DNA of 64,000 bases, from positions 930,001 to 994,000 of the forward strand of contig CALSTV010000001.1 of assembly GCA_943789365.1 (NCBI GenBank), read 5' to 3'. Of this stretch, positions 1-64,000 are shown one piece after another. Below the pieces are notes generated by a model. It ran no database searches. It saw only the letters and a program-made list of their open reading frames with translations, and was not told the DNA's origin. Origin of the DNA: an uncultured Flavobacteriaceae bacterium (GTDB taxonomy: Bacteria; Bacteroidota; Bacteroidia; Flavobacteriales; Flavobacteriaceae). Numbering within the stretch: position 1 is the first letter of the stretch; every line of letters begins with the position of its first letter. The position numbers and the translations under genes are program-made.

Positions 1-266
1 TCATTCAGTTGAATTTTATCACCTGCTCCATATTTGGCACGATCTTCTGGTTTTACTTTTCCTACATATATTGTACTCACCAGACTTTTATGCTCCAATT
101 TTTTAACTTCAGAGGCATTCGGTAATTTAGGTGGTTCAATCAACAAATCAGTTTCTCTCATTGTTGTCGTTACCATAAAGAAGAACAAAAGCATAAATAC
201 AATATCTGGTAGGGCTGCTGTGTTTACAGCAGGCAATCCTTTTTTCTTTTTTCCAAATTTAGACAT
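1..266 (-). CDS. ExbD/TolR family biopolymer transporter, partial
   Basis: The 5' part of an ExbD-family protein; the C-terminus lies beyond the left edge. The ATG at 266 opens MSKFGKKKKGLPAVNTAALP, followed by the single transmembrane segment DIVFMLLFFFMVTTT at about residues 21-35. The membrane-proximal Asp at the start of that helix is the conserved proton-path residue of the family. ExbD works with ExbB to convert proton motive force into energy for TonB-dependent outer-membrane transport. It follows a second ExbD gene after only 8 bases, so the cluster reads ExbB, membrane protein, ExbD, ExbD as one operon. Family assignment is firm; the specific TonB partner is unknown. Confidence 0.9.
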   Translation of the reverse strand, partial: MSKFGKKKKGLPAVNTAALPDIVFMLLFFFMVTTTMRETDLLIEPPKLPNASEVKKLEHKSLVSTIYVGKVKPEDRAKYGAGDKIQLN

Positions 267-274
267 ATGGTAAT

Positions 275-904
275 TTATTTAGTTGGTTCTGCATCAGAAA
301 TAATCTGAGGATATGCGTTTTTAATTTTCTTAATTACTGCTTTTAGCTGATCGTTATCTTTATCGTCTAACAAGAGTAATTCTTCATAACTCATACCCGC
401 ATATTTTCCTTTTATATGCGTTTTCGCGTATCTATTTCTCAATTCAGTATAAGCCGCTAACAATTCATTTTGAACGGTTATATACATTCCATAAGAAGTT
501 CCTCTATCACTTTGTACAGAAATAATTGCTTTGTTAGGGTGGTCAGACGAACTGTCTGAACGTTCACCGTTACAATAGTCACATTTCGTACCAGGAATAT
601 TGTCTACTATTTTACCAATACCTCCACCATTGTCTAAGAAGTCAATAGTTGCTTGCTTGATATCTTTAATTTCCATTTCCTCATCTTCAACTAACAATTG
701 ATCATTTCTATTGATGTTGATTTCAAAGATATTTTTCATTTTAACCACAGGTGGGTCAAAATTCTCTGGTGGTTTTTCAGATAATTTACGCGAGATTCCT
801 GAGTCGACATCCATTGTTGTTGTGACCAAGAAAAAGATCAGTAACAAGAAAGCAATATCTGCCATGGAACCTGCATTAATTTCAGGGAGTTCTTTTCTTG
901 CCAT
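275..904 (-). CDS. ExbD/TolR family biopolymer transporter with Cys-containing insert
   Basis: A 209-residue ExbD-family protein with one N-terminal transmembrane helix (about residues 17-31, ADIAFLLLIFFLVTTT with the conserved Asp) and a periplasmic domain. It is longer than a classical ExbD of about 140 residues. The extra length includes a polar stretch with a CDYC pair near residues 109-112 and a charged C-terminal tail. It sits 6 bases downstream of the small membrane protein gene and 8 bases before the next ExbD, so co-transcription is very likely. The two ExbD paralogues probably form a heteromeric stator with the ExbB encoded upstream. The role of the Cys pair is unknown. Confidence 0.92.
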   Translation of the reverse strand: MARKELPEINAGSMADIAFLLLIFFLVTTTMDVDSGISRKLSEKPPENFDPPVVKMKNIFEININRNDQLLVEDEEMEIKDIKQATIDFLDNGGGIGKIVDNIPGTKCDYCNGERSDSSSDHPNKAIISVQSDRGTSYGMYITVQNELLAAYTELRNRYAKTHIKGKYAGMSYEELLLLDDKDNDQLKAVIKKIKNAYPQIISDAEPTK

Positions 905-910
905 ACTAAT

Positions 911-1369
911 TTATTTTATGATTGATTTAACGCCTCCTAACAGGATAGAAGCTACAGCTGCGGCTCCTAATAGTACTGTATACCATATACCTGTACTTAC
1001 CCATTTCGAATTTGCACCTGCTTCACCTCCTTCTAAAACTTCACCTGTAACATCTGTCACGGCTGTATCTGGAGCTAAACCATAAGAAATAGCTAAAAAC
1101 ACTCCCAAAACAACGAGTCCTAATAATGTTTTTTTAAGCGCTGCTGGTTTTTTCAGCAAACTAAAGATAGAGAACAATACTGTAATAGAAGCTACTACAA
1201 TTAACAATCCGATAGAGAAGGAAACCAATGGTCCCACGATCCCTAAAGATCCACCTCCAGAAACGATCTCATCGTCTCCTGTGCTGATAATCTTATAGAA
1301 GAAATAAGCTGCTACAAGTGCTATCAACCCAACAAGGCCTTTTAATATATTTGTTAAATTCTTATTCAT
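911..1369 (-). CDS. Small integral membrane protein of the ExbB-ExbD operon
   Basis: A 152-residue protein with four predicted hydrophobic segments: about residues 9-26, 45-70, 80-97 and 128-148. The third and fourth are separated by an acidic, Gly-rich loop. I recognise no domain. It lies 5 bases after ExbB and 6 bases before ExbD, so it is translated from the same message. That makes an accessory role in the proton channel complex plausible, but this rests on position only. No signal peptide or catalytic motif is visible. Confidence 0.85.
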   Translation of the reverse strand: MNKNLTNILKGLVGLIALVAAYFFYKIISTGDDEIVSGGGSLGIVGPLVSFSIGLLIVVASITVLFSIFSLLKKPAALKKTLLGLVVLGVFLAISYGLAPDTAVTDVTGEVLEGGEAGANSKWVSTGIWYTVLLGAAAVASILLGGVKSIIK

Positions 1370-1374
1370 TGTTT

Positions 1375-2100
1375 TTATTTTTTATGTTTAACCAAAAGGT
1401 CAATTAGTGAGATAGAAGCGTCTTCCATATCATTTACAATACCATCAACTTTAGAGATGATGTAGTTGTAAAATACCTGAAGAATAATAGCCACTACCAA
1501 ACCAAATACGGTTGTTAACAAGGCCACTTTAATACCTCCTGCTACTACTGTTGGTGAGATATCACCAGCTGCTTGAATCGAGTCAAAGGCACCAATCATA
1601 CCGATTACTGTTCCCATAAACCCAAGCATCGGAGCAAGTGCAATAAACAATGACAACCAAGAAATATTTTTCTCTAACAATCCCATTTGCACACCACCGT
1701 AACCTACAACTGCTTTTTCAGCTGCATCTACGCCCTCGTCTACTCTATCTAATCCTTGATAGAAAATAGAAGCAACAGGTCCTTTTGTATTTCTACAAAC
1801 TTCTTTCGCTGCATCAACACCACCAGAAGCCAATGCTTCATCAACACCATTTACCAATTTCTTAGTATTCGTTGTAGCCATATTCAAGTAAATAATTCTT
1901 TCAATAGCAATCGCTAAACCTAATATTAAAGCGACCAAAACAATACCCATAAAGAAGGGTCCACCTTCGATAAAACGTTGTTTTAAAACTTGGTGAAATG
2001 TTTCTGATTCCACAGATTCTGCTGCTTGTGCAAAAGCGCTTTGCGTTGCTCCAAAAAACAATGAACCTGTAATTGCAAGGATTGTAAATACTTTTTTCAT
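1375..2100 (-). CDS. MotA/TolQ/ExbB proton channel family protein
   Basis: A 241-residue ExbB-type protein. It has an N-terminal signal-like segment (residues 1-25, ending AFAQA), then a transmembrane helix at about 49-70 (FFMGIVLVALILGLAIAIER). The two C-terminal helices of the MotA/TolQ/ExbB domain include ISWLSLFIALAPMLGFMGTVIGMI and VALLTTVFGLVVAIILQVFYN. The LGFMGTVIGMI motif is characteristic of the channel. It is the first gene of a tight minus-strand operon with two ExbD genes and energises TonB-dependent transporters such as SusC proteins. Assignment to ExbB rather than TolQ is by neighbourhood and is less certain than the family. Confidence 0.92.
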   Translation of the reverse strand: MKKVFTILAITGSLFFGATQSAFAQAAESVESETFHQVLKQRFIEGGPFFMGIVLVALILGLAIAIERIIYLNMATTNTKKLVNGVDEALASGGVDAAKEVCRNTKGPVASIFYQGLDRVDEGVDAAEKAVVGYGGVQMGLLEKNISWLSLFIALAPMLGFMGTVIGMIGAFDSIQAAGDISPTVVAGGIKVALLTTVFGLVVAIILQVFYNYIISKVDGIVNDMEDASISLIDLLVKHKK

Positions 2101-2170
2101 TTTGATAAAATTAATTTATTAATATAATTAATGAGGGTTATAAAATAGTTCTCAATCTAAGGAAACACTG

Positions 2171-2257
2171 CGGAGAGGAAGGGATTCGAACCCCCGTTAC
2201 AATTTCTTGTAAACACGCTTTCCAAGCGTGCGCCTTAAGCCACTCGGCCACCTCTCC
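2171..2257 (-). tRNA. tRNA-Ser(GGA)
   Basis: Read on the minus strand this folds as a class II tRNA. The 7-bp acceptor stem is GGAGAGG/CCTCTCC with discriminator G, the D arm contains GCCGAGTGGCTTAAGGC, and the anticodon stem ACGC/GCGT encloses the loop TTGGAAA with anticodon GGA. There is a long variable arm (GTTTACAAGAAATTGTAAC) and a T loop TTCGAAT. The long variable arm and the anticodon identify serine (UCC/UCU codons). CCA is not encoded. Confidence 0.97.
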
Positions 2258-2462
2258 AAAATAGATGCCTTCTTAGGGTCAGCAAGTAACAAAAAAATGT
2301 TCATTATATAAAAAAAATCATGTGTTTATTTACCTACAATATGTGATTTTATACACATTTTTATAAAATGACTTAAAAAAACAAGGCTCCAACTATTGTT
2401 TAGACATATGTACTTAGCTTAACAACACTCAATTTCTATGGTTTTGTTTCAAAAATTGGACC

Positions 2463-2490
2463 AAAAAAAAGCTGCCAAAAAAGGCAGCTT
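2463..2490 (-). terminator. Rho-independent terminator after accC
   Basis: An 8-bp perfect stem AAGCTGCC/GGCAGCTT with a 6-nt A/T loop. It is followed on the minus strand by eight T residues, 24 bases past the accC stop. The rest of 2258-2513 between this hairpin and the tRNA is AT-rich and I see no gene in it. Confidence 0.88.
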
Positions 2491-2513
2491 TCATATTTAT
2501 ATTTAAACAATTC

Positions 2514-3851
2514 TTATTCCATTTCAAAATCTTCCATAAATTTTGTCGTGTAATTTCCGCTTACATAAGCTGGATCATCCATCAACTGTCTATGGAAAGG
2601 TATCGTTGTGTTAACCCCTTCAATGATAAACTCATCAAGAGCTCGTTTCATTTTTCCAATTGCTTCTTCTCTGGTTTGCGCGGTTGTAATTAACTTTGCA
2701 ATCATAGAATCGTAGTTTGGTGGAATTGAATACCCAGCATATACATGTGTATCCAAACGTACACCGTGCCCACCTGGTGCATGAAATGTTGTTATTTTTC
2801 CTGGCGCAGGTCTAAATCCTCTATAAGGGTCTTCTGCGTTGATTCTACATTCGATAGAGTGTAATTTCGGCAAGTAGTGTTTCCCTGTAATAGGGATTCC
2901 AGCTGCGACAGAAATTTGTTCGCGAATCAAGTCAAAATCAATTACTTGTTCTGTAATTGGATGTTCTACTTGAATACGTGTATTCATTTCCATAAAGTAG
3001 AAATTACGATCTTTATCTACCAAAAACTCAACCGTACCAGCTCCTTCGTATTTTATATACTCTGCAGCTTTCACAGCAGCTTCTCCCATTTTAAGACGTA
3101 AGTCATCTGTCATAAATGGAGAAGGTGTTTCCTCTGTTAATTTTTGGTGACGTCTTTGTACAGAGCAATCTCTTTCTGACAAGTGGCATGCTTTCCCAAA
3201 GGAATCTCCAATAATTTGAATTTCAATATGACGCGGTTCTTGGATCAATTTCTCCATATACATATCGTCATTACCAAAAGCAGCTTTCGATTCATATCGG
3301 GCAGAATCCCATGCGTCTTCAAGATCTTCTTCTTTCCAAACAGCACGCATTCCTTTACCTCCACCACCGGCAGATGCTTTTAACATTACAGGGTATCCTG
3401 CCTCATCTGCTAATTTTTTACATTCAGGAAAATCTGCAATTACACCTTCACTTCCTGGTACACAAGGCACACCTGCAGCAATCATAGTCGATTTTGCATT
3501 GGCTTTGTCTCCCATTCTATCAATCATCTCTGCACTTGCACCGATAAATTTTATATCGTGCTCTTCGCATAGGCTTGAAAACTTAGAGTTTTCCGAAAGA
3601 AAACCATATCCAGGATGGATCGCATCTGCATTTGTTATTTCTGCAACAGCCAATATATTCGACATTTTTAAATACGAATCAGTACTCGCTGGCGGGCCAA
3701 TACATACGGCTTCGTCTGCAAATTTAACATGTAAACTTTCAGCATCTGCGGTAGAATATACCGCAACGGTTTTAATCCCCATTTCTTTACATGTTCTGAT
3801 AACACGTAATGCTATTTCACCTCTATTGGCAATTAATATTTTTTTAAACAT
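2514..3851 (-). CDS. accC: Acetyl-CoA carboxylase biotin carboxylase subunit
   Basis: 445 residues, the normal length. It carboxylates the biotin of AccB with bicarbonate and ATP in the first step of fatty acid synthesis. The N-terminus [17 protein letters not shown] is the family signature, followed by the ATP-grasp glycine loop [10 protein letters not shown], the CSVQRRHQK segment, and [10 protein letters not shown] near the active site. The start at 3851 is chosen because the family sequence begins there; a longer frame extends 17 codons upstream without similarity. It lies 80 bases downstream of accB, with fabH before that, forming a fatty acid synthesis operon closed by the terminator at 2463. 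Confidence 0.98.
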
Positions 3852-3931
3852 AATGATTTCAATTTTACTTAGTGCTATTGTAAGGAATTTACAACTAGCC
3901 AATCAGTGTTTATAAATTATGCTTTATAAAA

Positions 3932-4432
3932 TTAAGAAGGGTCTACCAAAAATAATGGTTGGCCAAATTCTACAGGTGAAGAATCTTCGACTAAAATTTT
4001 CACGATTTTTCCAGAAACTTCAGATTCGATTTCATTGAACAATTTCATTGCTTCAATAACGCATACTACTGAGTCGTCAGAAACCACATCACCAACTTCT
4101 ACAAACATAGGTTTGTCTGGTGAAGGTTTTCTGTAAAAAGTACCTATAATTGGCGACTTTATAGTTAGATATTTAGACTCATCATCAGCAGGCGCTGCAG
4201 GAGCGGCAGCTGCTGGAGCAGCAGGAGCGGCAGGCGCTTCTACTGGAGGAACCACTTGAGAAACTACTGGAATTTGAGCAGTGGCTAATGGTGCTTGCTG
4301 CACAATGGTTGTTTCTGCAGCCCCGGCCCCTGTTTTCACAGTGATCTTAATATCTTCCATCTCTAATTTTACTTCACTTGCACCAGATTTGGCGACAAAT
4401 TTTATCAAATTTTGAATGTCTTTAATTTCCAT
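3932..4432 (-). CDS. accB: Acetyl-CoA carboxylase biotin carboxyl carrier protein
   Basis: 166 residues. It has an N-terminal helical region, then an Ala/Pro-rich flexible linker at about residues 62-83. The C-terminal biotinyl domain carries the biotinylation motif EAMKLFNE with Lys130 as the biotin attachment site. It is the carrier that shuttles carboxybiotin between AccC and the carboxyltransferase. It lies between fabH (45 bases upstream) and accC (80 bases downstream). Length and linker are ordinary for the family. Confidence 0.97.
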   Translation of the reverse strand: MEIKDIQNLIKFVAKSGASEVKLEMEDIKITVKTGAGAAETTIVQQAPLATAQIPVVSQVVPPVEAPAAPAAPAAAAPAAPADDESKYLTIKSPIIGTFYRKPSPDKPMFVEVGDVVSDDSVVCVIEAMKLFNEIESEVSGKIVKILVEDSSPVEFGQPLFLVDPS

Positions 4433-4477
4433 AATATTCTTGATTATAATAATAAGTGTACTAAGTTACGTTTTTAT

Positions 4478-5473
4478 TTATGAATTGTATGCCCATTTTA
4501 AATAGACTGCACCCCATGTAAATCCACCACCAAAAGCGGCAAATACGATATTATCTCCTTTTTTTAATTGTTCTTCATAATCCGCTAATAATAGAGGCAA
4601 GGTAGCAGATGTGGTGTTTCCATAATTTTGAATATTGACCATTACCTTGTCCATATCTAAATTAATTCTTCGAGCAGTTGCTTCGATGATCCGTTGATTC
4701 GCTTGATGAGGAGCCAACCAATCTACATCTTCATTGGTAAGGTTGTTGCGTTCTAATAGTTTTACACTCGCATCAGCCATGTTCGAAACAGCGTATTTGA
4801 ATACTGTTCTTCCTTCTTGCTTTATATAGTGTTGTCCTTTTTCTAAAGTCTCAGCTGAAGTTGGCAATAAAGAACCTCCTGCTTCAATACGCAAAAACTC
4901 TCTTCCTATACCGTCACTTCTTAAATACTCATCTTGTAACCCGAGTCCTTCTTCATTCGGTTCAAATAATGCGGCACCGGCACCATCTCCAAAAATAATA
5001 CAAGTAGTTCTATCGGTATAGTCAACGATAGAAGACATTTTATCTGCACCAATCACTAACACTTTTTTATACCTACCCGATTCTATATACGTCGCCGCAG
5101 TAGACATTGCATATAGAAAGCTAGAACAGGCTGCTTGTAGATCATAACCGAAGGCGTTTACAGCGCCAATTTCAGTAGCAACGAACACAGCCGTTGAGGC
5201 CACATTCATATCTGGCGTTGCTGTACCAATAATCACCATGTCTATTTCAGCTGGATCTAATCCTCTTTTTGCAATTAAATCTTGAGCTGCTTTTACCGCC
5301 AAATATGAGGTTGGTTTGTCGGCATCTTTTAAGATTCTTCTTTCTTTTATTCCTGTACGCGTAAAAATCCACTCGTCATTGGTTTCTACTAAAGTTTCTA
5401 ACTCTTTGTTTGTAAGAGCGTAGTCAGGAACATATTTTCCTACTGCTGTAATTGCTGCAGTTGTTTTACCCAT
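4478..5473 (-). CDS. fabH: 3-oxoacyl-ACP synthase III (KAS III)
   Basis: 331 residues. It condenses acetyl-CoA with malonyl-ACP to start fatty acid synthesis. The catalytic triad is visible: Cys116 in QAACSSF, His256 in APHQANQR and Asn286 in YGNTTSA. The substrate-binding segment EWIFTRTGIKERR near residues 34-46 is typical. It is followed by accB and accC on the same strand. A terminator at 5605-5629 separates it from rpmF, so it may have its own promoter in the 178-base gap, though I could not pick a convincing one. Flavobacteria often hold two fabH genes; only one is in this window. Confidence 0.97.
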   Translation of the reverse strand: MGKTTAAITAVGKYVPDYALTNKELETLVETNDEWIFTRTGIKERRILKDADKPTSYLAVKAAQDLIAKRGLDPAEIDMVIIGTATPDMNVASTAVFVATEIGAVNAFGYDLQAACSSFLYAMSTAATYIESGRYKKVLVIGADKMSSIVDYTDRTTCIIFGDGAGAALFEPNEEGLGLQDEYLRSDGIGREFLRIEAGGSLLPTSAETLEKGQHYIKQEGRTVFKYAVSNMADASVKLLERNNLTNEDVDWLAPHQANQRIIEATARRINLDMDKVMVNIQNYGNTTSATLPLLLADYEEQLKKGDNIVFAAFGGGFTWGAVYLKWAYNS

Positions 5474-5602
5474 AATTTGTAAATTTATAGACCTTTTTGA
5501 ATATAAAACTAATCGAAAAAATCAAAGGTCAAAAGTAATAAAATTTCTTTTACAAGAAGGCCATAAAAAGCCGATAATTATACTTTTTCACTCTAAAACA
5601 CC

Positions 5603-5631
5603 AAAAAACCCTCTAAATAAGAGGGTTTTTC
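5603..5631 (-). terminator. Rho-independent terminator after rpmF
   Basis: Stem AAAACCCTC/GAGGGTTTT with a 7-nt loop, followed on the minus strand by a T run, 21 bases downstream of the rpmF stop. It should limit read-through from the rpmF transcript into fabH. Confidence 0.85.
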
Positions 5632-5651
5632 TTAATAATCTTTAAAGGCAA

Positions 5652-5846
5652 TTACGCTTCTGTTTCTACAGAATCAATTACTATTTGTCCTTTATAGTAC
5701 AATTTACCTTCATGCCAGTGAGCTCTGTGGTACAAGTGTGCTTCTCCTGTTGTTGGATCTACAGCTACTGTAGGAGCTACTGCTTTGTAATGTGTTCTTC
5801 TTTTATCTCTTCTTTGTTTAGATATCTTTCTCTTAGGATGTGCCAT
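5652..5846 (-). CDS. rpmF: 50S ribosomal protein L32
   Basis: 64 residues beginning [19 protein letters not shown], the standard bL32 N-terminus, and rich in Lys/Arg. The zinc-binding Cys residues found in some L32 proteins are absent, as in other Bacteroidota forms. The gene lies 4 bases downstream of the DUF177 gene, the usual yceD-rpmF pairing in bacteria. A terminator follows it. Confidence 0.97.
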
Positions 5847-5850
5847 TGTG

Positions 5851-6390
5851 TTACTTTTTATCTATTAATAAATCTTTTAACTTCCCCCAACGCGGGTCCG
5901 TTGTATCTTTTGTATCTGTTGTATTATTTTCTATTTTATATGCTTCCAATCGATCTTGCGCTTCTGACTTAATGGTACCATCCTCAATTCCTGGCCTCAC
6001 TCTTTTAGCTGGAATTGACAAAACCAACATTTCAAATATCGAATGCCCGACATTTATTTTGTGTGCTGAATGGGGAATATAGATGATTTCTTCGTTTCCA
6101 TCATCATAACCTTCTCCAAACTTCACTATTAAAGACATTGCTCCTTTTACTTCTAAATCAAAAGGCTCTCCACTTACATCGCAAGGAACATTAACAGTCC
6201 CTTTAGAGGTAAACGTCATCTCTAACAAGGTTGACTTCTTTACAAAATCCAACTTTACTTTTAAAGCGGCTCCCATAAACTCGTCGTATTGAAACGCATC
6301 AAAGAACGTATTATCAATCTGATATTCAAATTCATGCTTTCCTTCCTTTAAACCTATAAAAGGAACATCAAACGTTTTCATTTCTTTCAT
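5851..6390 (-). CDS. DUF177 (YceD) family protein
   Basis: About 179 residues from the ATG at 6390 (a GTG three codons upstream is less likely). It has the DUF177 core with the segment [19 protein letters not shown] and an acidic C-terminal region. The protein family is linked to 23S rRNA accumulation in some bacteria and in plastids. It sits immediately upstream of rpmF, the classical YceD-L32 arrangement. Only one Cys remains of the CxxC seen in many homologues, which is common in Bacteroidota. Molecular function is not settled. Confidence 0.88.
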
Positions 6391-6465
6391 CTTGAACACC
6401 GATTTGAGCGTGCAAAGATATGAAATTTCATTTTATTTCATAGAAAAGAAACTAAAAATTATACA

Positions 6466-7509
6466 TTAATATTGTTTTCTAGACTTTAAACTGTTTTTTG
6501 CCAGTATTTTATAGTCTTTTCGTGTCTTAAATATTTTCAACGCCGTAAACAAAGCTTCCTTAAAGGAAGAGGCGTCGGCCTCATTCTTTCCCGCTATTTC
6601 AAAGGCAGTTCCATGATCTGGTGAGGTTCGAATTTCCGACAAGCCTGCGGTAAAATTCACCCCATTTCCAAAAGAAATAGATTTAAACCCTACCAATCCT
6701 TGATCGTGATACATAGCCAATACCCCATCAAATTGTTTGTATTTCTCCGAACCAAAAAAGCCATCAGCAGCATAGGGACCATACACAAGTTTTCCAGATT
6801 CCTGAATATGTTCTATCGTAGGACGAATGACAGCATCATCTTCTTCTCCTATAACACCTTTATCTCCACAATGAGGATTCAACCCAAGAACAGCAATTTT
6901 TGGTTTGTCAATCCCAAAGTCTTTAAGAAGAGTATCATACATTATTCCCACTTTCTTTTCTATCAATTCTTTAGTAATTGTCTCTGCTATTTTTGATACT
7001 GGCACATGCCCAGTTATAAGCCCCAAACGCAGACTGTCTGTCATTAAAATCATTAGGCTTTCACCTTCTAACTTCGATTCTAGATATTCAGTATGACCAA
7101 CAAAATCAAAAGTTTCTGATTGAATATTATCTTTACTTATTGGTGCAGTGATCAATACGGCAACTTTGTTTTCTTTCAATGCTTTGGTTGCAGCCTCCAA
7201 AGACAATAACGCCGCACTACCCGACTCTTTTGTTGGCGTTCCTAGTGAAATAGCAACGTCGTCTTTCCAGACAGAAACAACATTCAATTTCCCATGAACT
7301 ACACGGTCTACAGACGCTACTTCTTGTATACGCAACTCAGACTCCAAAGCTTTTTTATGAAACAACACTGCTTTCTGAGAAGCAAATAACACAGGTGTAC
7401 AAAAATCAAACATGCGCTTGTCTTCAAAAGTTTTTAATATTACCTCCAAACCAATACCGTTCAAATCACCTATTGATATTCCTACTTTTATTTTTTCCTC
7501 TTTGTCCAT
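6466..7509 (-). CDS. pdxA: 4-hydroxythreonine-4-phosphate dehydrogenase
   Basis: 347 residues. It oxidises 4-phosphohydroxy-L-threonine in the DXP-dependent route to pyridoxal 5'-phosphate. Recognisable blocks are GISIGDLNGIGLEV at the N-terminus, GHTEYLE, the metal-binding GHVPVSKIAE, GLNPHCGDKG and MYHDQGLVGFK. Its partner pdxJ lies in this window at 12770-13486, so two successive steps of B6 synthesis are encoded 5 kb apart. It is divergent from ribE across a 62-base gap and heads the run towards DUF177 and rpmF (75-base gap). Confidence 0.97.
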   Translation of the reverse strand: MDKEEKIKVGISIGDLNGIGLEVILKTFEDKRMFDFCTPVLFASQKAVLFHKKALESELRIQEVASVDRVVHGKLNVVSVWKDDVAISLGTPTKESGSAALLSLEAATKALKENKVAVLITAPISKDNIQSETFDFVGHTEYLESKLEGESLMILMTDSLRLGLITGHVPVSKIAETITKELIEKKVGIMYDTLLKDFGIDKPKIAVLGLNPHCGDKGVIGEEDDAVIRPTIEHIQESGKLVYGPYAADGFFGSEKYKQFDGVLAMYHDQGLVGFKSISFGNGVNFTAGLSEIRTSPDHGTAFEIAGKNEADASSFKEALFTALKIFKTRKDYKILAKNSLKSRKQY

Positions 7510-7528
7510 TCAAGTACTTTATTATGCT

Positions 7529-7550
7529 TATTTTTGATGTCTCAAAAGTA
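7529..7550. promoter_or_regulatory. Facing -7 promoter elements for ribE and pdxA
   Basis: The 62-base divergent gap holds TATTTTTG (7529-7536, plus strand, towards ribE) and TACTTTTG (7550-7543, minus strand, towards pdxA). Both match the Bacteroidota -7 consensus TAnnTTTG. Neither has a clear TTG at the expected -33 position, so the assignment is moderate. The two elements are 6 bases apart, so the promoters probably compete. Confidence 0.5.
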
Positions 7551-7571
7551 ATCATTTAAATTGAATATTGT

Positions 7572-8162
7572 ATGTTCACAGGTATTATCGAAAAATTAGG
7601 TAACGTTGAAAATATTACCAAAGAAAATGACAATTTACACATTGCCATTTCTGCGGAGTTTACTTCTGAATTAAAAATTGACCAAAGTGTTGCTCACAAT
7701 GGGGTTTGCCTAACTGTTGTGGCTATAAAAAACAACACCTACACCGTTACTGCCATCAAAGAAACCTTGGATAAAACTAATTTAAACAATTTAGAAATTG
7801 GTACTGAAGTGAATCTGGAGCGCGCTATGAAGTTAGGCGACCGTTTGGATGGACATATTGTGCAGGGCCATGTTGATCAAACTGCAACATGCACACATAT
7901 TGAAAACAAAAACGGAAGTTGGGAGTTTACATTTACATACAACCCAAAACTAAACAATATTACAATTGAAAAAGGTTCTATTACTATTAACGGCACCAGT
8001 CTTACTGTTGTAAATTCAAAAATAAATGAATTTAGTGTAGCCATCATCCCCTACACTTATGAACACACCAATTTTCACAATTTCACAGTTGGAACGGAAG
8101 TGAATTTGGAATTCGATGTTATTGGCAAATACGTCTCAAGACTCATGGAAGTAAAAGGATAA
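7572..8162 (+). CDS. ribE: Riboflavin synthase alpha chain
   Basis: 196 residues. It dismutates two 6,7-dimethyl-8-ribityllumazine molecules to riboflavin. The start MFTGIIEKLG is diagnostic. The protein is two tandem lumazine-binding barrels of about 95 residues: the first carries AHNGVCLTVV, the second has HIVQGHVDQ and the matching INGTSLTVVN. It stands alone on the plus strand. I see no FMN riboswitch upstream; the gap is too short for one. Confidence 0.97.
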   Translation: MFTGIIEKLGNVENITKENDNLHIAISAEFTSELKIDQSVAHNGVCLTVVAIKNNTYTVTAIKETLDKTNLNNLEIGTEVNLERAMKLGDRLDGHIVQGHVDQTATCTHIENKNGSWEFTFTYNPKLNNITIEKGSITINGTSLTVVNSKINEFSVAIIPYTYEHTNFHNFTVGTEVNLEFDVIGKYVSRLMEVKG

Positions 8163-8297
8163 TTCATCTGTCAGGAAACAAAAATCATCACAGACGAACT
8201 TATTCTTTTCTATTCAATAATACTAAAATAGTTTTCACGAAAAACTGCTGTACATTTATTATAATTCAATTTTAGCTTCTTTCTTAATTCTTAGAAG

Positions 8298-8305
8298 TAT
8301 CTTTG
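8298..8305 (+). promoter_or_regulatory. Possible -7 element for the DEAD-box helicase gene
   Basis: TATCTTTG matches TAnnTTTG and lies 23 bases upstream of the ATG at 8329. No clear -33 TTG is seen, so this is tentative. Confidence 0.4.
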
Positions 8306-8328
8306 CCAGATAATTGAATTTTTTACAC

Positions 8329-9663
8329 ATGCGTTTTACTGAATTAAAACTAAACACTCCATTACTTAACGCCTTAGATGAATTAGGATATGATTTCGCT
8401 ACTCCTATTCAGTCAGCAGTTTTTTCGGTAATCTCATCAGGCCGAGATGTGGTAGGTATTGCGCAAACGGGTACAGGAAAAACTTTTGCATACCTATTAC
8501 CTATATTACGACAATTAAAATATTCAGAACAAAAACATCCAAGAGTACTCATTGTGGTTCCCACAAGAGAATTGGTCTTGCAAGTTGTCGCTTCTTTAGA
8601 GAAACTTACACCCTATATTAATACACGCATAGGCGGTGTATATGGAGGCGCCAATATCAATACACAAAAGCAATTGATTTTTGACGGTTTAGATATTTTA
8701 GTATCAACTCCTGGTAGACTAATAGATCTAGGTGCAAGTCGTGTTCTAAATTTAAAAAAGATTCAAAAACTAGTTTTAGACGAAGTCGACGAAGTGTTAA
8801 ATTTAGGCTTTAGACATCAATTGATTACTGTTTTGGATATGCTTCGAGGTAAAAAACAAAGTATTTTGTTTTCTGCAACGATGACAGATGAGGTTAAAGA
8901 AATCATCGACTCATTTTTCAAATCTCCAGAATATATTGAAGTAGAGCGAGCCGGAACTCCACTAGAGAAAATAGACCAACAACTATATCAAACTAAGAAC
9001 TTTTACACAAAAGTTAACTTAGTTAGTCATTTAATAGCAGACAAAGACAACTACAAAAGAGTATTGGTATTTACTAAAAACAAGCGTGTTGCCGACAAGT
9101 TATTCTCAGAGTTTCAAAACAGCGGGATTAGTGATGATGTTTCCGTGATTCACTCCAACAAATCTCAAAATTTCAGATTGCAAGCTATTCAAGGCTTTCA
9201 GGAGGGTATGCACAGGGTATTGATATCGACAGATGTACTTGCTAGAGGAATCGACATACAAGGCATTACGCATGTAATTAATTTCGACATTCCTAAAGAT
9301 GCAGAAAACTACATCCATAGAATTGGTCGAACAGGACGTGCAGAAAACGAAGGAAACGCTTTGACATTTGTCACAGAACAGGATGAAGAAATTCTATCGG
9401 AAATAGAAGGTTTGATGGATCTTAAAATCCCTGTAATCGATTTCCCCGAAGCCGTTGTGGTTTCTTCAAAAATGACAGAAGATGAAATACCAAAAGAAAT
9501 CATCAAGCCATACCAAAAACAACGCTCTAAAGAGCATGCTCCTGGCCCTGCCTTCCATGAAAAGAAAGAGAAAAACAAAAAAACAAATCAGGGAGGTTCT
9601 TACAGAAGAGAGTTGGCGAAAAAATACAAAAAACCAAAAACCAGAGGACAAAAAAGGAAGTAG
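8329..9663 (+). CDS. DEAD-box (DEVD) ATP-dependent RNA helicase
   Basis: 444 residues from the ATG at 8329, chosen over a TTG five codons upstream because MRFTELKLN is the usual N-terminus. All core motifs are in order: Q motif GYDFATPIQ, motif I AQTGTGKT, Ia PTREL, TPGR, motif II as DEVD rather than DEAD, SAT, and HRIGRTGR in the second RecA domain. The C-terminus (about residues 385-444) is a strongly basic Lys/Arg tail, probably for RNA binding. Such helicases remodel rRNA or mRNA structure, often in the cold. It converges on tig with a shared terminator between them. Confidence 0.95.
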   Translation: MRFTELKLNTPLLNALDELGYDFATPIQSAVFSVISSGRDVVGIAQTGTGKTFAYLLPILRQLKYSEQKHPRVLIVVPTRELVLQVVASLEKLTPYINTRIGGVYGGANINTQKQLIFDGLDILVSTPGRLIDLGASRVLNLKKIQKLVLDEVDEVLNLGFRHQLITVLDMLRGKKQSILFSATMTDEVKEIIDSFFKSPEYIEVERAGTPLEKIDQQLYQTKNFYTKVNLVSHLIADKDNYKRVLVFTKNKRVADKLFSEFQNSGISDDVSVIHSNKSQNFRLQAIQGFQEGMHRVLISTDVLARGIDIQGITHVINFDIPKDAENYIHRIGRTGRAENEGNALTFVTEQDEEILSEIEGLMDLKIPVIDFPEAVVVSSKMTEDEIPKEIIKPYQKQRSKEHAPGPAFHEKKEKNKKTNQGGSYRRELAKKYKKPKTRGQKRK

Positions 9664-9703
9664 TTTTTTATTATCCCTGCACAATGAATAATTACTAGTA
9701 ACT

Positions 9704-9738
9704 AGGTAGCAGGTAGCAGGTAGCAGGTAGCAGGTAGC
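9704..9738 (+). repeat. Tandem array of five AGGTAGC heptamers
   Basis: Five perfect head-to-tail copies of AGGTAGC, 40 bases after the helicase stop and before the shared terminator. The array is intergenic and outside any supported gene. Perfect short arrays of this kind arise by replication slippage. Confidence 0.95.
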
Positions 9739-9753
9739 CAATCTAAACAAAAA

Positions 9754-9780
9754 AAAATCGCCTTTAGTAAGGCGATTTTT
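9754..9780. terminator. Bidirectional terminator between helicase and tig
   Basis: Stem AAAATCGCC/GGCGATTTT (9 bp) with an 8-nt loop. T runs flank it in both directions, so it can serve the plus-strand helicase and the minus-strand trigger factor gene. Confidence 0.9.
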
Positions 9781-9804
9781 ATTTTATAGAAAGAAATACG
9801 TTTC

Positions 9805-11127
9805 TTATTTGTACACTTCTTTTACAAAGGCATCATAAGTAACTTCTTTTTCTTTAAAAGTGATATTTTCTTTATAGAAATCTAACAACTTTTTACTTGT
9901 CAATTGCTCTTGTAATCTTTTTGCTTCGTCTTGATTACTCAATACTCTATTAGCAATGTCTTCCAGTTCTTTTTGTTCTGGATTCATATTACCATATTGT
10001 GCCATTTGACCTTTTATAAATTCAATAGCATAAGCCTTCAATTCTTCGTAATCTAATTTGATATTGTTAGTCGTCATGATTTTACTTTCAATCAATTGGT
10101 AACGCAATCCTTTTTCTGACTTTTCGAATTCCTCAGCAGCTTGTTCTTCTGAAATTGGGTTTTCACCGGCAGTAGCTAACCATTTTTTCAAAAATTCAGC
10201 AGGTAAATCAAACTTTGTATTTTCTACTAGATACTCAGTAACACCGTTTAACAATTGTTGTTCCGATTGCATTTTGAATTGATTTTCAGCATCTTCTTTG
10301 ATCTTCTCTCTCAATCCTTCCACACTATCGACAGAACCATCAGCAAACAATTTATCGAACAATTCTTTGTTCAATTCTGCTGGTTCAACTTCTGTAATTT
10401 CTTCAACAGTAAATTGCAAATCGATTTCCAATCCGTTAATTTCATCGTGTGACAATCCTAATGCACCCATTAATTTATGACTATCTTCGAACAAACCTTT
10501 AGATTTCAATGCAATTACATCTCCTACTTTTGAACCGATGAATTTTTTAAGATTTACTTTCCCTTTCAAATCGGCCAACACAACGCTTGACTTCTTTTCA
10601 ATTCCTTTTTCTTCATTTGAAAAAGTTCCAGAAACGTTATCACCTTCAGCAACTTCTTCTTTAGGAAGTATTTTCCCATAACGCTTTTGGATGTTTTCAA
10701 CTTCTTTATCGATCAAACTATCTTCAGCGACGATGTTGTATTGTGTGATTTTTTTCTTCGCACTTAAATCAATATCAAACTCAGGTGCCAAACCTAATTC
10801 AAATTCAAATGTAAAATCTTCTGTATCCCAAGAAAATGCTTCATCTACTTTAGGCAATGGATTTCCTAAAATATCTAACTTCTCTTCAGTCAAAAAAGTA
10901 TTCAAAGATTCCTGCAACATTTTGTTAATCTCATCAATCATGATCGATTTACCATATTGCTTCTTCACCATTCCCATTGGCACATGTCCTTTTCTAAATC
11001 CTGGGATATCCGCTTTTTTACGGTAATCTTGCAAAATTGTCTCTACTTTGTCTTTGTAGTCAGTAGCAGCAATATCAACCTTTACAACTGCGTTCAATGC
11101 GTCTATACTTTCTTTTGTAATATTCAT
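9805..11127 (-). CDS. tig: Trigger factor, ribosome-associated chaperone
   Basis: 440 residues. The N-terminal ribosome-binding domain carries the signature GFRKGHVPMGMV near residues 42-53. A divergent middle FKBP-like domain (about 150-240) and a long helical C-terminal chaperone domain follow. It binds nascent chains at the ribosomal exit tunnel. A good promoter lies just upstream (11166-11196). The PPIase domain is poorly conserved, as usual in Bacteroidota, so isomerase activity is uncertain. Confidence 0.95.
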   Translation of the reverse strand: MNITKESIDALNAVVKVDIAATDYKDKVETILQDYRKKADIPGFRKGHVPMGMVKKQYGKSIMIDEINKMLQESLNTFLTEEKLDILGNPLPKVDEAFSWDTEDFTFEFELGLAPEFDIDLSAKKKITQYNIVAEDSLIDKEVENIQKRYGKILPKEEVAEGDNVSGTFSNEEKGIEKKSSVVLADLKGKVNLKKFIGSKVGDVIALKSKGLFEDSHKLMGALGLSHDEINGLEIDLQFTVEEITEVEPAELNKELFDKLFADGSVDSVEGLREKIKEDAENQFKMQSEQQLLNGVTEYLVENTKFDLPAEFLKKWLATAGENPISEEQAAEEFEKSEKGLRYQLIESKIMTTNNIKLDYEELKAYAIEFIKGQMAQYGNMNPEQKELEDIANRVLSNQDEAKRLQEQLTSKKLLDFYKENITFKEKEVTYDAFVKEVYK

Positions 11128-11165
11128 CTTGATTCTTTGGTGTTTAAATTCCTTAAAATTGGGTG

Positions 11166-11196
11166 CAAAAATAATACTTTTTTATCAAATGGACAA
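11166..11196 (-). promoter_or_regulatory. Promoter of tig
   Basis: On the minus strand TTG (11196-11194) is followed after 20 bases by TATTTTTG (11173-11166). This matches the Bacteroidota TTG-N19/20-TAnnTTTG consensus, about 38 bases before the tig ATG. Confidence 0.65.
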
Positions 11197-11209
11197 TCAT
11201 TAATTAGTT

Positions 11210-11569
11210 CTATTTCAAAGGCTTTTGTTCCTCTTCCAAAAACACAGAAAACAGAACCGACCTTACTCCCCATAACAACAAACTAAATAGCAATGCTGGG
11301 AAAAACCCTTCCACTTGAAATCCGCTTACCATATTACTAGTCATCAGTATGATAGTAGCGTTGATTACGAGAATAAAAAAGCCCATACTTAATATGGTAA
11401 CTGGCAGTGTAAGCAAAATCAGCAACGGCTTTATAAAGGTGTTTAAGAGTGCTAGCACGGCTGCCACCCATATAGCAGCTGTGTAATTAGTAACATGTAC
11501 TGAAGGCAATAGGTTTGAAAGCAACAATACTGCTGCACCAGTCAATAAAATTTTTATAAATGTTTTCAT
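11210..11569 (-). CDS. Phage holin family IV-like membrane protein
   Basis: 119 residues from the ATG at 11569. A longer frame upstream has no membrane-protein character, and MKTFIKILLTGAAVLLLSNL is a natural start. Four hydrophobic helices are visible at about 6-22, 29-50, 55-78 and 88-107. This is the pattern of the PF04020-type four-helix 'holin' family, which is widespread in bacterial chromosomes and is not evidence of a prophage. It lies between tig and an esterase on the same strand. Function is unknown. Confidence 0.82.
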   Translation of the reverse strand: MKTFIKILLTGAAVLLLSNLLPSVHVTNYTAAIWVAAVLALLNTFIKPLLILLTLPVTILSMGFFILVINATIILMTSNMVSGFQVEGFFPALLFSLLLWGVRSVLFSVFLEEEQKPLK

Positions 11570-11759
11570 CTGTTTAGTTTCATTTAAGTAGACCAATAAC
11601 ATGCCAACTCGCATAACAAGCTCCTTTTCTGACAAAAAGTCGCAACACTCATGTATTCGGGTAAAAAACAGATTTTTTGGCAGACACTTAAATGATAATC
11701 TGTTTATTACTTGTTTTAAAGTTAACAACAAACACATCCAACCAATTAACCTTAAGCAC

Positions 11760-12527
11760 CTATTTACTAAAGAACCCGAGTGTTTCTTTTAAAAAGTCTC
11801 TAGGATTTTCGGCATGCAACCAATGTCCTGCATTCGGAATGGTCACAATACTGGAATTTCTAAAGTGCGCGTTTATCAACCCATAATCGTCCTCAGAAAT
11901 ATAACCTGAATTGGCACCTTTTAAAAACAACACTGGTCCTTCATATTCTGTAAAGGCCGGAAGTGGCGCACCAATTTCATTATTATGCGCTGTTAAACTC
12001 TCTAAATTGAAACGAAAATCTAATTGCTCTTTGGTTTTCCTGTATACGTTTTTAAGTAAAAACTGACGAACACCTACTTCTTCAATATACTCTTTCAACA
12101 CAGCATCGACTTCTGTACGTAAACTAATTATGGAAAAATCAACAGCATTTAATGCCTCTAAAATCTGATCATGGTGAGGAGGATAATTTCGTGGTGCAAT
12201 ATCGGCTACCAAAAGTTTTTCTACCCGCTCCGGATATTCAACTGCAAATAACATTGCTGTTTTTCCTCCCATAGAATGCCCCAATAGGTTTACAGAAGAC
12301 AATTTATGAAAATCCATATAATGTAGTAAATCTTCGACCATCAATTCGTAATCAAAATCATCCGAATGAAAACTTCTTCCGTGATTCCTCTGATCAATAA
12401 GATGTACTTCGTATGACTGAGACAATTGATTGGATTGTGACTTCCAATTATCACCCATTCCAAAATAACCATGCAATATGAGTAATGGCGTTCCAGTCCC
12501 TTGAATTTTTGAATGTACTATTTGCAT
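11760..12527 (-). CDS. Alpha/beta-fold hydrolase (YbfF-type esterase)
   Basis: 255 residues with a complete alpha/beta hydrolase layout. LLILHGYFGMGDNW holds the oxyanion region, the nucleophile elbow GHSMGGK carries Ser85, and the late His is in NAGHWLHAENP. DQRNHGRS is typical of the YbfF/esterase branch. No signal peptide is present, so it is cytoplasmic. The natural substrate of this family is unclear (acyl esters in vitro). An array of seven-base repeats begins six bases upstream of its ATG, in the position where its promoter and leader would lie. Confidence 0.88.
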   Translation of the reverse strand: MQIVHSKIQGTGTPLLILHGYFGMGDNWKSQSNQLSQSYEVHLIDQRNHGRSFHSDDFDYELMVEDLLHYMDFHKLSSVNLLGHSMGGKTAMLFAVEYPERVEKLLVADIAPRNYPPHHDQILEALNAVDFSIISLRTEVDAVLKEYIEEVGVRQFLLKNVYRKTKEQLDFRFNLESLTAHNNEIGAPLPAFTEYEGPVLFLKGANSGYISEDDYGLINAHFRNSSIVTIPNAGHWLHAENPRDFLKETLGFFSK

Positions 12528-12532
12528 TTTGG

Positions 12533-12588
12533 TTTTTAGTTTTTAGTTTTTAGTTTTTAGTTTTTAGTTTTTAGTTTTTAGTTTTTAG
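12533..12588 (+). repeat. Tandem array of eight TTTTTAG heptamers
   Basis: Eight perfect copies of TTTTTAG (CTAAAAA on the minus strand), immediately upstream of the minus-strand esterase start. It is an uninterrupted slippage-prone array in the likely 5' untranslated region. Confidence 0.95.
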
Positions 12589-12591
12589 TTT

Positions 12592-12608
12592 TTCCGCCTT
12601 TGGCGGAA
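12592..12608. repeat. Short palindrome TTCCGCC-TTT-GGCGGAA
   Basis: A perfect 7-bp inverted repeat with a 3-base loop, 3 bases beyond the TTTTTAG array. It has no T run, so it is not a typical terminator. The remaining 160 bases up to pdxJ are AT-rich with no gene that I can support. Confidence 0.75.
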
Positions 12609-12769
12609 TTTGGATTGCACCCTTACTATTTCAGACAATATAACTATACTATAAACTTCGAAACTCTGTAATGTAGACCCTTGTGAGATTTTTAACCATC
12701 ATAAAACAACGCTAACCAAAACTCACTACTTAACATCAAGTATTCTGTTCTCATATTAAGTACTATAAA

Positions 12770-13486
12770 CTAAATACTTAATTTATGAATGTACATATTG
12801 ACAACATTTTCTAAACCTAGATACAACGACTCTGAGATTAAGGCATGACCAATAGATACTTCATCTAAATAAGGAACATTTTGCGCAAAAAAAGCGATAT
12901 TCTCCAAACTTAAATCGTGCCCTGCATTAACCCCCATTCCAAGAGTATTTGCCAAGTTCGCTGCATCTGCATACTTCTTTACAACGTCTTTATTACCCTT
13001 AGCGTATTCGACCGCAAAATTCTCTGTATACAATTCAATTCTATCTGTTCCAGTATTAGCCGCAGCTTCAATCAATTTTAAATCTGTATCAATAAAAATA
13101 GAAGTTCGAATTCCGGCATTTTTAAATTCCGAGACCACCTCTTTAAGATAGGTTTGATTTGCAATGGTGTCCCATCCTGCATTAGAGGTTATATTATCTA
13201 TAGCATCTGGCACTAGGGTAACCTGCGTTGGTTTTATTGCCAAAACTAGTTCTTTGAAGGCTTCAATTGGGTTTCCTTCAATATTGTATTCCGTCTTCAC
13301 AATTTCCTTTAAGTCATAAGCGTCTTCATACCGAATATGTCTTTCGTCAGGCCTAGGATGAATTGTAATTCCTTGCGCTCCGAAACTTTCTATATCCGTA
13401 GCTACTCGCAATAGGTTTGGTGTATCCCCTCCTCTAGAATTCCTCAATGTGGCAATCTTATTGATATTAACACTTAATTTTGTCAT
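12770..13486 (-). CDS. pdxJ: Pyridoxine 5'-phosphate synthase
   Basis: 238 residues from the ATG at 13486 ([20 protein letters not shown]); a frame 13 codons longer lacks family similarity. It condenses deoxyxylulose 5-phosphate with 1-amino-propan-2-one 3-phosphate to give pyridoxine 5'-phosphate. TIM-barrel signatures are [24 protein letters not shown] and the late [14 protein letters not shown]. It is divergent from the CBS-domain gene. A -7 element TACTTTTG at 13543-13536 lies about 50 bases upstream. Confidence 0.97.
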
Positions 13487-13535
13487 GTGAAATATTTGAA
13501 TTACGTCGGCTCCCATCAAAGCCATTTAAAAACGC

Positions 13536-13543
13536 AAAAGTAC
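13536..13543 (-). promoter_or_regulatory. Possible -7 element for pdxJ
   Basis: TACTTTTG on the minus strand matches TAnnTTTG, 50 bases upstream of the pdxJ ATG. No convincing -33 TTG is seen. Confidence 0.45.
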
Positions 13544-13590
13544 ATCATTTTACACTAATTTTTACTATTTTGCAGGAATTAGAAACACCT

Positions 13591-14250
13591 ATGGAAATAA
13601 AAGAATACATCTTAAACAACATAGTGGCAGCAAGGCTTGACAGTACAATTAACGAGGTCAAAAAAAACACTCGTATTCAAGACTTTAGCCACTTACCAAT
13701 TATTGAGAACAAAAAACTTGTTGGCTCCATCGCAGAAAGAGACCTCTCTACTATAGAAGACGGCAGCAAAACATTAAACGATTTTCGTTATGTGTATTCC
13801 TATTTTTTCGCTACAGAAGACGATAATCTAGTAGACCTTGTTACATTATTTGCGCTTCATGAGACCACCTTACTACCTGTTCTTAACAAGCACAAAGAAT
13901 ATATAGGATATTACGATTTAAATGATGTGTTAAATGTATATGCCGAAACCCCATTTCTGAAAGAGGAAGGTGTTGTTTTGGTCATTGAAAAGGAACTCAT
14001 TTCTTATTCTATGAGTGAGATTGCTCAAATAACAGAAGCTAGCAATGCTAAACTCCTAGGTCTATTTCTATCAAACGAAACTGACAATACAGCGCAAATA
14101 ATGCTAAAGATTAATTCAGAAAACATCAATGAAGCCATTCAATCCTATCGAAGATACGGCTACAGCGTGCTTTCAAATCATAAAGATGACTCCTATATAG
14201 AAGAGTTAAAAAACAGATCGGACTACCTACAGAAATATTTGAGTATTTAA
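13591..14250 (+). CDS. CBS domain-containing protein
   Basis: 219 residues from the ATG at 13591; the upstream extension of the frame overlaps the pdxJ start and has no family character. Two CBS motifs occupy about residues 1-60 (FSHLPIIENKKLVGSIAERDL) and 65-120 (TTLLPVLNKHKEYIGYYDLNDV). An ACT-like C-terminal region (about 130-200) follows. CBS pairs bind adenosine nucleotides and act as energy sensors. It lies 53 bases upstream of nadK on the same strand, so a link to nucleotide or NAD(P) status is a reasonable inference, not a demonstrated role. Confidence 0.88.
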   Translation: MEIKEYILNNIVAARLDSTINEVKKNTRIQDFSHLPIIENKKLVGSIAERDLSTIEDGSKTLNDFRYVYSYFFATEDDNLVDLVTLFALHETTLLPVLNKHKEYIGYYDLNDVLNVYAETPFLKEEGVVLVIEKELISYSMSEIAQITEASNAKLLGLFLSNETDNTAQIMLKINSENINEAIQSYRRYGYSVLSNHKDDSYIEELKNRSDYLQKYLSI

Positions 14251-14303
14251 CCTCTAAACACAGCCAATGTGCTGAAACGGTTTAAAATATAAAAACATAC
14301 CAC

Positions 14304-15197
14304 ATGAAAAAAGTTGCCATTTTTGGCCAAGCCTATAAAAATACAGATCGTCAATATTTTGAATTGCTCATAGAGAATTTACAAAAGTTTCAAATTGAGA
14401 TCTATATTGAAAAAGAATTCACCTCTATTCTGAAATCCCTTGGCGTAGAAAATATTGACTACCCTACCTTTACAAAACACGAAGACTTAGACAATTCCAT
14501 CGACGTACTTTTTACTTTAGGAGGTGATGGAACAATCCTCAATGCTGCCACTATCGTTAAAGATTTAAATATTCCTATTTTAGGAATCAATACTGGTCGC
14601 CTTGGATTTTTAGCTACGATTCAAAAAAAAGAAATTGAGAACACCATTCAGTCACTCATGGCAAAGGAATTTACCATCCAAGAAAGAGCTGTACTTCAAA
14701 TAAAATCAAATAGTGGAAACTTAGATTTTGACGGCATTAATTTTGGATTGAACGAGATTACCATTGCAAGAAAAAACTCGACTTCAATGATTGGTGTTGA
14801 GGCCTATCTTAACGATGAATACTTAACTACATATTGGTCTGACGGACTTGTGGTAGCCACTCCAACTGGCTCTACAGGATACTCTTTAAGTTGTCATGGC
14901 CCCATTGTCATGCCAGAATCTAACAATTTTGTACTCACGCCAATTGCGCCACATAATTTGAGTGCTCGACCTTTGGTTATACCGGACAATACGATTATCA
15001 AACTCAAAGTTATTGGCCGTGAAAAAGAGTTCTTTTTAAGTTTAGATTCTCGCGTCTCTACGGTTCCTTTCGAGACGGAATTAACCCTTGTAAAAGCATC
15101 TTTCCACATTAATATCATACAGATGAATCAGCAAACTTTCATCAACACCCTAAGGGACAAACTTTTTTGGGGAGAGGACAAAAGAAATTACACCTGA
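14304..15197 (+). CDS. nadK: NAD kinase
   Basis: 297 residues. It phosphorylates NAD to NADP with ATP. The key loop GGDGTILNAA (near residue 73) and the following NTGRLGFLA are intact, as are NEITIARK and the TPTGSTGYSLSCHGP segment. It follows the CBS gene and precedes the DUF6089-uppS-bamA run after a 157-base gap. Length and motifs are ordinary. Confidence 0.97.
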   Translation: MKKVAIFGQAYKNTDRQYFELLIENLQKFQIEIYIEKEFTSILKSLGVENIDYPTFTKHEDLDNSIDVLFTLGGDGTILNAATIVKDLNIPILGINTGRLGFLATIQKKEIENTIQSLMAKEFTIQERAVLQIKSNSGNLDFDGINFGLNEITIARKNSTSMIGVEAYLNDEYLTTYWSDGLVVATPTGSTGYSLSCHGPIVMPESNNFVLTPIAPHNLSARPLVIPDNTIIKLKVIGREKEFFLSLDSRVSTVPFETELTLVKASFHINIIQMNQQTFINTLRDKLFWGEDKRNYT

Positions 15198-15330
15198 TAT
15201 CAAATAGAGACATTAAAGCTGCATCCAATGTAAAAACAAGGAACTTCAGTCCTTTAACCACAATAAACGCTCTTAAAATTAGTTTATAAAAAAAGACGGA
15301 GCATATCGCTGTGAAACAATTTGAAATAAT

Positions 15331-15338
15331 TATATTTG
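15331..15338 (+). promoter_or_regulatory. Possible -7 element for the DUF6089-uppS-bamA operon
   Basis: TATATTTG matches TAnnTTTG, 16 bases upstream of the ATG at 15355. The -33 element is not clear. Confidence 0.4.
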
Positions 15339-15354
15339 CTCCCTATTTTTAATT

Positions 15355-16074
15355 ATGAAAAAACGGTATCTTTTTTTTCTTATCCTCTGGATTACACAGC
15401 TTTCAAATGCCCAAGTACATGAACTTGGAATTTTTGCAGGAGGGAGTAATTATGTGGGTGACATAGGTCCTACTACTGTTATAAGACCAAATGCCTTTGC
15501 GTATGGCCTTATTTACAAGTACAACACGAATCCAAGAATAGCCTATCGAACAACGCTAACTAGTATGCGGATTTGCGCTAAAGATGCAAATGCCAGCAAC
15601 GAAATTAGACAATCATTTGGCAATGAAATAGACAAAGATATTACAGAAATAACTGCAGGGATAGAGTTTAACTTTTTCGAATACAACTTATCACACTGGA
15701 AATACACAAGTACGCCTTACTTTATTTTTGAACTTGCCGTGTATCAGTACAAAAAGGCAGTGAGTTTGGCCACCAGTGTTCCCCCCGAAGTTAATTTTAA
15801 TTACGAAACTGAAAGAGGGATTGCCATTCCTTTTGGCATCGGTTATAAATCACAATTGTTTGACAGGTTTGCTTTTGCCATCGAAACAAGATTACGTTAT
15901 ACGTTTACAGACGATTTAGACGACGGCTTATTAATTAAGGAAGAGGTACTCACAGGGCATCCTGAAAATGCAAAATTTAACGACCCAGACACAAACGACT
16001 GGTATGTATTTACAGGGGTTTCTATTGTTTATACTTTTGGAAGACCTCCATGTTATTCATCAAAAAGACGCTAA
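15355..16074 (+). CDS. DUF6089-type outer-membrane beta-barrel protein
   Basis: 239 residues with a signal peptide (about 1-20, ending SNAQ). Alternating beta-strand sequence with terminal aromatic residues follows, and the last strands include YVFTGVSIVYTFG. This is the small beta-barrel protein commonly found just before uppS and bamA in flavobacteria. Its stop overlaps the uppS ATG (TAATG), so the two are translationally coupled. Function is unknown; context suggests an outer-membrane component or assembly helper. Confidence 0.82.
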   Translation: MKKRYLFFLILWITQLSNAQVHELGIFAGGSNYVGDIGPTTVIRPNAFAYGLIYKYNTNPRIAYRTTLTSMRICAKDANASNEIRQSFGNEIDKDITEITAGIEFNFFEYNLSHWKYTSTPYFIFELAVYQYKKAVSLATSVPPEVNFNYETERGIAIPFGIGYKSQLFDRFAFAIETRLRYTFTDDLDDGLLIKEEVLTGHPENAKFNDPDTNDWYVFTGVSIVYTFGRPPCYSSKRR

Positions 16075-16826
16075 TGGATTACACCTCGAAAATAGACCCA
16101 AATAAACTACCTAAACATGTAGCTGTCATTATGGACGGGAACGGACGTTGGGCAAAGAAACAAGGCATGGCCAGAATATTTGGTCATAAAAACGCTATAA
16201 AATCTGTTCGAGACACTGTAGAGTTTGCTGCCGAGATTGGTATAAAAGCGCTTACCTTATATGCCTTTTCTACAGAAAACTGGAACCGTCCTAAACTTGA
16301 AGTAGACGGCCTGATGAGTTTGCTCATTGCTTCTTTAAAAAAAGAGCTACCTACATTCCAAGAAAACAACATAAAATTAAATGCCATAGGTAATCTTTCA
16401 AGTCTTCCAAAAAAAGCGTTCAAAGCTTTGAACGAAGTTATTGAAGAAACAAAAACAAACACTAGAGTTACACTCACACTTGCTTTAAGTTATGGTTCGA
16501 GAGAAGAAATTGTAAACGCAGTACGCAATATTTCAAAAAAAATTGTTAATAATGACCTTTCAATTGAAGAAATTGATGAAAATATTATTAATAATCATTT
16601 ATATACAGTTTCTTTGCCCGAAGTTGATCTCGTTATAAGAACGAGTGGAGAACAAAGGATTAGCAATTTCTTACTTTGGCAAATCGCATACGCAGAGTTT
16701 CACTTTACGGATGTTTTGTGGCCAGATTTTAGAAAAAATGATTTTTACAAAGCCATAGTAGAGTATCAGAGTCGTGAACGACGCTTTGGAAAAACAAGTG
16801 AACAAATCGAGGATTTAAATGAATAG
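16074..16826 (+). CDS. uppS: Isoprenyl transferase (undecaprenyl diphosphate synthase)
   Basis: 250 residues from the ATG at 16074, which overlaps the preceding stop. It condenses isopentenyl diphosphate with farnesyl diphosphate to make the C55 lipid carrier for peptidoglycan and O-antigen. The catalytic segment HVAVIMDGNGRWAKK, ALTLYAFSTENW, and the C-terminal VIRTSGEQRISNFLLWQ and DVLWPDF are all present. It overlaps bamA by 8 bases. Confidence 0.97.
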   Translation: MDYTSKIDPNKLPKHVAVIMDGNGRWAKKQGMARIFGHKNAIKSVRDTVEFAAEIGIKALTLYAFSTENWNRPKLEVDGLMSLLIASLKKELPTFQENNIKLNAIGNLSSLPKKAFKALNEVIEETKTNTRVTLTLALSYGSREEIVNAVRNISKKIVNNDLSIEEIDENIINNHLYTVSLPEVDLVIRTSGEQRISNFLLWQIAYAEFHFTDVLWPDFRKNDFYKAIVEYQSRERRFGKTSEQIEDLNE

Positions 16827-19401
16827 AGTCAAAATATTAGTTCTTATTCTTAGCATCATAGCTACTCGTAGTTTTGCTCAGGACACGGAACTCCCCCCAA
16901 CTTCTGAACCTGTTTCATTTGAAAAAGGAAAAACGTACATACTTGGCGAGCTAAGTGTGGTAGGTGTCAACCAATTTAGTGAAAAATCGGTAAAGGTATA
17001 CTCAGGTCTTAAGACCGGACAAGAAATAAAAATTCCTGGAGATAAACTTTCAAGTGCTATTAAAAAACTATACGGAACCAAACGTTTTAGCGCTGTTGAT
17101 ATCTACGTTATAAAAATTGATGGCGATACTGCTTATTTAGAGTTTAATGTAACCGAATTGCCACAACTGAATGAGGTAACGATTGTAGGTGTGAAAAAAT
17201 CAAAAGCAAAAACGATTAAGGAAGAAGCAGCTCTTAACAAAGGAGAAATGCTTACAGATAATCTATTGATGACGTCTAAAAACTACATCACAAAAACGTA
17301 CACAGACAAGGGGTATTTGAAAACCAAAGTAAATATAAGTACTAAAAAAGACACTTCTGAAGTCAACGCTAAAGACATGTTGATTCACATCGACAAGGGT
17401 TCGAAAATTAAAATTAAAGAAATAAATTTCCACGGAAATAAAGACATCTCAGATGCCCAACTTAGAAGCTATTTGAAAGACACCAAGAGAAAATTCTGGG
17501 GACGATTTTGGAAAACTTCTAAATACATTAAAGACAAGTACAAAGACGACATCCAAAACTTACTCGACGAGTACAGCGAATTGGGTTACCGTGATGCTCG
17601 TATAATATCTGATAGTATCACTTGGAACAAAGATGGTAAAACCATAAATTTAGACATTCACTTAGAAGAAGGGAAACGCTATTATTTTGGGGATATAAAA
17701 TTCTTAGGAAACAGTAGTTATACTACCGCACAATTGCAAAGATTCTTGCGTATTCAACAAGGAGATGTTTACAACGCAAAAATATTAAATGAACGTGTAA
17801 AAGGAGACAACACACCAGATTCCGAAGACATCACATCTTTATACCAAAATAGCGGCTACTTATTTTCTCAAGTAAACGCTGTTGAAACTAAAGTTGACAA
17901 TGATAAAATTGATGTAGAAATACGTATCCATGAAGACGATCCGGCAACTATTAAAAAGGTGCGTGTTAAAGGAAATGAAGTAACGAACGACTTCGTTATT
18001 TACAGAGAACTTAAAACAAGACCAGGTGATTTGTATTCTAAAGAAAATATCATTCGATCTATACGTGAAATCTCACAATTAGGATTTTTTGACCCTGAAA
18101 ATGTGACTCCCGATCTACAACCAAACTACGCTGATAAAACCGTAGATATCGACTATACCGTTGTTAAAAAAGGTGCCAGCCAAATTGAGTTACAAGGTGG
18201 TTATGGTGGTGGTTCTTTTATTGGAACTTTAGGACTTTCTTTTAATAACTTTTCGATTCGGAACTTATTGAAAAAAGAAGAATACAAACCTCTACCTATG
18301 GGTGATGGACAGTCATTAGCCTTGCGTCTTCAAGTAAGTCGTTATTACAGCACACATAGTTTTTCATTTTCTGAGCCATGGCTGGGAGGTAAAAAACCAA
18401 AATCGTTTTCTTTTTCTATTTACAACTCAAGACAATATCAAGTAGATTATAGAAATAATGACGTTGATAAAAGCAAACGTCTTAATATTTTAGGAGTTAC
18501 TATAGGCCTTGGACAGAGATTGCAATGGCCAGATGATTTCTTTACCCTAAGCCAAGCAATCAGTTACCGACAATACGATATCAACCAATACAATATTGGA
18601 TTGTTAAATTTTGAAAATGGAACAGGTGCATCTAACAATCTATCTTACAGTATTACCTTAGGTAGAAATTCGTCTGGTCCGAGTAGAATATTCCCTACTA
18701 CTGGTTCTGAATTTAGCATTGGTGCGAAGTTTACATTACCACATTCTTTATTCAGTAAAACAGATTATAATGACTTAGAGAACAATCCAGAATATTATGA
18801 TTATTTCAATGGAAATGGATTAGAATCCGACACCAAAATAATCAATACAGGAAAAATTAATCAAGCCAAATTTAAGTGGTTAGAATATTATAAGTTGAGT
18901 TATAAATCGAAATGGTTTACACCGCTTATTGGAAAATCAGTATTGATGACAAATATTGAATTTGGATATCTAGGTTATTACAATTCCGATTTAAAGGACA
19001 TTCCATTTGAACGTTATTATGTGGGAGGTGACGGCTTGCAACAAAGTCAATTTGACGGACGTGAAGTAGTTGGATTAAGAGGTTATGAAAATTCTAGTCT
19101 TTCAGCAAGTAATGGAGGTACTATTTTCAATAAGTTTTCAATGGAAGTGCGTTACCCAATTACATTAAAACCATCTGCGTCTATCTATGCTTTAGGTTTT
19201 GTAGAATCAGGAAACTCGTATCAGGATTTTCAATCATTCAATCCATTCGATGTTAAAAGAGCTGCAGGGTTAGGAGTTCGAATTTTTATGCCTGCTTTTG
19301 GACTGTTAGGAATTGATTTTGCACATGGATTTGACCCCATGCCAGGGCAACTCCAAAAATCTGGATGGCAAACACATTTTATAATTGGTCAACAGTTCTA
19401 A
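16819..19401 (+). CDS. bamA: Outer membrane protein assembly factor BamA
   Basis: 860 residues with a signal peptide (about 1-20, ending RSFAQ). POTRA domains occupy roughly residues 30-450 and the C-terminal 16-strand barrel runs to residue 860, ending FIIGQQF. It inserts beta-barrel proteins, including SusC transporters, into the outer membrane. The barrel carries the VGGDGLQQSQFDGREVVGLRGYE segment that contains the conserved VRGF-like motif (here LRGY). It is translationally coupled to uppS. The promoter of the next genes lies within and just after its end. Confidence 0.95.
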   Translation: MNRVKILVLILSIIATRSFAQDTELPPTSEPVSFEKGKTYILGELSVVGVNQFSEKSVKVYSGLKTGQEIKIPGDKLSSAIKKLYGTKRFSAVDIYVIKIDGDTAYLEFNVTELPQLNEVTIVGVKKSKAKTIKEEAALNKGEMLTDNLLMTSKNYITKTYTDKGYLKTKVNISTKKDTSEVNAKDMLIHIDKGSKIKIKEINFHGNKDISDAQLRSYLKDTKRKFWGRFWKTSKYIKDKYKDDIQNLLDEYSELGYRDARIISDSITWNKDGKTINLDIHLEEGKRYYFGDIKFLGNSSYTTAQLQRFLRIQQGDVYNAKILNERVKGDNTPDSEDITSLYQNSGYLFSQVNAVETKVDNDKIDVEIRIHEDDPATIKKVRVKGNEVTNDFVIYRELKTRPGDLYSKENIIRSIREISQLGFFDPENVTPDLQPNYADKTVDIDYTVVKKGASQIELQGGYGGGSFIGTLGLSFNNFSIRNLLKKEEYKPLPMGDGQSLALRLQVSRYYSTHSFSFSEPWLGGKKPKSFSFSIYNSRQYQVDYRNNDVDKSKRLNILGVTIGLGQRLQWPDDFFTLSQAISYRQYDINQYNIGLLNFENGTGASNNLSYSITLGRNSSGPSRIFPTTGSEFSIGAKFTLPHSLFSKTDYNDLENNPEYYDYFNGNGLESDTKIINTGKINQAKFKWLEYYKLSYKSKWFTPLIGKSVLMTNIEFGYLGYYNSDLKDIPFERYYVGGDGLQQSQFDGREVVGLRGYENSSLSASNGGTIFNKFSMEVRYPITLKPSASIYALGFVESGNSYQDFQSFNPFDVKRAAGLGVRIFMPAFGLLGIDFAHGFDPMPGQLQKSGWQTHFIIGQQF

Positions 19402-19414
19402 TTTATTATATTTG
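19385..19414 (+). promoter_or_regulatory. Promoter for the skp/ompH genes
   Basis: TTG at 19385-19387, a 19-base spacer, then TATATTTG at 19407-19414. This is a full match to the Bacteroidota consensus. The -33 element lies inside the last codons of bamA, and the next ATG is at 19442. Confidence 0.65.
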
Positions 19415-19441
19415 TTCGTACCGCTTTATATTTAAGTAGCA

Positions 19442-20080
19442 ATGTTTAAAAAATATATTTTAATACTATTCATCATAAGTACAGCAGTTGTAGCTCAAAA
19501 GCCACAAACTATTGCTTATGTGGATATGGAATATATTTTAGAAAACATAGCTGAGTATAACAAAGCACAAAAAAAGCTCGATTCAAAAGCGGCAGAGTGG
19601 CGCAAACAAATTGAAAAGTCTGCAAAGGAAATTGAAAAAATGAATGCAGATTTAAACAATGAAAAAATTCTTTTAACCGAGAATCTAATCATAGAAAAGC
19701 AAGAAGAAATTCACATAAAAGAAATTGAACATTCAAAACTACAAGCCAAATATTTTGGCGTAAATGGGAGTATTTTCGAAATGCAAAAACAACTGGTTCA
19801 GCCCATTCAAGATGAAGTTTTTAATGCTATACAACAAATTATAAAAAAGAAACGCTACGATTTTGTTTTTGAACGATCTAGCGATTTAATGTTATTGTAT
19901 GCAAATCCAAAATATGACATCAGCAAGACAGTTATTGCCTACATTACCAAGTCTGAAAAAGAACGGGAAGCAGAAGAAGCAAAACTGAAAAAACAACAAT
20001 CTAAAGAAGCGCTGCAAAAGCGTCTGGACGATCAAAAGAAACGTAGAGAAGAAAAAGAAAGTAAAGTAATACATAGATAA
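19442..20080 (+). CDS. OmpH/Skp family periplasmic chaperone
   Basis: 212 residues with a signal peptide (about 1-19, ending VVAQ), the Skp start AYVDMEYILENI, a long coiled coil (about 35-110), and a highly charged Glu/Lys-rich C-terminal tail (about 175-212). Skp trimers carry unfolded outer-membrane proteins to BamA. It follows bamA directly and precedes a second, shorter Skp paralogue. The long charged tail is an extension beyond the minimal Skp fold. Confidence 0.92.
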   Translation: MFKKYILILFIISTAVVAQKPQTIAYVDMEYILENIAEYNKAQKKLDSKAAEWRKQIEKSAKEIEKMNADLNNEKILLTENLIIEKQEEIHIKEIEHSKLQAKYFGVNGSIFEMQKQLVQPIQDEVFNAIQQIIKKKRYDFVFERSSDLMLLYANPKYDISKTVIAYITKSEKEREAEEAKLKKQQSKEALQKRLDDQKKRREEKESKVIHR

Positions 20081-20113
20081 ACATAAATCACACAATAATT
20101 AAATAGAAACGAA

Positions 20114-20614
20114 ATGAAACATTTTAAAACTTTATTAGTAGCAGCAGTAATAACTTTAGGAATGAGCACTATGGCTCAAGCTCAAAAAGTAGCGCATATC
20201 AACTTTGAAGAAATTGTATCTCAAATGCCTGAAACACTAAAACTTCAGGAAGATCTTGAAAAACTTGGTAAAACTTACGGAGAAGAAATTACAAATGCTC
20301 AAAAACAATTAAAAGCTAAAATTGAAAAGTATACTGCTGAGGAAATCTCACAAACAGCTGCTCAAAATGAAGCTCGTATCAAAGAAGTACAGGTTGACCA
20401 GTCAAAAATTCAACAACTACAACAAGTAGCGCAACAAGAATTACAACAAAAAGAAAAAGCGGCTCTAGACCCTATTATCAAAAAAGCACAAGATGCTATT
20501 AAAGCAGTGGCTAAAACAAAAGGAATTACTTATGTTTTAGACTCAAAAGCATTAATCGTTTCTGAAGGAGAAGACTTAGCTCCAGCTGTAAAAACAAGTT
20601 TGGGTATCCAATAA
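20114..20614 (+). CDS. OmpH/Skp family periplasmic chaperone, second copy
   Basis: 166 residues with a signal peptide (about 1-23, ending AQAQ), then KVAHINFEEIVSQMP, a Gln/Lys-rich coiled coil (about 50-125), and a C-terminal segment YVLDSKALIVSE typical of OmpH. It lies 33 bases after the first paralogue, and tandem Skp genes after bamA are normal in this group. A strong terminator follows. Confidence 0.94.
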   Translation: MKHFKTLLVAAVITLGMSTMAQAQKVAHINFEEIVSQMPETLKLQEDLEKLGKTYGEEITNAQKQLKAKIEKYTAEEISQTAAQNEARIKEVQVDQSKIQQLQQVAQQELQQKEKAALDPIIKKAQDAIKAVAKTKGITYVLDSKALIVSEGEDLAPAVKTSLGIQ

Positions 20615-20633
20615 TCCAAATTACAAAACCATT

Positions 20634-20673
20634 AAAACTCGTTGCGATACAACTATCTCAACGAGTTTTTTTT
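20634..20673 (+). terminator. Rho-independent terminator after the Skp genes
   Basis: 11-bp stem AAAACTCGTTG/CAACGAGTTTT with a 14-nt loop, followed by a run of T residues. Confidence 0.9.
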
Positions 20674-20718
20674 GGTTAAAATAAAAAATATTAACTTATC
20701 TTTCAATTTTTAAACTTG

Positions 20719-21507
20719 ATGAACAAACAACCCATAGGCATTTTTGATTCAGGCGTTGGCGGTCTTTCTATATGGTCTGAAATAAAAGCACTCCTCCCTA
20801 ACGAAAACACTATTTATTTGGCGGATAGTGCAAATGCACCCTATGGAAATAAAACCACTCAAGAAATAGTTGCACTTTGTATTAAGAATACTGAATTACT
20901 TATATCCAAAGGATGTAAACTCATTGTTGTGGCCTGTAATACGGCAACTACAAATGCTATCTCTGTTTTAAGGGCACGTTACAAAGTCCCTTTTATTGGT
21001 ATTGAACCAGCAATAAAGCCCGCTAGCTTACAAACAAAAACGAACCGCATTGGTATTCTAGCGACCAAAGGAACGCTCAACAGTCGTTTGTTTGCTGAAA
21101 CTTCAAAAAAACATTTAATAAACTGTAAGATTATTGAGCAAGTTGGAGAAGGTTTGGTTCCACTTATTGAAAACGGAAAGCTACACAGCAATAAAACAAA
21201 ACAATTATTGGTCAAATACATACAGCCCATGTTAGACCAAGAAGTAGATTGTTTAGTATTAGGCTGTACTCATTATCCTTTTTTGATTCCGATGATTCAA
21301 GAAATGACGAATGGAAAAATGACCATCATTGATTCTGGATTGGCGGTTGCAAGGCAAACAAAGGCAGTACTTATAAAAGAAAACATGTTGGCAACCCTAC
21401 CACAAGATACGACCCACCAACTCTACTCAAATACACAATTAAACACCATACAAATATTACTGGCAAGCATTCCTAAAAATGTAGCTCTTAAGTTTAAAGA
21501 TTTTTAA
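20719..21507 (+). CDS. murI: Glutamate racemase
   Basis: 262 residues from the ATG at 20719 (a TTG directly precedes it). It supplies D-glutamate for peptidoglycan. The N-terminal GIFDSGVGGLS and the two catalytic Cys segments VACNTATT and LGCTHYPF are intact. It is the last plus-strand gene of the envelope block and converges on rho. Confidence 0.97.
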   Translation: MNKQPIGIFDSGVGGLSIWSEIKALLPNENTIYLADSANAPYGNKTTQEIVALCIKNTELLISKGCKLIVVACNTATTNAISVLRARYKVPFIGIEPAIKPASLQTKTNRIGILATKGTLNSRLFAETSKKHLINCKIIEQVGEGLVPLIENGKLHSNKTKQLLVKYIQPMLDQEVDCLVLGCTHYPFLIPMIQEMTNGKMTIIDSGLAVARQTKAVLIKENMLATLPQDTTHQLYSNTQLNTIQILLASIPKNVALKFKDF

Positions 21508-21581
21508 ACTTGTGAAACTCTTTTCTTCAATGAGTTTTAACTTTGAAACACCAACAACACCGAATAAAAATATCATCTAAT

Positions 21582-21614
21582 AAAAAAAGCCAACTAAATA
21601 AATTTAGCTGGCTT
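21582..21614 (-). terminator. Terminator after rho
   Basis: An imperfect 12-bp stem (AGCCAACTAAAT/ATTTAGCTGGCT, one mismatch) with a T run on the minus strand, 23 bases past the rho stop. A shorter T run on the other side may also stop murI transcription. Confidence 0.8.
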
Positions 21615-21636
21615 TCTGTTTTTATATAGTTACCGA

Positions 21637-23313
21637 TTAACCGTTCATCGATATTAAAAACTCTTGGTTGTTTTTTGAGTAAGTCACTTTATCCTTAATA
21701 AACTCCATGGCTTCGATAGGATTCATATCGGCTAGATATTTTCTCAACACCCACATTCGCTGTACAGATTTTGCATCAAATAAAAGATCATCACGACGTG
21801 TACTTGATTTTATCAAATCAATTGCAGGATAGATTCTTCTGTTGGAAATATTTCGATCCAACTGAAGTTCCATATTTCCAGTACCTTTAAATTCCTCAAA
21901 GATTACTTCATCCATTTTCGAGCCTGTCTCGGTCAAGGCTGTAGCAATGATAGACAAAGAACCTCCATTCTCAATATTTCTTGCTGCTCCAAAGAAACGT
22001 TTAGGTTTATGCAATGCATTTGCGTCAATACCCCCTGATAATATTTTACCAGATGCTGGCGCTACGGTATTATAAGCTCTCGCCAAACGTGTTATTGAAT
22101 CCAATAAAATTACTACATCATACCCGCACTCTACAAGTCTTTTTGCTTTCTCTAACACAATATTAGCTACACGCACATGTTTTTCAGCTGGCTCATCAAA
22201 AGTTGAGGCTACCACCTCACCTTTTACGCTCCGTTGCATATCGGTAACCTCTTCAGGTCTTTCATCAATAAGTAATACCAACTGATATACTTCTGGATGA
22301 TTTTCAGCAATAGACTTCGCAATATCTTTTAACAACATCGTTTTACCTGTCTTTGGCTGGGCCACAATCATTCCTCTTTGTCCTTTCCCTATAGGAGCAA
22401 ACAAATCCATTATACGTGTAGAAAGTGTGTTTTTACTATCAATTAAATTAAATTTCTCATCAGGAAACAAAGGTGTTAAATGCTCAAAAGAAACCCTGTC
22501 TCTTACCACATTTGGCTTGAGTCCATTGATTTTTGAAACACGAATCAACGGAAAATACTTCTCCCCTTCTTTAGGAGGCCGTACATTACCTAAAACAGTA
22601 TCACCTGTTTTCAATCCAAAAAGTTTAATTTGAGATTGACTTACATAGATATCATCAGGAGATGACAGGTAATTATAATCTGAAGATCTCAAAAACCCAT
22701 AACCATCTGGCATCATTTCTAAAACCCCTTCACTTTCTATAATTCCATCAAACTCATAGTCAGGATCTCTATACTTGGTATTACTCCTGTTTCCTATATT
22801 GTCTTTATTTTGATGGTTTTTGTGTTGTCCACCTTTATTTTGATTATGGTTGTTATGACTTCCTTTATTCCCATCTTTAGATTTCATCGTATTTTGATGG
22901 TTCTTTTTTTGCGGATTCGCATTCCCTTGTTTTGAATCTTTCGCTGGAGCGCTATCAACTTTAGTCTGAGTGCTTTTTTGCGCTCTGCCCGAATTTCCTT
23001 CTGCTCCTTTATTTTGCTTTGTATCAGCAGCTTCAGATCGCGCTTCAACTCCCTCAGCTGTTTTTGTATGCGAGGCAGCGGTCTGACCTTTATCTGTGGT
23101 AATTCTCGCACGTTTTCTTTGTACTGGTTTCGGTGTACTTGCAACAGCACTTGCAGCTTTGGTCTCCGAAGGAGAGTTGACTGCCTGTGTGTCCAAAATC
23201 TGATAAACCAAGTCCATTTTCTTTAGTTGACTTGTCTTTTTTAAGCCTATAGATTTCGCCATAGCCTGCAACTCAACAAGGGTTTTACCTTTGAGTTCTG
23301 AAATTTCTAACAT
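21637..23313 (-). CDS. rho: Transcription termination factor Rho with long N-terminal insert
   Basis: 558 residues. The Rho N-terminal helical domain (1-45) comes first. Residues about 50-185 form a hydrophilic, low-complexity insert rich in Asn, Lys, Gln and Ser. The RNA-binding cold-shock domain (about 190-260, [11 protein letters not shown]) and the hexameric RecA-type ATPase follow. The ATPase has the P loop [10 protein letters not shown], Walker B region [18 protein letters not shown], and the Q/R-loop area. It unwinds RNA:DNA at Rho-dependent terminators. The insert roughly accounts for the excess over a 420-residue Rho and is typical of Bacteroidota. Confidence 0.97.
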
Positions 23314-23657
23314 GTAGTGTGTATATTTGTATTGACAAACTTTTAACTCCTAGCAAAAAGTAGTGTAAATTGAATTTTGTGAATTGAACAATTCAAACCG
23401 CACTCTAGGCAAATGCAAACTATAAATTGAATCGTATATAGTAACAAATATAAGTTTTTATTTTTAATAATTGCCCAATTCTTAAAATAATTATACAATA
23501 CTCATAAAGTCTATATTGAAGCTTGCTTTTTTTAGGTAGACATAGGAAGCAATGGCACTATTCGCAGTCACATAATATTGTCTTTTTTTTACAAAAAAAC
23601 TTTCTACAACAAAAATTAAAAGCTACTTTTGTCACCATACATTATCTGAATACTAAA
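23314..23657. promoter_or_regulatory. Divergent rho / DUF4293 promoter region
   Basis: A 344-base gap without a gene. For the plus strand, TACTTTTG at 23624-23631 is a good -7 element, 27 bases before the ATG at 23658, with a weak TTTC at 23601. For rho, TATATTTG at 23452-23445 (minus strand) would give a leader of about 130 nt, long enough for autoregulatory structure. No riboswitch or tRNA is seen. Confidence 0.45.
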
Positions 23658-24092
23658 ATGATTCAACGCATACAAACTGTTTACTTATTACTCGCTGTCA
23701 TACTATCAGGAGGTCTTGTATTTCTTGTTTCTCTATGGACATTAGAAAACAACGAGACCGTAAAGATTCTAGACACTTTGTTAAACGAGCGTTTTTTAAT
23801 AAAATCAATAGGAATCTCATTTTTCGTTTCAAGTCTACTTTCTGTATATTCTGTTTTTTGTTTTAAGAACAGAAAAAGACAATTTGTACTTGGACGTTTA
23901 AACATTCTTATCAACTTCTATTTATTAGGCCTATTGTTAATGCAATCTCTAAATTTATCTGGAGAAACTTCTGTTTCTGAGAAAGGTATTGGGATATTCA
24001 TCCCTTTAGTTGTCATTGTTTTCCTTGTCATGGCGAACAAAGCAATTAAAAAGGATGAAGCTCTTGTAAAATCTGTAGATCGGTTGCGATAA
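23658..24092 (+). CDS. DUF4293-type integral membrane protein
   Basis: 144 residues from the ATG at 23658 (MIQRIQTVYLLLAV); a frame 45 codons longer begins in the promoter region and is rejected. Four hydrophobic helices lie at about 8-28, 50-68, 79-98 and 113-130. The MIQRIQT(V/L)YL start and the location next to rho are typical of DUF4293 in Bacteroidota. Function is unknown. A strong terminator follows directly. Confidence 0.85.
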   Translation: MIQRIQTVYLLLAVILSGGLVFLVSLWTLENNETVKILDTLLNERFLIKSIGISFFVSSLLSVYSVFCFKNRKRQFVLGRLNILINFYLLGLLLMQSLNLSGETSVSEKGIGIFIPLVVIVFLVMANKAIKKDEALVKSVDRLR

Positions 24093-24121
24093 TCCTAACA
24101 TCTTAGTTTATTTATGCGAAA

Positions 24122-24150
24122 AAAACCCGAAGTTCTGCTTCGGGTTTTTT
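24122..24150 (+). terminator. Rho-independent terminator after the DUF4293 gene
   Basis: 11-bp perfect stem AAAACCCGAAG/CTTCGGGTTTT with a 5-nt loop and a T run. Confidence 0.92.
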
Positions 24151-24278
24151 ATTCCTATTTCGTTTTATCTGCGCTTCAGTCCGTTTAATACCTAAATACA
24201 CTGGAATCTAACTATATTTGTCAACCCATATTCTTCTCCCTATAAATAGGGATATTGAAATTTCACTTTTTTAAGGGA

Positions 24279-24309
24279 TTGTGGGCTAAACTAGTTAGGT
24301 ATATATTTG
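24279..24309 (+). promoter_or_regulatory. Promoter of the response regulator gene
   Basis: TTG at 24279-24281, a 20-base spacer, then TATATTTG at 24302-24309, 14 bases before the ATG at 24323. It fits the Bacteroidota consensus well. Confidence 0.65.
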
Positions 24310-24322
24310 TAACATAAAATAA

Positions 24323-24988
24323 ATGGAAGCACAAGACAAAATAAAAGTTCATATCGCAGATGACCACCAAATTTTAATTGATGGAATTATTGCGGTTTTA
24401 AAAAGTCAAGAGGACATAGAGGTTGTTGGACATTCTTTAAACGGAAAAGACTTAATTGAATGGTTAGGTCAAAATGAAGCAGACGTTTTGGTTTTGGATG
24501 TTAACATGCCAATTATTGATGGATTAGAAGTACTGAGTCATTTTAACAAAAATAAAATTGAGCAAAATACCATAATGCTCTCAAGTTATGACGATGTGAA
24601 ACTCGTTAAGGAAGTACTTAAAATTGGAGCCGATGGCTTTTTAGCAAAAAAGTGCGCCGGTGAAAATATTGTAGAAGCTATAAGAATTGTACACAGCGGA
24701 AATCAATACTTCAGTAAAGATGTACAAAAAGACTTGGTCGCTTCATTAGTAGGAAAAAAAGTAAAACCTAAAATTCACCAAGATGGTGTGTTTTCAAGTT
24801 CATTGACAGAAAGAGAATTGCAAGTACTAAAGCTCATTAGCACAGAAATGAGCACCAAAGAAATTGCAAAACAATTAAACATAAGCACAAGTACTGTAGA
24901 TACTTATAGAAAAAACCTTTTGACCAAAACGAAAGCAAAAAATTCTGTAGGACTCGCCATGTACGCCGTTAAAAATAAATTGCTGTAA
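24323..24988 (+). CDS. NarL/LuxR-type response regulator
   Basis: 221 residues. The receiver domain spans residues 8-125 with acidic pocket Asp13/Asp14, phosphoacceptor Asp59 in VLDVNMP and a Lys in LAKKCAG. The C-terminal LuxR-type helix-turn-helix is at about 155-215 (LTERELQVLKLIS, TKEIAKQLNIS, VDTYRKNLL). The likely partner is the histidine kinase at 25824-27623, whose HisKA_3-type dimerisation box normally pairs with this class. The gene has its own promoter and terminator, so it is transcribed apart from the kinase. Confidence 0.94.
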   Translation: MEAQDKIKVHIADDHQILIDGIIAVLKSQEDIEVVGHSLNGKDLIEWLGQNEADVLVLDVNMPIIDGLEVLSHFNKNKIEQNTIMLSSYDDVKLVKEVLKIGADGFLAKKCAGENIVEAIRIVHSGNQYFSKDVQKDLVASLVGKKVKPKIHQDGVFSSSLTERELQVLKLISTEMSTKEIAKQLNISTSTVDTYRKNLLTKTKAKNSVGLAMYAVKNKLL

Positions 24989-25010
24989 AAATCTTACCCC
25001 CCAGATTTTT

Positions 25011-25049
25011 GCCACTTCAAGCAAAAGAATGTTTGAAGTGGCTTTTTTT
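25011..25049 (+). terminator. Rho-independent terminator after the response regulator
   Basis: 10-bp perfect stem GCCACTTCAA/TTGAAGTGGC with a 12-nt loop, followed by seven T residues. Confidence 0.92.
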
Positions 25050-25108
25050 AACACAGCATAACATAAAAAGAATAACATAAAATATTATTAACTTAAATAA
25101 GTAACACC

Positions 25109-25795
25109 ATGAAAGCCCTAATTAATGCTACCCTAACATTACTCCTATGCGTTGGATTCGTATCATGTAGTAATGATGACACAACTGAAATTTTTGAAAC
25201 TGAAGAAGCGCCCCTTAAATCCTATACGCTAAGTAGATCTGACGATGGAAGCTATTCATTAAATCAATCACTTTCTGAAGGTATCACATCGAATATTGTT
25301 TCTACAGATGGTAAAAATGAAATTATTTTAAACGAAGGTTACAGCGAATCACAAGAAGTTAACACTGTACTTCCTCTAATGAACAATGAAATTAAAATTG
25401 ATTTCATTACCGAAAACTCCATAAAAATCCCTGGAATCACAATTTTCGACACAGAAATAAATAATGCTTCTTCAGTCTCTGCTAAAAACATAGATTATGT
25501 TCAAAGCTATGATATTAGCCTACTTGAAGACGGTTCGTACCAATTGAACTTTACGCTCACAAAAAATATAATTCCTACTTTTGAATACAACGAAGAACTA
25601 GAAAGACATCAAATTCGTCTAAATAATGGTGCCGCTAAAAAAGGTATCACATATTCACAAAATTATATTAAATTTGAAGGACAAAAACTTAACATCGTTT
25701 TTGTTAGAAAACAAAAAGTGTCAAGTATCAGTGCCAAAAGAGCAAATGACTACGCAGATACCGTGGAACCACCTGAGTTTGAAATTAATGACTAA
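25109..25795 (+). CDS. Lipoprotein with two repeated domains
   Basis: 228 residues with a lipoprotein signal ending GFVSC (Cys20). The mature part appears to be an internal duplication. Residues about 38-108 start SYTLSRSDDGSYSLN and residues about 133-205 start SYDISLLEDGSYQLN. Each is followed by a similar (I/L)xLNxG segment and a final beta strand (IKIDFI / LNIVFV). I recognise no family. It is 28 bases upstream of the histidine kinase gene and about 120 bases after the response regulator. Its position suggests a periplasmic or surface partner of the sensor, which is inference from context. Confidence 0.8.
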   Translation: MKALINATLTLLLCVGFVSCSNDDTTEIFETEEAPLKSYTLSRSDDGSYSLNQSLSEGITSNIVSTDGKNEIILNEGYSESQEVNTVLPLMNNEIKIDFITENSIKIPGITIFDTEINNASSVSAKNIDYVQSYDISLLEDGSYQLNFTLTKNIIPTFEYNEELERHQIRLNNGAAKKGITYSQNYIKFEGQKLNIVFVRKQKVSSISAKRANDYADTVEPPEFEIND

Positions 25796-25823
25796 TAAGT
25801 CCTCTTTGATATAAAGAAGAAAA

Positions 25824-27623
25824 ATGCACAAAACACGAGTAATATTACTTGTTTTGGTTGGTGTAATATTTTCACCAATTATCGCAAAATCATATTCTAA
25901 AGCCATTGTAGTTAAACCTACAATGGCTTTTGTTCTATCCCAAATTAACAATACTTCTAGCACTAATTTGGATAAAAAAATGTTAGTCGCTAAAGAACTT
26001 TTTTCAGATAAAAAAACGGAAGAAGCACTAAAACTTTATTTAGAAATTCTCGAAAATGCTAAAACGGCAAACAATCTACCCGTTCTAACAGAAGCCAATT
26101 TTCAAATTTCTGAAATATTAAAAGCTATTAAGCGATATGACAAATCATTACTCTATTTAACCAGTTCCTTAAAATATGCTACCCTAACAAAGGACTCGGT
26201 GAATATTATTAATCGATTCATCAAATTGGGATCCCTGCATTATAAATTGTTTTCTACCGATAGCATCGGCAACCCTAACAGCTTAGACAGTCTTTACTTC
26301 TACGTTGACCAAGCGTTTAAAACTATAAATAATAATGAACAATTCCGAAAACAAGAAGGAAAATTACACAGCACCCTCGCCGTCGCTGCTATACTAAGAA
26401 AAAACTATTTATTAGCCGAACAAGAAACACATAAAGCTCTTGCGATAGATAAGGAACTCAAAGACACCATTGGACAAATCATCAACTTAAACACCTTAGC
26501 AGGGAATTATTTAAAAACAAAAAACTACCAAAAAGCAGTTGTTTATTACAACAAATCATTGGCCTTAATTGAGGGTAAAAATGCAAACGAGCGTAAGACC
26601 AAACTAAAACGCATGTTGTATTCCAACTTGGCATGGACACATTACAACCTAAAAGAATATATTGCCTATGAATATTTGGCAAAAGCAAACCGGATTTCAG
26701 ACAGTTTGCGAAATGCAGAATTTGATGCCATCATCACAGAAATAGAAGCCAAACACAATGTTGATATCATAAAGCAGCGCGCAGAAAAAAAACATTTAAT
26801 CGAAGTACAAAAAAAGGAGCGTTTTCAGGTATGGACACTTATCCTTACCATCTCTTTAGTTTTAGGAATCATTGCCTTTTGGGTATTTTCATTAAACAAC
26901 AAACTTAAACATCAAAACAAAGATTTGATGCTCACACAAGCCACCTTGGTTAAAGAAAAAGAAATTGAGGTAATTGAATCTGAGAATCAGATTAAAATAC
27001 TAAACGCAACCATCGATGGTAAGGAAGCAGAACGAAAACAAATTGCAGAAACCTTACACGACAGTGTAAGCGCACTATTATCTGCAGCCAACCTTCATTT
27101 ACAAGCAAGTAAAACTCAATACAAAGGCACAATTCCCATTGAAATAAATAAAACGCAGGACATAATTGAAGAAGCTTCCAACAAAATCAGGCATCTTTCA
27201 CATGACCTTATTTCCTCTGTTTTGTTAAAATTTGGCTTGAGCTTTGCAATTCAAGACTTTTGTGAAAAATATTCTAACTCGCAATTAGAAATAACCTGTT
27301 TAGAAAATAGACTACAACGCTACGATGAAAGTTTTGAAATCAAAATAAACAACATCATCGAAGAACTCATTAACAACATGATAAAACACAGCAAAGCGCG
27401 TCAAGGCTATGTATCTGTAAAAGAAATAGAGAATCAATTGCATGTTAAAATATTAGATGATGGAGAAGGATTTGACTCCAAAAACATTCCGGTTTCAGAT
27501 GGAATTGGAATTCATCAAATCGAAGCTAGAATTAAAATGATGAAAGGCGTGTTTAAATTAAACTCTCAAGTAAACGAAGGCACAAAAATAAACTTTATAG
27601 TGCCCATAAAACATAGGAGTTAA
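25824..27623 (+). CDS. TPR-containing sensor histidine kinase
   Basis: 599 residues. It has a signal peptide (about 1-23), a periplasmic TPR-like helical region (about 45-310), and one transmembrane helix near residues 335-356 (WTLILTISLVLGIIAFWVF). A coiled coil follows, then a HisKA_3-type box with the phospho-accepting His in AETLHDSVSALL (about residue 412). The HATPase domain (about 495-597) has NNIIEELINNMIKHS, DDGEGFD and DGIGIHQIEARI. Such kinases pair with LuxR-type regulators like the one at 24323. It is co-transcribed with the lipoprotein immediately upstream. The signal sensed is unknown. Confidence 0.92.
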   Translation: MHKTRVILLVLVGVIFSPIIAKSYSKAIVVKPTMAFVLSQINNTSSTNLDKKMLVAKELFSDKKTEEALKLYLEILENAKTANNLPVLTEANFQISEILKAIKRYDKSLLYLTSSLKYATLTKDSVNIINRFIKLGSLHYKLFSTDSIGNPNSLDSLYFYVDQAFKTINNNEQFRKQEGKLHSTLAVAAILRKNYLLAEQETHKALAIDKELKDTIGQIINLNTLAGNYLKTKNYQKAVVYYNKSLALIEGKNANERKTKLKRMLYSNLAWTHYNLKEYIAYEYLAKANRISDSLRNAEFDAIITEIEAKHNVDIIKQRAEKKHLIEVQKKERFQVWTLILTISLVLGIIAFWVFSLNNKLKHQNKDLMLTQATLVKEKEIEVIESENQIKILNATIDGKEAERKQIAETLHDSVSALLSAANLHLQASKTQYKGTIPIEINKTQDIIEEASNKIRHLSHDLISSVLLKFGLSFAIQDFCEKYSNSQLEITCLENRLQRYDESFEIKINNIIEELINNMIKHSKARQGYVSVKEIENQLHVKILDDGEGFDSKNIPVSDGIGIHQIEARIKMMKGVFKLNSQVNEGTKINFIVPIKHRS

Positions 27624-27749
27624 GAATCATAAACTCGCTAAAAAATTAAAAAAAATAATTTTTTGTAACATTTCAATGCATCTATACGTATATATATAAG
27701 TAACATTGAATGAGACTCAACTCATCTTAAATCTACGCTATACAAAAGC

Positions 27750-28613
27750 ATGAGACAACTTAAAATCACCAAGCAGGTAACAAACAGAGAAACTGCATCA
27801 TTAGACAAGTATTTACAGGAAATTGGAAAAGTTGATTTGATTACAGCCGACATGGAAGTCGAGCTTGCCCAGCGTATAAAAGCGGGCGATCAAGTTGCTT
27901 TAGAAAAATTGACAAAAGCAAATTTACGTTTTGTGGTTTCTGTTGCAAAACAGTACCAAAATCAAGGTTTGACTTTGCCAGATTTGATCAACGAAGGAAA
28001 CTTAGGTTTGATTAAGGCAGCTAAACGTTTTGATGAAACTCGTGGGTTTAAATTTATTTCCTACGCAGTTTGGTGGATTCGTCAGTCTATTTTACAAGCT
28101 TTGGCAGAACAATCAAGAATTGTACGTTTGCCTTTGAATAAAATTGGTTCTATCAACAAAATCAATAAAATGTATGCTTTCTTAGAGCAAGAAAACGAAA
28201 GACCTCCGTCTGCCGAAGAAATTGCTAAGAAATTAGACATGACGGTAAACGACGTAAAAGAGTCTATGAAAAACTCAGGACGTCACGTATCGATGGATGC
28301 ACCTCTTATAGAAGGAGAAGATTCTAACTTATACGATGTTTTGAACTCAGGTGAATCTCCAAACCCAGACAAAAGTTTGTTGCACGAATCACTGCGTGTG
28401 GAAATCGAAAGGGCTTTGGAAACCTTAACCCCAAGAGAAGCGGATGTGGTAAAATTATACTTTGGTCTAGGAGAACACCAACCAATGACCTTAGAAGAAA
28501 TTGGAGAAACTTTCGATTTAACACGTGAACGTGTTCGACAAATTAAAGAAAAAGCAATTCGAAGATTGAAACACACTTCGCGTTCTAAAATATTGATGAC
28601 TTACTTAGGCTAA
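27750..28613 (+). CDS. rpoD: Primary RNA polymerase sigma factor (RpoD/SigA type)
   Basis: 287 residues, the short Bacteroidota form lacking a long region 1.1. Region 1.2 ([14 protein letters not shown]), region 2 ([48 protein letters not shown]), region 3 and region 4 ([44 protein letters not shown]) are all intact. It directs transcription from the TTG/TAnnTTTG promoters seen in this window. It stands alone, with a terminator after it. Confidence 0.97.
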
Positions 28614-28636
28614 ACATAAGTAACGCTAATCAAATT

Positions 28637-28667
28637 AAAAACTCTCAATATTCGTATTGGGAGTTTT
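28637..28667 (+). terminator. Rho-independent terminator after rpoD
   Basis: Stem AAAACTCTCAATA/TATTGGGAGTTTT (13 bp with one wobble pair) and a short loop, followed by CTTTTTTT. Its 3' arm overlaps the -33 element of the rpe promoter. Confidence 0.85.
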
Positions 28668-28686
28668 CTTTTTTTGAGTACTTTTG
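28657..28686 (+). promoter_or_regulatory. Promoter of rpe
   Basis: TTG at 28657-28659, a 19-base spacer and TACTTTTG at 28679-28686. It is a consensus match, 27 bases upstream of the rpe ATG. Confidence 0.65.
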
Positions 28687-28712
28687 CAATTCAAACCCAC
28701 AAACAAAAAGAA

Positions 28713-29369
28713 ATGAGCAAATTAATTGCCCCTTCGGTACTTGCAGCTGACTTTGCAAACCTTCAAAGAGATGTAGAAATGGTAAACAACAGCGATGCCG
28801 ATTGGTTCCATATAGATGTTATGGACGGTGTTTTTGTTCCAAACATTTCTTTTGGAATGCCTGTAATCAGCGCTATTAAAAAGCACGCCAAAAAAACTAT
28901 GGACGTGCATTTGATGATTGTCAACCCAGACCAATATATTTCAACTTTTAAAAAGGTGGGTGCAGATATTCTAACAGTACATTATGAGGCGTGTACCCAT
29001 TTACACAGGACTGTACAAGCGATAAAAGCGGAAGGAATGAAGGCAGGAGTTGCACTCAATCCTCATACACCAATTGCTGTTTTAGAAGACATTATCAAAG
29101 ATATTGATATGGTGTGTATTATGAGTGTAAACCCAGGATTTGGAGGTCAATCTTTTATTGAAAACACCTATAAAAAAGTACAACAACTAAAACACCTTAT
29201 CGAATTTAACAACACAGAATGTTTGATTGAAATTGATGGAGGGGTTACCAATAAGAACGCTAACCAATTAATTGAAGCTGGTGCTGATGTTTTGGTAGCA
29301 GGTAGTTATGTTTTTGGCGCAGAAGACCCAACCGCTACGATTGCCGATTTGAAACAACTAATTTCATAA
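28713..29369 (+). CDS. rpe: Ribulose-phosphate 3-epimerase
   Basis: 218 residues from the ATG at 28713 (MSKLIAPSVLAADFANL). A frame 13 codons longer runs through the promoter and is rejected. It interconverts ribulose 5-phosphate and xylulose 5-phosphate in the pentose phosphate pathway. TIM-barrel signatures are DWFHIDVMDGVFVPNISFG, DVHLMI, VNPGFGGQSFI, EIDGGV and AGSYVFG. It ends at the border of the PUL; its link to pentose use from that locus may be coincidental. Confidence 0.97.
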   Translation: MSKLIAPSVLAADFANLQRDVEMVNNSDADWFHIDVMDGVFVPNISFGMPVISAIKKHAKKTMDVHLMIVNPDQYISTFKKVGADILTVHYEACTHLHRTVQAIKAEGMKAGVALNPHTPIAVLEDIIKDIDMVCIMSVNPGFGGQSFIENTYKKVQQLKHLIEFNNTECLIEIDGGVTNKNANQLIEAGADVLVAGSYVFGAEDPTATIADLKQLIS

Positions 29370-29379
29370 CACTACTATA

Positions 29380-29423
29380 AAACGAACAACTGATACATGT
29401 TTCCATGTATCAGTTGTTCGTTT
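29380..29423. terminator. Long perfect hairpin between rpe and the PUL
   Basis: A perfect 20-bp stem (29380-29399 with 29404-29423) and a TTTC loop, between the convergent rpe and sulfatase genes. The T run after it is short and interrupted. It probably acts as a bidirectional terminator and marks the PUL boundary. Confidence 0.8.
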
Positions 29424-29479
29424 ATATCTTTAGGTAATTTCTGTACCTAATCTCACTTTTTCCTATAGCTAACCATCCA

Positions 29480-30907
29480 CTACTTTGGTTCATACGGATC
29501 TTTCTGACCTGTAGGAATTGGCGGATTCTTTTTAAGTGATATCACATGTTCATCTAACTGTTTTAAGGCTGCCTTTGGTACCCATGTATGTGGAAATAAC
29601 ACATTATTTCTTTCTTGTGGATCGTCATATAAGTTATACAACTTTGGCATGGTATAACTGTTTTTTACCGTGTTCCATGCTTCTTGTTCTTCAAAATGTA
29701 ATTTCCAATTTTTCCACTTTACGCCAAAAATCTCCTTCCCCATATAAACGATAAATCCATCTCTCCCAGACGTTTCCTTCTTACCTAAGAAAAACTGACT
29801 CATATCTATACCATCAATAATCCTATCTTGTGGCATCTTACTTTTTGTGATCGCCGCAATGGTAGGAAACAAATCCATGGCATGTACTATTTCATCGCTC
29901 GATGTTCCTGCTGCAATTTTCTTTGGCCATTTTATGACAAAAGGGACTCTTAATGCACCTTCAAACCCTGTAAAGAGTGTCCCTCTCCAAGGCCCTGCAG
30001 AACCTTGCATGGAAGTTTCAACTGTTAAGTTAGTATTGTTATAGTTTACTGCTTCAGGGCCATTGTCTGCTGTAAAAATAAAGATGGTTTCCTTTTCAAT
30101 CCCAAGTTTATCAATTTCATTTTGTAGTTCTCCTAAATAACTATCTATTTGCAAGAGTAAATCAGCCCAAGCACCATTTCCAGACTTTCCAATAAAATCT
30201 GGATGCGGCATGGTAGGAAAATGAGTTGCTGTGTAAGGAAGATACAAAAAGAAAGGTTTCTTTTGCTTTACACTTCTTTTCATAAAGTCTTTTGCTTTAT
30301 CGGTTAAGTCACGATCTATCAATGGACGATACTCCAAGTTATAGGGTTTTACTTTTTTAGGTTCTTTTCCTTTTACCCCACTCATTACATAAGTTTCAGG
30401 AACCCCACTTTTCGAAAATCCTTCTAAAGAAGAATAAGTAGATTCATCTGTTGAGTTTGGCACCCCATACCATTCGTCAAACCCTTGATCTGTTGGAAAA
30501 CGACCTTTGGTTCTTCCCAAATGCCACTTCCCAAACATTCCAGTAGCATATCCATTATTTGACAACATTTCTGCCATGGTCTGCTCCCATTGTACCAAAC
30601 CATACACGCCTTCTCCTAAGGGAACAGTTGCATTACCACTTCGTACGGCATATCTTCCAGTAAGCAAAGCAGAGCGCGAAGGCGTACATTGTACTTCTAC
30701 ATTAAAATTAGTGAATCGCATACCTTCATCTGCCAATTTATTCATCATTGGGGTTGGAGCTCCTCTGGTAATTCCACCACCGTTAAATCCTGGTTCTCCC
30801 CAACCAAAATTATCCATAAACACAATGACTACGTTCGGTTTATCTTGTGCAGTCACTACAAAGCAAACACATACACAAATTACAGTTATTAAGTTTCTCA
30901 TTTTCAT
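29480..30907 (-). CDS. Secreted sulfatase (S1 family), CTPSR type
   Basis: 475 residues with a signal peptide (about 1-21, ending VTAQ). The formylglycine motif is CTPSRSALLTGR with Cys74. The first metal site reads VFMDNFGWGE (Asp32-Asn33), and GGGITRGAPTP follows, as in a known arylsulfatase branch with MDN instead of DD. The second metal site is ADNGPE. FGly sulfatases need an anaerobic or FGE maturase, which is not in this window. It is the last gene of the PUL, 182 bases downstream of a GH3 gene. Substrate cannot be set from sequence alone. Confidence 0.93.
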   Translation of the reverse strand: MKMRNLITVICVCVCFVVTAQDKPNVVIVFMDNFGWGEPGFNGGGITRGAPTPMMNKLADEGMRFTNFNVEVQCTPSRSALLTGRYAVRSGNATVPLGEGVYGLVQWEQTMAEMLSNNGYATGMFGKWHLGRTKGRFPTDQGFDEWYGVPNSTDESTYSSLEGFSKSGVPETYVMSGVKGKEPKKVKPYNLEYRPLIDRDLTDKAKDFMKRSVKQKKPFFLYLPYTATHFPTMPHPDFIGKSGNGAWADLLLQIDSYLGELQNEIDKLGIEKETIFIFTADNGPEAVNYNNTNLTVETSMQGSAGPWRGTLFTGFEGALRVPFVIKWPKKIAAGTSSDEIVHAMDLFPTIAAITKSKMPQDRIIDGIDMSQFFLGKKETSGRDGFIVYMGKEIFGVKWKNWKLHFEEQEAWNTVKNSYTMPKLYNLYDDPQERNNVLFPHTWVPKAALKQLDEHVISLKKNPPIPTGQKDPYEPK

Positions 30908-31089
30908 TTTTTTTGGGGGTTATTTTGAATAACAATTAGTTTTAAACTACTGCTATTCTATTAGTTTTACCCTAACAAGATACTTATTTTTCAGTAAAAT
31001 ATTCAAACTATTTCACAATCTAATGGATCCTAAAAAAGGTTTTCTTATGATTTCATTGGTCTTTCCCTCTAATAATACTCCCTCCTGAC

Positions 31090-33336
31090 TTACTCTTTTA
31101 TAGCCAGCGTAAAACCCTGTCGCTTCCCTGCCACAGTTATTGAAAAAGTTCCAGGTTCTACAATACGATTTCCCTGAGCATCTATAAAACTCAAATCCTC
31201 CGTTTTTAAAACAAATTCTAATGTTGTTGTTTCTCCTGGTTTCAGGGCTACTTTCGTAAATCTTTTCAGTTTGAGTAAACTTGGAGTGACAGAGGCATAA
31301 TGATCTGAAACATACAAATCAACACTTACCTTTCCACTTCTCTTTCCGGTATTGGTCACAGGAATGCTTACATGGAGGTCTTCACCTATATTAATTTTCG
31401 TTTTGTTCAATGTCAAATCACCATACTCAAAGCTTGTATAACTCATACCAAAGCCAAAACCCCATTGTGGATCATAGGCACCTAATCCGTACGTATCTGG
31501 AATAAGTTCTGTTACCTCATCCGTTCCTTTTCTATCATAGGGCACTACATCTCCTGCATGTTTCGGATATGAAAACGGCAATACCCCGCTTGGGTTTACT
31601 TCTCCAAATACAATTTGTGTTGTTGCCAGTGCTCCTTGGCTTGCCGGTCTGTATAAATTCAATACAGCAGCAGCTCCTTCTACTATTTCAGAAATGACTC
31701 TAGGTCTACCTTCTGCCAACAAGAGTATTACAGGCTTACCAGTAGCATAGGCTGCCTTTGCCAATGCAATTTGATTCGCAGGCAAATTTAAATCGTGAAT
31801 ACTTCCAGGTGATTCTGCATAGGCACTTTCCCCAATAGCCAAAACTATTACATCTGCTTTTGGTGCATTTTCATTGAGATAATCGATAGATGTATTTTCT
31901 TTGTCATCAAATACATTTGTTGCATTCGAAATTAGTTTTCTCTTTCCTAAATAATCAGAAAAAGCATCGCGCAAAGTCTCTGTACTATCTCCATATGCCT
32001 TTTCATCTTTTCCTTGCCACGTATAGGACCAAGCACCGTGAAGGGAACCATAATTATTGGCCGTTGGTCCCATAAGTAATATTTTCGTTTTTTTTGAAAG
32101 CGGTAAAATGTTATTTTCATTTTTAAGTAAGGTAATAGACTCTAAAGCTGCTTCGAGTGCTACTTCTTTATATTCCTTTTTACCGAAGTTTTTTACGGCT
32201 TCCTTTTCTGTATATGGATTTTCAAACAATCCCAAATCAAATTTCAACTGTAAAATTCTTCCCACAGCTTCATCAATTCTAGTCATTGGCACTTCCCCTT
32301 CTTTCACCAAGGCCACTAACAAATCATAAAACGAATAATCGACAGGTACCATACTCATATCTATCCCTGCATTGATGGCTATTTTTACAGCTTCTTTTGG
32401 GGTACTGGCTACTCTATGGCGCGTATGTAAACGAATAATATCTTCCCAATCGGTTACAGCCAAACCTTTAAAACCGAGTTCATCTCTTAAAATATCTTGT
32501 AAATAATAGGAACTCGCATGTACAGGAACACCGTTTACTTCCCCTGAATTGATCATCACAGTAGAAGTTCCATTTTTCACTGCCGCTTCAAAAGGTGGTA
32601 AAAATATTTCTTTTAATTGAGTGGTTGGAATATAGGAAGGCGTTCTGTCCTTTCCACTTAACGGCACTGAATAGCCCATAAAATGTTTCATACAAGAGGC
32701 CACGGCCGTTGTTGATTGTAAACCATCTTCCTCATAACCAGCAACAGCACTTCCTCCTAGTACAGATGTTAGGTAGCTATCTTCTCCAAAAGTTTCTTCG
32801 AAACGCGACCATAACGGCTGACGCCCCACCCCTAAGGTTGGATCAAAATTCCATCGAATACCCGATGCACGTACTTCCATCGCTGTAATTTTTGCTGCTT
32901 GTTTTACCAAACTTGGATTACGTGTAGCAGCCATTCCAATATTATGTGGAAATAAAGTTGAACCTTGTGTATAGGTAGTACCATGAATCGCATCGATACC
33001 GTAGAGAATAGGAATTTTTGCGGATGACTCTTTGGTAGCCATATCCTGCACAGTTGTAATCAATTGAGTCCATTGTTCTATTGTAAAAGCGTGTTTGTTT
33101 GCATTCAAAATGGAACCTATATTTTTGTTCACAATACCATTTCTCAATTTTTCAATATCCAATTGGTCATTAGTCATAAAAACGCCCAAATTGATCTGCG
33201 TCATTTGTCCAACTTTTTCTTCAACCGACATGGTTTTTAACAATGCGGCTACCCGAGGATCCTGTTCTGTTCCTTGTTGTGCTTGTAGTAAAAAAACTTG
33301 AAATAGCAGTGCAATTTTAAGAATGGTAATTTTCAT
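31090..33336 (-). CDS. Secreted GH3 beta-glycosidase
   Basis: 748 residues with a signal peptide (about 1-19, ending LLQAQ). It has the GH3 N-terminal barrel with GIDAIHGTTY, the substrate-binding KHFMGYS, and the nucleophile Asp296 in AVTDWEDI. The GH3 C-terminal alpha/beta sandwich follows from about residue 400, and a fibronectin III-like domain occupies about 650-748. The KHFMGYSVPLSGKDRTP segment resembles exo-beta-glucosidases acting on plant or algal beta-glucans. Family members also include beta-xylosidases, so specificity is open. It probably releases monosaccharides in the periplasm. Confidence 0.94.
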   Translation of the reverse strand: MKITILKIALLFQVFLLQAQQGTEQDPRVAALLKTMSVEEKVGQMTQINLGVFMTNDQLDIEKLRNGIVNKNIGSILNANKHAFTIEQWTQLITTVQDMATKESSAKIPILYGIDAIHGTTYTQGSTLFPHNIGMAATRNPSLVKQAAKITAMEVRASGIRWNFDPTLGVGRQPLWSRFEETFGEDSYLTSVLGGSAVAGYEEDGLQSTTAVASCMKHFMGYSVPLSGKDRTPSYIPTTQLKEIFLPPFEAAVKNGTSTVMINSGEVNGVPVHASSYYLQDILRDELGFKGLAVTDWEDIIRLHTRHRVASTPKEAVKIAINAGIDMSMVPVDYSFYDLLVALVKEGEVPMTRIDEAVGRILQLKFDLGLFENPYTEKEAVKNFGKKEYKEVALEAALESITLLKNENNILPLSKKTKILLMGPTANNYGSLHGAWSYTWQGKDEKAYGDSTETLRDAFSDYLGKRKLISNATNVFDDKENTSIDYLNENAPKADVIVLAIGESAYAESPGSIHDLNLPANQIALAKAAYATGKPVILLLAEGRPRVISEIVEGAAAVLNLYRPASQGALATTQIVFGEVNPSGVLPFSYPKHAGDVVPYDRKGTDEVTELIPDTYGLGAYDPQWGFGFGMSYTSFEYGDLTLNKTKINIGEDLHVSIPVTNTGKRSGKVSVDLYVSDHYASVTPSLLKLKRFTKVALKPGETTTLEFVLKTEDLSFIDAQGNRIVEPGTFSITVAGKRQGFTLAIKE

Positions 33337-33472
33337 CGTATGGTATTTATTTTTATAATTTCAATTTAGCGACCTATGTTATATTTTGAAAAGCTTTGCA
33401 TGTATGCAATTTTTGCGATTCTATGTTCGTAAATGTAAGTATTATCAATCTCTTAGCGATCTAAACAGGTTC

Positions 33473-34369
33473 TTATGGATATGCCGGAAATAAGGCTTTC
33501 AAACCTTCTAAATTCTCCATTAGAATTTCTTTAGTATCAGCGTCTCTAACATGTCCCAAGACACCAAATGGACCTGAATACCCTTTGTCTAAGAAGGACT
33601 GTATCATTTGTTTTTCATGGGTACCTGCTCCAATACTCATAATTTTAGGGCCTCCTTTTTGCATGCCATTTAGGTTTACACACCAAAGGTAGGGCATCAA
33701 CTCATCTACAATAGCGGGAAATTGATCCATATCATCATGTCCATGATGAAAATTGTAAACAATTCCTAATTCGTGTTGTGGTAATGCTTTTACAATTTGT
33801 AACATATGCTTAGGTATGCCCGACCATCCACCGTGATTGTACAATGCTATTCTACAGTTGATTGCTTCCGCTCTAGTTGCTAAATAAGAAATCATAGTTT
33901 GTGCCTTTTCAAAGGCTATGTCATCTGAAAGGTCTTCAAAATAATTACTGTGAAAACCCAACCATATCTGAGTTTCCAATTTTTGATCTTTTAAAGTTTT
34001 AAAAATCCGTTCGTTTAATGGTTTTAATTTACCTGGTTGATCTGTTCTATTGTCTAGCCATAACCAAACAGAAGTAATTTCTATATTATTTTCTTTGGCC
34101 ATTGTGAATTCCTCTTCCATAGTAACCAAATGTTTTTCTCTACCGCCAAAAGCAAACTTTTTAAACTTCAGTTCTTTTAACATCGCAATACGTTGCTCTG
34201 AATTCCTTTCAAGACTATCAAAAGCCACCACGCACCATGCCACTAGATTGTCCATTCGAAACGGACTGTCACTTTTTTTGTTTGAAAAGTTCTTACCGAT
34301 GACTGAAGCCACCAATACGACTCCCAATACCAATAATGTTATTTTGTTTTTTGATTCTTCCAACTTCAT
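33473..34369 (-). CDS. Membrane-anchored xylose isomerase-like TIM barrel protein
   Basis: 298 residues with an N-terminal hydrophobic helix (about 9-25, ITLLVLGVVLVASVIG) acting as signal or anchor. A sugar phosphate isomerase/epimerase (AP endonuclease 2-like) barrel follows. Candidate metal ligands or active-site residues lie in LYNHGGWSG, YNFHHGHDDMDQ and CVNLNG. Export is unusual for isomerases of phosphorylated sugars, so a role on free sugars or glycan fragments is more likely. It is transcribed between the SusCD-SGBP unit and the GH3 gene. Function is not known. Confidence 0.75.
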   Translation of the reverse strand: MKLEESKNKITLLVLGVVLVASVIGKNFSNKKSDSPFRMDNLVAWCVVAFDSLERNSEQRIAMLKELKFKKFAFGGREKHLVTMEEEFTMAKENNIEITSVWLWLDNRTDQPGKLKPLNERIFKTLKDQKLETQIWLGFHSNYFEDLSDDIAFEKAQTMISYLATRAEAINCRIALYNHGGWSGIPKHMLQIVKALPQHELGIVYNFHHGHDDMDQFPAIVDELMPYLWCVNLNGMQKGGPKIMSIGAGTHEKQMIQSFLDKGYSGPFGVLGHVRDADTKEILMENLEGLKALFPAYP

Positions 34370-34535
34370 ACTTTCAGATTAACAGCATACTTCTGATATC
34401 AAAAATCAATGAATCTAGCTAAAAATGGGAGGTCTAATGGTTTTTTATAGAGGGGATATGATTGAAACCATTTGTATTAAATGCTAAACGAACCTTATTT
34501 GGATGCATGCAAACTTTTTGAAAGGTTCATCCAAC

Positions 34536-34572
34536 AAAAAAGGGAATCTTAATAAAAAGACTCCCTTTTTCT
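34536..34572 (-). terminator. Terminator after the SusC-SusD-SGBP genes
   Basis: An imperfect stem of about 13 bp (AAAAGGGAATCTT against AAGACTCCCTTTT, one mismatch) with an A/T loop and a T run on the minus strand, 18 bases downstream of the SGBP stop. Confidence 0.82.
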
Positions 34573-34589
34573 CTTATTATAAAAGTGGT

Positions 34590-36203
34590 TTACTCTTCTT
34601 CAGCAGGAAATGCTGACGTGTACTGAGCGTTCACTCCATCTATTACATATTGTCCATTTTGACCAGTTGTAGATCCAATATACCATGCTAACTTCAAGGT
34701 ATTCCCAGCAATTGCACTTCTATCTACAACGACATTGCTCACTGTATTCCCTACCCTTGTGGCCCAAGTTGAGGTTGTTGGCCATCTTTCGTCATTCGCA
34801 GCCATTACCTCATTCCAGTTGGCAGGGTTAAAAGTACCTCCTTCTAGGTCACTGGTAGAATCGCCAGCATACAAACCTCTCGTGTATACCGTTAAAAATG
34901 CAGCATTATAACCCGAAACTTCTACAAATGATATACGCATAGATTTCACAGCCGAAACATCAATTGTACGTACCAGATAGTGGTTATTAGTTGCAGGATT
35001 TTGAATACGTAAACCACTAATAGTAGGTTTTCCAGACTTCGTAATTACTGCTTTCGACCAATCAGTTTCCGCTTTTTCTAGCGTATAACCCGCATAGTCT
35101 GGATACAAGGTGTTTCCAGGAATTATTTTTCCTGTACTACCATCGTCAAAAGTATCGTTAAATAAATCTACAGCCTCCCATCGTTCTTCAACTTCAATGG
35201 TAAATTGCTCCGTAAAATTGTATGAAACATCACCTGCATTGGTTACTTTCACACCAATAACATGCGTTCCTAAAGGAAGTTTTGCATCTGCAGCTATGGA
35301 CAATTTCCCATCCAAATCAACCGAAAATTCAGAAGCATAATCTGCTAAAGCTTCTGGAAGAATAGCCTCCCATCCGCCACTACCTTCCATATCGGTAAGC
35401 GTTGGTGCCGATGTTGTATACGCGGTATATGGAGACAACACTACATTTGTCAAAGCAGTCGTTCCATCTTGCTGAAAATATTCAATAGTTGGTGGAGGAC
35501 CTACAGTTACCGTAAGAACATCTGTAAATATTTTAGCTCCTAAATTGGTATTGACACTTACTGAAATTTTATTCTCACCAGAAATTGCATTTACGGTTTT
35601 ACTTATTTCTCCAGTACTGCTATTAATTGTAAAACCACTAGCCGAGCTGTCAGCTAAAGAGTAACTTATGCTCGTAATAGCTCCTTCTCCTGAAATATCA
35701 GAAGCCGTAACGGTAGCGATTACACCAGTGGCAAATATACCTGCTTCTACCACAGAATTATCGATCGACAAATCTACTGGTACTGCCAGAATATTAAAAT
35801 CTACCACCTGGTCATGAACTGCAACACCACCAGAGTTCTGTACTCTTACACTTATTGAATACACCCCTTCGGACAAGGACTCATTTTCATTATCATACAC
35901 TATAGTCCCATCCTCTTCATCAATTTCAAATTTACTATCCGAATGCACGCTTCCTTCTGGCGCAGCTATCTCATCAATTGCCAGACTGTACACACCAACG
36001 TATTCAAAAGTAGGTGCTGTGGTGGAAATATTTCCACTTATCGGATATGAGGTTACATCTTCATACACCAAGGAGCCATCATTTGCTTTTAAAGCGGGTT
36101 GTTCATAAGGTGTATATTCCATTTCAATTCGTTCTTCACAAGACCAAACTAACAGTCCAAATAAGAACAAATACATTAAATTTTTAAGGTTACTTGTTTT
36201 CAT
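34590..36203 (-). CDS. Surface glycan-binding lipoprotein (SusE/SGBP position)
   Basis: 537 residues with a lipoprotein signal ending LVWSC (Cys22). Several Ig/cadherin-like beta domains span about 40-370 (repeated Thr/Ser/Gly-rich strands, DGSLVYEDVTSYPISG at the start). A C-terminal beta-sandwich (about 375-537, VDLFNDTFDDGSTGKI onwards) looks like a carbohydrate-binding module. It is the third gene of the SusC-SusD unit, 2 bases after SusD, the usual place of a surface glycan-binding protein. The glycan bound is unknown. Confidence 0.82.
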   Translation of the reverse strand: MKTSNLKNLMYLFLFGLLVWSCEERIEMEYTPYEQPALKANDGSLVYEDVTSYPISGNISTTAPTFEYVGVYSLAIDEIAAPEGSVHSDSKFEIDEEDGTIVYDNENESLSEGVYSISVRVQNSGGVAVHDQVVDFNILAVPVDLSIDNSVVEAGIFATGVIATVTASDISGEGAITSISYSLADSSASGFTINSSTGEISKTVNAISGENKISVSVNTNLGAKIFTDVLTVTVGPPPTIEYFQQDGTTALTNVVLSPYTAYTTSAPTLTDMEGSGGWEAILPEALADYASEFSVDLDGKLSIAADAKLPLGTHVIGVKVTNAGDVSYNFTEQFTIEVEERWEAVDLFNDTFDDGSTGKIIPGNTLYPDYAGYTLEKAETDWSKAVITKSGKPTISGLRIQNPATNNHYLVRTIDVSAVKSMRISFVEVSGYNAAFLTVYTRGLYAGDSTSDLEGGTFNPANWNEVMAANDERWPTTSTWATRVGNTVSNVVVDRSAIAGNTLKLAWYIGSTTGQNGQYVIDGVNAQYTSAFPAEEE

Positions 36204-36205
36204 AA

Positions 36206-37714
36206 TTATTCGCTAATTTCTTGGTTTGCATTAATTTCACTTGCTGGAAAAGGAACCAACATAACCGTTGCTTCATCAGTTTCGAGCGTTATGCCTATAT
36301 TCGATTTAAAATCGACATAATTGTTATGAGGTAAAATTACATGGTTTAAAAACCAATCGTAACCTCTACGTCTGTTTGTAAACCAATCCTGTCCTTCCAT
36401 TAACAATTCAAACTGGTATTCCATCATAATCGCTTCTCTAAACGCTGCTTGATCTCCACTATAACCTGCGTGTGGAAAAAGACCTGCACGACTTAGCACT
36501 TCATTGACATACCCCAACTGATCTCCGTTTTGCAATTCATTAGAAATTTCAGCCAACATCAACAAAAGATCTGAATACCGGAAAACGATTGCGTTTTGAT
36601 TTCCTTCACGAATGTCATTTTCAATATTCTTAGATCCCAACTTCACTAAAAAAGGGAAGCCCTTAGCAAAATTTGAACGTGACACTGAAGGGTACGAACT
36701 AAAGGTGTTTTGATTGTTTTGCTGTACCCATGTAGAAATATAGGTCGCCGAAATTCTTTGGTCTCCAGGATAGGTTGCATTGTGTAAATCATAAACCTCA
36801 GCGTTTACTTTGAACCAACCAAAGGTCGATGCTTTTGTATACCAACTTGGTGTAAAAGCACGTACATGATCAAATGACGCTCCGACTGATGACTGAATTT
36901 CAAAAATAGATTCTGTCGAGTTCGCTTGTCCTGCCAACTCATTAAAAAGAGAAGCATAGTCAGAAACGAGCGTATAGTTCCCATACACCTTGATTGCTTC
37001 GTCATAGGCCATTTGCCAATAAGCACTTGCGTTGTCATTTCCTGCCAATGTCATATAAACCTTTGCTAGCAACATATTAGCTGCATATTTTTTAGGATAC
37101 CCAACTCTTGGCGATTCGCTCATCAATTCTGCCGCCATTTCTAAATCGCTAATAATTTGAGCGTATACATCGTCTACCGACGATTTAGCCAAGTGAATTG
37201 TTTCTTTTGTAACTGGTACCAGTCGCAATGGAATTTCACCCCAAAAACGCACTAAATTAAAATAGGTAAAGGCTCTGATAAAATAAGCATTCCCTGCTAC
37301 ATCATTAAATCCAAGTTCATCTTCCGACATTGGATTCTCAAAGGTTTTCACAGATGCAATGGCATCATTTGCTCTTGCCACCACGGTATAACATCCATTC
37401 CAGGTGTTCTCTACATAGGTTGCAGAATTTGGCGGCTTTAAAGAACATAAGGTTGAATTATCTGCAGAATCCTGTTTATTTCCACCTCTTTTGGTGACTC
37501 CAAAACCAGAGCCCAAACAATTCAGATAATAAAACTGTGAGCCTAAATAACTATGATCTACGAGTCCGGAATACAAGCCATCTAATGAGGATCTTGCATC
37601 GCTTAAACTTTTATATGCACTTTCGTTTGAAAGATTTGGATTTATTTCTTCAATATCACAACTACTAACAAATAGCGCTACTAGTGCAATTACTAATATT
37701 TTATAATTTTTCAT
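36206..37714 (-). CDS. SusD-like glycan-binding lipoprotein
   Basis: 502 residues with lipoprotein signal FVSSCD (Cys19). The N-terminal SusD domain carries TPR-like helices (AYFIRAFTYFNLVRFWGEIPL is the family hallmark). The C-terminal part includes FRYSDLLLMLAEI and the final segment with RRRGYDWF. It forms the lid on the SusC transporter and captures oligosaccharides. It lies 11 bases downstream of susC, the normal pairing. Confidence 0.96.
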   Translation of the reverse strand: MKNYKILVIALVALFVSSCDIEEINPNLSNESAYKSLSDARSSLDGLYSGLVDHSYLGSQFYYLNCLGSGFGVTKRGGNKQDSADNSTLCSLKPPNSATYVENTWNGCYTVVARANDAIASVKTFENPMSEDELGFNDVAGNAYFIRAFTYFNLVRFWGEIPLRLVPVTKETIHLAKSSVDDVYAQIISDLEMAAELMSESPRVGYPKKYAANMLLAKVYMTLAGNDNASAYWQMAYDEAIKVYGNYTLVSDYASLFNELAGQANSTESIFEIQSSVGASFDHVRAFTPSWYTKASTFGWFKVNAEVYDLHNATYPGDQRISATYISTWVQQNNQNTFSSYPSVSRSNFAKGFPFLVKLGSKNIENDIREGNQNAIVFRYSDLLLMLAEISNELQNGDQLGYVNEVLSRAGLFPHAGYSGDQAAFREAIMMEYQFELLMEGQDWFTNRRRGYDWFLNHVILPHNNYVDFKSNIGITLETDEATVMLVPFPASEINANQEISE

Positions 37715-37725
37715 CTTGCTATATA

Positions 37726-40700
37726 TTAAAAGTTAACATTTACACCTAAAGTTACAGTGGACACATTAGGAAGTCCATTCCAATCTACACCAACAATATT
37801 CGCATTGTTCAAAAACGATGTAATTTCAGGATTGTATCCACTATATCCAGTAATCGTGAATAAATTGATTCCAGACAAATACAAATCCATTGATTCTATA
37901 ATTCCATCGCTCACAGGAACATCATATCCAAGGGTTACATTGCTCAACCTAAAATAACTTCCGTCCTCGATGATTCTGTCGGTAATAGCTGTTGCTCCGT
38001 TTTCTTTATCATAGCCAACACGCGGAAATAAGTTAGAAGGCCTTTCTGGTCTCCAAGCGTTGTGATATGCAGTTGCCAAAATATTGGTACCATTACCAGG
38101 TAGAGAAGTGGTACGCACTAAATTTCCATTGGCAATTTCATTTCCAGAAGTCCCATTAAACAACATACTTAAATTAAATCTTTTGTATTCCATGTTAATA
38201 TTTAGTCCGAATATAAAATCTGGGTTTGGATTTCCAATGATGGTTCTATCTGCACCATTGATAACTCCGTCGCCGGCATCTGGCACTCCGTCATTGTCAG
38301 TGTCGACAGTCAATTGGTCAATAATTCTAATATCTCCTACTTGTGTATTGCTCACTGGGATATCATCACCTTCTTGGTAGATTCCATCCGTTTCAAATCC
38401 GTAAAACAAACCAACTTCTTCGCCTTCTATAAAAATATTTGCGGGAGATTTAAAATACGATCCAGACGATACGTTTTGTCCAAGGTAAAATGATCGTTGC
38501 TGTGTTTCACCATCAATAATCACATTATCTAAAGGGATTCCTAATTTTGTGATTTCACTTTTGTTAAATGCAATATTTCCAGACACGTCCAATCTAAAGT
38601 CTTCAGTATTCACTGCAGTACCACTTAAGGCAAATTCGAGTCCTTTATTCGATAGGCTACCTCTATTGATTAACATACTTCCAAAACCAGTTGACCTTGG
38701 AAGATTCACTTGCTGTAACAAGTCATCCGTTTCTTTCATATAAGCATCAATAGTAGCGGTTACTCTATTGTTCCAAAGTGCAATATCTACTCCTGCATTG
38801 AGTTGCTCCGTAGTTTCCCATGTCAATTCATCATTTGCAATATTCACAGGAACAAAAGAAACTCCTGTTCCATCGGATGGCGTACCATATAGTTCTGAAC
38901 CATAGTTAGATGCTGTTTGATAAGGAGAAATTGCTTGATTCCCTATTTGCCCCCATCCAACTCTTAACTTCAACTCGTTGATAGTTCCTTGTGACTGCAT
39001 AAAATTTTCTTGATGCATTTTCCAAGCAAAGGAAGCGGATGGAAAAAACCCGTGTTTATTTCCTTCGGTAAACTTAGAAGAACCATCTACACGAAAACTT
39101 CCTGTAAAGATATATTTATTCATTAGGGTATAATTTACCCTTCCTAAATAAGACATTAATTGGGTTTCCGAAATAATAGCTTCTAGTGGTGTTGTTACCA
39201 ATTGCGCATATTTGGGTTGCTCATTTCTAAATTCTACAGTAGAAAAATCTGCCAACTGGTAAATTTCATTGTTATTTTTTCGAACGTCATACGTAATCCC
39301 TAAAACCGCATTAAATCGGTGAATTTTGTTAAATGTTCTGTTATATTGCAATAGGTTGTTGATTTGATATGAGGTCGATTTTAAGTCAGAAACTCCTAAA
39401 GACCCATTTAATGACTGTCCTAAAAAGGTAGTCAAGCCATAAAAGCGTCTTCTTTCTTTATACCTTTTATTCCCTCCCATTTGAATTTTATATTTCAATC
39501 CTTTTACAGGCAGTGTATAGGTAAAAGCTATATTTCCAAAAAAACGACTTTCTTCAGTAATGTCTTCGTAATCAGTAATCCAAGAATAAGGGTTTGAAAG
39601 TTCCAAATCTTCTAAATCCTCCTCATCTGTAACAATTAATGGTCTATATGTTAACACATTAGAAATAAAACTTCTTTGTCCACTGGTACGATCTCCATCT
39701 TGAGCAAATTCTCCATTTCCTTGAAAACCACTCAACCGAACGTCCATTTTCAAGTTCTTGTTTAAGTTTTGCGACATATTCAGTCGAATATCTCCACTTT
39801 GAAATCTGGAATTATCTACTACTCCTCCTTGGTCGTTAAACCCAAAAGAAACGTAATAGTTTCCTGTATCAGAGCCACCACTAATAGACACTCCTGCCTG
39901 GGTACTATACCCCGGTTTGTATATTTCATCTTGCCAATTCACCTGTCTTGCTGGTGTTTCCGAAATATTTCCAGAACTCACAGGATACACCTCTCCATCT
40001 TCAATATGGTACGCTGGGGTGTTACCTCCAATGATTTGCGCCTCATTTCTATAACGAGCAAAATCAACAGCGTTCAACATGTCAAATTTCTTATCAACCA
40101 CAGAAACCGAACTCGTAGTATAAGCATTGATTCTTGCTTTTCCTTTTTTACCTTTTTTTGTGGTAATCAATACTACACCGTTGGCTCCACGTGAACCGTA
40201 GATAGCAGTAGCCGAGGCATCTTTTAAGATTTCCATGCTTTCAATGTCTCTTGGATTGATACCGTTCAAACCATTTTGACTTTCTTGCGCAGAGTTCCCG
40301 CCTTTGTCGGCACTCGCTGCGTCTTCACCCGCTGAGGATATAATAACCCCATCTACAACATATAAAGGTTCATTGTTTCCACGTAAACTACTACCTCCAC
40401 GAATACGAACACTTACGCCCGCACCTGGTGTTCCGTTTTGAATTACTTGAACTCCGGCCGCTCTACCTGATAATAGTTGATCCACCGTAGTCGATTGTCT
40501 CGCAACTGTTTCGTCTACTTTCACAGAAGAAACCGCTCCGGTTAAATCACTTTTTCTAACTGTACCATAACCAATGACCACAACTTCTTCTAATAGATTG
40601 TTATCTACTACCAATTGCACATTGTAATTGTTTTGATCTGTAATTGCAATCACCTGAGTACTATATCCAGTATAGGAGATTTCGAGTTCTGATGCTCCCT

Positions 40701-40896
40701 CTGGAATTTTTAGTAAAAAATTACCATCAAAATCGGTTGATGTTCCGGCTGTAAATCCTTTTACAAGAACATTTACGCCCGGAAGAGGTGACTTATCTTC
40801 ATCCAATACAACCCCAGAAATCTGTTTAGATTGTGCTAAAACAAAAAGCGGGAGGATAAAAATAAAATACAAGATTTTACTTTTCTTCATAATCAT
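37726..40896 (-). CDS. SusC-like TonB-dependent outer-membrane transporter
   Basis: 1056 residues with a signal peptide (about 1-22), a carboxypeptidase-regulatory-like domain (about 24-100, ISGVVLDEDKSPLPGVNV), and the TonB box region EEVVVIGYGTVRKSDLTGAVSSV. The plug domain has LLSGRAAGVQV, and PLYVVDGV and EILKDASATAIYGSRGANGVVLITTK follow. A 22-strand barrel ends VTLGVNVNF. It imports oligosaccharides captured by SusD, energised by ExbB/ExbD. The 237-base gap upstream contains a possible -7 element TAGATTTG at 41035-41028 without a clear -33, as expected for a regulator-dependent promoter. Confidence 0.97.
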   Translation of the reverse strand: MIMKKSKILYFIFILPLFVLAQSKQISGVVLDEDKSPLPGVNVLVKGFTAGTSTDFDGNFLLKIPEGASELEISYTGYSTQVIAITDQNNYNVQLVVDNNLLEEVVVIGYGTVRKSDLTGAVSSVKVDETVARQSTTVDQLLSGRAAGVQVIQNGTPGAGVSVRIRGGSSLRGNNEPLYVVDGVIISSAGEDAASADKGGNSAQESQNGLNGINPRDIESMEILKDASATAIYGSRGANGVVLITTKKGKKGKARINAYTTSSVSVVDKKFDMLNAVDFARYRNEAQIIGGNTPAYHIEDGEVYPVSSGNISETPARQVNWQDEIYKPGYSTQAGVSISGGSDTGNYYVSFGFNDQGGVVDNSRFQSGDIRLNMSQNLNKNLKMDVRLSGFQGNGEFAQDGDRTSGQRSFISNVLTYRPLIVTDEEDLEDLELSNPYSWITDYEDITEESRFFGNIAFTYTLPVKGLKYKIQMGGNKRYKERRRFYGLTTFLGQSLNGSLGVSDLKSTSYQINNLLQYNRTFNKIHRFNAVLGITYDVRKNNNEIYQLADFSTVEFRNEQPKYAQLVTTPLEAIISETQLMSYLGRVNYTLMNKYIFTGSFRVDGSSKFTEGNKHGFFPSASFAWKMHQENFMQSQGTINELKLRVGWGQIGNQAISPYQTASNYGSELYGTPSDGTGVSFVPVNIANDELTWETTEQLNAGVDIALWNNRVTATIDAYMKETDDLLQQVNLPRSTGFGSMLINRGSLSNKGLEFALSGTAVNTEDFRLDVSGNIAFNKSEITKLGIPLDNVIIDGETQQRSFYLGQNVSSGSYFKSPANIFIEGEEVGLFYGFETDGIYQEGDDIPVSNTQVGDIRIIDQLTVDTDNDGVPDAGDGVINGADRTIIGNPNPDFIFGLNINMEYKRFNLSMLFNGTSGNEIANGNLVRTTSLPGNGTNILATAYHNAWRPERPSNLFPRVGYDKENGATAITDRIIEDGSYFRLSNVTLGYDVPVSDGIIESMDLYLSGINLFTITGYSGYNPEITSFLNNANIVGVDWNGLPNVSTVTLGVNVNF

Positions 40897-41133
40897 AAAT
40901 TTAGTTTAGTTAGAATTTTATAGTTAGTATATGTACAAATATGTAAACTAATAATATGAACAATAAGGTGATTTGGTTTTTTGAAGGGGACAAATGCATA
41001 TTCTCCTCTAAACACCTTTGTTTACAACAAATCTATTTTTTACTCCACCGCACTTATGACACATTTGAGTATATGACTATCATTTTTGAAGCAACACGAA
41101 TTTCAACACCCAATACAAACCAAACATGGCTGC

Positions 41134-44100
41134 TTAAGATTCATTTCTAAAATCCGCAACAAACTGACTTGGTGTTTTATTGAATTGTTTTTTAAAGCAG
41201 GTTCTAAAATATTTAGGATCGGAAAACCCGACCATAAAAATAACTTCTGTAATAGAATAATCATGTGACTTCAATAATTCAGATGCTTTGTTAAGTCGGA
41301 TCGATCTAATGAATTCTGAGGTAGATTGTTGACTGATCGATTTTATTTTCTTAAACAGTGTAGACCTGCTCATTCCAATAGCCACTGAAAAGTCTTCTAC
41401 CGAAAAACTAGCATCATCGAGATGTTCTTCAACAATATCCATCGCCTTTTTTAGGAAATCCTGATCGAGTTTATTTGAAAGCTCTTTCCATGAACTTCCT
41501 GAAGCATTGGTTTTAAATTTCTCTGCCCAAACCTTTTTTGTACGCAACAAATTATCAACTCTTAACTTGAGGGTTTCTACATTAAAGGGTTTTAGAACAA
41601 ATTCATCTGCCCCCGTTCCCAATCCTTCTTTCTCATTTTCAAGACCTGCTTTGGCGGTTAGAATAATAACAGGAATGTGACTTGTTTTCAAATCTGTTTT
41701 TATTTGGGTACACATTTCAATTCCATCCATTACCGGCATCATTAAATCACTAATAATAACATCTGGCGTATTTTCGAGTGCTAATTCAAGGCCTTCTTTT
41801 CCATTTTTGGCAGCAATTACTTTGTATTGTTGAGAGAAAAAATCTGTCAAGTAGGTTTGTAGTTCTTTATTGTCTTCTACAACCAACAAGGTTGGTGTTT
41901 CTTCTGTATATTCAATATTCTCTCCAATAATTCTATCGACGACTGTACTTTCTTTAGTTTCTTGAATTTCTTTTTTTAAGAACTTAAACTCATAGGAATT
42001 CGGTTGGCTTTCTAATATTGCATTTTCATCAAAATTGCTACGTTCTATAGGAATACGAACGGTACATTTTGTTCCTTCATGCAATACACTTTCTATTTCT
42101 ATGCTTCCTTTGTGGATTTCAACTAAATGTTTGGTATATGCCAATCCTAAACCTGTACCAATATGAATTGAATTGTCTTCCTTTTTAGCCTGATAAAAGC
42201 GTTCAAATATACTTTCTAACTCTTCTTTAGGGATCCCCATTCCAAAATCTTCTACAATGATTTCAGCTTGAACAAGGCCGTCCATTTCCTTTTTAGCTAC
42301 AGTCATGCGTATACTCTTCCCTCTAGGCGTAAACTTAAAGGCATTAGAGAGTAGATTGTACATAATTTTCTCAATCTTATCATTATCAAACCATGCATCC
42401 AAGGCTTGAATTTCAGAAAAGAAAACAAATTTGATATCCTTTTCTATGGCAATTTCTTCAAACGCTCTATATATCTCAGCTATAAAAGAAACAAGGTCAC
42501 CATTTTGAACCACTAAGTGTATGCTCCCCGACTCTGCTTTTCTAAAATCCAACAGTTGATTGATTAACTTGTGCAATCGTAAGGAGTTTTTATACATTAC
42601 GGCGTTCAGCTTTTTTAAGTACACCGGATCTTTGGTTCCATTCATTATTTGTTGTAACGGACCTATAATTAAGGTGAGTGGCGTACGCAATTCATGTGAA
42701 ATATTGGTAAAAAACTGCAATTTCATCTTATTGATTTCTTCCGATTTTTCATGGAGGGCAGTTTCTAATTCAAAAGCACTTTTCAACTTGAGCTGATTGA
42801 CCCGAAAACGCCCAACAACCACAATAACACCAATAAGTACTAACAGGAAGACTAGAATGGCTGAGCTTTTAAGGTACCAAGGTTGTAATACTACAATTTG
42901 AATTGCTTTGGGTTCTTCCATCCAAACACCGGCACTGTTAGATCCCGTTACTTTAAACGTATAGGTTCCGGGAGATATGTTGGTATAAGAAGCAAAACGA
43001 CGCTCTGACCCTTTGGATGAAGACCAGCCTTCATCGAAACCTTCCAAAATGTATTTGTATTGATTTTTTTCCGGGTTTGAATAATGTAAACTTGAAAAAG
43101 CGAACTCAAAAGAGTTTAAATAGCTCGGTAATGTAATCAGTTCCGTATCGTTGATATTCTTATCTAGAATTACAGTCCCTTCTACCTCTTCCTTAGGGTG
43201 TACTGTTTTATTAAACAATTTAAAATCGGTAATTGCCAATTGTGCTTTATTGGTATTTACGGATAAATTTGATGGCTTAAAAAAAGTAAATCCATTGACA
43301 CCTCCACATAGAAATATACCCGAGGAAGTCTTTAACATGGCATTGTCTTTAAACTCTGTCACCGCCAATCCATCTTGTTTTTCAAAATAGGTGATTTCAC
43401 CTGTGATAGGATTTAATTTTGATATTTCACGCACATGCATCATCCATATATTCCCTTGGTCATCCTCTTTTATTTGATATACAATATTGCTAGGCAGCCC
43501 TTCCTTTACGGAATAATTTTGAAAGGTCAATTCTTCTGTAGAGGCCGAAACATGTACTTGGTTGAGCCCTCCTCCAAAAGTAGCAACATATAAAAAACCA
43601 TTTCTCGATTGAAAAACATCCATAACATGATTATTACTCAAGGAGTTCTCAGAGTTTATATCTTTTAAATAGCGTTTAAATTGTATTGAGCCGTCTGGAT
43701 TTTCAATAACTCTATTCAACCCAACCACTGTACCAACCCAGAGATTGTTATTTTTATCTAAGGTAATATCTCTGATATAGTTATTTGAAATACTCGTTGG
43801 ATCATTAGGATCGTTCATAAAATTCTCCGATTCAAATGTATCTGTTGTCTGGTTGTAATTCAGCTTCACAAGCCCCTGATTCCAATACCCACTCCAAATC
43901 GTTCCTTTTTCATCTTCTTCAACTGCAAAAACAGAGGCATCAATTGTATTACCTTTCGAACTTTTTAACTTATCAAATACCTTAACGTCATAGGCTAATT
44001 TCTTCGATTTATTCTGTTTGATAATACTAAGACCACTTTTAGCCCCCACCCAAATTCGGTTTTTAGAATCTCTAAACAATTTTCGAACATCGTAAAAGGC

Positions 44101-45402
44101 AGCGTTTTTGAAGACTTTGTTTCCACCCAGGTAATTGTATTTCCAAGGGCTGGTAGCTGCATTTGAAATACTTTTTTGTATTTCACTTTCTTTAATTTGT
44201 GCCAGTCCTCCCAAACCATCTGTACCCATCCAAATGGTACCATCCTGATCTTCACACATCGCCAAAATTGGGAACTTGTGAAATCTTCTATAATAGTGTT
44301 CTGTAACTTTAACAAACTCGGATGAGTTTAGTAAGGTATTGTTATCTAAATCGATGGTAAACAAGCCTTTGTTCAAAGTTCCAAACCATAGAATATTAGA
44401 AGAATCTATAAAAAGTTGTTGAATCTGTTTGTTGGCTATTTGATAGTTTTCGTTTTTGTTGAAGCTATAGATTTCACCGGAACCTAAATCGTAGTTAATT
44501 AGCAAACCTTCACCACCAATCCACAATCGGTTGTTCTGGTCTCCTTGTATGGTCAAACGTTGAAAATTCGTTTGTTCCAAATTTTGTATTTGTGAAGCTA
44601 GATCAATCCTTTTTCTATAAATTACTTTTAAATTAGCATCGAGTTTTAGGTGCAATAATTCCAGATGGTTGCTCAGAAAATACATTTCATTGGGAGCATA
44701 TTCGTACAAATCAATGATATAACCATTTTTAAAAAAAGCAGCTTCAAAATCAGAATTAAAAACGGTCGTCGTTACTTTTCCCAGACTATCATTTAAACTA
44801 ATTTGACGTAGTTTTATTTTATCTTGACTGGTAACCATCCAATGTCTACCATTTTCCGCTTTGATGACCCGATTGATAGCTCCACGTACGCCAGGAATCG
44901 TTTGGAGTGTTTCGTCCACCAATACTTCTCCTTGCTCAGAAACTTTAAATGTTTTGATTGCCTTTTTAACATTGTAAAAAAGCAATCCAGATTCGGATTG
45001 AAAAAGCTGTGGTATATTGTTGAAATTTGCGGCATTTTTTTCATCGTTAAAAAAATGTGCTACTTGACCTGTATTTGGATTTACTCTGTTAATTCCAGCA
45101 TCGGAAGTACCTGCCCATATATTTCCGTCTTTATCTTCAAACAGATTGTGAATTAAATTACTACTCAAGCTATTCTTTTCGTTCGAAAAATTGAAATACT
45201 CCATGGAGTAACCGTCATATTTATTGATTCCATTGTAGGTACCAATCCACATAAAGCCACGAGAATCTTGTAAGATACTTTAAATAGTGTTTTGCGAAAG
45301 CCCTTGATCACCAGAAATTTCATTCAGTCTCCATTGGGCAGTCAATTGCATCTGAACTGCATACAAACAACAAAATAAAATGAAATGAAAATTCTTTTTC
45401 AT
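41134..45402 (-). pseudogene. Hybrid two-component system regulator (HTCS) with in-frame TAA at codon 41
   Basis: If read from the ATG at 45402, the product would be 1422 residues. It has a signal peptide (1-23, ending QLTAQ), a periplasmic two-bladed sensor made of Reg_prop repeats (MWIGTYNGINKYDG, WAGTSDAGINRV and many more), a Y_Y_Y domain and a transmembrane helix at about 845-868. The cytoplasmic part has His kinase His903 in NISHELRTPL, HATPase, a receiver with Asp1219 in SDLMMP, and an AraC-type HTH at the C-terminus. A TAA at 45282-45280 interrupts it within LSQNTI*SILQDSRGF. The rest is open and well conserved, so the lesion is recent, is a sequencing error, or is bypassed. A start at Met51 (45252) would lack the signal peptide. 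It is the PUL regulator by position next to susC. Confidence 0.85.
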
Positions 45403-45508
45403 AGATCGGAGGGGATTTAAAAACGTTAATTTAAGAAAAAATATTTTTTGAACAGATGTTTTGCAGCTCGAAAATTACAATTGAAAATTGGGTGTAACTA
45501 ATATATAC

Positions 45509-45546
45509 AAAAACACCAGCATCACATAAGTGAAACTGGTGTTTGT
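45509..45546 (-). terminator. Terminator after the small secreted protein gene
   Basis: 9-bp stem AAACACCAG/CTGGTGTTT with a 16-nt loop and a short T run on the minus strand, downstream of the gene ending at 45579 and upstream of the HTCS start. Confidence 0.7.
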
Positions 45547-45578
45547 TCTAGCACCTTCAATATAGAAATAGAGGAATT

Positions 45579-45932
45579 TTATTTCTTTTTTAAAGATTTG
45601 GTGTATTCCTGCGTAAGTTTTGTGATTTGCTTGATTTCATCTTTCGAGAATTCTGCACTTAACACAGCTACATATTCTTTGTTCGATTTTTTATAAATCG
45701 CTTTCTTCTCATCTTGAGACAAATCTTTTCCTTTCATCTGTTTTTGAGTTGCTGTAATTTTCGCATACAATTCAGCATATAAAAATTCTTGTTTTGAAGC
45801 ATTTAAAGACATTTCTTCAGCACAGTGCTCAGAAGCACCTTTTGCAACTTTCTCTGCATAAACATTCTTTTGTTGTGCACTTATACTTAGTGTCATTGTC
45901 ACGAATAGAAATAAAAATACTACTTTTTTCAT
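45579..45932 (-). CDS. Small secreted helical protein, unknown
   Basis: 117 residues with a signal peptide (about 1-19, ending SISAQ) and a mature part that is mostly charged alpha-helix, ending KKK. A single Cys lies at about residue 38. I recognise no family. It lies 9 bases downstream of a T9SS-sorted PUL protein, so it is co-transcribed with it, and 176 bases before the HTCS. A periplasmic chaperone-like or sensing role is possible, but nothing in the sequence decides it. Confidence 0.72.
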   Translation of the reverse strand: MKKVVFLFLFVTMTLSISAQQKNVYAEKVAKGASEHCAEEMSLNASKQEFLYAELYAKITATQKQMKGKDLSQDEKKAIYKKSNKEYVAVLSAEFSKDEIKQITKLTQEYTKSLKKK

Positions 45933-45941
45933 GGTTTAAAT

Positions 45942-47156
45942 TTATTGTTTTACAAATTTTTGCGATAATTCGGTTCCGTTTTCAAAGGCAATTTTTACGA
46001 TATAAATTCCAGAAGCTAAATTCGATGTAGATAACTGAGACGTTGTAGTAGTCTGAATCGTTACTAATTTCCCAGTAATACTATATATTGTAACGCTTTC
46101 TATTGCTGTTGCTGAGCTGATGTTTAATACATCGTTAACAGGGTTTGGGTATAAAGAAACTGCAGGGTTAGATTTTACGCCTCCTACTGATAAGTTAGCC
46201 TCATTATTGAATACAATTCTATCGATAATTAAATTTCCTGCAGAGGCTTTGTTAGCATTCTCCGTATCTCTAATAGCGACACTCAAATTTTTAGCTGTAT
46301 GTGCCGTCCAGTCTGCACCTTTCACTGCTGTAATATCAAAAGAAACCGTTTCAAAACCTGTTGTTTCTTTTAAAATTGGAATGTTAACTCCTGGGTAGGT
46401 TGGCTCTGCATCATCAGTAACCCAAGCCACACGCAATTGATCATTATCTTGTGATTCATTTTTATACACAATATGTACATGGCTTGCATTCGCCGCATCT
46501 ACCCTAAACGTTTCTTGTCTTATTTTAGCAGTTGCACCTACCACGGGTACGGAGGTTGCAAAACCACCTGCTACGGTAGTTGCCACATCGTAGTCAATCC
46601 AACCATCATTGTCTCCATCAAAATCAAACGTATAATCCGATTTGTAAGGCAACTCTAAAAATTCAATTTTGCTAATGATGATATCACCGCTAGTACTCGG
46701 GTTTTGTAAATTCCCACCGTCAATATTGAAAAATATATCAAAATCGCTAGGGTCATCTGTGGAGTAATTCACCCATTCCGTATGTGTCAAATCGTAATAA
46801 TACGTTTTTGAGCCTAAATCTTCGGTAATTGCCGTTTGAATAAACTTTGTTCCCGAACCAGCATTTCCTTTAAAATGCGCTAATTTCATAAAATTCGCCT
46901 CGGTAGAACTATTAATCAATGTTACAGCAATCCACTTATACACACTGGCATCAACATTCAAAGCGGTTTGTCTAATTTTTGGTGCTTTATTAGCTATCCA
47001 ACTAATGGCCAATCCTTCAGGGACAATGCTTACGTCTGATGCTCCTCCTGCCTTTACCCAGCCCAAAGCGTCCTGGCTCGTTTTAAAATCAAACGTGACT
47101 TGTGAAAACAGCAACATCGGAAATGCTATTAATAGTAAAGTAATTTTTTTCATCAT
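45942..47156 (-). CDS. T9SS-sorted protein with two glycan-binding-like modules
   Basis: 404 residues from the ATG at 47156 (MMKKITLLLIAFPMLLFSQ, a signal peptide); a longer frame upstream is rejected because the signal peptide starts here. Module one (about 20-160) begins VTFDFKTSQDALGWVKAGG and contains YYDLTHTEWVNY. Module two (about 170-320) begins YTFDFDGDNDGW. A type IX sorting domain closes it (about 335-404, LYPNPVNDVLNIS to QKFVKQ). The first module is clearly related to the one at 50972-52168 and shares LGWVKA with the protein at 47339. These look like beta-sandwich carbohydrate-binding modules of a family I cannot name. It is probably displayed on the surface. Confidence 0.8.
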   Translation of the reverse strand: MMKKITLLLIAFPMLLFSQVTFDFKTSQDALGWVKAGGASDVSIVPEGLAISWIANKAPKIRQTALNVDASVYKWIAVTLINSSTEANFMKLAHFKGNAGSGTKFIQTAITEDLGSKTYYYDLTHTEWVNYSTDDPSDFDIFFNIDGGNLQNPSTSGDIIISKIEFLELPYKSDYTFDFDGDNDGWIDYDVATTVAGGFATSVPVVGATAKIRQETFRVDAANASHVHIVYKNESQDNDQLRVAWVTDDAEPTYPGVNIPILKETTGFETVSFDITAVKGADWTAHTAKNLSVAIRDTENANKASAGNLIIDRIVFNNEANLSVGGVKSNPAVSLYPNPVNDVLNISSATAIESVTIYSITGKLVTIQTTTTSQLSTSNLASGIYIVKIAFENGTELSQKFVKQ

Positions 47157-47278
47157 AAAATCGTTTATAGTGTTAGTATTTCCACAAATTTCTAAAAAAC
47201 ACAAAGTACTAGTGGGGAGAAATGGTTTCTTATGGGGGAGTAATGGAGATTCGTAGTGTTCTTATTGCTCCATAAGAC

Positions 47279-47315
47279 AAAGCCAGCTCTATGGATTCCA
47301 TAGAACTGGCTTTAT
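47279..47315 (-). terminator. Hairpin after the T9SS protein at 47339
   Basis: A 16-bp stem (one mismatch, AAAGCCAGCTCTATGG with CCATAGAACTGGCTTT) and a 3-base loop, 24 bases past the stop. The T run is interrupted, so termination may be partial. Confidence 0.65.
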
Positions 47316-47338
47316 TTTATTTGCTCACAATCGCTAAT

Positions 47339-48643
47339 TTATTGCTTGATAATTTTTTGGATATTTGTTTGTCCGTCTTCAAAGGTTATTCTTACAATAT
47401 AGATACCTCTTGGTAAACTTCCCATTCCAATTTGAGTAACATTTCCTTGGGTGTTGCTTATCAATTTTCCCATACTGTTCACTATTTGAACTTCACTTAT
47501 GGTTTGGTCCGTATCAATGTTTAATTGATCTTTTACGGGGTTTGGAAAAACACGCAAAGCATGTGCATTCTCAGACAAATTGCTCTCATCCAATAAAGTT
47601 ACTCCATCAATAGATGTGGTAATATTATCTATGAATACTTCCTCACCAACAGCCCCTTCAATAAAAAAACCAAATCGTATTTCATTATATGTTTCAGAAG
47701 TTGTTGACAGCGCTTTAGATGGACTTACAGTTGCATATGAATCTGTTAATGTTATTGCACTACCCGTTACATATTTATAGGTATCATTAGAAGTCCGTTT
47801 AAGTCTCCATCTCGGCATAATTTTAACAGTACCGGCTCCGTTTTTTCTCACAGCAAATGTGGTATGGAGCATAGCTGTATTCGCAATATCGGCAAGGGGT
47901 TCGGCATGACTATTCCATAAACTAAACTTATTAGTCGTAAGGTCGGCTGCAGCGGTTATGATTATTTTTCCTGCTGAATCTGTTTCATCACCATTGGCAG
48001 AATATTCTGCAGTACCATCAGCAGTACCAGTAAAAGCAGTAGACCAAGCATCCAAATCACCAGGAAAATCGCCAAAACTGGCATTTTGTACAATTCCATC
48101 GTAGGTTGTCCCTGTCTTTCTAATTTTTATATAATCAAAATAAGCATGATCTGAAGCAGTTTGCGCTGAGTTCAGTACCACCTTTACCCCCAATTGATCA
48201 ATTACATCTGCTGCAGAACTTCCTGCGTCTGTTCCAGGGTTATCCGGAATTGTAAGATAATAAATATGATACTGATTATCATCTGTTATATCGAAGGAGG
48301 TAGAACTTGACAGACTACCGGTATTCGAATTGGTCTCAAAATTCATCACGTTTCCTGCTTTAACGTCCAAGCCACTAGCTATCTTCATTCGTACTTCTAA
48401 AATACCATTTGTTGTCGTACTCAACCCCAAACCGTTTCCAGATCTTATAAAAGGTGTTTTTGAAGTACTAAAATTTAGATCTCCTTCTCCATCACCTACA
48501 GCGTTGATAGTAAATGAAGTTGAATTTGCCTTCACCCACCCTAAAGTACCATTCACCGTACTAAAATCGTATAACTCATCCATTTGTCCAAATATTAGGA
48601 CAGGCATCATAAAAATCATTAGTGTAATTTTTCTTATCATCAT
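47339..48643 (-). CDS. T9SS-sorted protein with LGWVKA module and CBM-like domain
   Basis: 434 residues with a signal peptide (about 1-20, ending LIFGQ). The N-terminal module (about 22-180) starts ELYDFSTVNGTLGWVKANS and contains YHIYYLTIP and DYIKIRKTG. A second beta-sandwich (about 185-345, ASFGDFPGDLDAWSTAF) resembles carbohydrate-binding modules of the CBM4/9 kind. A type IX sorting domain follows (about 365-434, VFPNPVKDQLNID to QKIIKQ). No catalytic motif is seen. It lies between the GH5 enzyme and the second T9SS protein, so it is probably a non-catalytic surface binder. Confidence 0.8.
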   Translation of the reverse strand: MMIRKITLMIFMMPVLIFGQMDELYDFSTVNGTLGWVKANSTSFTINAVGDGEGDLNFSTSKTPFIRSGNGLGLSTTTNGILEVRMKIASGLDVKAGNVMNFETNSNTGSLSSSTSFDITDDNQYHIYYLTIPDNPGTDAGSSAADVIDQLGVKVVLNSAQTASDHAYFDYIKIRKTGTTYDGIVQNASFGDFPGDLDAWSTAFTGTADGTAEYSANGDETDSAGKIIITAAADLTTNKFSLWNSHAEPLADIANTAMLHTTFAVRKNGAGTVKIMPRWRLKRTSNDTYKYVTGSAITLTDSYATVSPSKALSTTSETYNEIRFGFFIEGAVGEEVFIDNITTSIDGVTLLDESNLSENAHALRVFPNPVKDQLNIDTDQTISEVQIVNSMGKLISNTQGNVTQIGMGSLPRGIYIVRITFEDGQTNIQKIIKQ

Positions 48644-48789
48644 AAAGTATTTTGTGGTTATTACTTTACAAAATTGCGACGATATGCAAAATAAAAAAGG
48701 GTCAAGTGGTTAAAATCAAAGGAGAAATGAATATTCAAACTATTTATGACGAAGGTTCTTAAAATCCATTTCAATTTGAATACAAAACA

Positions 48790-50826
48790 TTAAACTTTGG
48801 AAATGTATTGAAATTTTTTCTTCCCAGAATTGAATTCAACTTTCATAAGATACACCCCTTTTTCAAGGTGGCTAATATCTATACTATTATCCTTCAACAA
48901 GGAACAATCTTGTATCTTTTTTCCGGTAAGCTGAAAAAGTTCAATACGCTGTATATGCTCTATTCCTTTTATAAACACGAATCCATCAGTAGGGTTAGGA
49001 TAAAAAATCACTTCATCTAATAATGTGTATTCAGATGTAGATAATTCTTCTGTAGGTACAATTTCCGTTAGAAAATCATCAAAATAATAGGTCCCCACTT
49101 CATTTCCACACAATGCTTTTACTTGAATTGAAGTTGTTTCCGAGTCAATATCAAAACTGTAGCTATACACATCTCCATAATTCGTAGCCAAACTTAAAGC
49201 AGGTGAGGTTTTATAAAGGGTTCCTTCAGATCCAATTATTTTGATTTGAAATTTAAAAGCACTTGCATCAGCCGATTTTGCATGGCATTTTACCGTCACC
49301 GTTTTTCCATTCAAATCCCCAAGATAAACATCGTTTTGCAGCAACACTTTGTTATAACCTACTGATGTTGTCACCTCAACTTTAGCAGCAGACTCTCCAG
49401 ATTTTGCATTGGCTTCTCCACCATTAGAAAATACAGCGACAGCACCCGAAACCACATTCAAAAACCAATTAGCATCATAGGAAGTACATTCATAACTGCC
49501 ATTTACAATCAATTCGTCTTCAAATTCTGGATCGCAGGCTGGCCAGGTACCCGAAGAAAGCAATGTGTTTTTAACATCTTCCACCCAAGTTGCTGTACTT
49601 ACAACTGTACTTTTTGTGGTTGTTTTTGGATTATAAGAGCTTACAGAAAAATAATCTTTATCATAGTTCACCACTCCGTTGCCATCGTTTCGCAAATGGA
49701 CGGTTTTATTCGATTCGGGTCCTGAATCCCAAACAGCAAAGGCAAAGCCACGATTGATCGCTTGTTCAGCACAATATCCATGAAAAGCAACTCTAGAATT
49801 GTTATCTGGACCTCCATCTGCAAAGCCGGTTGTATTCCCACTAATTTCTTGCAAATCACCCGTAGCATAGTTGTAACCATCTGTATTGTCTGCTCCGAAT
49901 TCCCCTAAATAGATTGGTGTGTTGTAAGTATCAGACCATACTGTCACCGTTTCAAAATGCGCTGCAAGTGTTGCTTTATCTTCTGCGGTCCCCCAATTAT
50001 TATCATCCTTTCCGTTTTTACTTGAACTTGTAAATGAAAAAGGTTTGTAATAGTGGAAAGTAGCTATTAGATAATCGTCACTAGCCAATAATTCAGGATC
50101 AATATTAGTAGGGGTTTCATAGGAAGTTTTAGTACCAGCTGTGAGCACGATATTCCTTGTAAGATTGTCTCCACCTGTACTTCTTATAATCTCAACAATA
50201 GCTTCGTTGATCACATCCATCTCTTCTTTGGAAACTTCAAAATAAGGTTCATTCACTATTTCAAAAAGAAGGTTATCATCACTATTTTTAAAATGATTCG
50301 CAATTTGTGACCATATGGTTCTAAATTTCTCATTATCTGCGGCTCGTTTAGCAGAAGTTGGGTGTGTATATTCACTTTGATCATCGGCAAAGGTGTAAAG
50401 AAACTCATGCTTTAAATCTGCCCCATGAAAATCCAACACCACGACCAAGCCTTGATCTAAAGCCCAATTGATTACTGTTGTTATTCTATTCAAATAGGTA
50501 CTAGAAACCACATAATCCGAAGCTGTTCCAGTATAGCTAGCAGCCGTTCCAATCTCTTTGCTATAAATTGATGTATCTCCTGTGGTTCTCACACCATAAA
50601 AATCCATTCCAATACGTACATTGGTAAAACCTGCATTTGCAACATCAATAAAATATTGTTCTTCAACTGCTGGCGACCAATTGCCTTCTATTGGTGCTTG
50701 AAGCACATTTCCTAAGTTGATGCCTCTACCCATTTTTTTCACCATTGTGTAGGGTGAAGTTTGGGCGGATAGTACTGTAGAAAACAGCATAATTGTAGTG
50801 TAAATAAACAGGTAGATTGCTTTCAT
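48790..50826 (-). CDS. GH5 endo-glycanase with binding module and T9SS tail
   Basis: 678 residues with a signal peptide (1-21, ending LSAQ). The GH5 catalytic barrel spans about 25-400, with MGRGINLGNVL, acid/base Glu193 in EIVNEPYF, FHYYKPF, and nucleophile Glu309 in YLGEFGADN. A CBM4/9-like module (about 445-600, NGSYECTSYDANW) and a type IX sorting domain (about 606-678, FYPNPTDGFVFIKG) follow. GH5 enzymes cleave beta-1,4-glucan, mannan, xylan and others; the subfamily cannot be assigned here. T9SS export places it on the cell surface, where it would make fragments for SusD/SusC. Confidence 0.92.
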   Translation of the reverse strand: MKAIYLFIYTTIMLFSTVLSAQTSPYTMVKKMGRGINLGNVLQAPIEGNWSPAVEEQYFIDVANAGFTNVRIGMDFYGVRTTGDTSIYSKEIGTAASYTGTASDYVVSSTYLNRITTVINWALDQGLVVVLDFHGADLKHEFLYTFADDQSEYTHPTSAKRAADNEKFRTIWSQIANHFKNSDDNLLFEIVNEPYFEVSKEEMDVINEAIVEIIRSTGGDNLTRNIVLTAGTKTSYETPTNIDPELLASDDYLIATFHYYKPFSFTSSSKNGKDDNNWGTAEDKATLAAHFETVTVWSDTYNTPIYLGEFGADNTDGYNYATGDLQEISGNTTGFADGGPDNNSRVAFHGYCAEQAINRGFAFAVWDSGPESNKTVHLRNDGNGVVNYDKDYFSVSSYNPKTTTKSTVVSTATWVEDVKNTLLSSGTWPACDPEFEDELIVNGSYECTSYDANWFLNVVSGAVAVFSNGGEANAKSGESAAKVEVTTSVGYNKVLLQNDVYLGDLNGKTVTVKCHAKSADASAFKFQIKIIGSEGTLYKTSPALSLATNYGDVYSYSFDIDSETTSIQVKALCGNEVGTYYFDDFLTEIVPTEELSTSEYTLLDEVIFYPNPTDGFVFIKGIEHIQRIELFQLTGKKIQDCSLLKDNSIDISHLEKGVYLMKVEFNSGKKKFQYISKV

Positions 50827-50920
50827 TTTTATATTTTAAGTATTCATCAAATTTGATAAAAACAGAAAACTTTCCTAAGGAAAAATTGATTTTTAATGGG
50901 GTCATATGTTTTGCAAATAA

Positions 50921-50952
50921 AAGAGTCCACATACAAAACCATGTGGACTCTT
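50921..50952 (-). terminator. Terminator after the T9SS protein at 50972
   Basis: 12-bp perfect stem AAGAGTCCACAT/ATGTGGACTCTT with an 8-nt loop, followed on the minus strand by TTTTATTTG. It separates the gene at 50972 from the GH5 gene. Confidence 0.82.
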
Positions 50953-50971
50953 ACAATCATTAGAGGCAAGT

Positions 50972-52168
50972 TTAGTTTTTAATGAATTTCTCTTTCAGTT
51001 TTTCTCCAGAAACCACATATGCAATCGTATACATTCCTGTTGGCAAATGCTCTAGATTAATTTTATTTGAATTTAGAATAGTAGCCACTTGTTGTCCAAT
51101 TAGATTATGAATCACAATTTGCTGAACGGGCTCCTTACTCTTGATACTCAACAAGTCCTTCACAGGATTAGGATACAAAACTCCTCTTTTTGACGCGAAT
51201 TTCTCCATTTTTTCTCCTCCTAAAGACGCACTGTTTGAAAAGAGTATATACTCAAAATCGACAATTCCTGCACTTGTTTTATAACCATTTTGAGTATCGT
51301 TTACAACAATTTGTAAGTTTCTCATGGTTCCTACCCATAAAGGATCACTGACATTTAGGTTATACTCACTATAACTACCAACAACATCATTTCCAATACT
51401 TTGCAATGCGAGATTGGTTCCATTTTCGTCTCTCAAAATTAATTGGTTGTTTGTGGTTTGATTGCTTATTTTCACAAACAGCGTTGGATTGATATCGGCG
51501 TTTACACTAAAGGTTTTTTGAACAATTTTTGCAAAAGCTGTGGTGGTTGTATTCATTGTTAACACACTATTATTAACAGACAGCGAAGTACCTACTGGAT
51601 CCCAAGCTTCACAATCGTTTTCAGTATCGAATAGAAATGATTCGGTGAATATCTCAGGAATCTGTGTGAGGAATTCAATTTTTTCAATAGTAACATTTCC
51701 ACTAGTGCTGGCCGTTGCCAGGTTTACGTTTCCAACATCTTGAAAGCCAATTTCAAAAAAATCGAAATCCAACGGGCTATCTCCATCTCCATTGTCATAA
51801 TTCACCCATTGGGTATGTGTCAAATCATAGTAATGAGTTTGGGCGGTGCCACTTTGAAACAAAACTTGTCTATTGATATACTTGTTACCTACTCCGGTAC
51901 CTCCTTTAAAATGAATTAATTTTAACACACGAACTTCCGGAGAATTATTGATAAGCGTAACAGCTACGATTGGCGTTGCTGCAGCATCAATATTAGCATC
52001 AGTCATTCTAATTTTCGGAGATTTGTTCGCATTCCATTGCACTTCCATTCCGTTAGCAGAGGCACCAGTTGTATTATTAGCCCCTCCGGCTTTTACCCAT
52101 CCTAAATTACTCTGAGCGGTTTTAAAATCGAAGGTGGTTTGCGAAAAAAACACCGTCGGAAAAACCAT
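50972..52168 (-). CDS. T9SS-sorted module protein with damaged start region
   Basis: 398 residues from the first usable ATG at 52168. Module one (about 11-150, TTFDFKTAQSNLGWVKAGG with YYDLTHTQWVNY) is a close paralogue of the protein at 45942. Module two (about 165-315, FLFDTENDCEAWDP) and a type IX sorting domain (VLYPNPVKDLLSIK to EKFIKN) follow. From the ATG only MVFPTVFFSQ precedes the mature protein, too short for a signal peptide. Upstream codons read IIFFLS, like the lost hydrophobic core, and then TAA. No ATG, GTG or TTG exists between. The start appears mutated, so the gene may be silent or mis-sorted. A rare ATT start is a less likely alternative. Confidence 0.7.
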   Translation of the reverse strand: MVFPTVFFSQTTFDFKTAQSNLGWVKAGGANNTTGASANGMEVQWNANKSPKIRMTDANIDAAATPIVAVTLINNSPEVRVLKLIHFKGGTGVGNKYINRQVLFQSGTAQTHYYDLTHTQWVNYDNGDGDSPLDFDFFEIGFQDVGNVNLATASTSGNVTIEKIEFLTQIPEIFTESFLFDTENDCEAWDPVGTSLSVNNSVLTMNTTTTAFAKIVQKTFSVNADINPTLFVKISNQTTNNQLILRDENGTNLALQSIGNDVVGSYSEYNLNVSDPLWVGTMRNLQIVVNDTQNGYKTSAGIVDFEYILFSNSASLGGEKMEKFASKRGVLYPNPVKDLLSIKSKEPVQQIVIHNLIGQQVATILNSNKINLEHLPTGMYTIAYVVSGEKLKEKFIKN

Positions 52169-52550
52169 TGATAAAAAGAAAATAATTGTTTATATAATAG
52201 TCTAAATTTTATGGTGAATATGTTTCAATTCAACGGTTATTAGACTAATTTACTAAAGCTATATCTTTGGAAGATACTATCACAGACAGGGCGCAAAATT
52301 CTATCGATAAAACGTGCTTTTCCATCGATAAAAAAAAATGAAAATCTTTAATAATATGGTATTATTTGAATCAAAGACAAATAAAAAGAGGCTGTCTGAA
52401 AAGCATTAAAAGTTAAAAATTGTCTCATCGAGCACAGTCGAGATATCTTAATAACCAAGACGTTGAAAAGTTCTCGACTCCGCTCGAACGGACATCTAAG
52501 CACTTTTCAGACAACCTCTTTAGGGTCGTCTCTGATATTCTCAATATTTA
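52169..52550. other. 382-base intergenic region
   Basis: No gene is supported here. It holds the MITE-like palindromic element (52385-52521) next to the sulfatase stop. The rest, upstream of the gene at 50972, is AT-rich with two copies of ATCGATAAAA about 16 bases apart (52309-52334). No consensus TAnnTTTG promoter was found on the minus strand. Confidence 0.6.
52385..52521. mobile_element. 137-bp palindromic MITE-like element
   Basis: Outer arms AAAGAGGCTGTCTGAAAAG (52385-52403) and its near-complement at 52503-52521 pair with one mismatch. Inner arms TCGAGCACAGTCGAGA (52428-52443) and TCTCGACTCCGCTCGA (52472-52487) pair with two mismatches. The whole element can fold as a long interrupted hairpin and has no coding capacity. 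It lies 29 bases after the sulfatase stop. The TCTCGACTnnGCTCGA core resembles dispersed repeats I know from flavobacterial genomes. No target-site duplication was established. Confidence 0.6.
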
Positions 52551-54182
52551 TTAAGGCATTCTAAAAGTGGTAATTGGGCTTGGTTCAAAACCAATTCTAT
52601 TGGCAATAGCTTCAATATATTTACCTTTTTCTACCTCCAAAGCGTTTGTATATATTTCCCAGGCCTTAACTCCTGTATATCTCCATAATATTGTTGCATC
52701 TTTTCGGCTGGAAGTGATTTTCAATTCCTCATTTACATATTCAAATTGCACTTTATCAAGTTCCTGTGCTCTCCCGTTAGGCTGCGATTCTTTGAGTATA
52801 TCCTGTTCTGAATAGACACCTAAATCTTTTGTCTCTACGATCCACTTTTCAAGTTGAGTTCTTAATACTTCCAATTCTTTAGAATAGGTCAAATCTTGAG
52901 CTAAATTGTGTAATTCGAATGGGTCATTTTGCAAATCGTACAACTCTTCCTCCGGTTTTGTTTTTGCAAACCACAATTTTTGTGTAGCATTTAATTTCCC
53001 TGAAGCATCCAATTCCATCATGTGACGCATCATGGGCATTTGTTCTCTATAGCTTACAGGAAGCGCATAAGGTACATCTGTATAATAATTCTTTATGTAC
53101 TTATAGCGTACTCCTCTCACCGCCCTTTTACGGTCATAACATTCATCAAACCTATCAGAAGCTGTAAAGAGGTATTCTCTTTTATCTTTTTCTGAATGCA
53201 TTCCTAAAAATGCCCTGCCTTGCATATATTCAGGAGGTTTAATGCCTGCAATTGAAAGTACGGTAGGTGCAAAATCAATAAAACTTATCAAGTCTGAGTT
53301 GCGTGTTTGTTTTTGTTTTCCTTCGGGAAGCTTAATAAACAAGGGCACTTTGGTCCCGGTTTCGTAGACAGATCGCTTATATCTGGGGAAAGGTCCACCA
53401 TGGTCTCCATAGAAAAAGATATAGCTGTTTTCATACAATCCATCTTTTTTGAGCTTCGCGATAAGATTGCCTACTTGTGCATCCAAACGCATTAAGTTAC
53501 TATAGTTGACCGCTAAATCATGTCGTATAACAGCATTGTCGGGAAATATTGGCGGGACGGGTACTTTGTTAGGATCTACCAACAGTTCTTCTTTACCATT
53601 TTTCCATATCTGGGATTCGTGTGTTATATTGTAATTAAATACGGCAAAAAATGGCTGTCCCTCTTTTCTGTTCCGCCAAGTTGCATTGTTTCCGGAAACG
53701 TCCCAAGTAGAAGTCAATGTTTTAAAATTGTAATCTTCTTTGGCATTATTTGTACAATAATAGCCGTTCACTCTCAACGCTTCTGTAAACGGTTTTACAT
53801 TTTCGGGTACAATAGGAGAATAAGTAGGTACGTTTATGGCTGGTTGATTATTCTTATTATAAGCACTAAAAGTTCTCATATTATGTGTACCCAAACTCGT
53901 TTGATACATCCCAGTAATCAAGCTACTTCTGGCAGGTGCACATACTGGTGCTGGTGAATAGGCTTCATCAAAAACAATACTCTCAGCTGCCAAAGATGTT
54001 AAATTAGGAACTACTATCGTGGAGTCTCCATACATAGGTAAAAAGTCGGGAGATTGATCTTCACATACGATCCAAACAATATTTGATTGTTCAGATGGTG
54101 TCGATGTTTCTTTGTTACTTGTACTACATGCTACTGTTAAACACAAAAGAAGCAGACAGCAAACAAAAATATTTTTTTTCAT
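52551..54182 (-). CDS. Sulfatase lipoprotein (S1 family), CAPAR type
   Basis: 543 residues with lipoprotein signal LTVACS (Cys19). The formylglycine motif is CAPARSSLITG with Cys81. The first metal site reads IVCEDQSPDF (Glu41-Asp42), the EDxSP form of one sulfatase branch. The second is YGDHGGPFPRYKRS. The C-terminal part ends with a beta segment (ITSSRKDATILWRYTG) beyond the usual fold. It is probably anchored to a membrane facing the periplasm or outside. It follows the esterase gene at 54196 by 13 bases in one operon. Confidence 0.93.
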   Translation of the reverse strand: MKKNIFVCCLLLLCLTVACSTSNKETSTPSEQSNIVWIVCEDQSPDFLPMYGDSTIVVPNLTSLAAESIVFDEAYSPAPVCAPARSSLITGMYQTSLGTHNMRTFSAYNKNNQPAINVPTYSPIVPENVKPFTEALRVNGYYCTNNAKEDYNFKTLTSTWDVSGNNATWRNRKEGQPFFAVFNYNITHESQIWKNGKEELLVDPNKVPVPPIFPDNAVIRHDLAVNYSNLMRLDAQVGNLIAKLKKDGLYENSYIFFYGDHGGPFPRYKRSVYETGTKVPLFIKLPEGKQKQTRNSDLISFIDFAPTVLSIAGIKPPEYMQGRAFLGMHSEKDKREYLFTASDRFDECYDRKRAVRGVRYKYIKNYYTDVPYALPVSYREQMPMMRHMMELDASGKLNATQKLWFAKTKPEEELYDLQNDPFELHNLAQDLTYSKELEVLRTQLEKWIVETKDLGVYSEQDILKESQPNGRAQELDKVQFEYVNEELKITSSRKDATILWRYTGVKAWEIYTNALEVEKGKYIEAIANRIGFEPSPITTFRMP

Positions 54183-54195
54183 AAGATTGTTAGGA

Positions 54196-55077
54196 TTACC
54201 AGTTTAATAGAGGTGTATACACCCTGAAAAATTCTTGACCAATTCTCTTCATGCTTTCGGTTACATAATGTCCAATAGGAGGTGGATTGGTAGGATAGAA
54301 ATTAACTGAATTTTTATTTTTTGATTGAGGAATCAAAAACACACGATCATCTGCCTCCGCAGTTTCTTGCATTCCTGTAACTACTTTTCCTGCTCCCACC
54401 TGAAACATTGCAAAAGGCAATTCTGGGCTGTGCAATTGTTTTCTTGTTTCAGTAATTAGGTTCTGTAAATTTTGTGCGTAGGTCTCTGATGGTTCTGGTC
54501 CTTTTTTCTTTACATTGCTATCTGCTTCTCCCTGACCCCATAACATTCCTGACAATTCATAATCAGACTCCTTGTATTCTTTTAATACTTCTTTGGTATA
54601 ACTAATGAAATCGCCAAACAGTTTCGGCTGGTTTAATTCATTCATCTGAGCAGCCTTCGCTTCTTCCCAACAAGGATTCCAACAACCATATAAAGAAGTA
54701 CCTCCAATCGATCTTTTTATAAAGATAAAGCGCTCATCAGGATGGGCTTCTGCCAATTCAATTCCGAAAAAAAGCTCCGGACCGAAATAATATTCCAAAG
54801 AATAATGCCTTTTTACATAGGCGCTTCCCTCCGACAGCTGTAATTTTGAAACGGGCTTATGATTGTAGTAAAATTGAATCCTATCGGCTACTTCCTCTAG
54901 TCTTTCTATATCTTTAGATGATAGTTTTCCTCCATCGGCCCGACCGTCCATATTTGATTGTCCTGCGAATAAAAATACGCGAATTGGTTTTTCTTTTACA
55001 CCTTTATGAGCTGCGGTTGCAAATGTACTGCTCCACATCATGCAAAAGCAAAAAACTATTGAGATTCTAAATTTCAT
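54196..55077 (-). CDS. SASA-type carbohydrate acetylesterase (PF03629-like, possibly CE6)
   Basis: 293 residues with a signal peptide (about 1-22). SGNH-type motifs are AGQSNMDGR with nucleophile Ser41, GGTSLYGCW, the block LWGQGEADSN, and catalytic His270 in PPIGHYVTES. The SASA family includes sialate O-acetylesterases and CE6 acetyl-xylan esterases. With no sialidase here and a GH10 domain in the same operon, acetyl removal from an algal or plant glycan is more likely than sialate chemistry. It lies 13 bases before a sulfatase and 58 bases after an alpha/beta esterase. Confidence 0.85.
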   Translation of the reverse strand: MKFRISIVFCFCMMWSSTFATAAHKGVKEKPIRVFLFAGQSNMDGRADGGKLSSKDIERLEEVADRIQFYYNHKPVSKLQLSEGSAYVKRHYSLEYYFGPELFFGIELAEAHPDERFIFIKRSIGGTSLYGCWNPCWEEAKAAQMNELNQPKLFGDFISYTKEVLKEYKESDYELSGMLWGQGEADSNVKKKGPEPSETYAQNLQNLITETRKQLHSPELPFAMFQVGAGKVVTGMQETAEADDRVFLIPQSKNKNSVNFYPTNPPPIGHYVTESMKRIGQEFFRVYTPLLNW

Positions 55078-55135
55078 CGTACTTCTAATTTAAAGGAATT
55101 TACTATCTGTTCATAAAAAGCAAACTACTACTTAT

Positions 55136-55999
55136 TTAGAGTTCGAAGAAAGTATCTACATTCCCCTTTCCTTTCAAGTAGCCCAAAGAAACTAAGAAAG
55201 CATCCATCTTTTTAACGGTGTCTATAAAATACGCACCTTTATTAAAGAACGAATGAGGCTGACCTTCATACAAATGCAAGTCAATTCTGCTCCCTACTTC
55301 TTTCATCTTTTTTTCGTATTCTTTAGAAGATGCTACCGATGTAGTTTTGTCTTTGGTTCCAAAAAACACAATAGTTGGTGGTGCTCCTTTTGTGATGTTA
55401 TGCAAAGGAGATATTTCATCTACACGTCCTTCAATGGCTCTATAGCCGTAGCCGTTTTTACTGTTGTCATATACTGGATTAAATAACACCAAGGCATTGG
55501 GAACTGGGTTAACAGATAAGTCATCATTTGCATCATTTAAACCTTTTATATTACCACAAACTGCTGCCAAATGGCCTCCAGCAGAACCTCCACCCGAGGC
55601 TATCATATGAGGGTTGATTGAAAGTTCTTTTGCATGCTTTCGTACATACCTCATGGCAGATTTGGCATCGTTAGCCGCTTCAAATGGAGTCGTACCATGT
55701 ACATTTTTTATTCTATACACTACAGAAATGGCAATCATTCCTCTGGAAGCTAAATACTGTGACTGACGTTGAAATGCTTTGTAATTTCCTCCATTCCAAC
55801 CACCTCCGTGGTAAAACACCATACAATTGTAAGTTTTTGAAGCATCGAAATCTGTGGGTCTATATACCTTCAAATCTAACTGAATGGTATCAATCACTTT
55901 ATAGGTAATTGATTCAGGCATTATATTCTGTGTACTCTTTTGTCCAAATACTGCAATAGACAATACACAAAAACTTAAGATTAAAAATTGCTTTTTCAT
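55136..55999 (-). CDS. Secreted alpha/beta-hydrolase esterase (HSL/BD-FAE-like)
   Basis: 287 residues with a signal peptide (1-20, ending AVFGQ). Oxyanion motif YHGGGWNGG, nucleophile Ser139 in SGGGSAGGH, Asp217 in FFGTKDKTT and His249 in GQPHSFF complete the triad. Relatives act on acetyl or feruloyl esters of xylan and other glycans. It follows a sulfatase gene by 2 bases. Together with the SASA esterase it suggests that the PUL substrate carries acyl groups. Specificity is not determined. Confidence 0.88.
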   Translation of the reverse strand: MKKQFLILSFCVLSIAVFGQKSTQNIMPESITYKVIDTIQLDLKVYRPTDFDASKTYNCMVFYHGGGWNGGNYKAFQRQSQYLASRGMIAISVVYRIKNVHGTTPFEAANDAKSAMRYVRKHAKELSINPHMIASGGGSAGGHLAAVCGNIKGLNDANDDLSVNPVPNALVLFNPVYDNSKNGYGYRAIEGRVDEISPLHNITKGAPPTIVFFGTKDKTTSVASSKEYEKKMKEVGSRIDLHLYEGQPHSFFNKGAYFIDTVKKMDAFLVSLGYLKGKGNVDTFFEL

Positions 56000-56001
56000 A
56001 C

Positions 56002-57426
56002 TTATTTTTTCTTTTTAGGTTTTTTAACAAATGCATTGATACCTTTCCTCCAATCTTTAACCTTCTTTAGGAGCTCATTGGCTTTCTCAGGATTACTTTC
56101 AGCCAAGTTATGCATTTCAGATGGGTCTTTAGCAATATTGTAAAGTTCTACATATCCCTCCTCATAAAAATCGAGCAGTTTGTAATCTCCAACACGCACT
56201 GCGGTGTTCGATCGGTCTCCTGTGCTTGTAGGTCTTGGCACTGGGGAATGCCAAAATATTTCTCTGTCTTTATCTTTGTCTTTTTTCCCTTGTAAGGTTT
56301 TCATAAAACTCTTTCCGTCTAGATGCTGTTTTTGCTCTAAGGGAAGCTTGTTCATCTCCAACAAAGTTGGAAAGTAATCTGTTCCTGTGATTACTTTATT
56401 GGTAGTACCAGATTTGGTCACTCCTGGCCACTTTACAAAAACGGGTACGCGAATACCTCCTTCATAATTATGTCCTTTTCCAGCTCTTAATGGCAAGTTT
56501 GAGGTTGCCAATCCACGTTTATTACCTCTATTCGACAAACCTCCATGATCTGAAGTAAATACGATGATGGTATTGTCGTCCAAATGCAATTCTTCTAAAA
56601 CCTTAGTAATTGCCCCAAAGCTTTCATCCATACTTTGAATCATACTCGCGTAGGTAGTATTATCTTGGTGCACCTTGGTTTCGCCTGTATCCCCTATTCT
56701 AATATAGTCGGAACCCTTTGGTGGATTTTTATCTAATTTTGCTTGATATTTTGCTTTGTATGCTTCTTTTCCTTCAAAAGGTGTATGCACACCGTAGTGA
56801 CTTACATAAGCAAAGAAAGGTTCGTCTTTATGAGATTTGATAAACTCCACCGTTTTTCTAGTGATATGATCTGTAAGGTAATCACCTTCCTGAGCATCAT
56901 CTAAGTGTAAAATTGCCTTTTCCTTACCATTCCCGTTCTTTGGGTTTTTCTGCTTGTTATACGGATAAAAGTAACTTTTTGGTGCTCCGGCGTGTCCACC
57001 ACCATAATTGTAGTCAAAACCTTGATCTTCGGGATAGACTTCTGCTCCAGCCAAGTGCCATTTTCCCGCAAAAAACGTGGTATAGCCACCTTTCTTAAAA
57101 GCTTCTGCAATGGTAAATTCAGATTTTTTCAAATGCGATTCGTTTCTTCCTGGGCTCGAATTACGCGCCGGAAATTTTCCGGTTACCATGGCCATACGAG
57201 AGGGTACACAACGAGGATGTGCTGCATAGGCTTGTTCAAAACGCATGCTTTCCATCGCTACTTTGTCAATATTAGGCGTTTCGTAAAATGTACTTCCTCT
57301 ATAACTCAAATCCATCCAACCCAAATCGTCGACCAGAAAGAAGATTACATTTTGTTTTTTGTTTTGACTGTTTACTGATACTGCCGCAAAAGTCAATAGT
57401 ATTAAAAATAACTGTTTTGTTTTCAT
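56002..57426 (-). CDS. Secreted sulfatase (S1 family), CVPSR type
   Basis: 474 residues with a signal peptide (about 1-20). First metal site FLVDDLGWMDL (Asp33-Asp34), formylglycine motif CVPSRMAMVTGK with Cys73, GKWHLAG, second metal site TSDHGGLSNRG. The C-terminus is a basic tail ending KPKKKK. Its start overlaps the stop of the sulfatase gene upstream by one base (TAATG), so the two are translationally coupled. Maturation needs a formylglycine-generating enzyme encoded elsewhere. The substrate position it desulfates is not known. Confidence 0.94.
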   Translation of the reverse strand: MKTKQLFLILLTFAAVSVNSQNKKQNVIFFLVDDLGWMDLSYRGSTFYETPNIDKVAMESMRFEQAYAAHPRCVPSRMAMVTGKFPARNSSPGRNESHLKKSEFTIAEAFKKGGYTTFFAGKWHLAGAEVYPEDQGFDYNYGGGHAGAPKSYFYPYNKQKNPKNGNGKEKAILHLDDAQEGDYLTDHITRKTVEFIKSHKDEPFFAYVSHYGVHTPFEGKEAYKAKYQAKLDKNPPKGSDYIRIGDTGETKVHQDNTTYASMIQSMDESFGAITKVLEELHLDDNTIIVFTSDHGGLSNRGNKRGLATSNLPLRAGKGHNYEGGIRVPVFVKWPGVTKSGTTNKVITGTDYFPTLLEMNKLPLEQKQHLDGKSFMKTLQGKKDKDKDREIFWHSPVPRPTSTGDRSNTAVRVGDYKLLDFYEEGYVELYNIAKDPSEMHNLAESNPEKANELLKKVKDWRKGINAFVKKPKKKK

Positions 57427-59033
57427 TACTTGATGGCTTTATTGATATTCTCTTCACTATAAACACGCTCTACGACCATATCGGTCATGGCACGCATTTC
57501 CTCAAGACTCATATCGTCTTTAAACTCAACTTGTAATTCTTTGATACGTTTTTTCAAGGCAGCAGTAATTTCTTCATACCCAGGTTTCCCGTACAAATTA
57601 TTCATTTCATGCTTGTCATTATCGAGGTCAAACAACTCCCATTCATCCATACTGTAATAGAAATGGATTAGTTTGTAACGATCTGTACGTACTCCATAAT
57701 GCGGTTCAACGTTGTGCCATTTTGGAAATTCGTAATAGTGATAATAAATGGCATCTCGACCCTGCGCTTCAATGTTCGGAGACAACTGATTTTTAAAACT
57801 CGTTCCCTGCATGTCTTTTGGTGTTTCAATACCTGCCAAATCTAATAAGGTAGGTGCAAAATCTATATTCAACAATAGGTTGTCATTCGTCGTACCAGGT
57901 TTAATCATTTCAGGGTAGCTAATCATAAACGGCATTCTAAAGGATTCTTCATACATAAATCGTTTGTCGAACCATCCATGTTCCCCCAAATAGAAACCTT
58001 GATCTGAAGTATATACGATTACCGTATTGTCTAACATATCGTTTGCCTTCAAGTAATCTAACATCTGTCCCACTGCCTTGTCAACACCCGCTACACAGCG
58101 CAAATAATCTTTGATATAAGTTTGGTATTTCCAATTTTTCAATGCTGCTCCTTGCAAGCTATCATGCGGTGTCCAAAACTGACCTTTGTTTCCAAAGGCA
58201 TTGTAAGTATTTAATTCTCTTGGTGTTAATTTTTCTTTTGGGTATACTTTTAAATCTTTACGATTCATATGGTTTTCGATTTCCATCCATTGTTTACTCG
58301 CTGCTTTTCTTCCTTTGTAATCATCGTTAAAGTTGGCAGGGTGCGGCAAGTCTTCCTGAAATAATTTTTGGAATTCGGGTGCTGGTTCCCAAGGTCTATG
58401 TGGCGCCTTGAATTGGTACATCAACATAAAAGGCTTGGTCTTATCACGTCCTTGATCTAACCATTTTATGGCATCGTGGGCTACTTGGGCAGTCGAATGT
58501 CTGGTTTTCTCTACCATTGTATCTTTTCCATTTTCCAGAAATACAGGATTGAAATAAGTACCTTGTCCACCCCAATTGATCATTACTTTCGAATAATCAA
58601 ATCCGGTAGGCGCAGTTCCTAAGTGCCATTTTCCAATGACCGCTGTTTGGTAGCCATTTTTTTGTAATATTTTAGGGAATGTTTGCTGACTTCCATCAAA
58701 ATCGCCTCCTTTTTCATTTTTAAAGAAACGGCTTTCGTGTCCATACTTCCCTGTTAAAATAGCCGCTCTACTTGGTCCACAAATAGAGTTCGTATTGAAG
58801 GTTCTAGTCATCAACATCCCATTTTTTGCAATTCTGTCTATATTGGGTGTCGGAGCTATTTCTGACAACCAATCTTTGTAAGCGCTTATGGCTGCTACGG
58901 CATGGTCATCTGCCATGATGAATAAAATGTTTGGTTTGGTTTCCTCTACTGTTTGTTTATTATCTGAACAGGAATTCATTCCAAATGTTAAAACTAAGCA
59001 TATAATTGCTGTAAATATTGTGTTCGCCTTCAT
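57426..59033 (-). CDS. Sulfatase lipoprotein (S1 family), CGPSR type
   Basis: 535 residues with lipoprotein signal FGMNSC (Cys22). First metal site IMADDHA, formylglycine motif ICGPSRAAILTGKY with Cys85, GKWHLG, and the segment TSDQGFYLGEHGWFDKR, which marks a common branch of marine and gut sulfatases. The active site is complete. It is translationally coupled to the next sulfatase and lies 5 bases after the GH3 gene. The lipid anchor differs from its soluble neighbour, so the two may act in different places. Confidence 0.94.
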   Translation of the reverse strand: MKANTIFTAIICLVLTFGMNSCSDNKQTVEETKPNILFIMADDHAVAAISAYKDWLSEIAPTPNIDRIAKNGMLMTRTFNTNSICGPSRAAILTGKYGHESRFFKNEKGGDFDGSQQTFPKILQKNGYQTAVIGKWHLGTAPTGFDYSKVMINWGGQGTYFNPVFLENGKDTMVEKTRHSTAQVAHDAIKWLDQGRDKTKPFMLMYQFKAPHRPWEPAPEFQKLFQEDLPHPANFNDDYKGRKAASKQWMEIENHMNRKDLKVYPKEKLTPRELNTYNAFGNKGQFWTPHDSLQGAALKNWKYQTYIKDYLRCVAGVDKAVGQMLDYLKANDMLDNTVIVYTSDQGFYLGEHGWFDKRFMYEESFRMPFMISYPEMIKPGTTNDNLLLNIDFAPTLLDLAGIETPKDMQGTSFKNQLSPNIEAQGRDAIYYHYYEFPKWHNVEPHYGVRTDRYKLIHFYYSMDEWELFDLDNDKHEMNNLYGKPGYEEITAALKKRIKELQVEFKDDMSLEEMRAMTDMVVERVYSEENINKAIK

Positions 59034-59038
59034 ATCAA

Positions 59039-61402
59039 TTATAATTTTAATGACAATCTCTCGTCAACTTTTAATTTTGTTGTTTTTAAATGCTTATTTG
59101 CTGAAGAACTACCTGTCATAATTGTAAAGGTCCCTGGCTCTACACAATATTGCATATTGATATCATAAAATGCCAAGCTTTTGTCTGATATTGTGAAGCT
59201 AACGGTCTTAGTCTCCCCTGCTTTTAAATATACTCTTTTGTATCCTTTCAATTCCTTAACAGGTCTTGTAACAGAGCTTACATCATCTCTGATATACATT
59301 TGGACTATTTCTTCTCCAGCTACTTTTCCTGCGTTTGTAACTTCTACAGAAACGGTAATATCTTCACCTGCCGTTTTGTTTTCTTTCGACAACACCGGCA
59401 CACCATATGCATATTTTGTATAACTCAATCCAAATCCAAATGAATACAACGGAGTCATTTTTTCAAAGGCATATTTATGAAACCCGATTGACGGCTTATG
59501 GTTATACACCATCTCTAGTTGCCCAACACTTCTAGCTACGGTAAGTGGTAATTTCCCACTTGGGTTAACGTCTCCAAAAAGCACCTCAGCCACAGCTTGT
59601 CCTCCAAACAGTCCTGGCTCCCACGATTCTACAATGGCAGGCACATTTTGCGCTAACCAAGGTTCAGATATCGGCTTTCCATTTACGAGCACTACAATTA
59701 CAGGAGTACCTGTTTTTTTAATTGCTTTTACAAGGTCTAATTGTTTTCCAGCTAAGTTTAGATATGCTCGTCCCATGTTTTCACCAGCCGTTTTTTCAGG
59801 CCACTTGTAACGCATAGAATTGTCTCCAACCACGACTACTGCATAATCTGCTTTTGAAGCTTGTCTTGCTGCTTCTTTTATTTTTGAAGTTTCTATTTTA
59901 CGAATGTTCTCTCCAGAATCATAGAAAGAAACGTTATAACCTTTTGAACTTCCTACGGCTTTTATTCCTTCATAGATTGTTGTTACATTTTCATCGGGCT
60001 GCACCGCATGCCAATCTCCTAAGATACTTTGATTGTTGGCATTAGGTCCTGTTACAAATACTTTTTTACCATTTCCTTTCGATTTCAATGGCAATACATT
60101 TTTGTTTTTTAACAACACAATCCCTTTTCGTGCACTTTCCAAGGCTGTTTTCTTGTGCTCAGCTGTAAAGATTCTCTCCGGAATTTTCTCCAAATCGACT
60201 TGTCGGTGTTCGAACAAACCTAATTTGAATTTAGCTGTTAAAATCTTAGACACAGCGTCATCAATTCTACTTATTGGTAGTTTCCCTTCATTTACTAAAG
60301 CTACAACGGCTTCAGGAAATTTAACTCCGTGCATATGCATATCCATTCCTGCCGCAACAGATAGCATAGAAGCTTCTTTTAAATCGTGTGCTACATGGTG
60401 TACGGTTTCAATTCTTTCAATGTCCATCCAGTCACTAACATAAAAACCTTGAAAACCCCAATCGTTTCTAAACAAATCGGTCATCAACCAAGAACTCATA
60501 TGACTTGGGATCCCGCTTATTTCATTGTGTGCAGCCATGATCGAATACACACCAGCATCTATCGCCTGTTTATAGGGAGGTAAGTACACTTCTTTCATGG
60601 TTCTTACTGAAACATCGAATGGAGCAGCGTTCAACCCATTTGCAGGTTTTCCACCACCTAACATATGCTTGGCACAGGCAATTACTTTTTTATCTCCTGT
60701 AAAATCTCCTTGTTGGAATCCTTTGATCATTTCTGCTCCCATGTTTCCAACCATAAATGGATCTTCTCCATAGGTTTCACCAACACGTCCCCACCTCGGA
60801 TCTCTTAGTACATCAATATTAGGTGTAAAAGCCCAGTGACTTCCTGTAGCTCTCATCTCCAAAGCGGTTTGTAAACCAACATCATAAGAATAGGCATCTA
60901 CCCAACTCGAAGCTAAGGTTATTGGCGATGGATATACAGTTGTTCCAGATACTAAAGCGTTTCCATGTATGGCATCAATTCCAATCAATACAGGTATCTT
61001 TAGACGTGACTTTGCAGCTAATTCTTGTAATAAATTTGCCTCTTCTGCCGTAAGTACATGTAAGAACGAACCTATTTTCCCTTCAGCACACATTTGAGCA
61101 ACGTCGTCACTAAATAAGCCTTTGTAGAATCCTTGGGCATCGTTGCTATGCAAATCTTCTTCTGAAAGATTTTTTTCAGCTTCACGCATATGATCCAATC
61201 CAACAAATTGATTCATTTGATAGACTTTCTCTTCTAAAGTCATTCTTCCCATTAAGTCTTTTACACGTTCTTCTACAGAGACGCTAGGGTCCAAATAAGT
61301 AGGATTATCTTTGTTTTGATCCGCTGCTTTTTCAGATGAACAGGCAACTGCTGCCAATACTATTGAAACGAAGCCTGTAATTTTTAAAAAGGACATTTTC
61401 AT
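59039..61402 (-). CDS. GH3 beta-glycosidase lipoprotein (BglX-like)
   Basis: 787 residues with lipoprotein signal AAVACS (Cys21). The N-terminal barrel has GIDAIHGNAL, FTPNIDVLRDPRWGRVGETYGEDP, KHMLGGG, and nucleophile Asp324 in YVSDWMDIERI. The C-terminal alpha/beta sandwich and a fibronectin III-like domain (about 680-770) follow. The layout is that of BglX-type beta-glucosidases and beta-xylosidases. With the second GH3 at 31090 the PUL has two exo-acting enzymes of different branches. It lies 15 bases after the fusion gene. Confidence 0.94.
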   Translation of the reverse strand: MKMSFLKITGFVSIVLAAVACSSEKAADQNKDNPTYLDPSVSVEERVKDLMGRMTLEEKVYQMNQFVGLDHMREAEKNLSEEDLHSNDAQGFYKGLFSDDVAQMCAEGKIGSFLHVLTAEEANLLQELAAKSRLKIPVLIGIDAIHGNALVSGTTVYPSPITLASSWVDAYSYDVGLQTALEMRATGSHWAFTPNIDVLRDPRWGRVGETYGEDPFMVGNMGAEMIKGFQQGDFTGDKKVIACAKHMLGGGKPANGLNAAPFDVSVRTMKEVYLPPYKQAIDAGVYSIMAAHNEISGIPSHMSSWLMTDLFRNDWGFQGFYVSDWMDIERIETVHHVAHDLKEASMLSVAAGMDMHMHGVKFPEAVVALVNEGKLPISRIDDAVSKILTAKFKLGLFEHRQVDLEKIPERIFTAEHKKTALESARKGIVLLKNKNVLPLKSKGNGKKVFVTGPNANNQSILGDWHAVQPDENVTTIYEGIKAVGSSKGYNVSFYDSGENIRKIETSKIKEAARQASKADYAVVVVGDNSMRYKWPEKTAGENMGRAYLNLAGKQLDLVKAIKKTGTPVIVVLVNGKPISEPWLAQNVPAIVESWEPGLFGGQAVAEVLFGDVNPSGKLPLTVARSVGQLEMVYNHKPSIGFHKYAFEKMTPLYSFGFGLSYTKYAYGVPVLSKENKTAGEDITVSVEVTNAGKVAGEEIVQMYIRDDVSSVTRPVKELKGYKRVYLKAGETKTVSFTISDKSLAFYDINMQYCVEPGTFTIMTGSSSANKHLKTTKLKVDERLSLKL

Positions 61403-61417
61403 GAGTTCTATTTTTTG

Positions 61418-64000
61418 TTATGATTTTATTACTAATGGTGTATTTGGGTTTTCTATTGCTTTTTTCACAGCTTTAAAGGCTGGTTTTTCTTTTCCGTTTG
61501 CATTAAACATAAACATATGCCTGTTTTTATGCTGTGGCACCCCGTCTACCATTCCCCAGGTATTATAAGTTACTACGCCACTATCTTTTTTCGATAATAA
61601 GATTTTCATAATATTGGAGTAAGCTGCTGCCTGAAGTTCTAGTGCCTCAGCTGTGGCATTTGTATCCCATATTTTATAGTCTATTTCTGTCACGTGAAAA
61701 TCCAAATCATTTTCATGTGCCCAGTCTACTAGATTCGAAAAATAGTCAAGGCTCGTTTTATCTAAAGACACTTCTTCTGTCGATTTAAAATGTGCTTGCC
61801 AACCAAGGCCATCTACTCTGTAGCCTTGCTCTCTAAGATAAAGTATCGTTTTTTTAACACGTTCCCACATCACTGGCTCCATTCCTCCGTGCTGATTGAA
61901 TACCAGGCTCTTTTTTGTCGCGTATTTGTTTGCGATTTCAAATGATTTGGTGATATAAAGTGGTACACCATTTTTATCTAAACCTATTTGAGTCCAAGGA
62001 TTTTGCCAGTCTTTAGTCCCTGGTTTCTCTGCAAACCACTCTCCTTTTCTAGTAACTGTTTCATTGACAACATCCATCCATTTCACAGTTTTATTTTTAT
62101 TGTATCGTTTGCAGGATGCTTTAAGAAATTCGGTGTAGATTTTTTCTAACTCTTCTGGGGTTCTATGATCTGCCGTTGCCCATTTCGAAGCTTGCGGACT
62201 CACAGGACCATGCACACGAACTACGATATCGTTCTTTTTTGCAAATTTCAAATACGCGTCAATTTGCGTCCAATCCCAAACTCCAGGTTCAGGATGTACT
62301 CTCGACTGTTTTGCACAGTTTTCTGGGGTGGTGTAAGTAAATTGCTCTAAAAACAAATCTTCTACAAACGTACCTAACTGACGGTGGTTTAAAGTAGCTC
62401 CTACATAGACACGTGTTGGGTCATATTGTTTTGCAAGCAATTCTTTTATAGAGCCACTAGGTGCATTTTTAGAAACCGACACTTTTGGTTGACTTTGCTG
62501 TGCAAAATACGTCATTGCAAAAGCTTTTAATTCTTTGTGTATGGCTTTATGAGATTCGACTCCAATAAAATTTCTAGTTTCTAATGGATCGTTCACATAA
62601 TCGTACAATTCCTCGTCAATAATATCTCTCGACTTTACCCCGTCAACACTCTTAACATTTGGTTTTAACCAAGCGGTATATCGATACTTTTCTGAACGAA
62701 AACTGTAACCTGTAGTTTTCCCTTTTGCCCATTGACTTACGGCTACATCTTTTATGCTTTTCTTTCTTCCGTCTATCAAAGGCAACAAACTTTTCCCCTC
62801 TAAAATCTCCGGAATTTTCAAGCCAGACAATTCACAAAGGGTTGGAAAGATATCTACAAATTCTGAAGGCGATGTTACTTTTACACCTTTGGCAATACCT
62901 GGCGCATAAATCATAAGTGGAGAACGTGTTGCTTGTTCGAAATTCGAATGTTTGTTCCACATACTATGGTCACCCAAGTGCCATCCATGATCACCCCATA
63001 CAACGATGATGGTGTTTTTATTCAGGTTTTTTTCCTTGAGTTTGTCTACTATCAAACCTACTTGTGTATCCACAAAACTTACACAGGCATAGTACCCATG
63101 AATCAATTCTCTTTGGGTTTTATTATCAATTTTTAGCAAACCATCTTCTCCTATAACATACTCAATTGAAGGGTCTTTATAACTTCTCATCTCACCTGAA
63201 CTATGATAAGCTAAATCGGTTCCGTTTTTTACTTTTTTCTGATATGGGGCAAGGTTGATCTTATCAGCATCGTATAAATCCCAATATTTGTTTGGCGCTA
63301 CAAATGGTAAGTGAGGTCTTTTAAAACCAACAGCTAAGAAAAATGGCTTGTCTGGAGTCTCCGCTAGCGCATCCAATTTCTTAAGTGCATCTAATCCTAT
63401 AGCTCCATCGGTATAAGCAGCATCCGGTACATCACTTCTTTCAAAAGGAGGTTTGTATCTATCTGTTACATATTTGTTGGTGTTTTTCACGCCTTTGCTT
63501 TTTGCTTCGGCAACGAGTTCCGAAACTCTTGCTTTAATTTTTGGGTTTTGGTAATACCCAAGTGCTGGGGAACCGTATTCTTTTGGATATGGTAATTTAT
63601 ATTCTCTTACATAGGGTACCGACCAAGACGGCTCGTCTACGAATTTATCTACACATCTGGGATCGTAAATTTTCCCTGTCCCTGTGGTTATATATCCTTG
63701 TTCTTTAAAATATTGAGGGATCGAAAGAATAGTTGGATTTATGTCACGCATCCGTGTTTTTAAGTCTCGCACTTTCGTGTAGTCTGGACGCATTCCGGTC
63801 ATCAAACTCGCTCTTGAGGGGCCACAAACTGCCTGTTGCGTATGGTTGTTTAAAAATACGGTTGCTTTTGCTCCCAACTTATCTAAATTAGGAGTTATCG
63901 CATAACTATCACCATAACTGCCAAGGGTAGGTTTTAAATCATCAATGGCAATAAATAACACATTGGGCGCTTGTGCTTGTTTTTGTGCTTGCAGGCCTAT
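61418..64000 (-). CDS. Sulfatase-GH10 fusion, 5' end beyond the window
   Basis: 860 residues are visible. The first are IGLQAQKQAQAPN, the likely end of a signal peptide, so only a short N-terminus is missing. Visible residues about 13-500 form a sulfatase of the iduronate-2-sulfatase-like branch: FIAIDDLKPTLG, formylglycine motif VCGPSRASLMTG with Cys59 (63826-63824), and WGDHGWHLGDHSMWNKH. Residues about 520-855 are a GH10 barrel: TTPENCAKQ, RVHGP, acid/base Glu647 in MDVVNETV, nucleophile Glu772 in HVTEIDYK. A linker of about 20 residues joins them. Catalytic residues of both domains are intact. The fusion suggests linked desulfation and backbone cleavage, with a sulfated xylan as the leading substrate. 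Confidence 0.92.
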   Translation of the reverse strand: MGLQAQKQAQAPNVLFIAIDDLKPTLGSYGDSYAITPNLDKLGAKATVFLNNHTQQAVCGPSRASLMTGMRPDYTKVRDLKTRMRDINPTILSIPQYFKEQGYITTGTGKIYDPRCVDKFVDEPSWSVPYVREYKLPYPKEYGSPALGYYQNPKIKARVSELVAEAKSKGVKNTNKYVTDRYKPPFERSDVPDAAYTDGAIGLDALKKLDALAETPDKPFFLAVGFKRPHLPFVAPNKYWDLYDADKINLAPYQKKVKNGTDLAYHSSGEMRSYKDPSIEYVIGEDGLLKIDNKTQRELIHGYYACVSFVDTQVGLIVDKLKEKNLNKNTIIVVWGDHGWHLGDHSMWNKHSNFEQATRSPLMIYAPGIAKGVKVTSPSEFVDIFPTLCELSGLKIPEILEGKSLLPLIDGRKKSIKDVAVSQWAKGKTTGYSFRSEKYRYTAWLKPNVKSVDGVKSRDIIDEELYDYVNDPLETRNFIGVESHKAIHKELKAFAMTYFAQQSQPKVSVSKNAPSGSIKELLAKQYDPTRVYVGATLNHRQLGTFVEDLFLEQFTYTTPENCAKQSRVHPEPGVWDWTQIDAYLKFAKKNDIVVRVHGPVSPQASKWATADHRTPEELEKIYTEFLKASCKRYNKNKTVKWMDVVNETVTRKGEWFAEKPGTKDWQNPWTQIGLDKNGVPLYITKSFEIANKYATKKSLVFNQHGGMEPVMWERVKKTILYLREQGYRVDGLGWQAHFKSTEEVSLDKTSLDYFSNLVDWAHENDLDFHVTEIDYKIWDTNATAEALELQAAAYSNIMKILLSKKDSGVVTYNTWGMVDGVPQHKNRHMFMFNANGKEKPAFKAVKKAIENPNTPLVIKS

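Follow-up and report, generated by a model that had tools for sequence, protein, structure and literature searches.

A recurrent sulfatase-GH10 fusion in a marine Bacteroidota polysaccharide utilization locus, a candidate bifunctional enzyme for a sulfated xylose-containing glycan

The window analyzed here is a stretch of 64,000 nucleotides from an uncultured Flavobacteriaceae genome (G000 C1:930001-994000; surrounding genome of 3.73 Mb, 99.84% complete), and a sulfatase-GH10 fusion gene lies on the minus strand at its far end. Identified by open reading frame, Pfam, and genome context, the gene occupies 61418..64000 (-) within the window as a single open frame that contains no internal stop and runs to the window edge. 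In the surrounding genome, the complete gene spans window positions 61418..64042 (-) (L003:1418-4042 (-)), encodes 874 amino acids, and starts at an ATG sitting 42 bases beyond the window end, so the window coordinates miss the first 42 bases. The N terminus of the protein is hydrophobic. An S1 sulfatase domain with its C-terminal subdomain covers residues 26 to 507 of 874 (62522..63967, -), as delimited by Pfam (Sulfatase PF00884, 145.8 bits; SGSH_C PF16347, 47.1 bits; both over cut-off), phmmer, and the model match. It is followed by a linker of approximately 33 residues (508 to 540; 62423..62521, -), defined with approximate borders as the gap between the Pfam stretches and including a low-confidence stretch of the AlphaFold model, and then by a GH10 domain at residues 541 to 861 (61460..62422, -), recognized by Glyco_hydro_10 (PF00331, 132.6 bits; cut-off, 22.1) and by a GH10-only model. 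AlphaFold, run with an alignment of 34 rows on the 860 residues encoded within the window, gave a model with a mean pLDDT of 87.1 and a pTM of 0.66. A preliminary description of this DNA had joined a sulfatase and a GH10 domain in one polypeptide with the catalytic residues of both intact. The uninterrupted frame, the domain search with all three Pfam profiles over cut-off, the model matches, and the presence of C73-G-P-S-R, E661, and E786 bear out both points.

The FGly maturation motif of sulfatases has the consensus C-x-(P/S)-x-R, and the C-G-P-S-R of the fusion protein (residues 73 to 77; 63812..63826, -) agrees with it. The form C-x-P-(S/A)-R is present in 42 of the 46 fused frames, and the remaining 4 are truncated by a contig edge ahead of the motif. 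Among solved structures, P18_S1_7 (6HHM; 275 bits) matches the sulfatase half best, followed by iduronate-2-sulfatase (227 bits; phmmer). 6HHM also ranks first in Foldseek, and model residues 10 to 505 superpose on it with a Z score of 47.3 and an rmsd of 2.1 (447 aligned residues, 38% identity). Judged from its sequence, this half classifies as an S1 sulfatase that is probably S1_7-like, its closest solved relative being an S1_7. Excerpts of PMC9096561 list S1_7 P18 as acting on the xylose-2-sulfate of ulvan and another S1_7 on the galactose-4-sulfate of kappa-carrageenan. An excerpt of PMC8360166 likewise gives S1_7 as a xylose sulfatase in ulvan degradation, and these parts of the two papers disagree on endo versus exo action of S1_7 xylose sulfatases. 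The next rank of iduronate-2-sulfatase, together with the kappa-carrageenan activity in the PMC9096561 excerpt, suggests that S1_7 is not one single activity.

In the GH10 half, the catalytic glutamates align with those of solved xylanases: the acid/base E661 lies in MDVVNET (codon, 62060..62062, -) and the nucleophile E786 in HVTEIDY (codon, 61685..61687, -), and each site is conserved in 96 of the 96 rows reaching it. Model residues 513 to 854 match Thermotoga Xyn10B (3niy) with a Z score of 37.5 and an rmsd of 2.3 over 314 aligned residues, while the GH10-only model (pLDDT, 90.8) matches Cex (3cuf; Z, 36.0) and Thermotoga Xyn10B (3nj3; Z, 36.0). The profile score over the cut-off and the (beta/alpha)8 GH10 fold of the predicted model place the domain in GH10; its identity to solved GH10 structures is 18 to 26% in the 50 rows shown of the structure search. 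Ten positions that we take, in Cex numbering, to line the active site (K47, N44, H80, Q87, N126, E127, Q203, H205, E233, and W273) are kept in 96 of the 96 rows reaching them, and E127 and H205 are also named in the title of structure entry 2his. In the same numbering, W84 and W281 are presumably the active-site tryptophans of a canonical GH10 endo-beta-1,4-xylanase, and the fused domain has neither of them. No tryptophan was found between H80 and Q87 (the W84 site) or within 20 residues past W273 (the W281 site) in any of the 96 rows reaching each site. The rows derive from 97 frames that are not mutually independent: 94 are distinct, and two represent pieces of a single broken gene. The reference for the comparison is one canonical GH10, the second copy of the same genome; four solved chains, which belong to the two enzymes 5y3x and CbXyn10B, have both tryptophans within the stretches shown, and they read HTxVWHNQ where the fusion protein reads HGPV.SPQ. 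In addition, the clade has extra residues inserted behind the acid/base and a last loop, past W273, of reduced length, and the Pfam GH10 score is 132.6 bits in the fusion versus 343.2 bits in the second GH10 of the genome. These sequence features place the GH10 half in a divergent clade. Since this clade lacks W84 and W281, the equation of GH10 with xylanase is unsafe here, and we rejected GH10 membership as proof of xylan. The expression of some Maribacter GH10s on arabinose and galactose, reported in an excerpt of PMC11036162, is a further reason against that equation.

The genes downstream of the fusion on the same strand form a polysaccharide utilization locus (PUL). The next gene of the cassette encodes a GH3 (59039..61402, -; Pfam), whose best solved match is JMB19063 (3u48), then the beta-xylosidase 7zb3, and whose best NCBIfam model is a beta-xylosidase (581 bits versus a cut-off of 1350). 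Two further S1 sulfatases assigned by Pfam complete the cassette, the second of its sulfatases (57426..59033, -) having as best solved match 5g2v, an N-acetylglucosamine-6-sulfatase, and the third (56002..57426, -) having 9fo1, an S1_16 kappa-carrageenan sulfatase. Pfam then identifies an alpha/beta-hydrolase esterase, BD-FAE like (55136..55999, -), a SASA-type carbohydrate esterase (54196..55077, -), and another S1 sulfatase (52551..54182, -). A GH5 with a type IX secretion tail (48790..50826, -; Pfam and structure matches) is a predicted secreted or surface endo-enzyme with endoglucanases as its best solved matches. Interleaved with it are three other type IX-tailed proteins (45942-47204, 47339-48643, and 50972-52168, -), which gave no Pfam match over cut-off except the sorting tail. 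Farther along, Pfam assigns a hybrid two-component sensor-regulator (41134..45252, -), a SusC-type TonB-dependent transporter (37726..40896, -), a SusD-type glycan-binding protein (36206..37714, -), a second GH3 (31090..33336, -), and an S1 sulfatase at the far end of the locus (29480..30907, -). The protein encoded after susD (34590..36203, -) is, from its position, a putative surface glycan-binding protein; Pfam returned a weak Cadherin match below cut-off and no carbohydrate-binding match.

Directly upstream of the fusion gene and outside the window, L003:4238-7618 (-) encodes a type IX-tailed protein of 1,126 amino acids in which a CEMIP beta-helix scores over cut-off and an F5/8-type domain matches weakly, below cut-off. 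It adjoins the sulfated-glycan locus and could be an unrecognised depolymerase. The genes galT and galK lie approximately 4 to 6 kb upstream of the locus on the same strand. Elsewhere in the genome, which yields 78 sulfatase-profile matches (a few genes give two), a canonical GH10 (343.2 bits) is found at 1.51 Mb (L005; G000:C1:1508001-1524000), in a locus that also encodes several sulfatases, an MFS transporter, two GH43, and a GH29. Near this second GH10, at 1.53 Mb, lie a xylose isomerase that scores over cut-off and a xylulokinase-like gene that does not reach it, the isomerase being 0.5 Mb from the fusion locus.

When named genomes were scanned with the GH10 alignment, 158 places were confirmed, and the best 80 of them were kept. 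The GH10 lies fused behind the same kind of sulfatase in 44 of these best 80 of 158 loci, a share that describes the closest relatives, with the 36 loci scored as alone including one cut by a contig end (L035). The partnership recurs across Bacteroidota: the fusion was found in, among other named organisms, Lutibacter sp. HS1-25, Reichenbachiella faecimaris, and Marinoscillum sp. MHG1-6. Most of the remaining records are MAGs or single-cell genomes of uncultured Bacteroidota, and one (L077) is labelled Chlorobiota. In a search of 149 genomes, 7, our own included, have a GH10 of the clade at an E value of 1e-20 or better: fused in G000, G047, and G050, alone in G008, G004, and G001, and broken by stops in G075 (L018:9925-11058, where in-frame stops interrupt the gene in a single-contig genome). 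The fusion is thereby present in 2 of the 6 other relatives with a clade GH10, and the counts of both searches overlap, the G050 and G008 proteins being identical to those of the named loci L098 and L068. A class-wide search, limited to two scored candidates for each genome and an E value of 1e-60, found the GH10 part in at least 2 of 395 genomes (G000 and G502), a lower bound.

Neighbors were counted by BLAST to the window's own proteins, which misses distant families. Half of the fused loci (22 of 44) are flanked by at least 5 kb on both sides; another sulfatase is found in all 22 and at least two in 19, SusC or SusD in 16, a GH3 in 13, and a GH5 in 7. Counted over all fused loci, a GH5 is found in 12 of 44. 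The unfused loci with the same flanks (21 of 36) contain a sulfatase in 15, a GH43 in 7, and a GH3 in 2. A GH43 is present in the locus of 11 of the 36 unfused clade members. In eleven unfused loci (L042, L048, L054, L064, L075, L076, L078, L080, L083, L085, and L096) the GH10-clade gene follows a GH43 that is 60 to 66% identical to one in the second GH10 locus of the window genome, and 8 of these 11 hold two GH10 copies. Longer fusions, with frames of 1,165 to 1,305 amino acids and extra sequence between sulfatase and GH10, were observed in L038, L045, L046, L053, L055, L061, and L082, of which L045 belongs to the cultured strain Reichenbachiella faecimaris DSM 26133. Pfam identified CBM_4_9 modules in two segments, the linker of L038 and the tail of L056, and found no match in the extra segment of L084.

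A quick GH10 tree needs 5 changes between fused and alone, one of which (L035) is a mere contig cut, compared with a mean of approximately 32 in shuffles; fused and unfused members cluster. This tree is unrooted in effect, the canonical GH10 being too far removed to serve as a root, and its rows do not include the GH10 of the window itself. In a FastTree of the sulfatase half, computed without frames of 350 or fewer aligned residues and frames closer to another sulfatase, the fused rows need 3 changes, and the window falls among fused Flavobacteriaceae with Lutibacter L065 as its nearest neighbor (support, 81). The Polaribacter MAG locus L102:6003-8978, nested among the fused rows, encodes sulfatase and GH10 as neighboring genes, and its GH10 has its own N-terminal signal-like stretch. 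This nesting implies that the fusion was split at least once with the partners kept together. G502 likewise encodes its GH10 and an S1_7-like sulfatase as separate genes, both within one sulfatase cluster. The quick tree places the GH10s of G001, G004, G075, and G502 in the fused clade, while the S1_7-like sulfatases encoded in their clusters fall among the unfused rows (FastTree; support, 92); the GH10 of these four genomes seems to have lost or changed its partner.

We consider it somewhat more probable than the contrary that the fusion is a periplasmic bifunctional enzyme, desulfating and then cleaving its substrate, in a PUL for a sulfated xylose-containing algal beta-glycan. The N-terminal signal-like stretch, with no type IX tail match and no lipobox, points to a periplasmic location. 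With crude regular expressions, a lipobox-like N terminus was found in 2 of 46 fused versus 26 of 50 unfused frames and a hydrophobic N-terminal run in 35 of 46 versus 40 of 50, classes that give a mere hint at a soluble periplasmic fused form. Secreted enzymes such as the type IX-tailed GH5 would cut the polymer, and SusC/SusD would import sulfated and acylated oligosaccharides. The S1_7-like domain would then remove a chain-blocking sulfate, most likely 2-O on xylose, before the tethered GH10, using its two glutamates in a retaining mechanism, cuts the beta-linkage thus exposed, and the GH3, other sulfatases, and esterases may complete the breakdown. This reading is favored by the nearest solved sulfatase, P18_S1_7, with its listed xylose-2-sulfate specificity (excerpt of PMC9096561), and by the two domains, their catalytic motifs, and a GH3-sulfatase-sulfatase cassette that matches a published pattern as far as that paper's available text describes it. 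It is also favored by the recurring fusion, the sulfatase-rich neighborhoods, the CBM_4_9 modules of two relatives, the separate-gene partners of L102 and G502, the GH43 in 11 of 36 unfused loci, and the xylose isomerase over cut-off in the genome. It is weakened by the missing W84 and W281, with which specificity may not be for xylan, by the diversity of S1_7 activities, by the endoglucanase matches of the GH5, and by the position of the xylose isomerase near the other GH10 locus with a xylulokinase match below cut-off. Sulfated beta-1,4-xylan proper is a less sure substrate than a sulfated xylose-containing glycan.

A plain sulfated beta-1,4-xylan, with the GH10 half as an ordinary endo-xylanase, would fit the Pfam assignment, the closest solved folds listed (GH10 xylanases), and the sulfated xylan or xylose-rich substrates predicted in the available text of PMC6794258. 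The absence of tryptophan at both sites in 96 of 96 rows, the shortened loop and the insertion, and the Pfam score far below that of the second GH10 make this account unlikely, though not negligibly so. The same altered cleft argues for a backbone other than xylan, namely a sulfated heteroglycan such as a xylose-substituted beta-1,4-glucan in which the GH10 cuts a linkage that other GH10s do not, as do the endoglucanase-like GH5, recurring in 12 of 44 fused loci, and the two esterases. Against it stand the ten other active-site residues kept throughout and the CBM_4_9 modules of two relatives, and we regard it as an unlikely but serious candidate. The preliminary description had read a sulfated xylan or related pentan from the GH10 family; a sulfated xylose-containing glycan remains reasonable, but the absence of W84 and W281 and the GH5 matches do not allow GH10 alone to point to xylan.

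The proximity of galT and galK on the same strand could indicate a galactose-containing sulfated glycan. Of 17 galK loci from relatives, our own included, 13 have the two genes together, and in the same-genus genomes G001 and G004 galK and the GH10-clade gene lie on separate contigs. The adjacency looks incidental, and we rejected this target as quite improbable. That the fusion might be a frameshift product or an assembly join, the possibility left for checking at the outset, found no supporting point; the same architecture in 44 of the best 80 of 158 loci and in two of six other relatives, one of which (G050) is identical to L098, led us to reject it as having practically no chance of being correct. 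More tentatively, and with the odds somewhat against it, the fused GH10 may typify a separate subfamily of GH10 in marine Bacteroidota, with a sugar cleft rebuilt (W84 deleted, the W281 loop lost, and a new loop gained past the acid/base) to take a marine heteroglycan's sugar that is substituted or has just been desulfated, acting together with the S1_7 domain and being inactive or poor on ordinary xylan.

Sulfated xylose-rich glycans are a predicted food of bloom bacteria in the available text of PMC6794258. A conserved, sulfatase-fused GH10 clade with a changed cleft offers a concrete target for identifying that glycan, and it warns against reading GH10 as xylanase in marine annotations.

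The fusion is a real and recurrent one that the literature already mentions as part of PULs. The pairing had been taken as unreported, yet excerpts of Krueger et al. 2019 (PMC6794258) describe a "sulfatase domain-containing GH10" in putative sulfated-xylan PULs of Formosa, Aurantivirga, and Polaribacter and call the predicted substrates, sulfated xylan or xylose-rich, putative. Its view as uncharacterized stands, as no biochemical or enzymatic study of the fusion was found in the open-licence literature, the scope that we covered (subscription papers lie outside it); the available parts of PMC11036162, PMC11573768, PMC10877868, and PMC10405439 contain nothing on it. The Aurantivirga MAG AB_MB169, named in an excerpt of PMC10108472, has a contig that holds the fusion locus L093, and sulfated beta-xylan PULs whose SusC/D were expressed in a 2009 bloom are predicted in an excerpt of PMC6298971. 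Pattern 1 of Krueger et al. 2019 (PMC6794258), as excerpted, consists of the fusion, a GH3, and two further sulfatases and is matched by four genes in a row at 56002-64000 of the window. The match rests on the description of the fusion, the available text not stating the domain order of its proteins, and our locus is longer, adding a GH5, two esterases, a second GH3, and more sulfatases.

Among solved enzymes, P18_S1_7 of Formosa agariphila (6HHM) resembles the sulfatase half most closely, but its solved chain of 475 residues has no glycosidase domain and its substrate is ulvan. The ulvan enzyme P36 (6HR5; excerpt of PMC8360166) likewise unites a sulfatase and a glycosidase in one protein, although it pairs an S1_25 sulfatase with a GH78 rhamnosidase and so differs from the window fusion in both subfamily and family. 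Thermotoga Xyn10B and Cellulomonas Cex share with the fused GH10 the fold, the two catalytic glutamates, and the ten active-site residues; unlike them, the fused domain has no tryptophan at W84 and W281, carries an insertion past the acid/base, and stands at 18 to 26% identity (50 rows shown) to solved GH10 structures.
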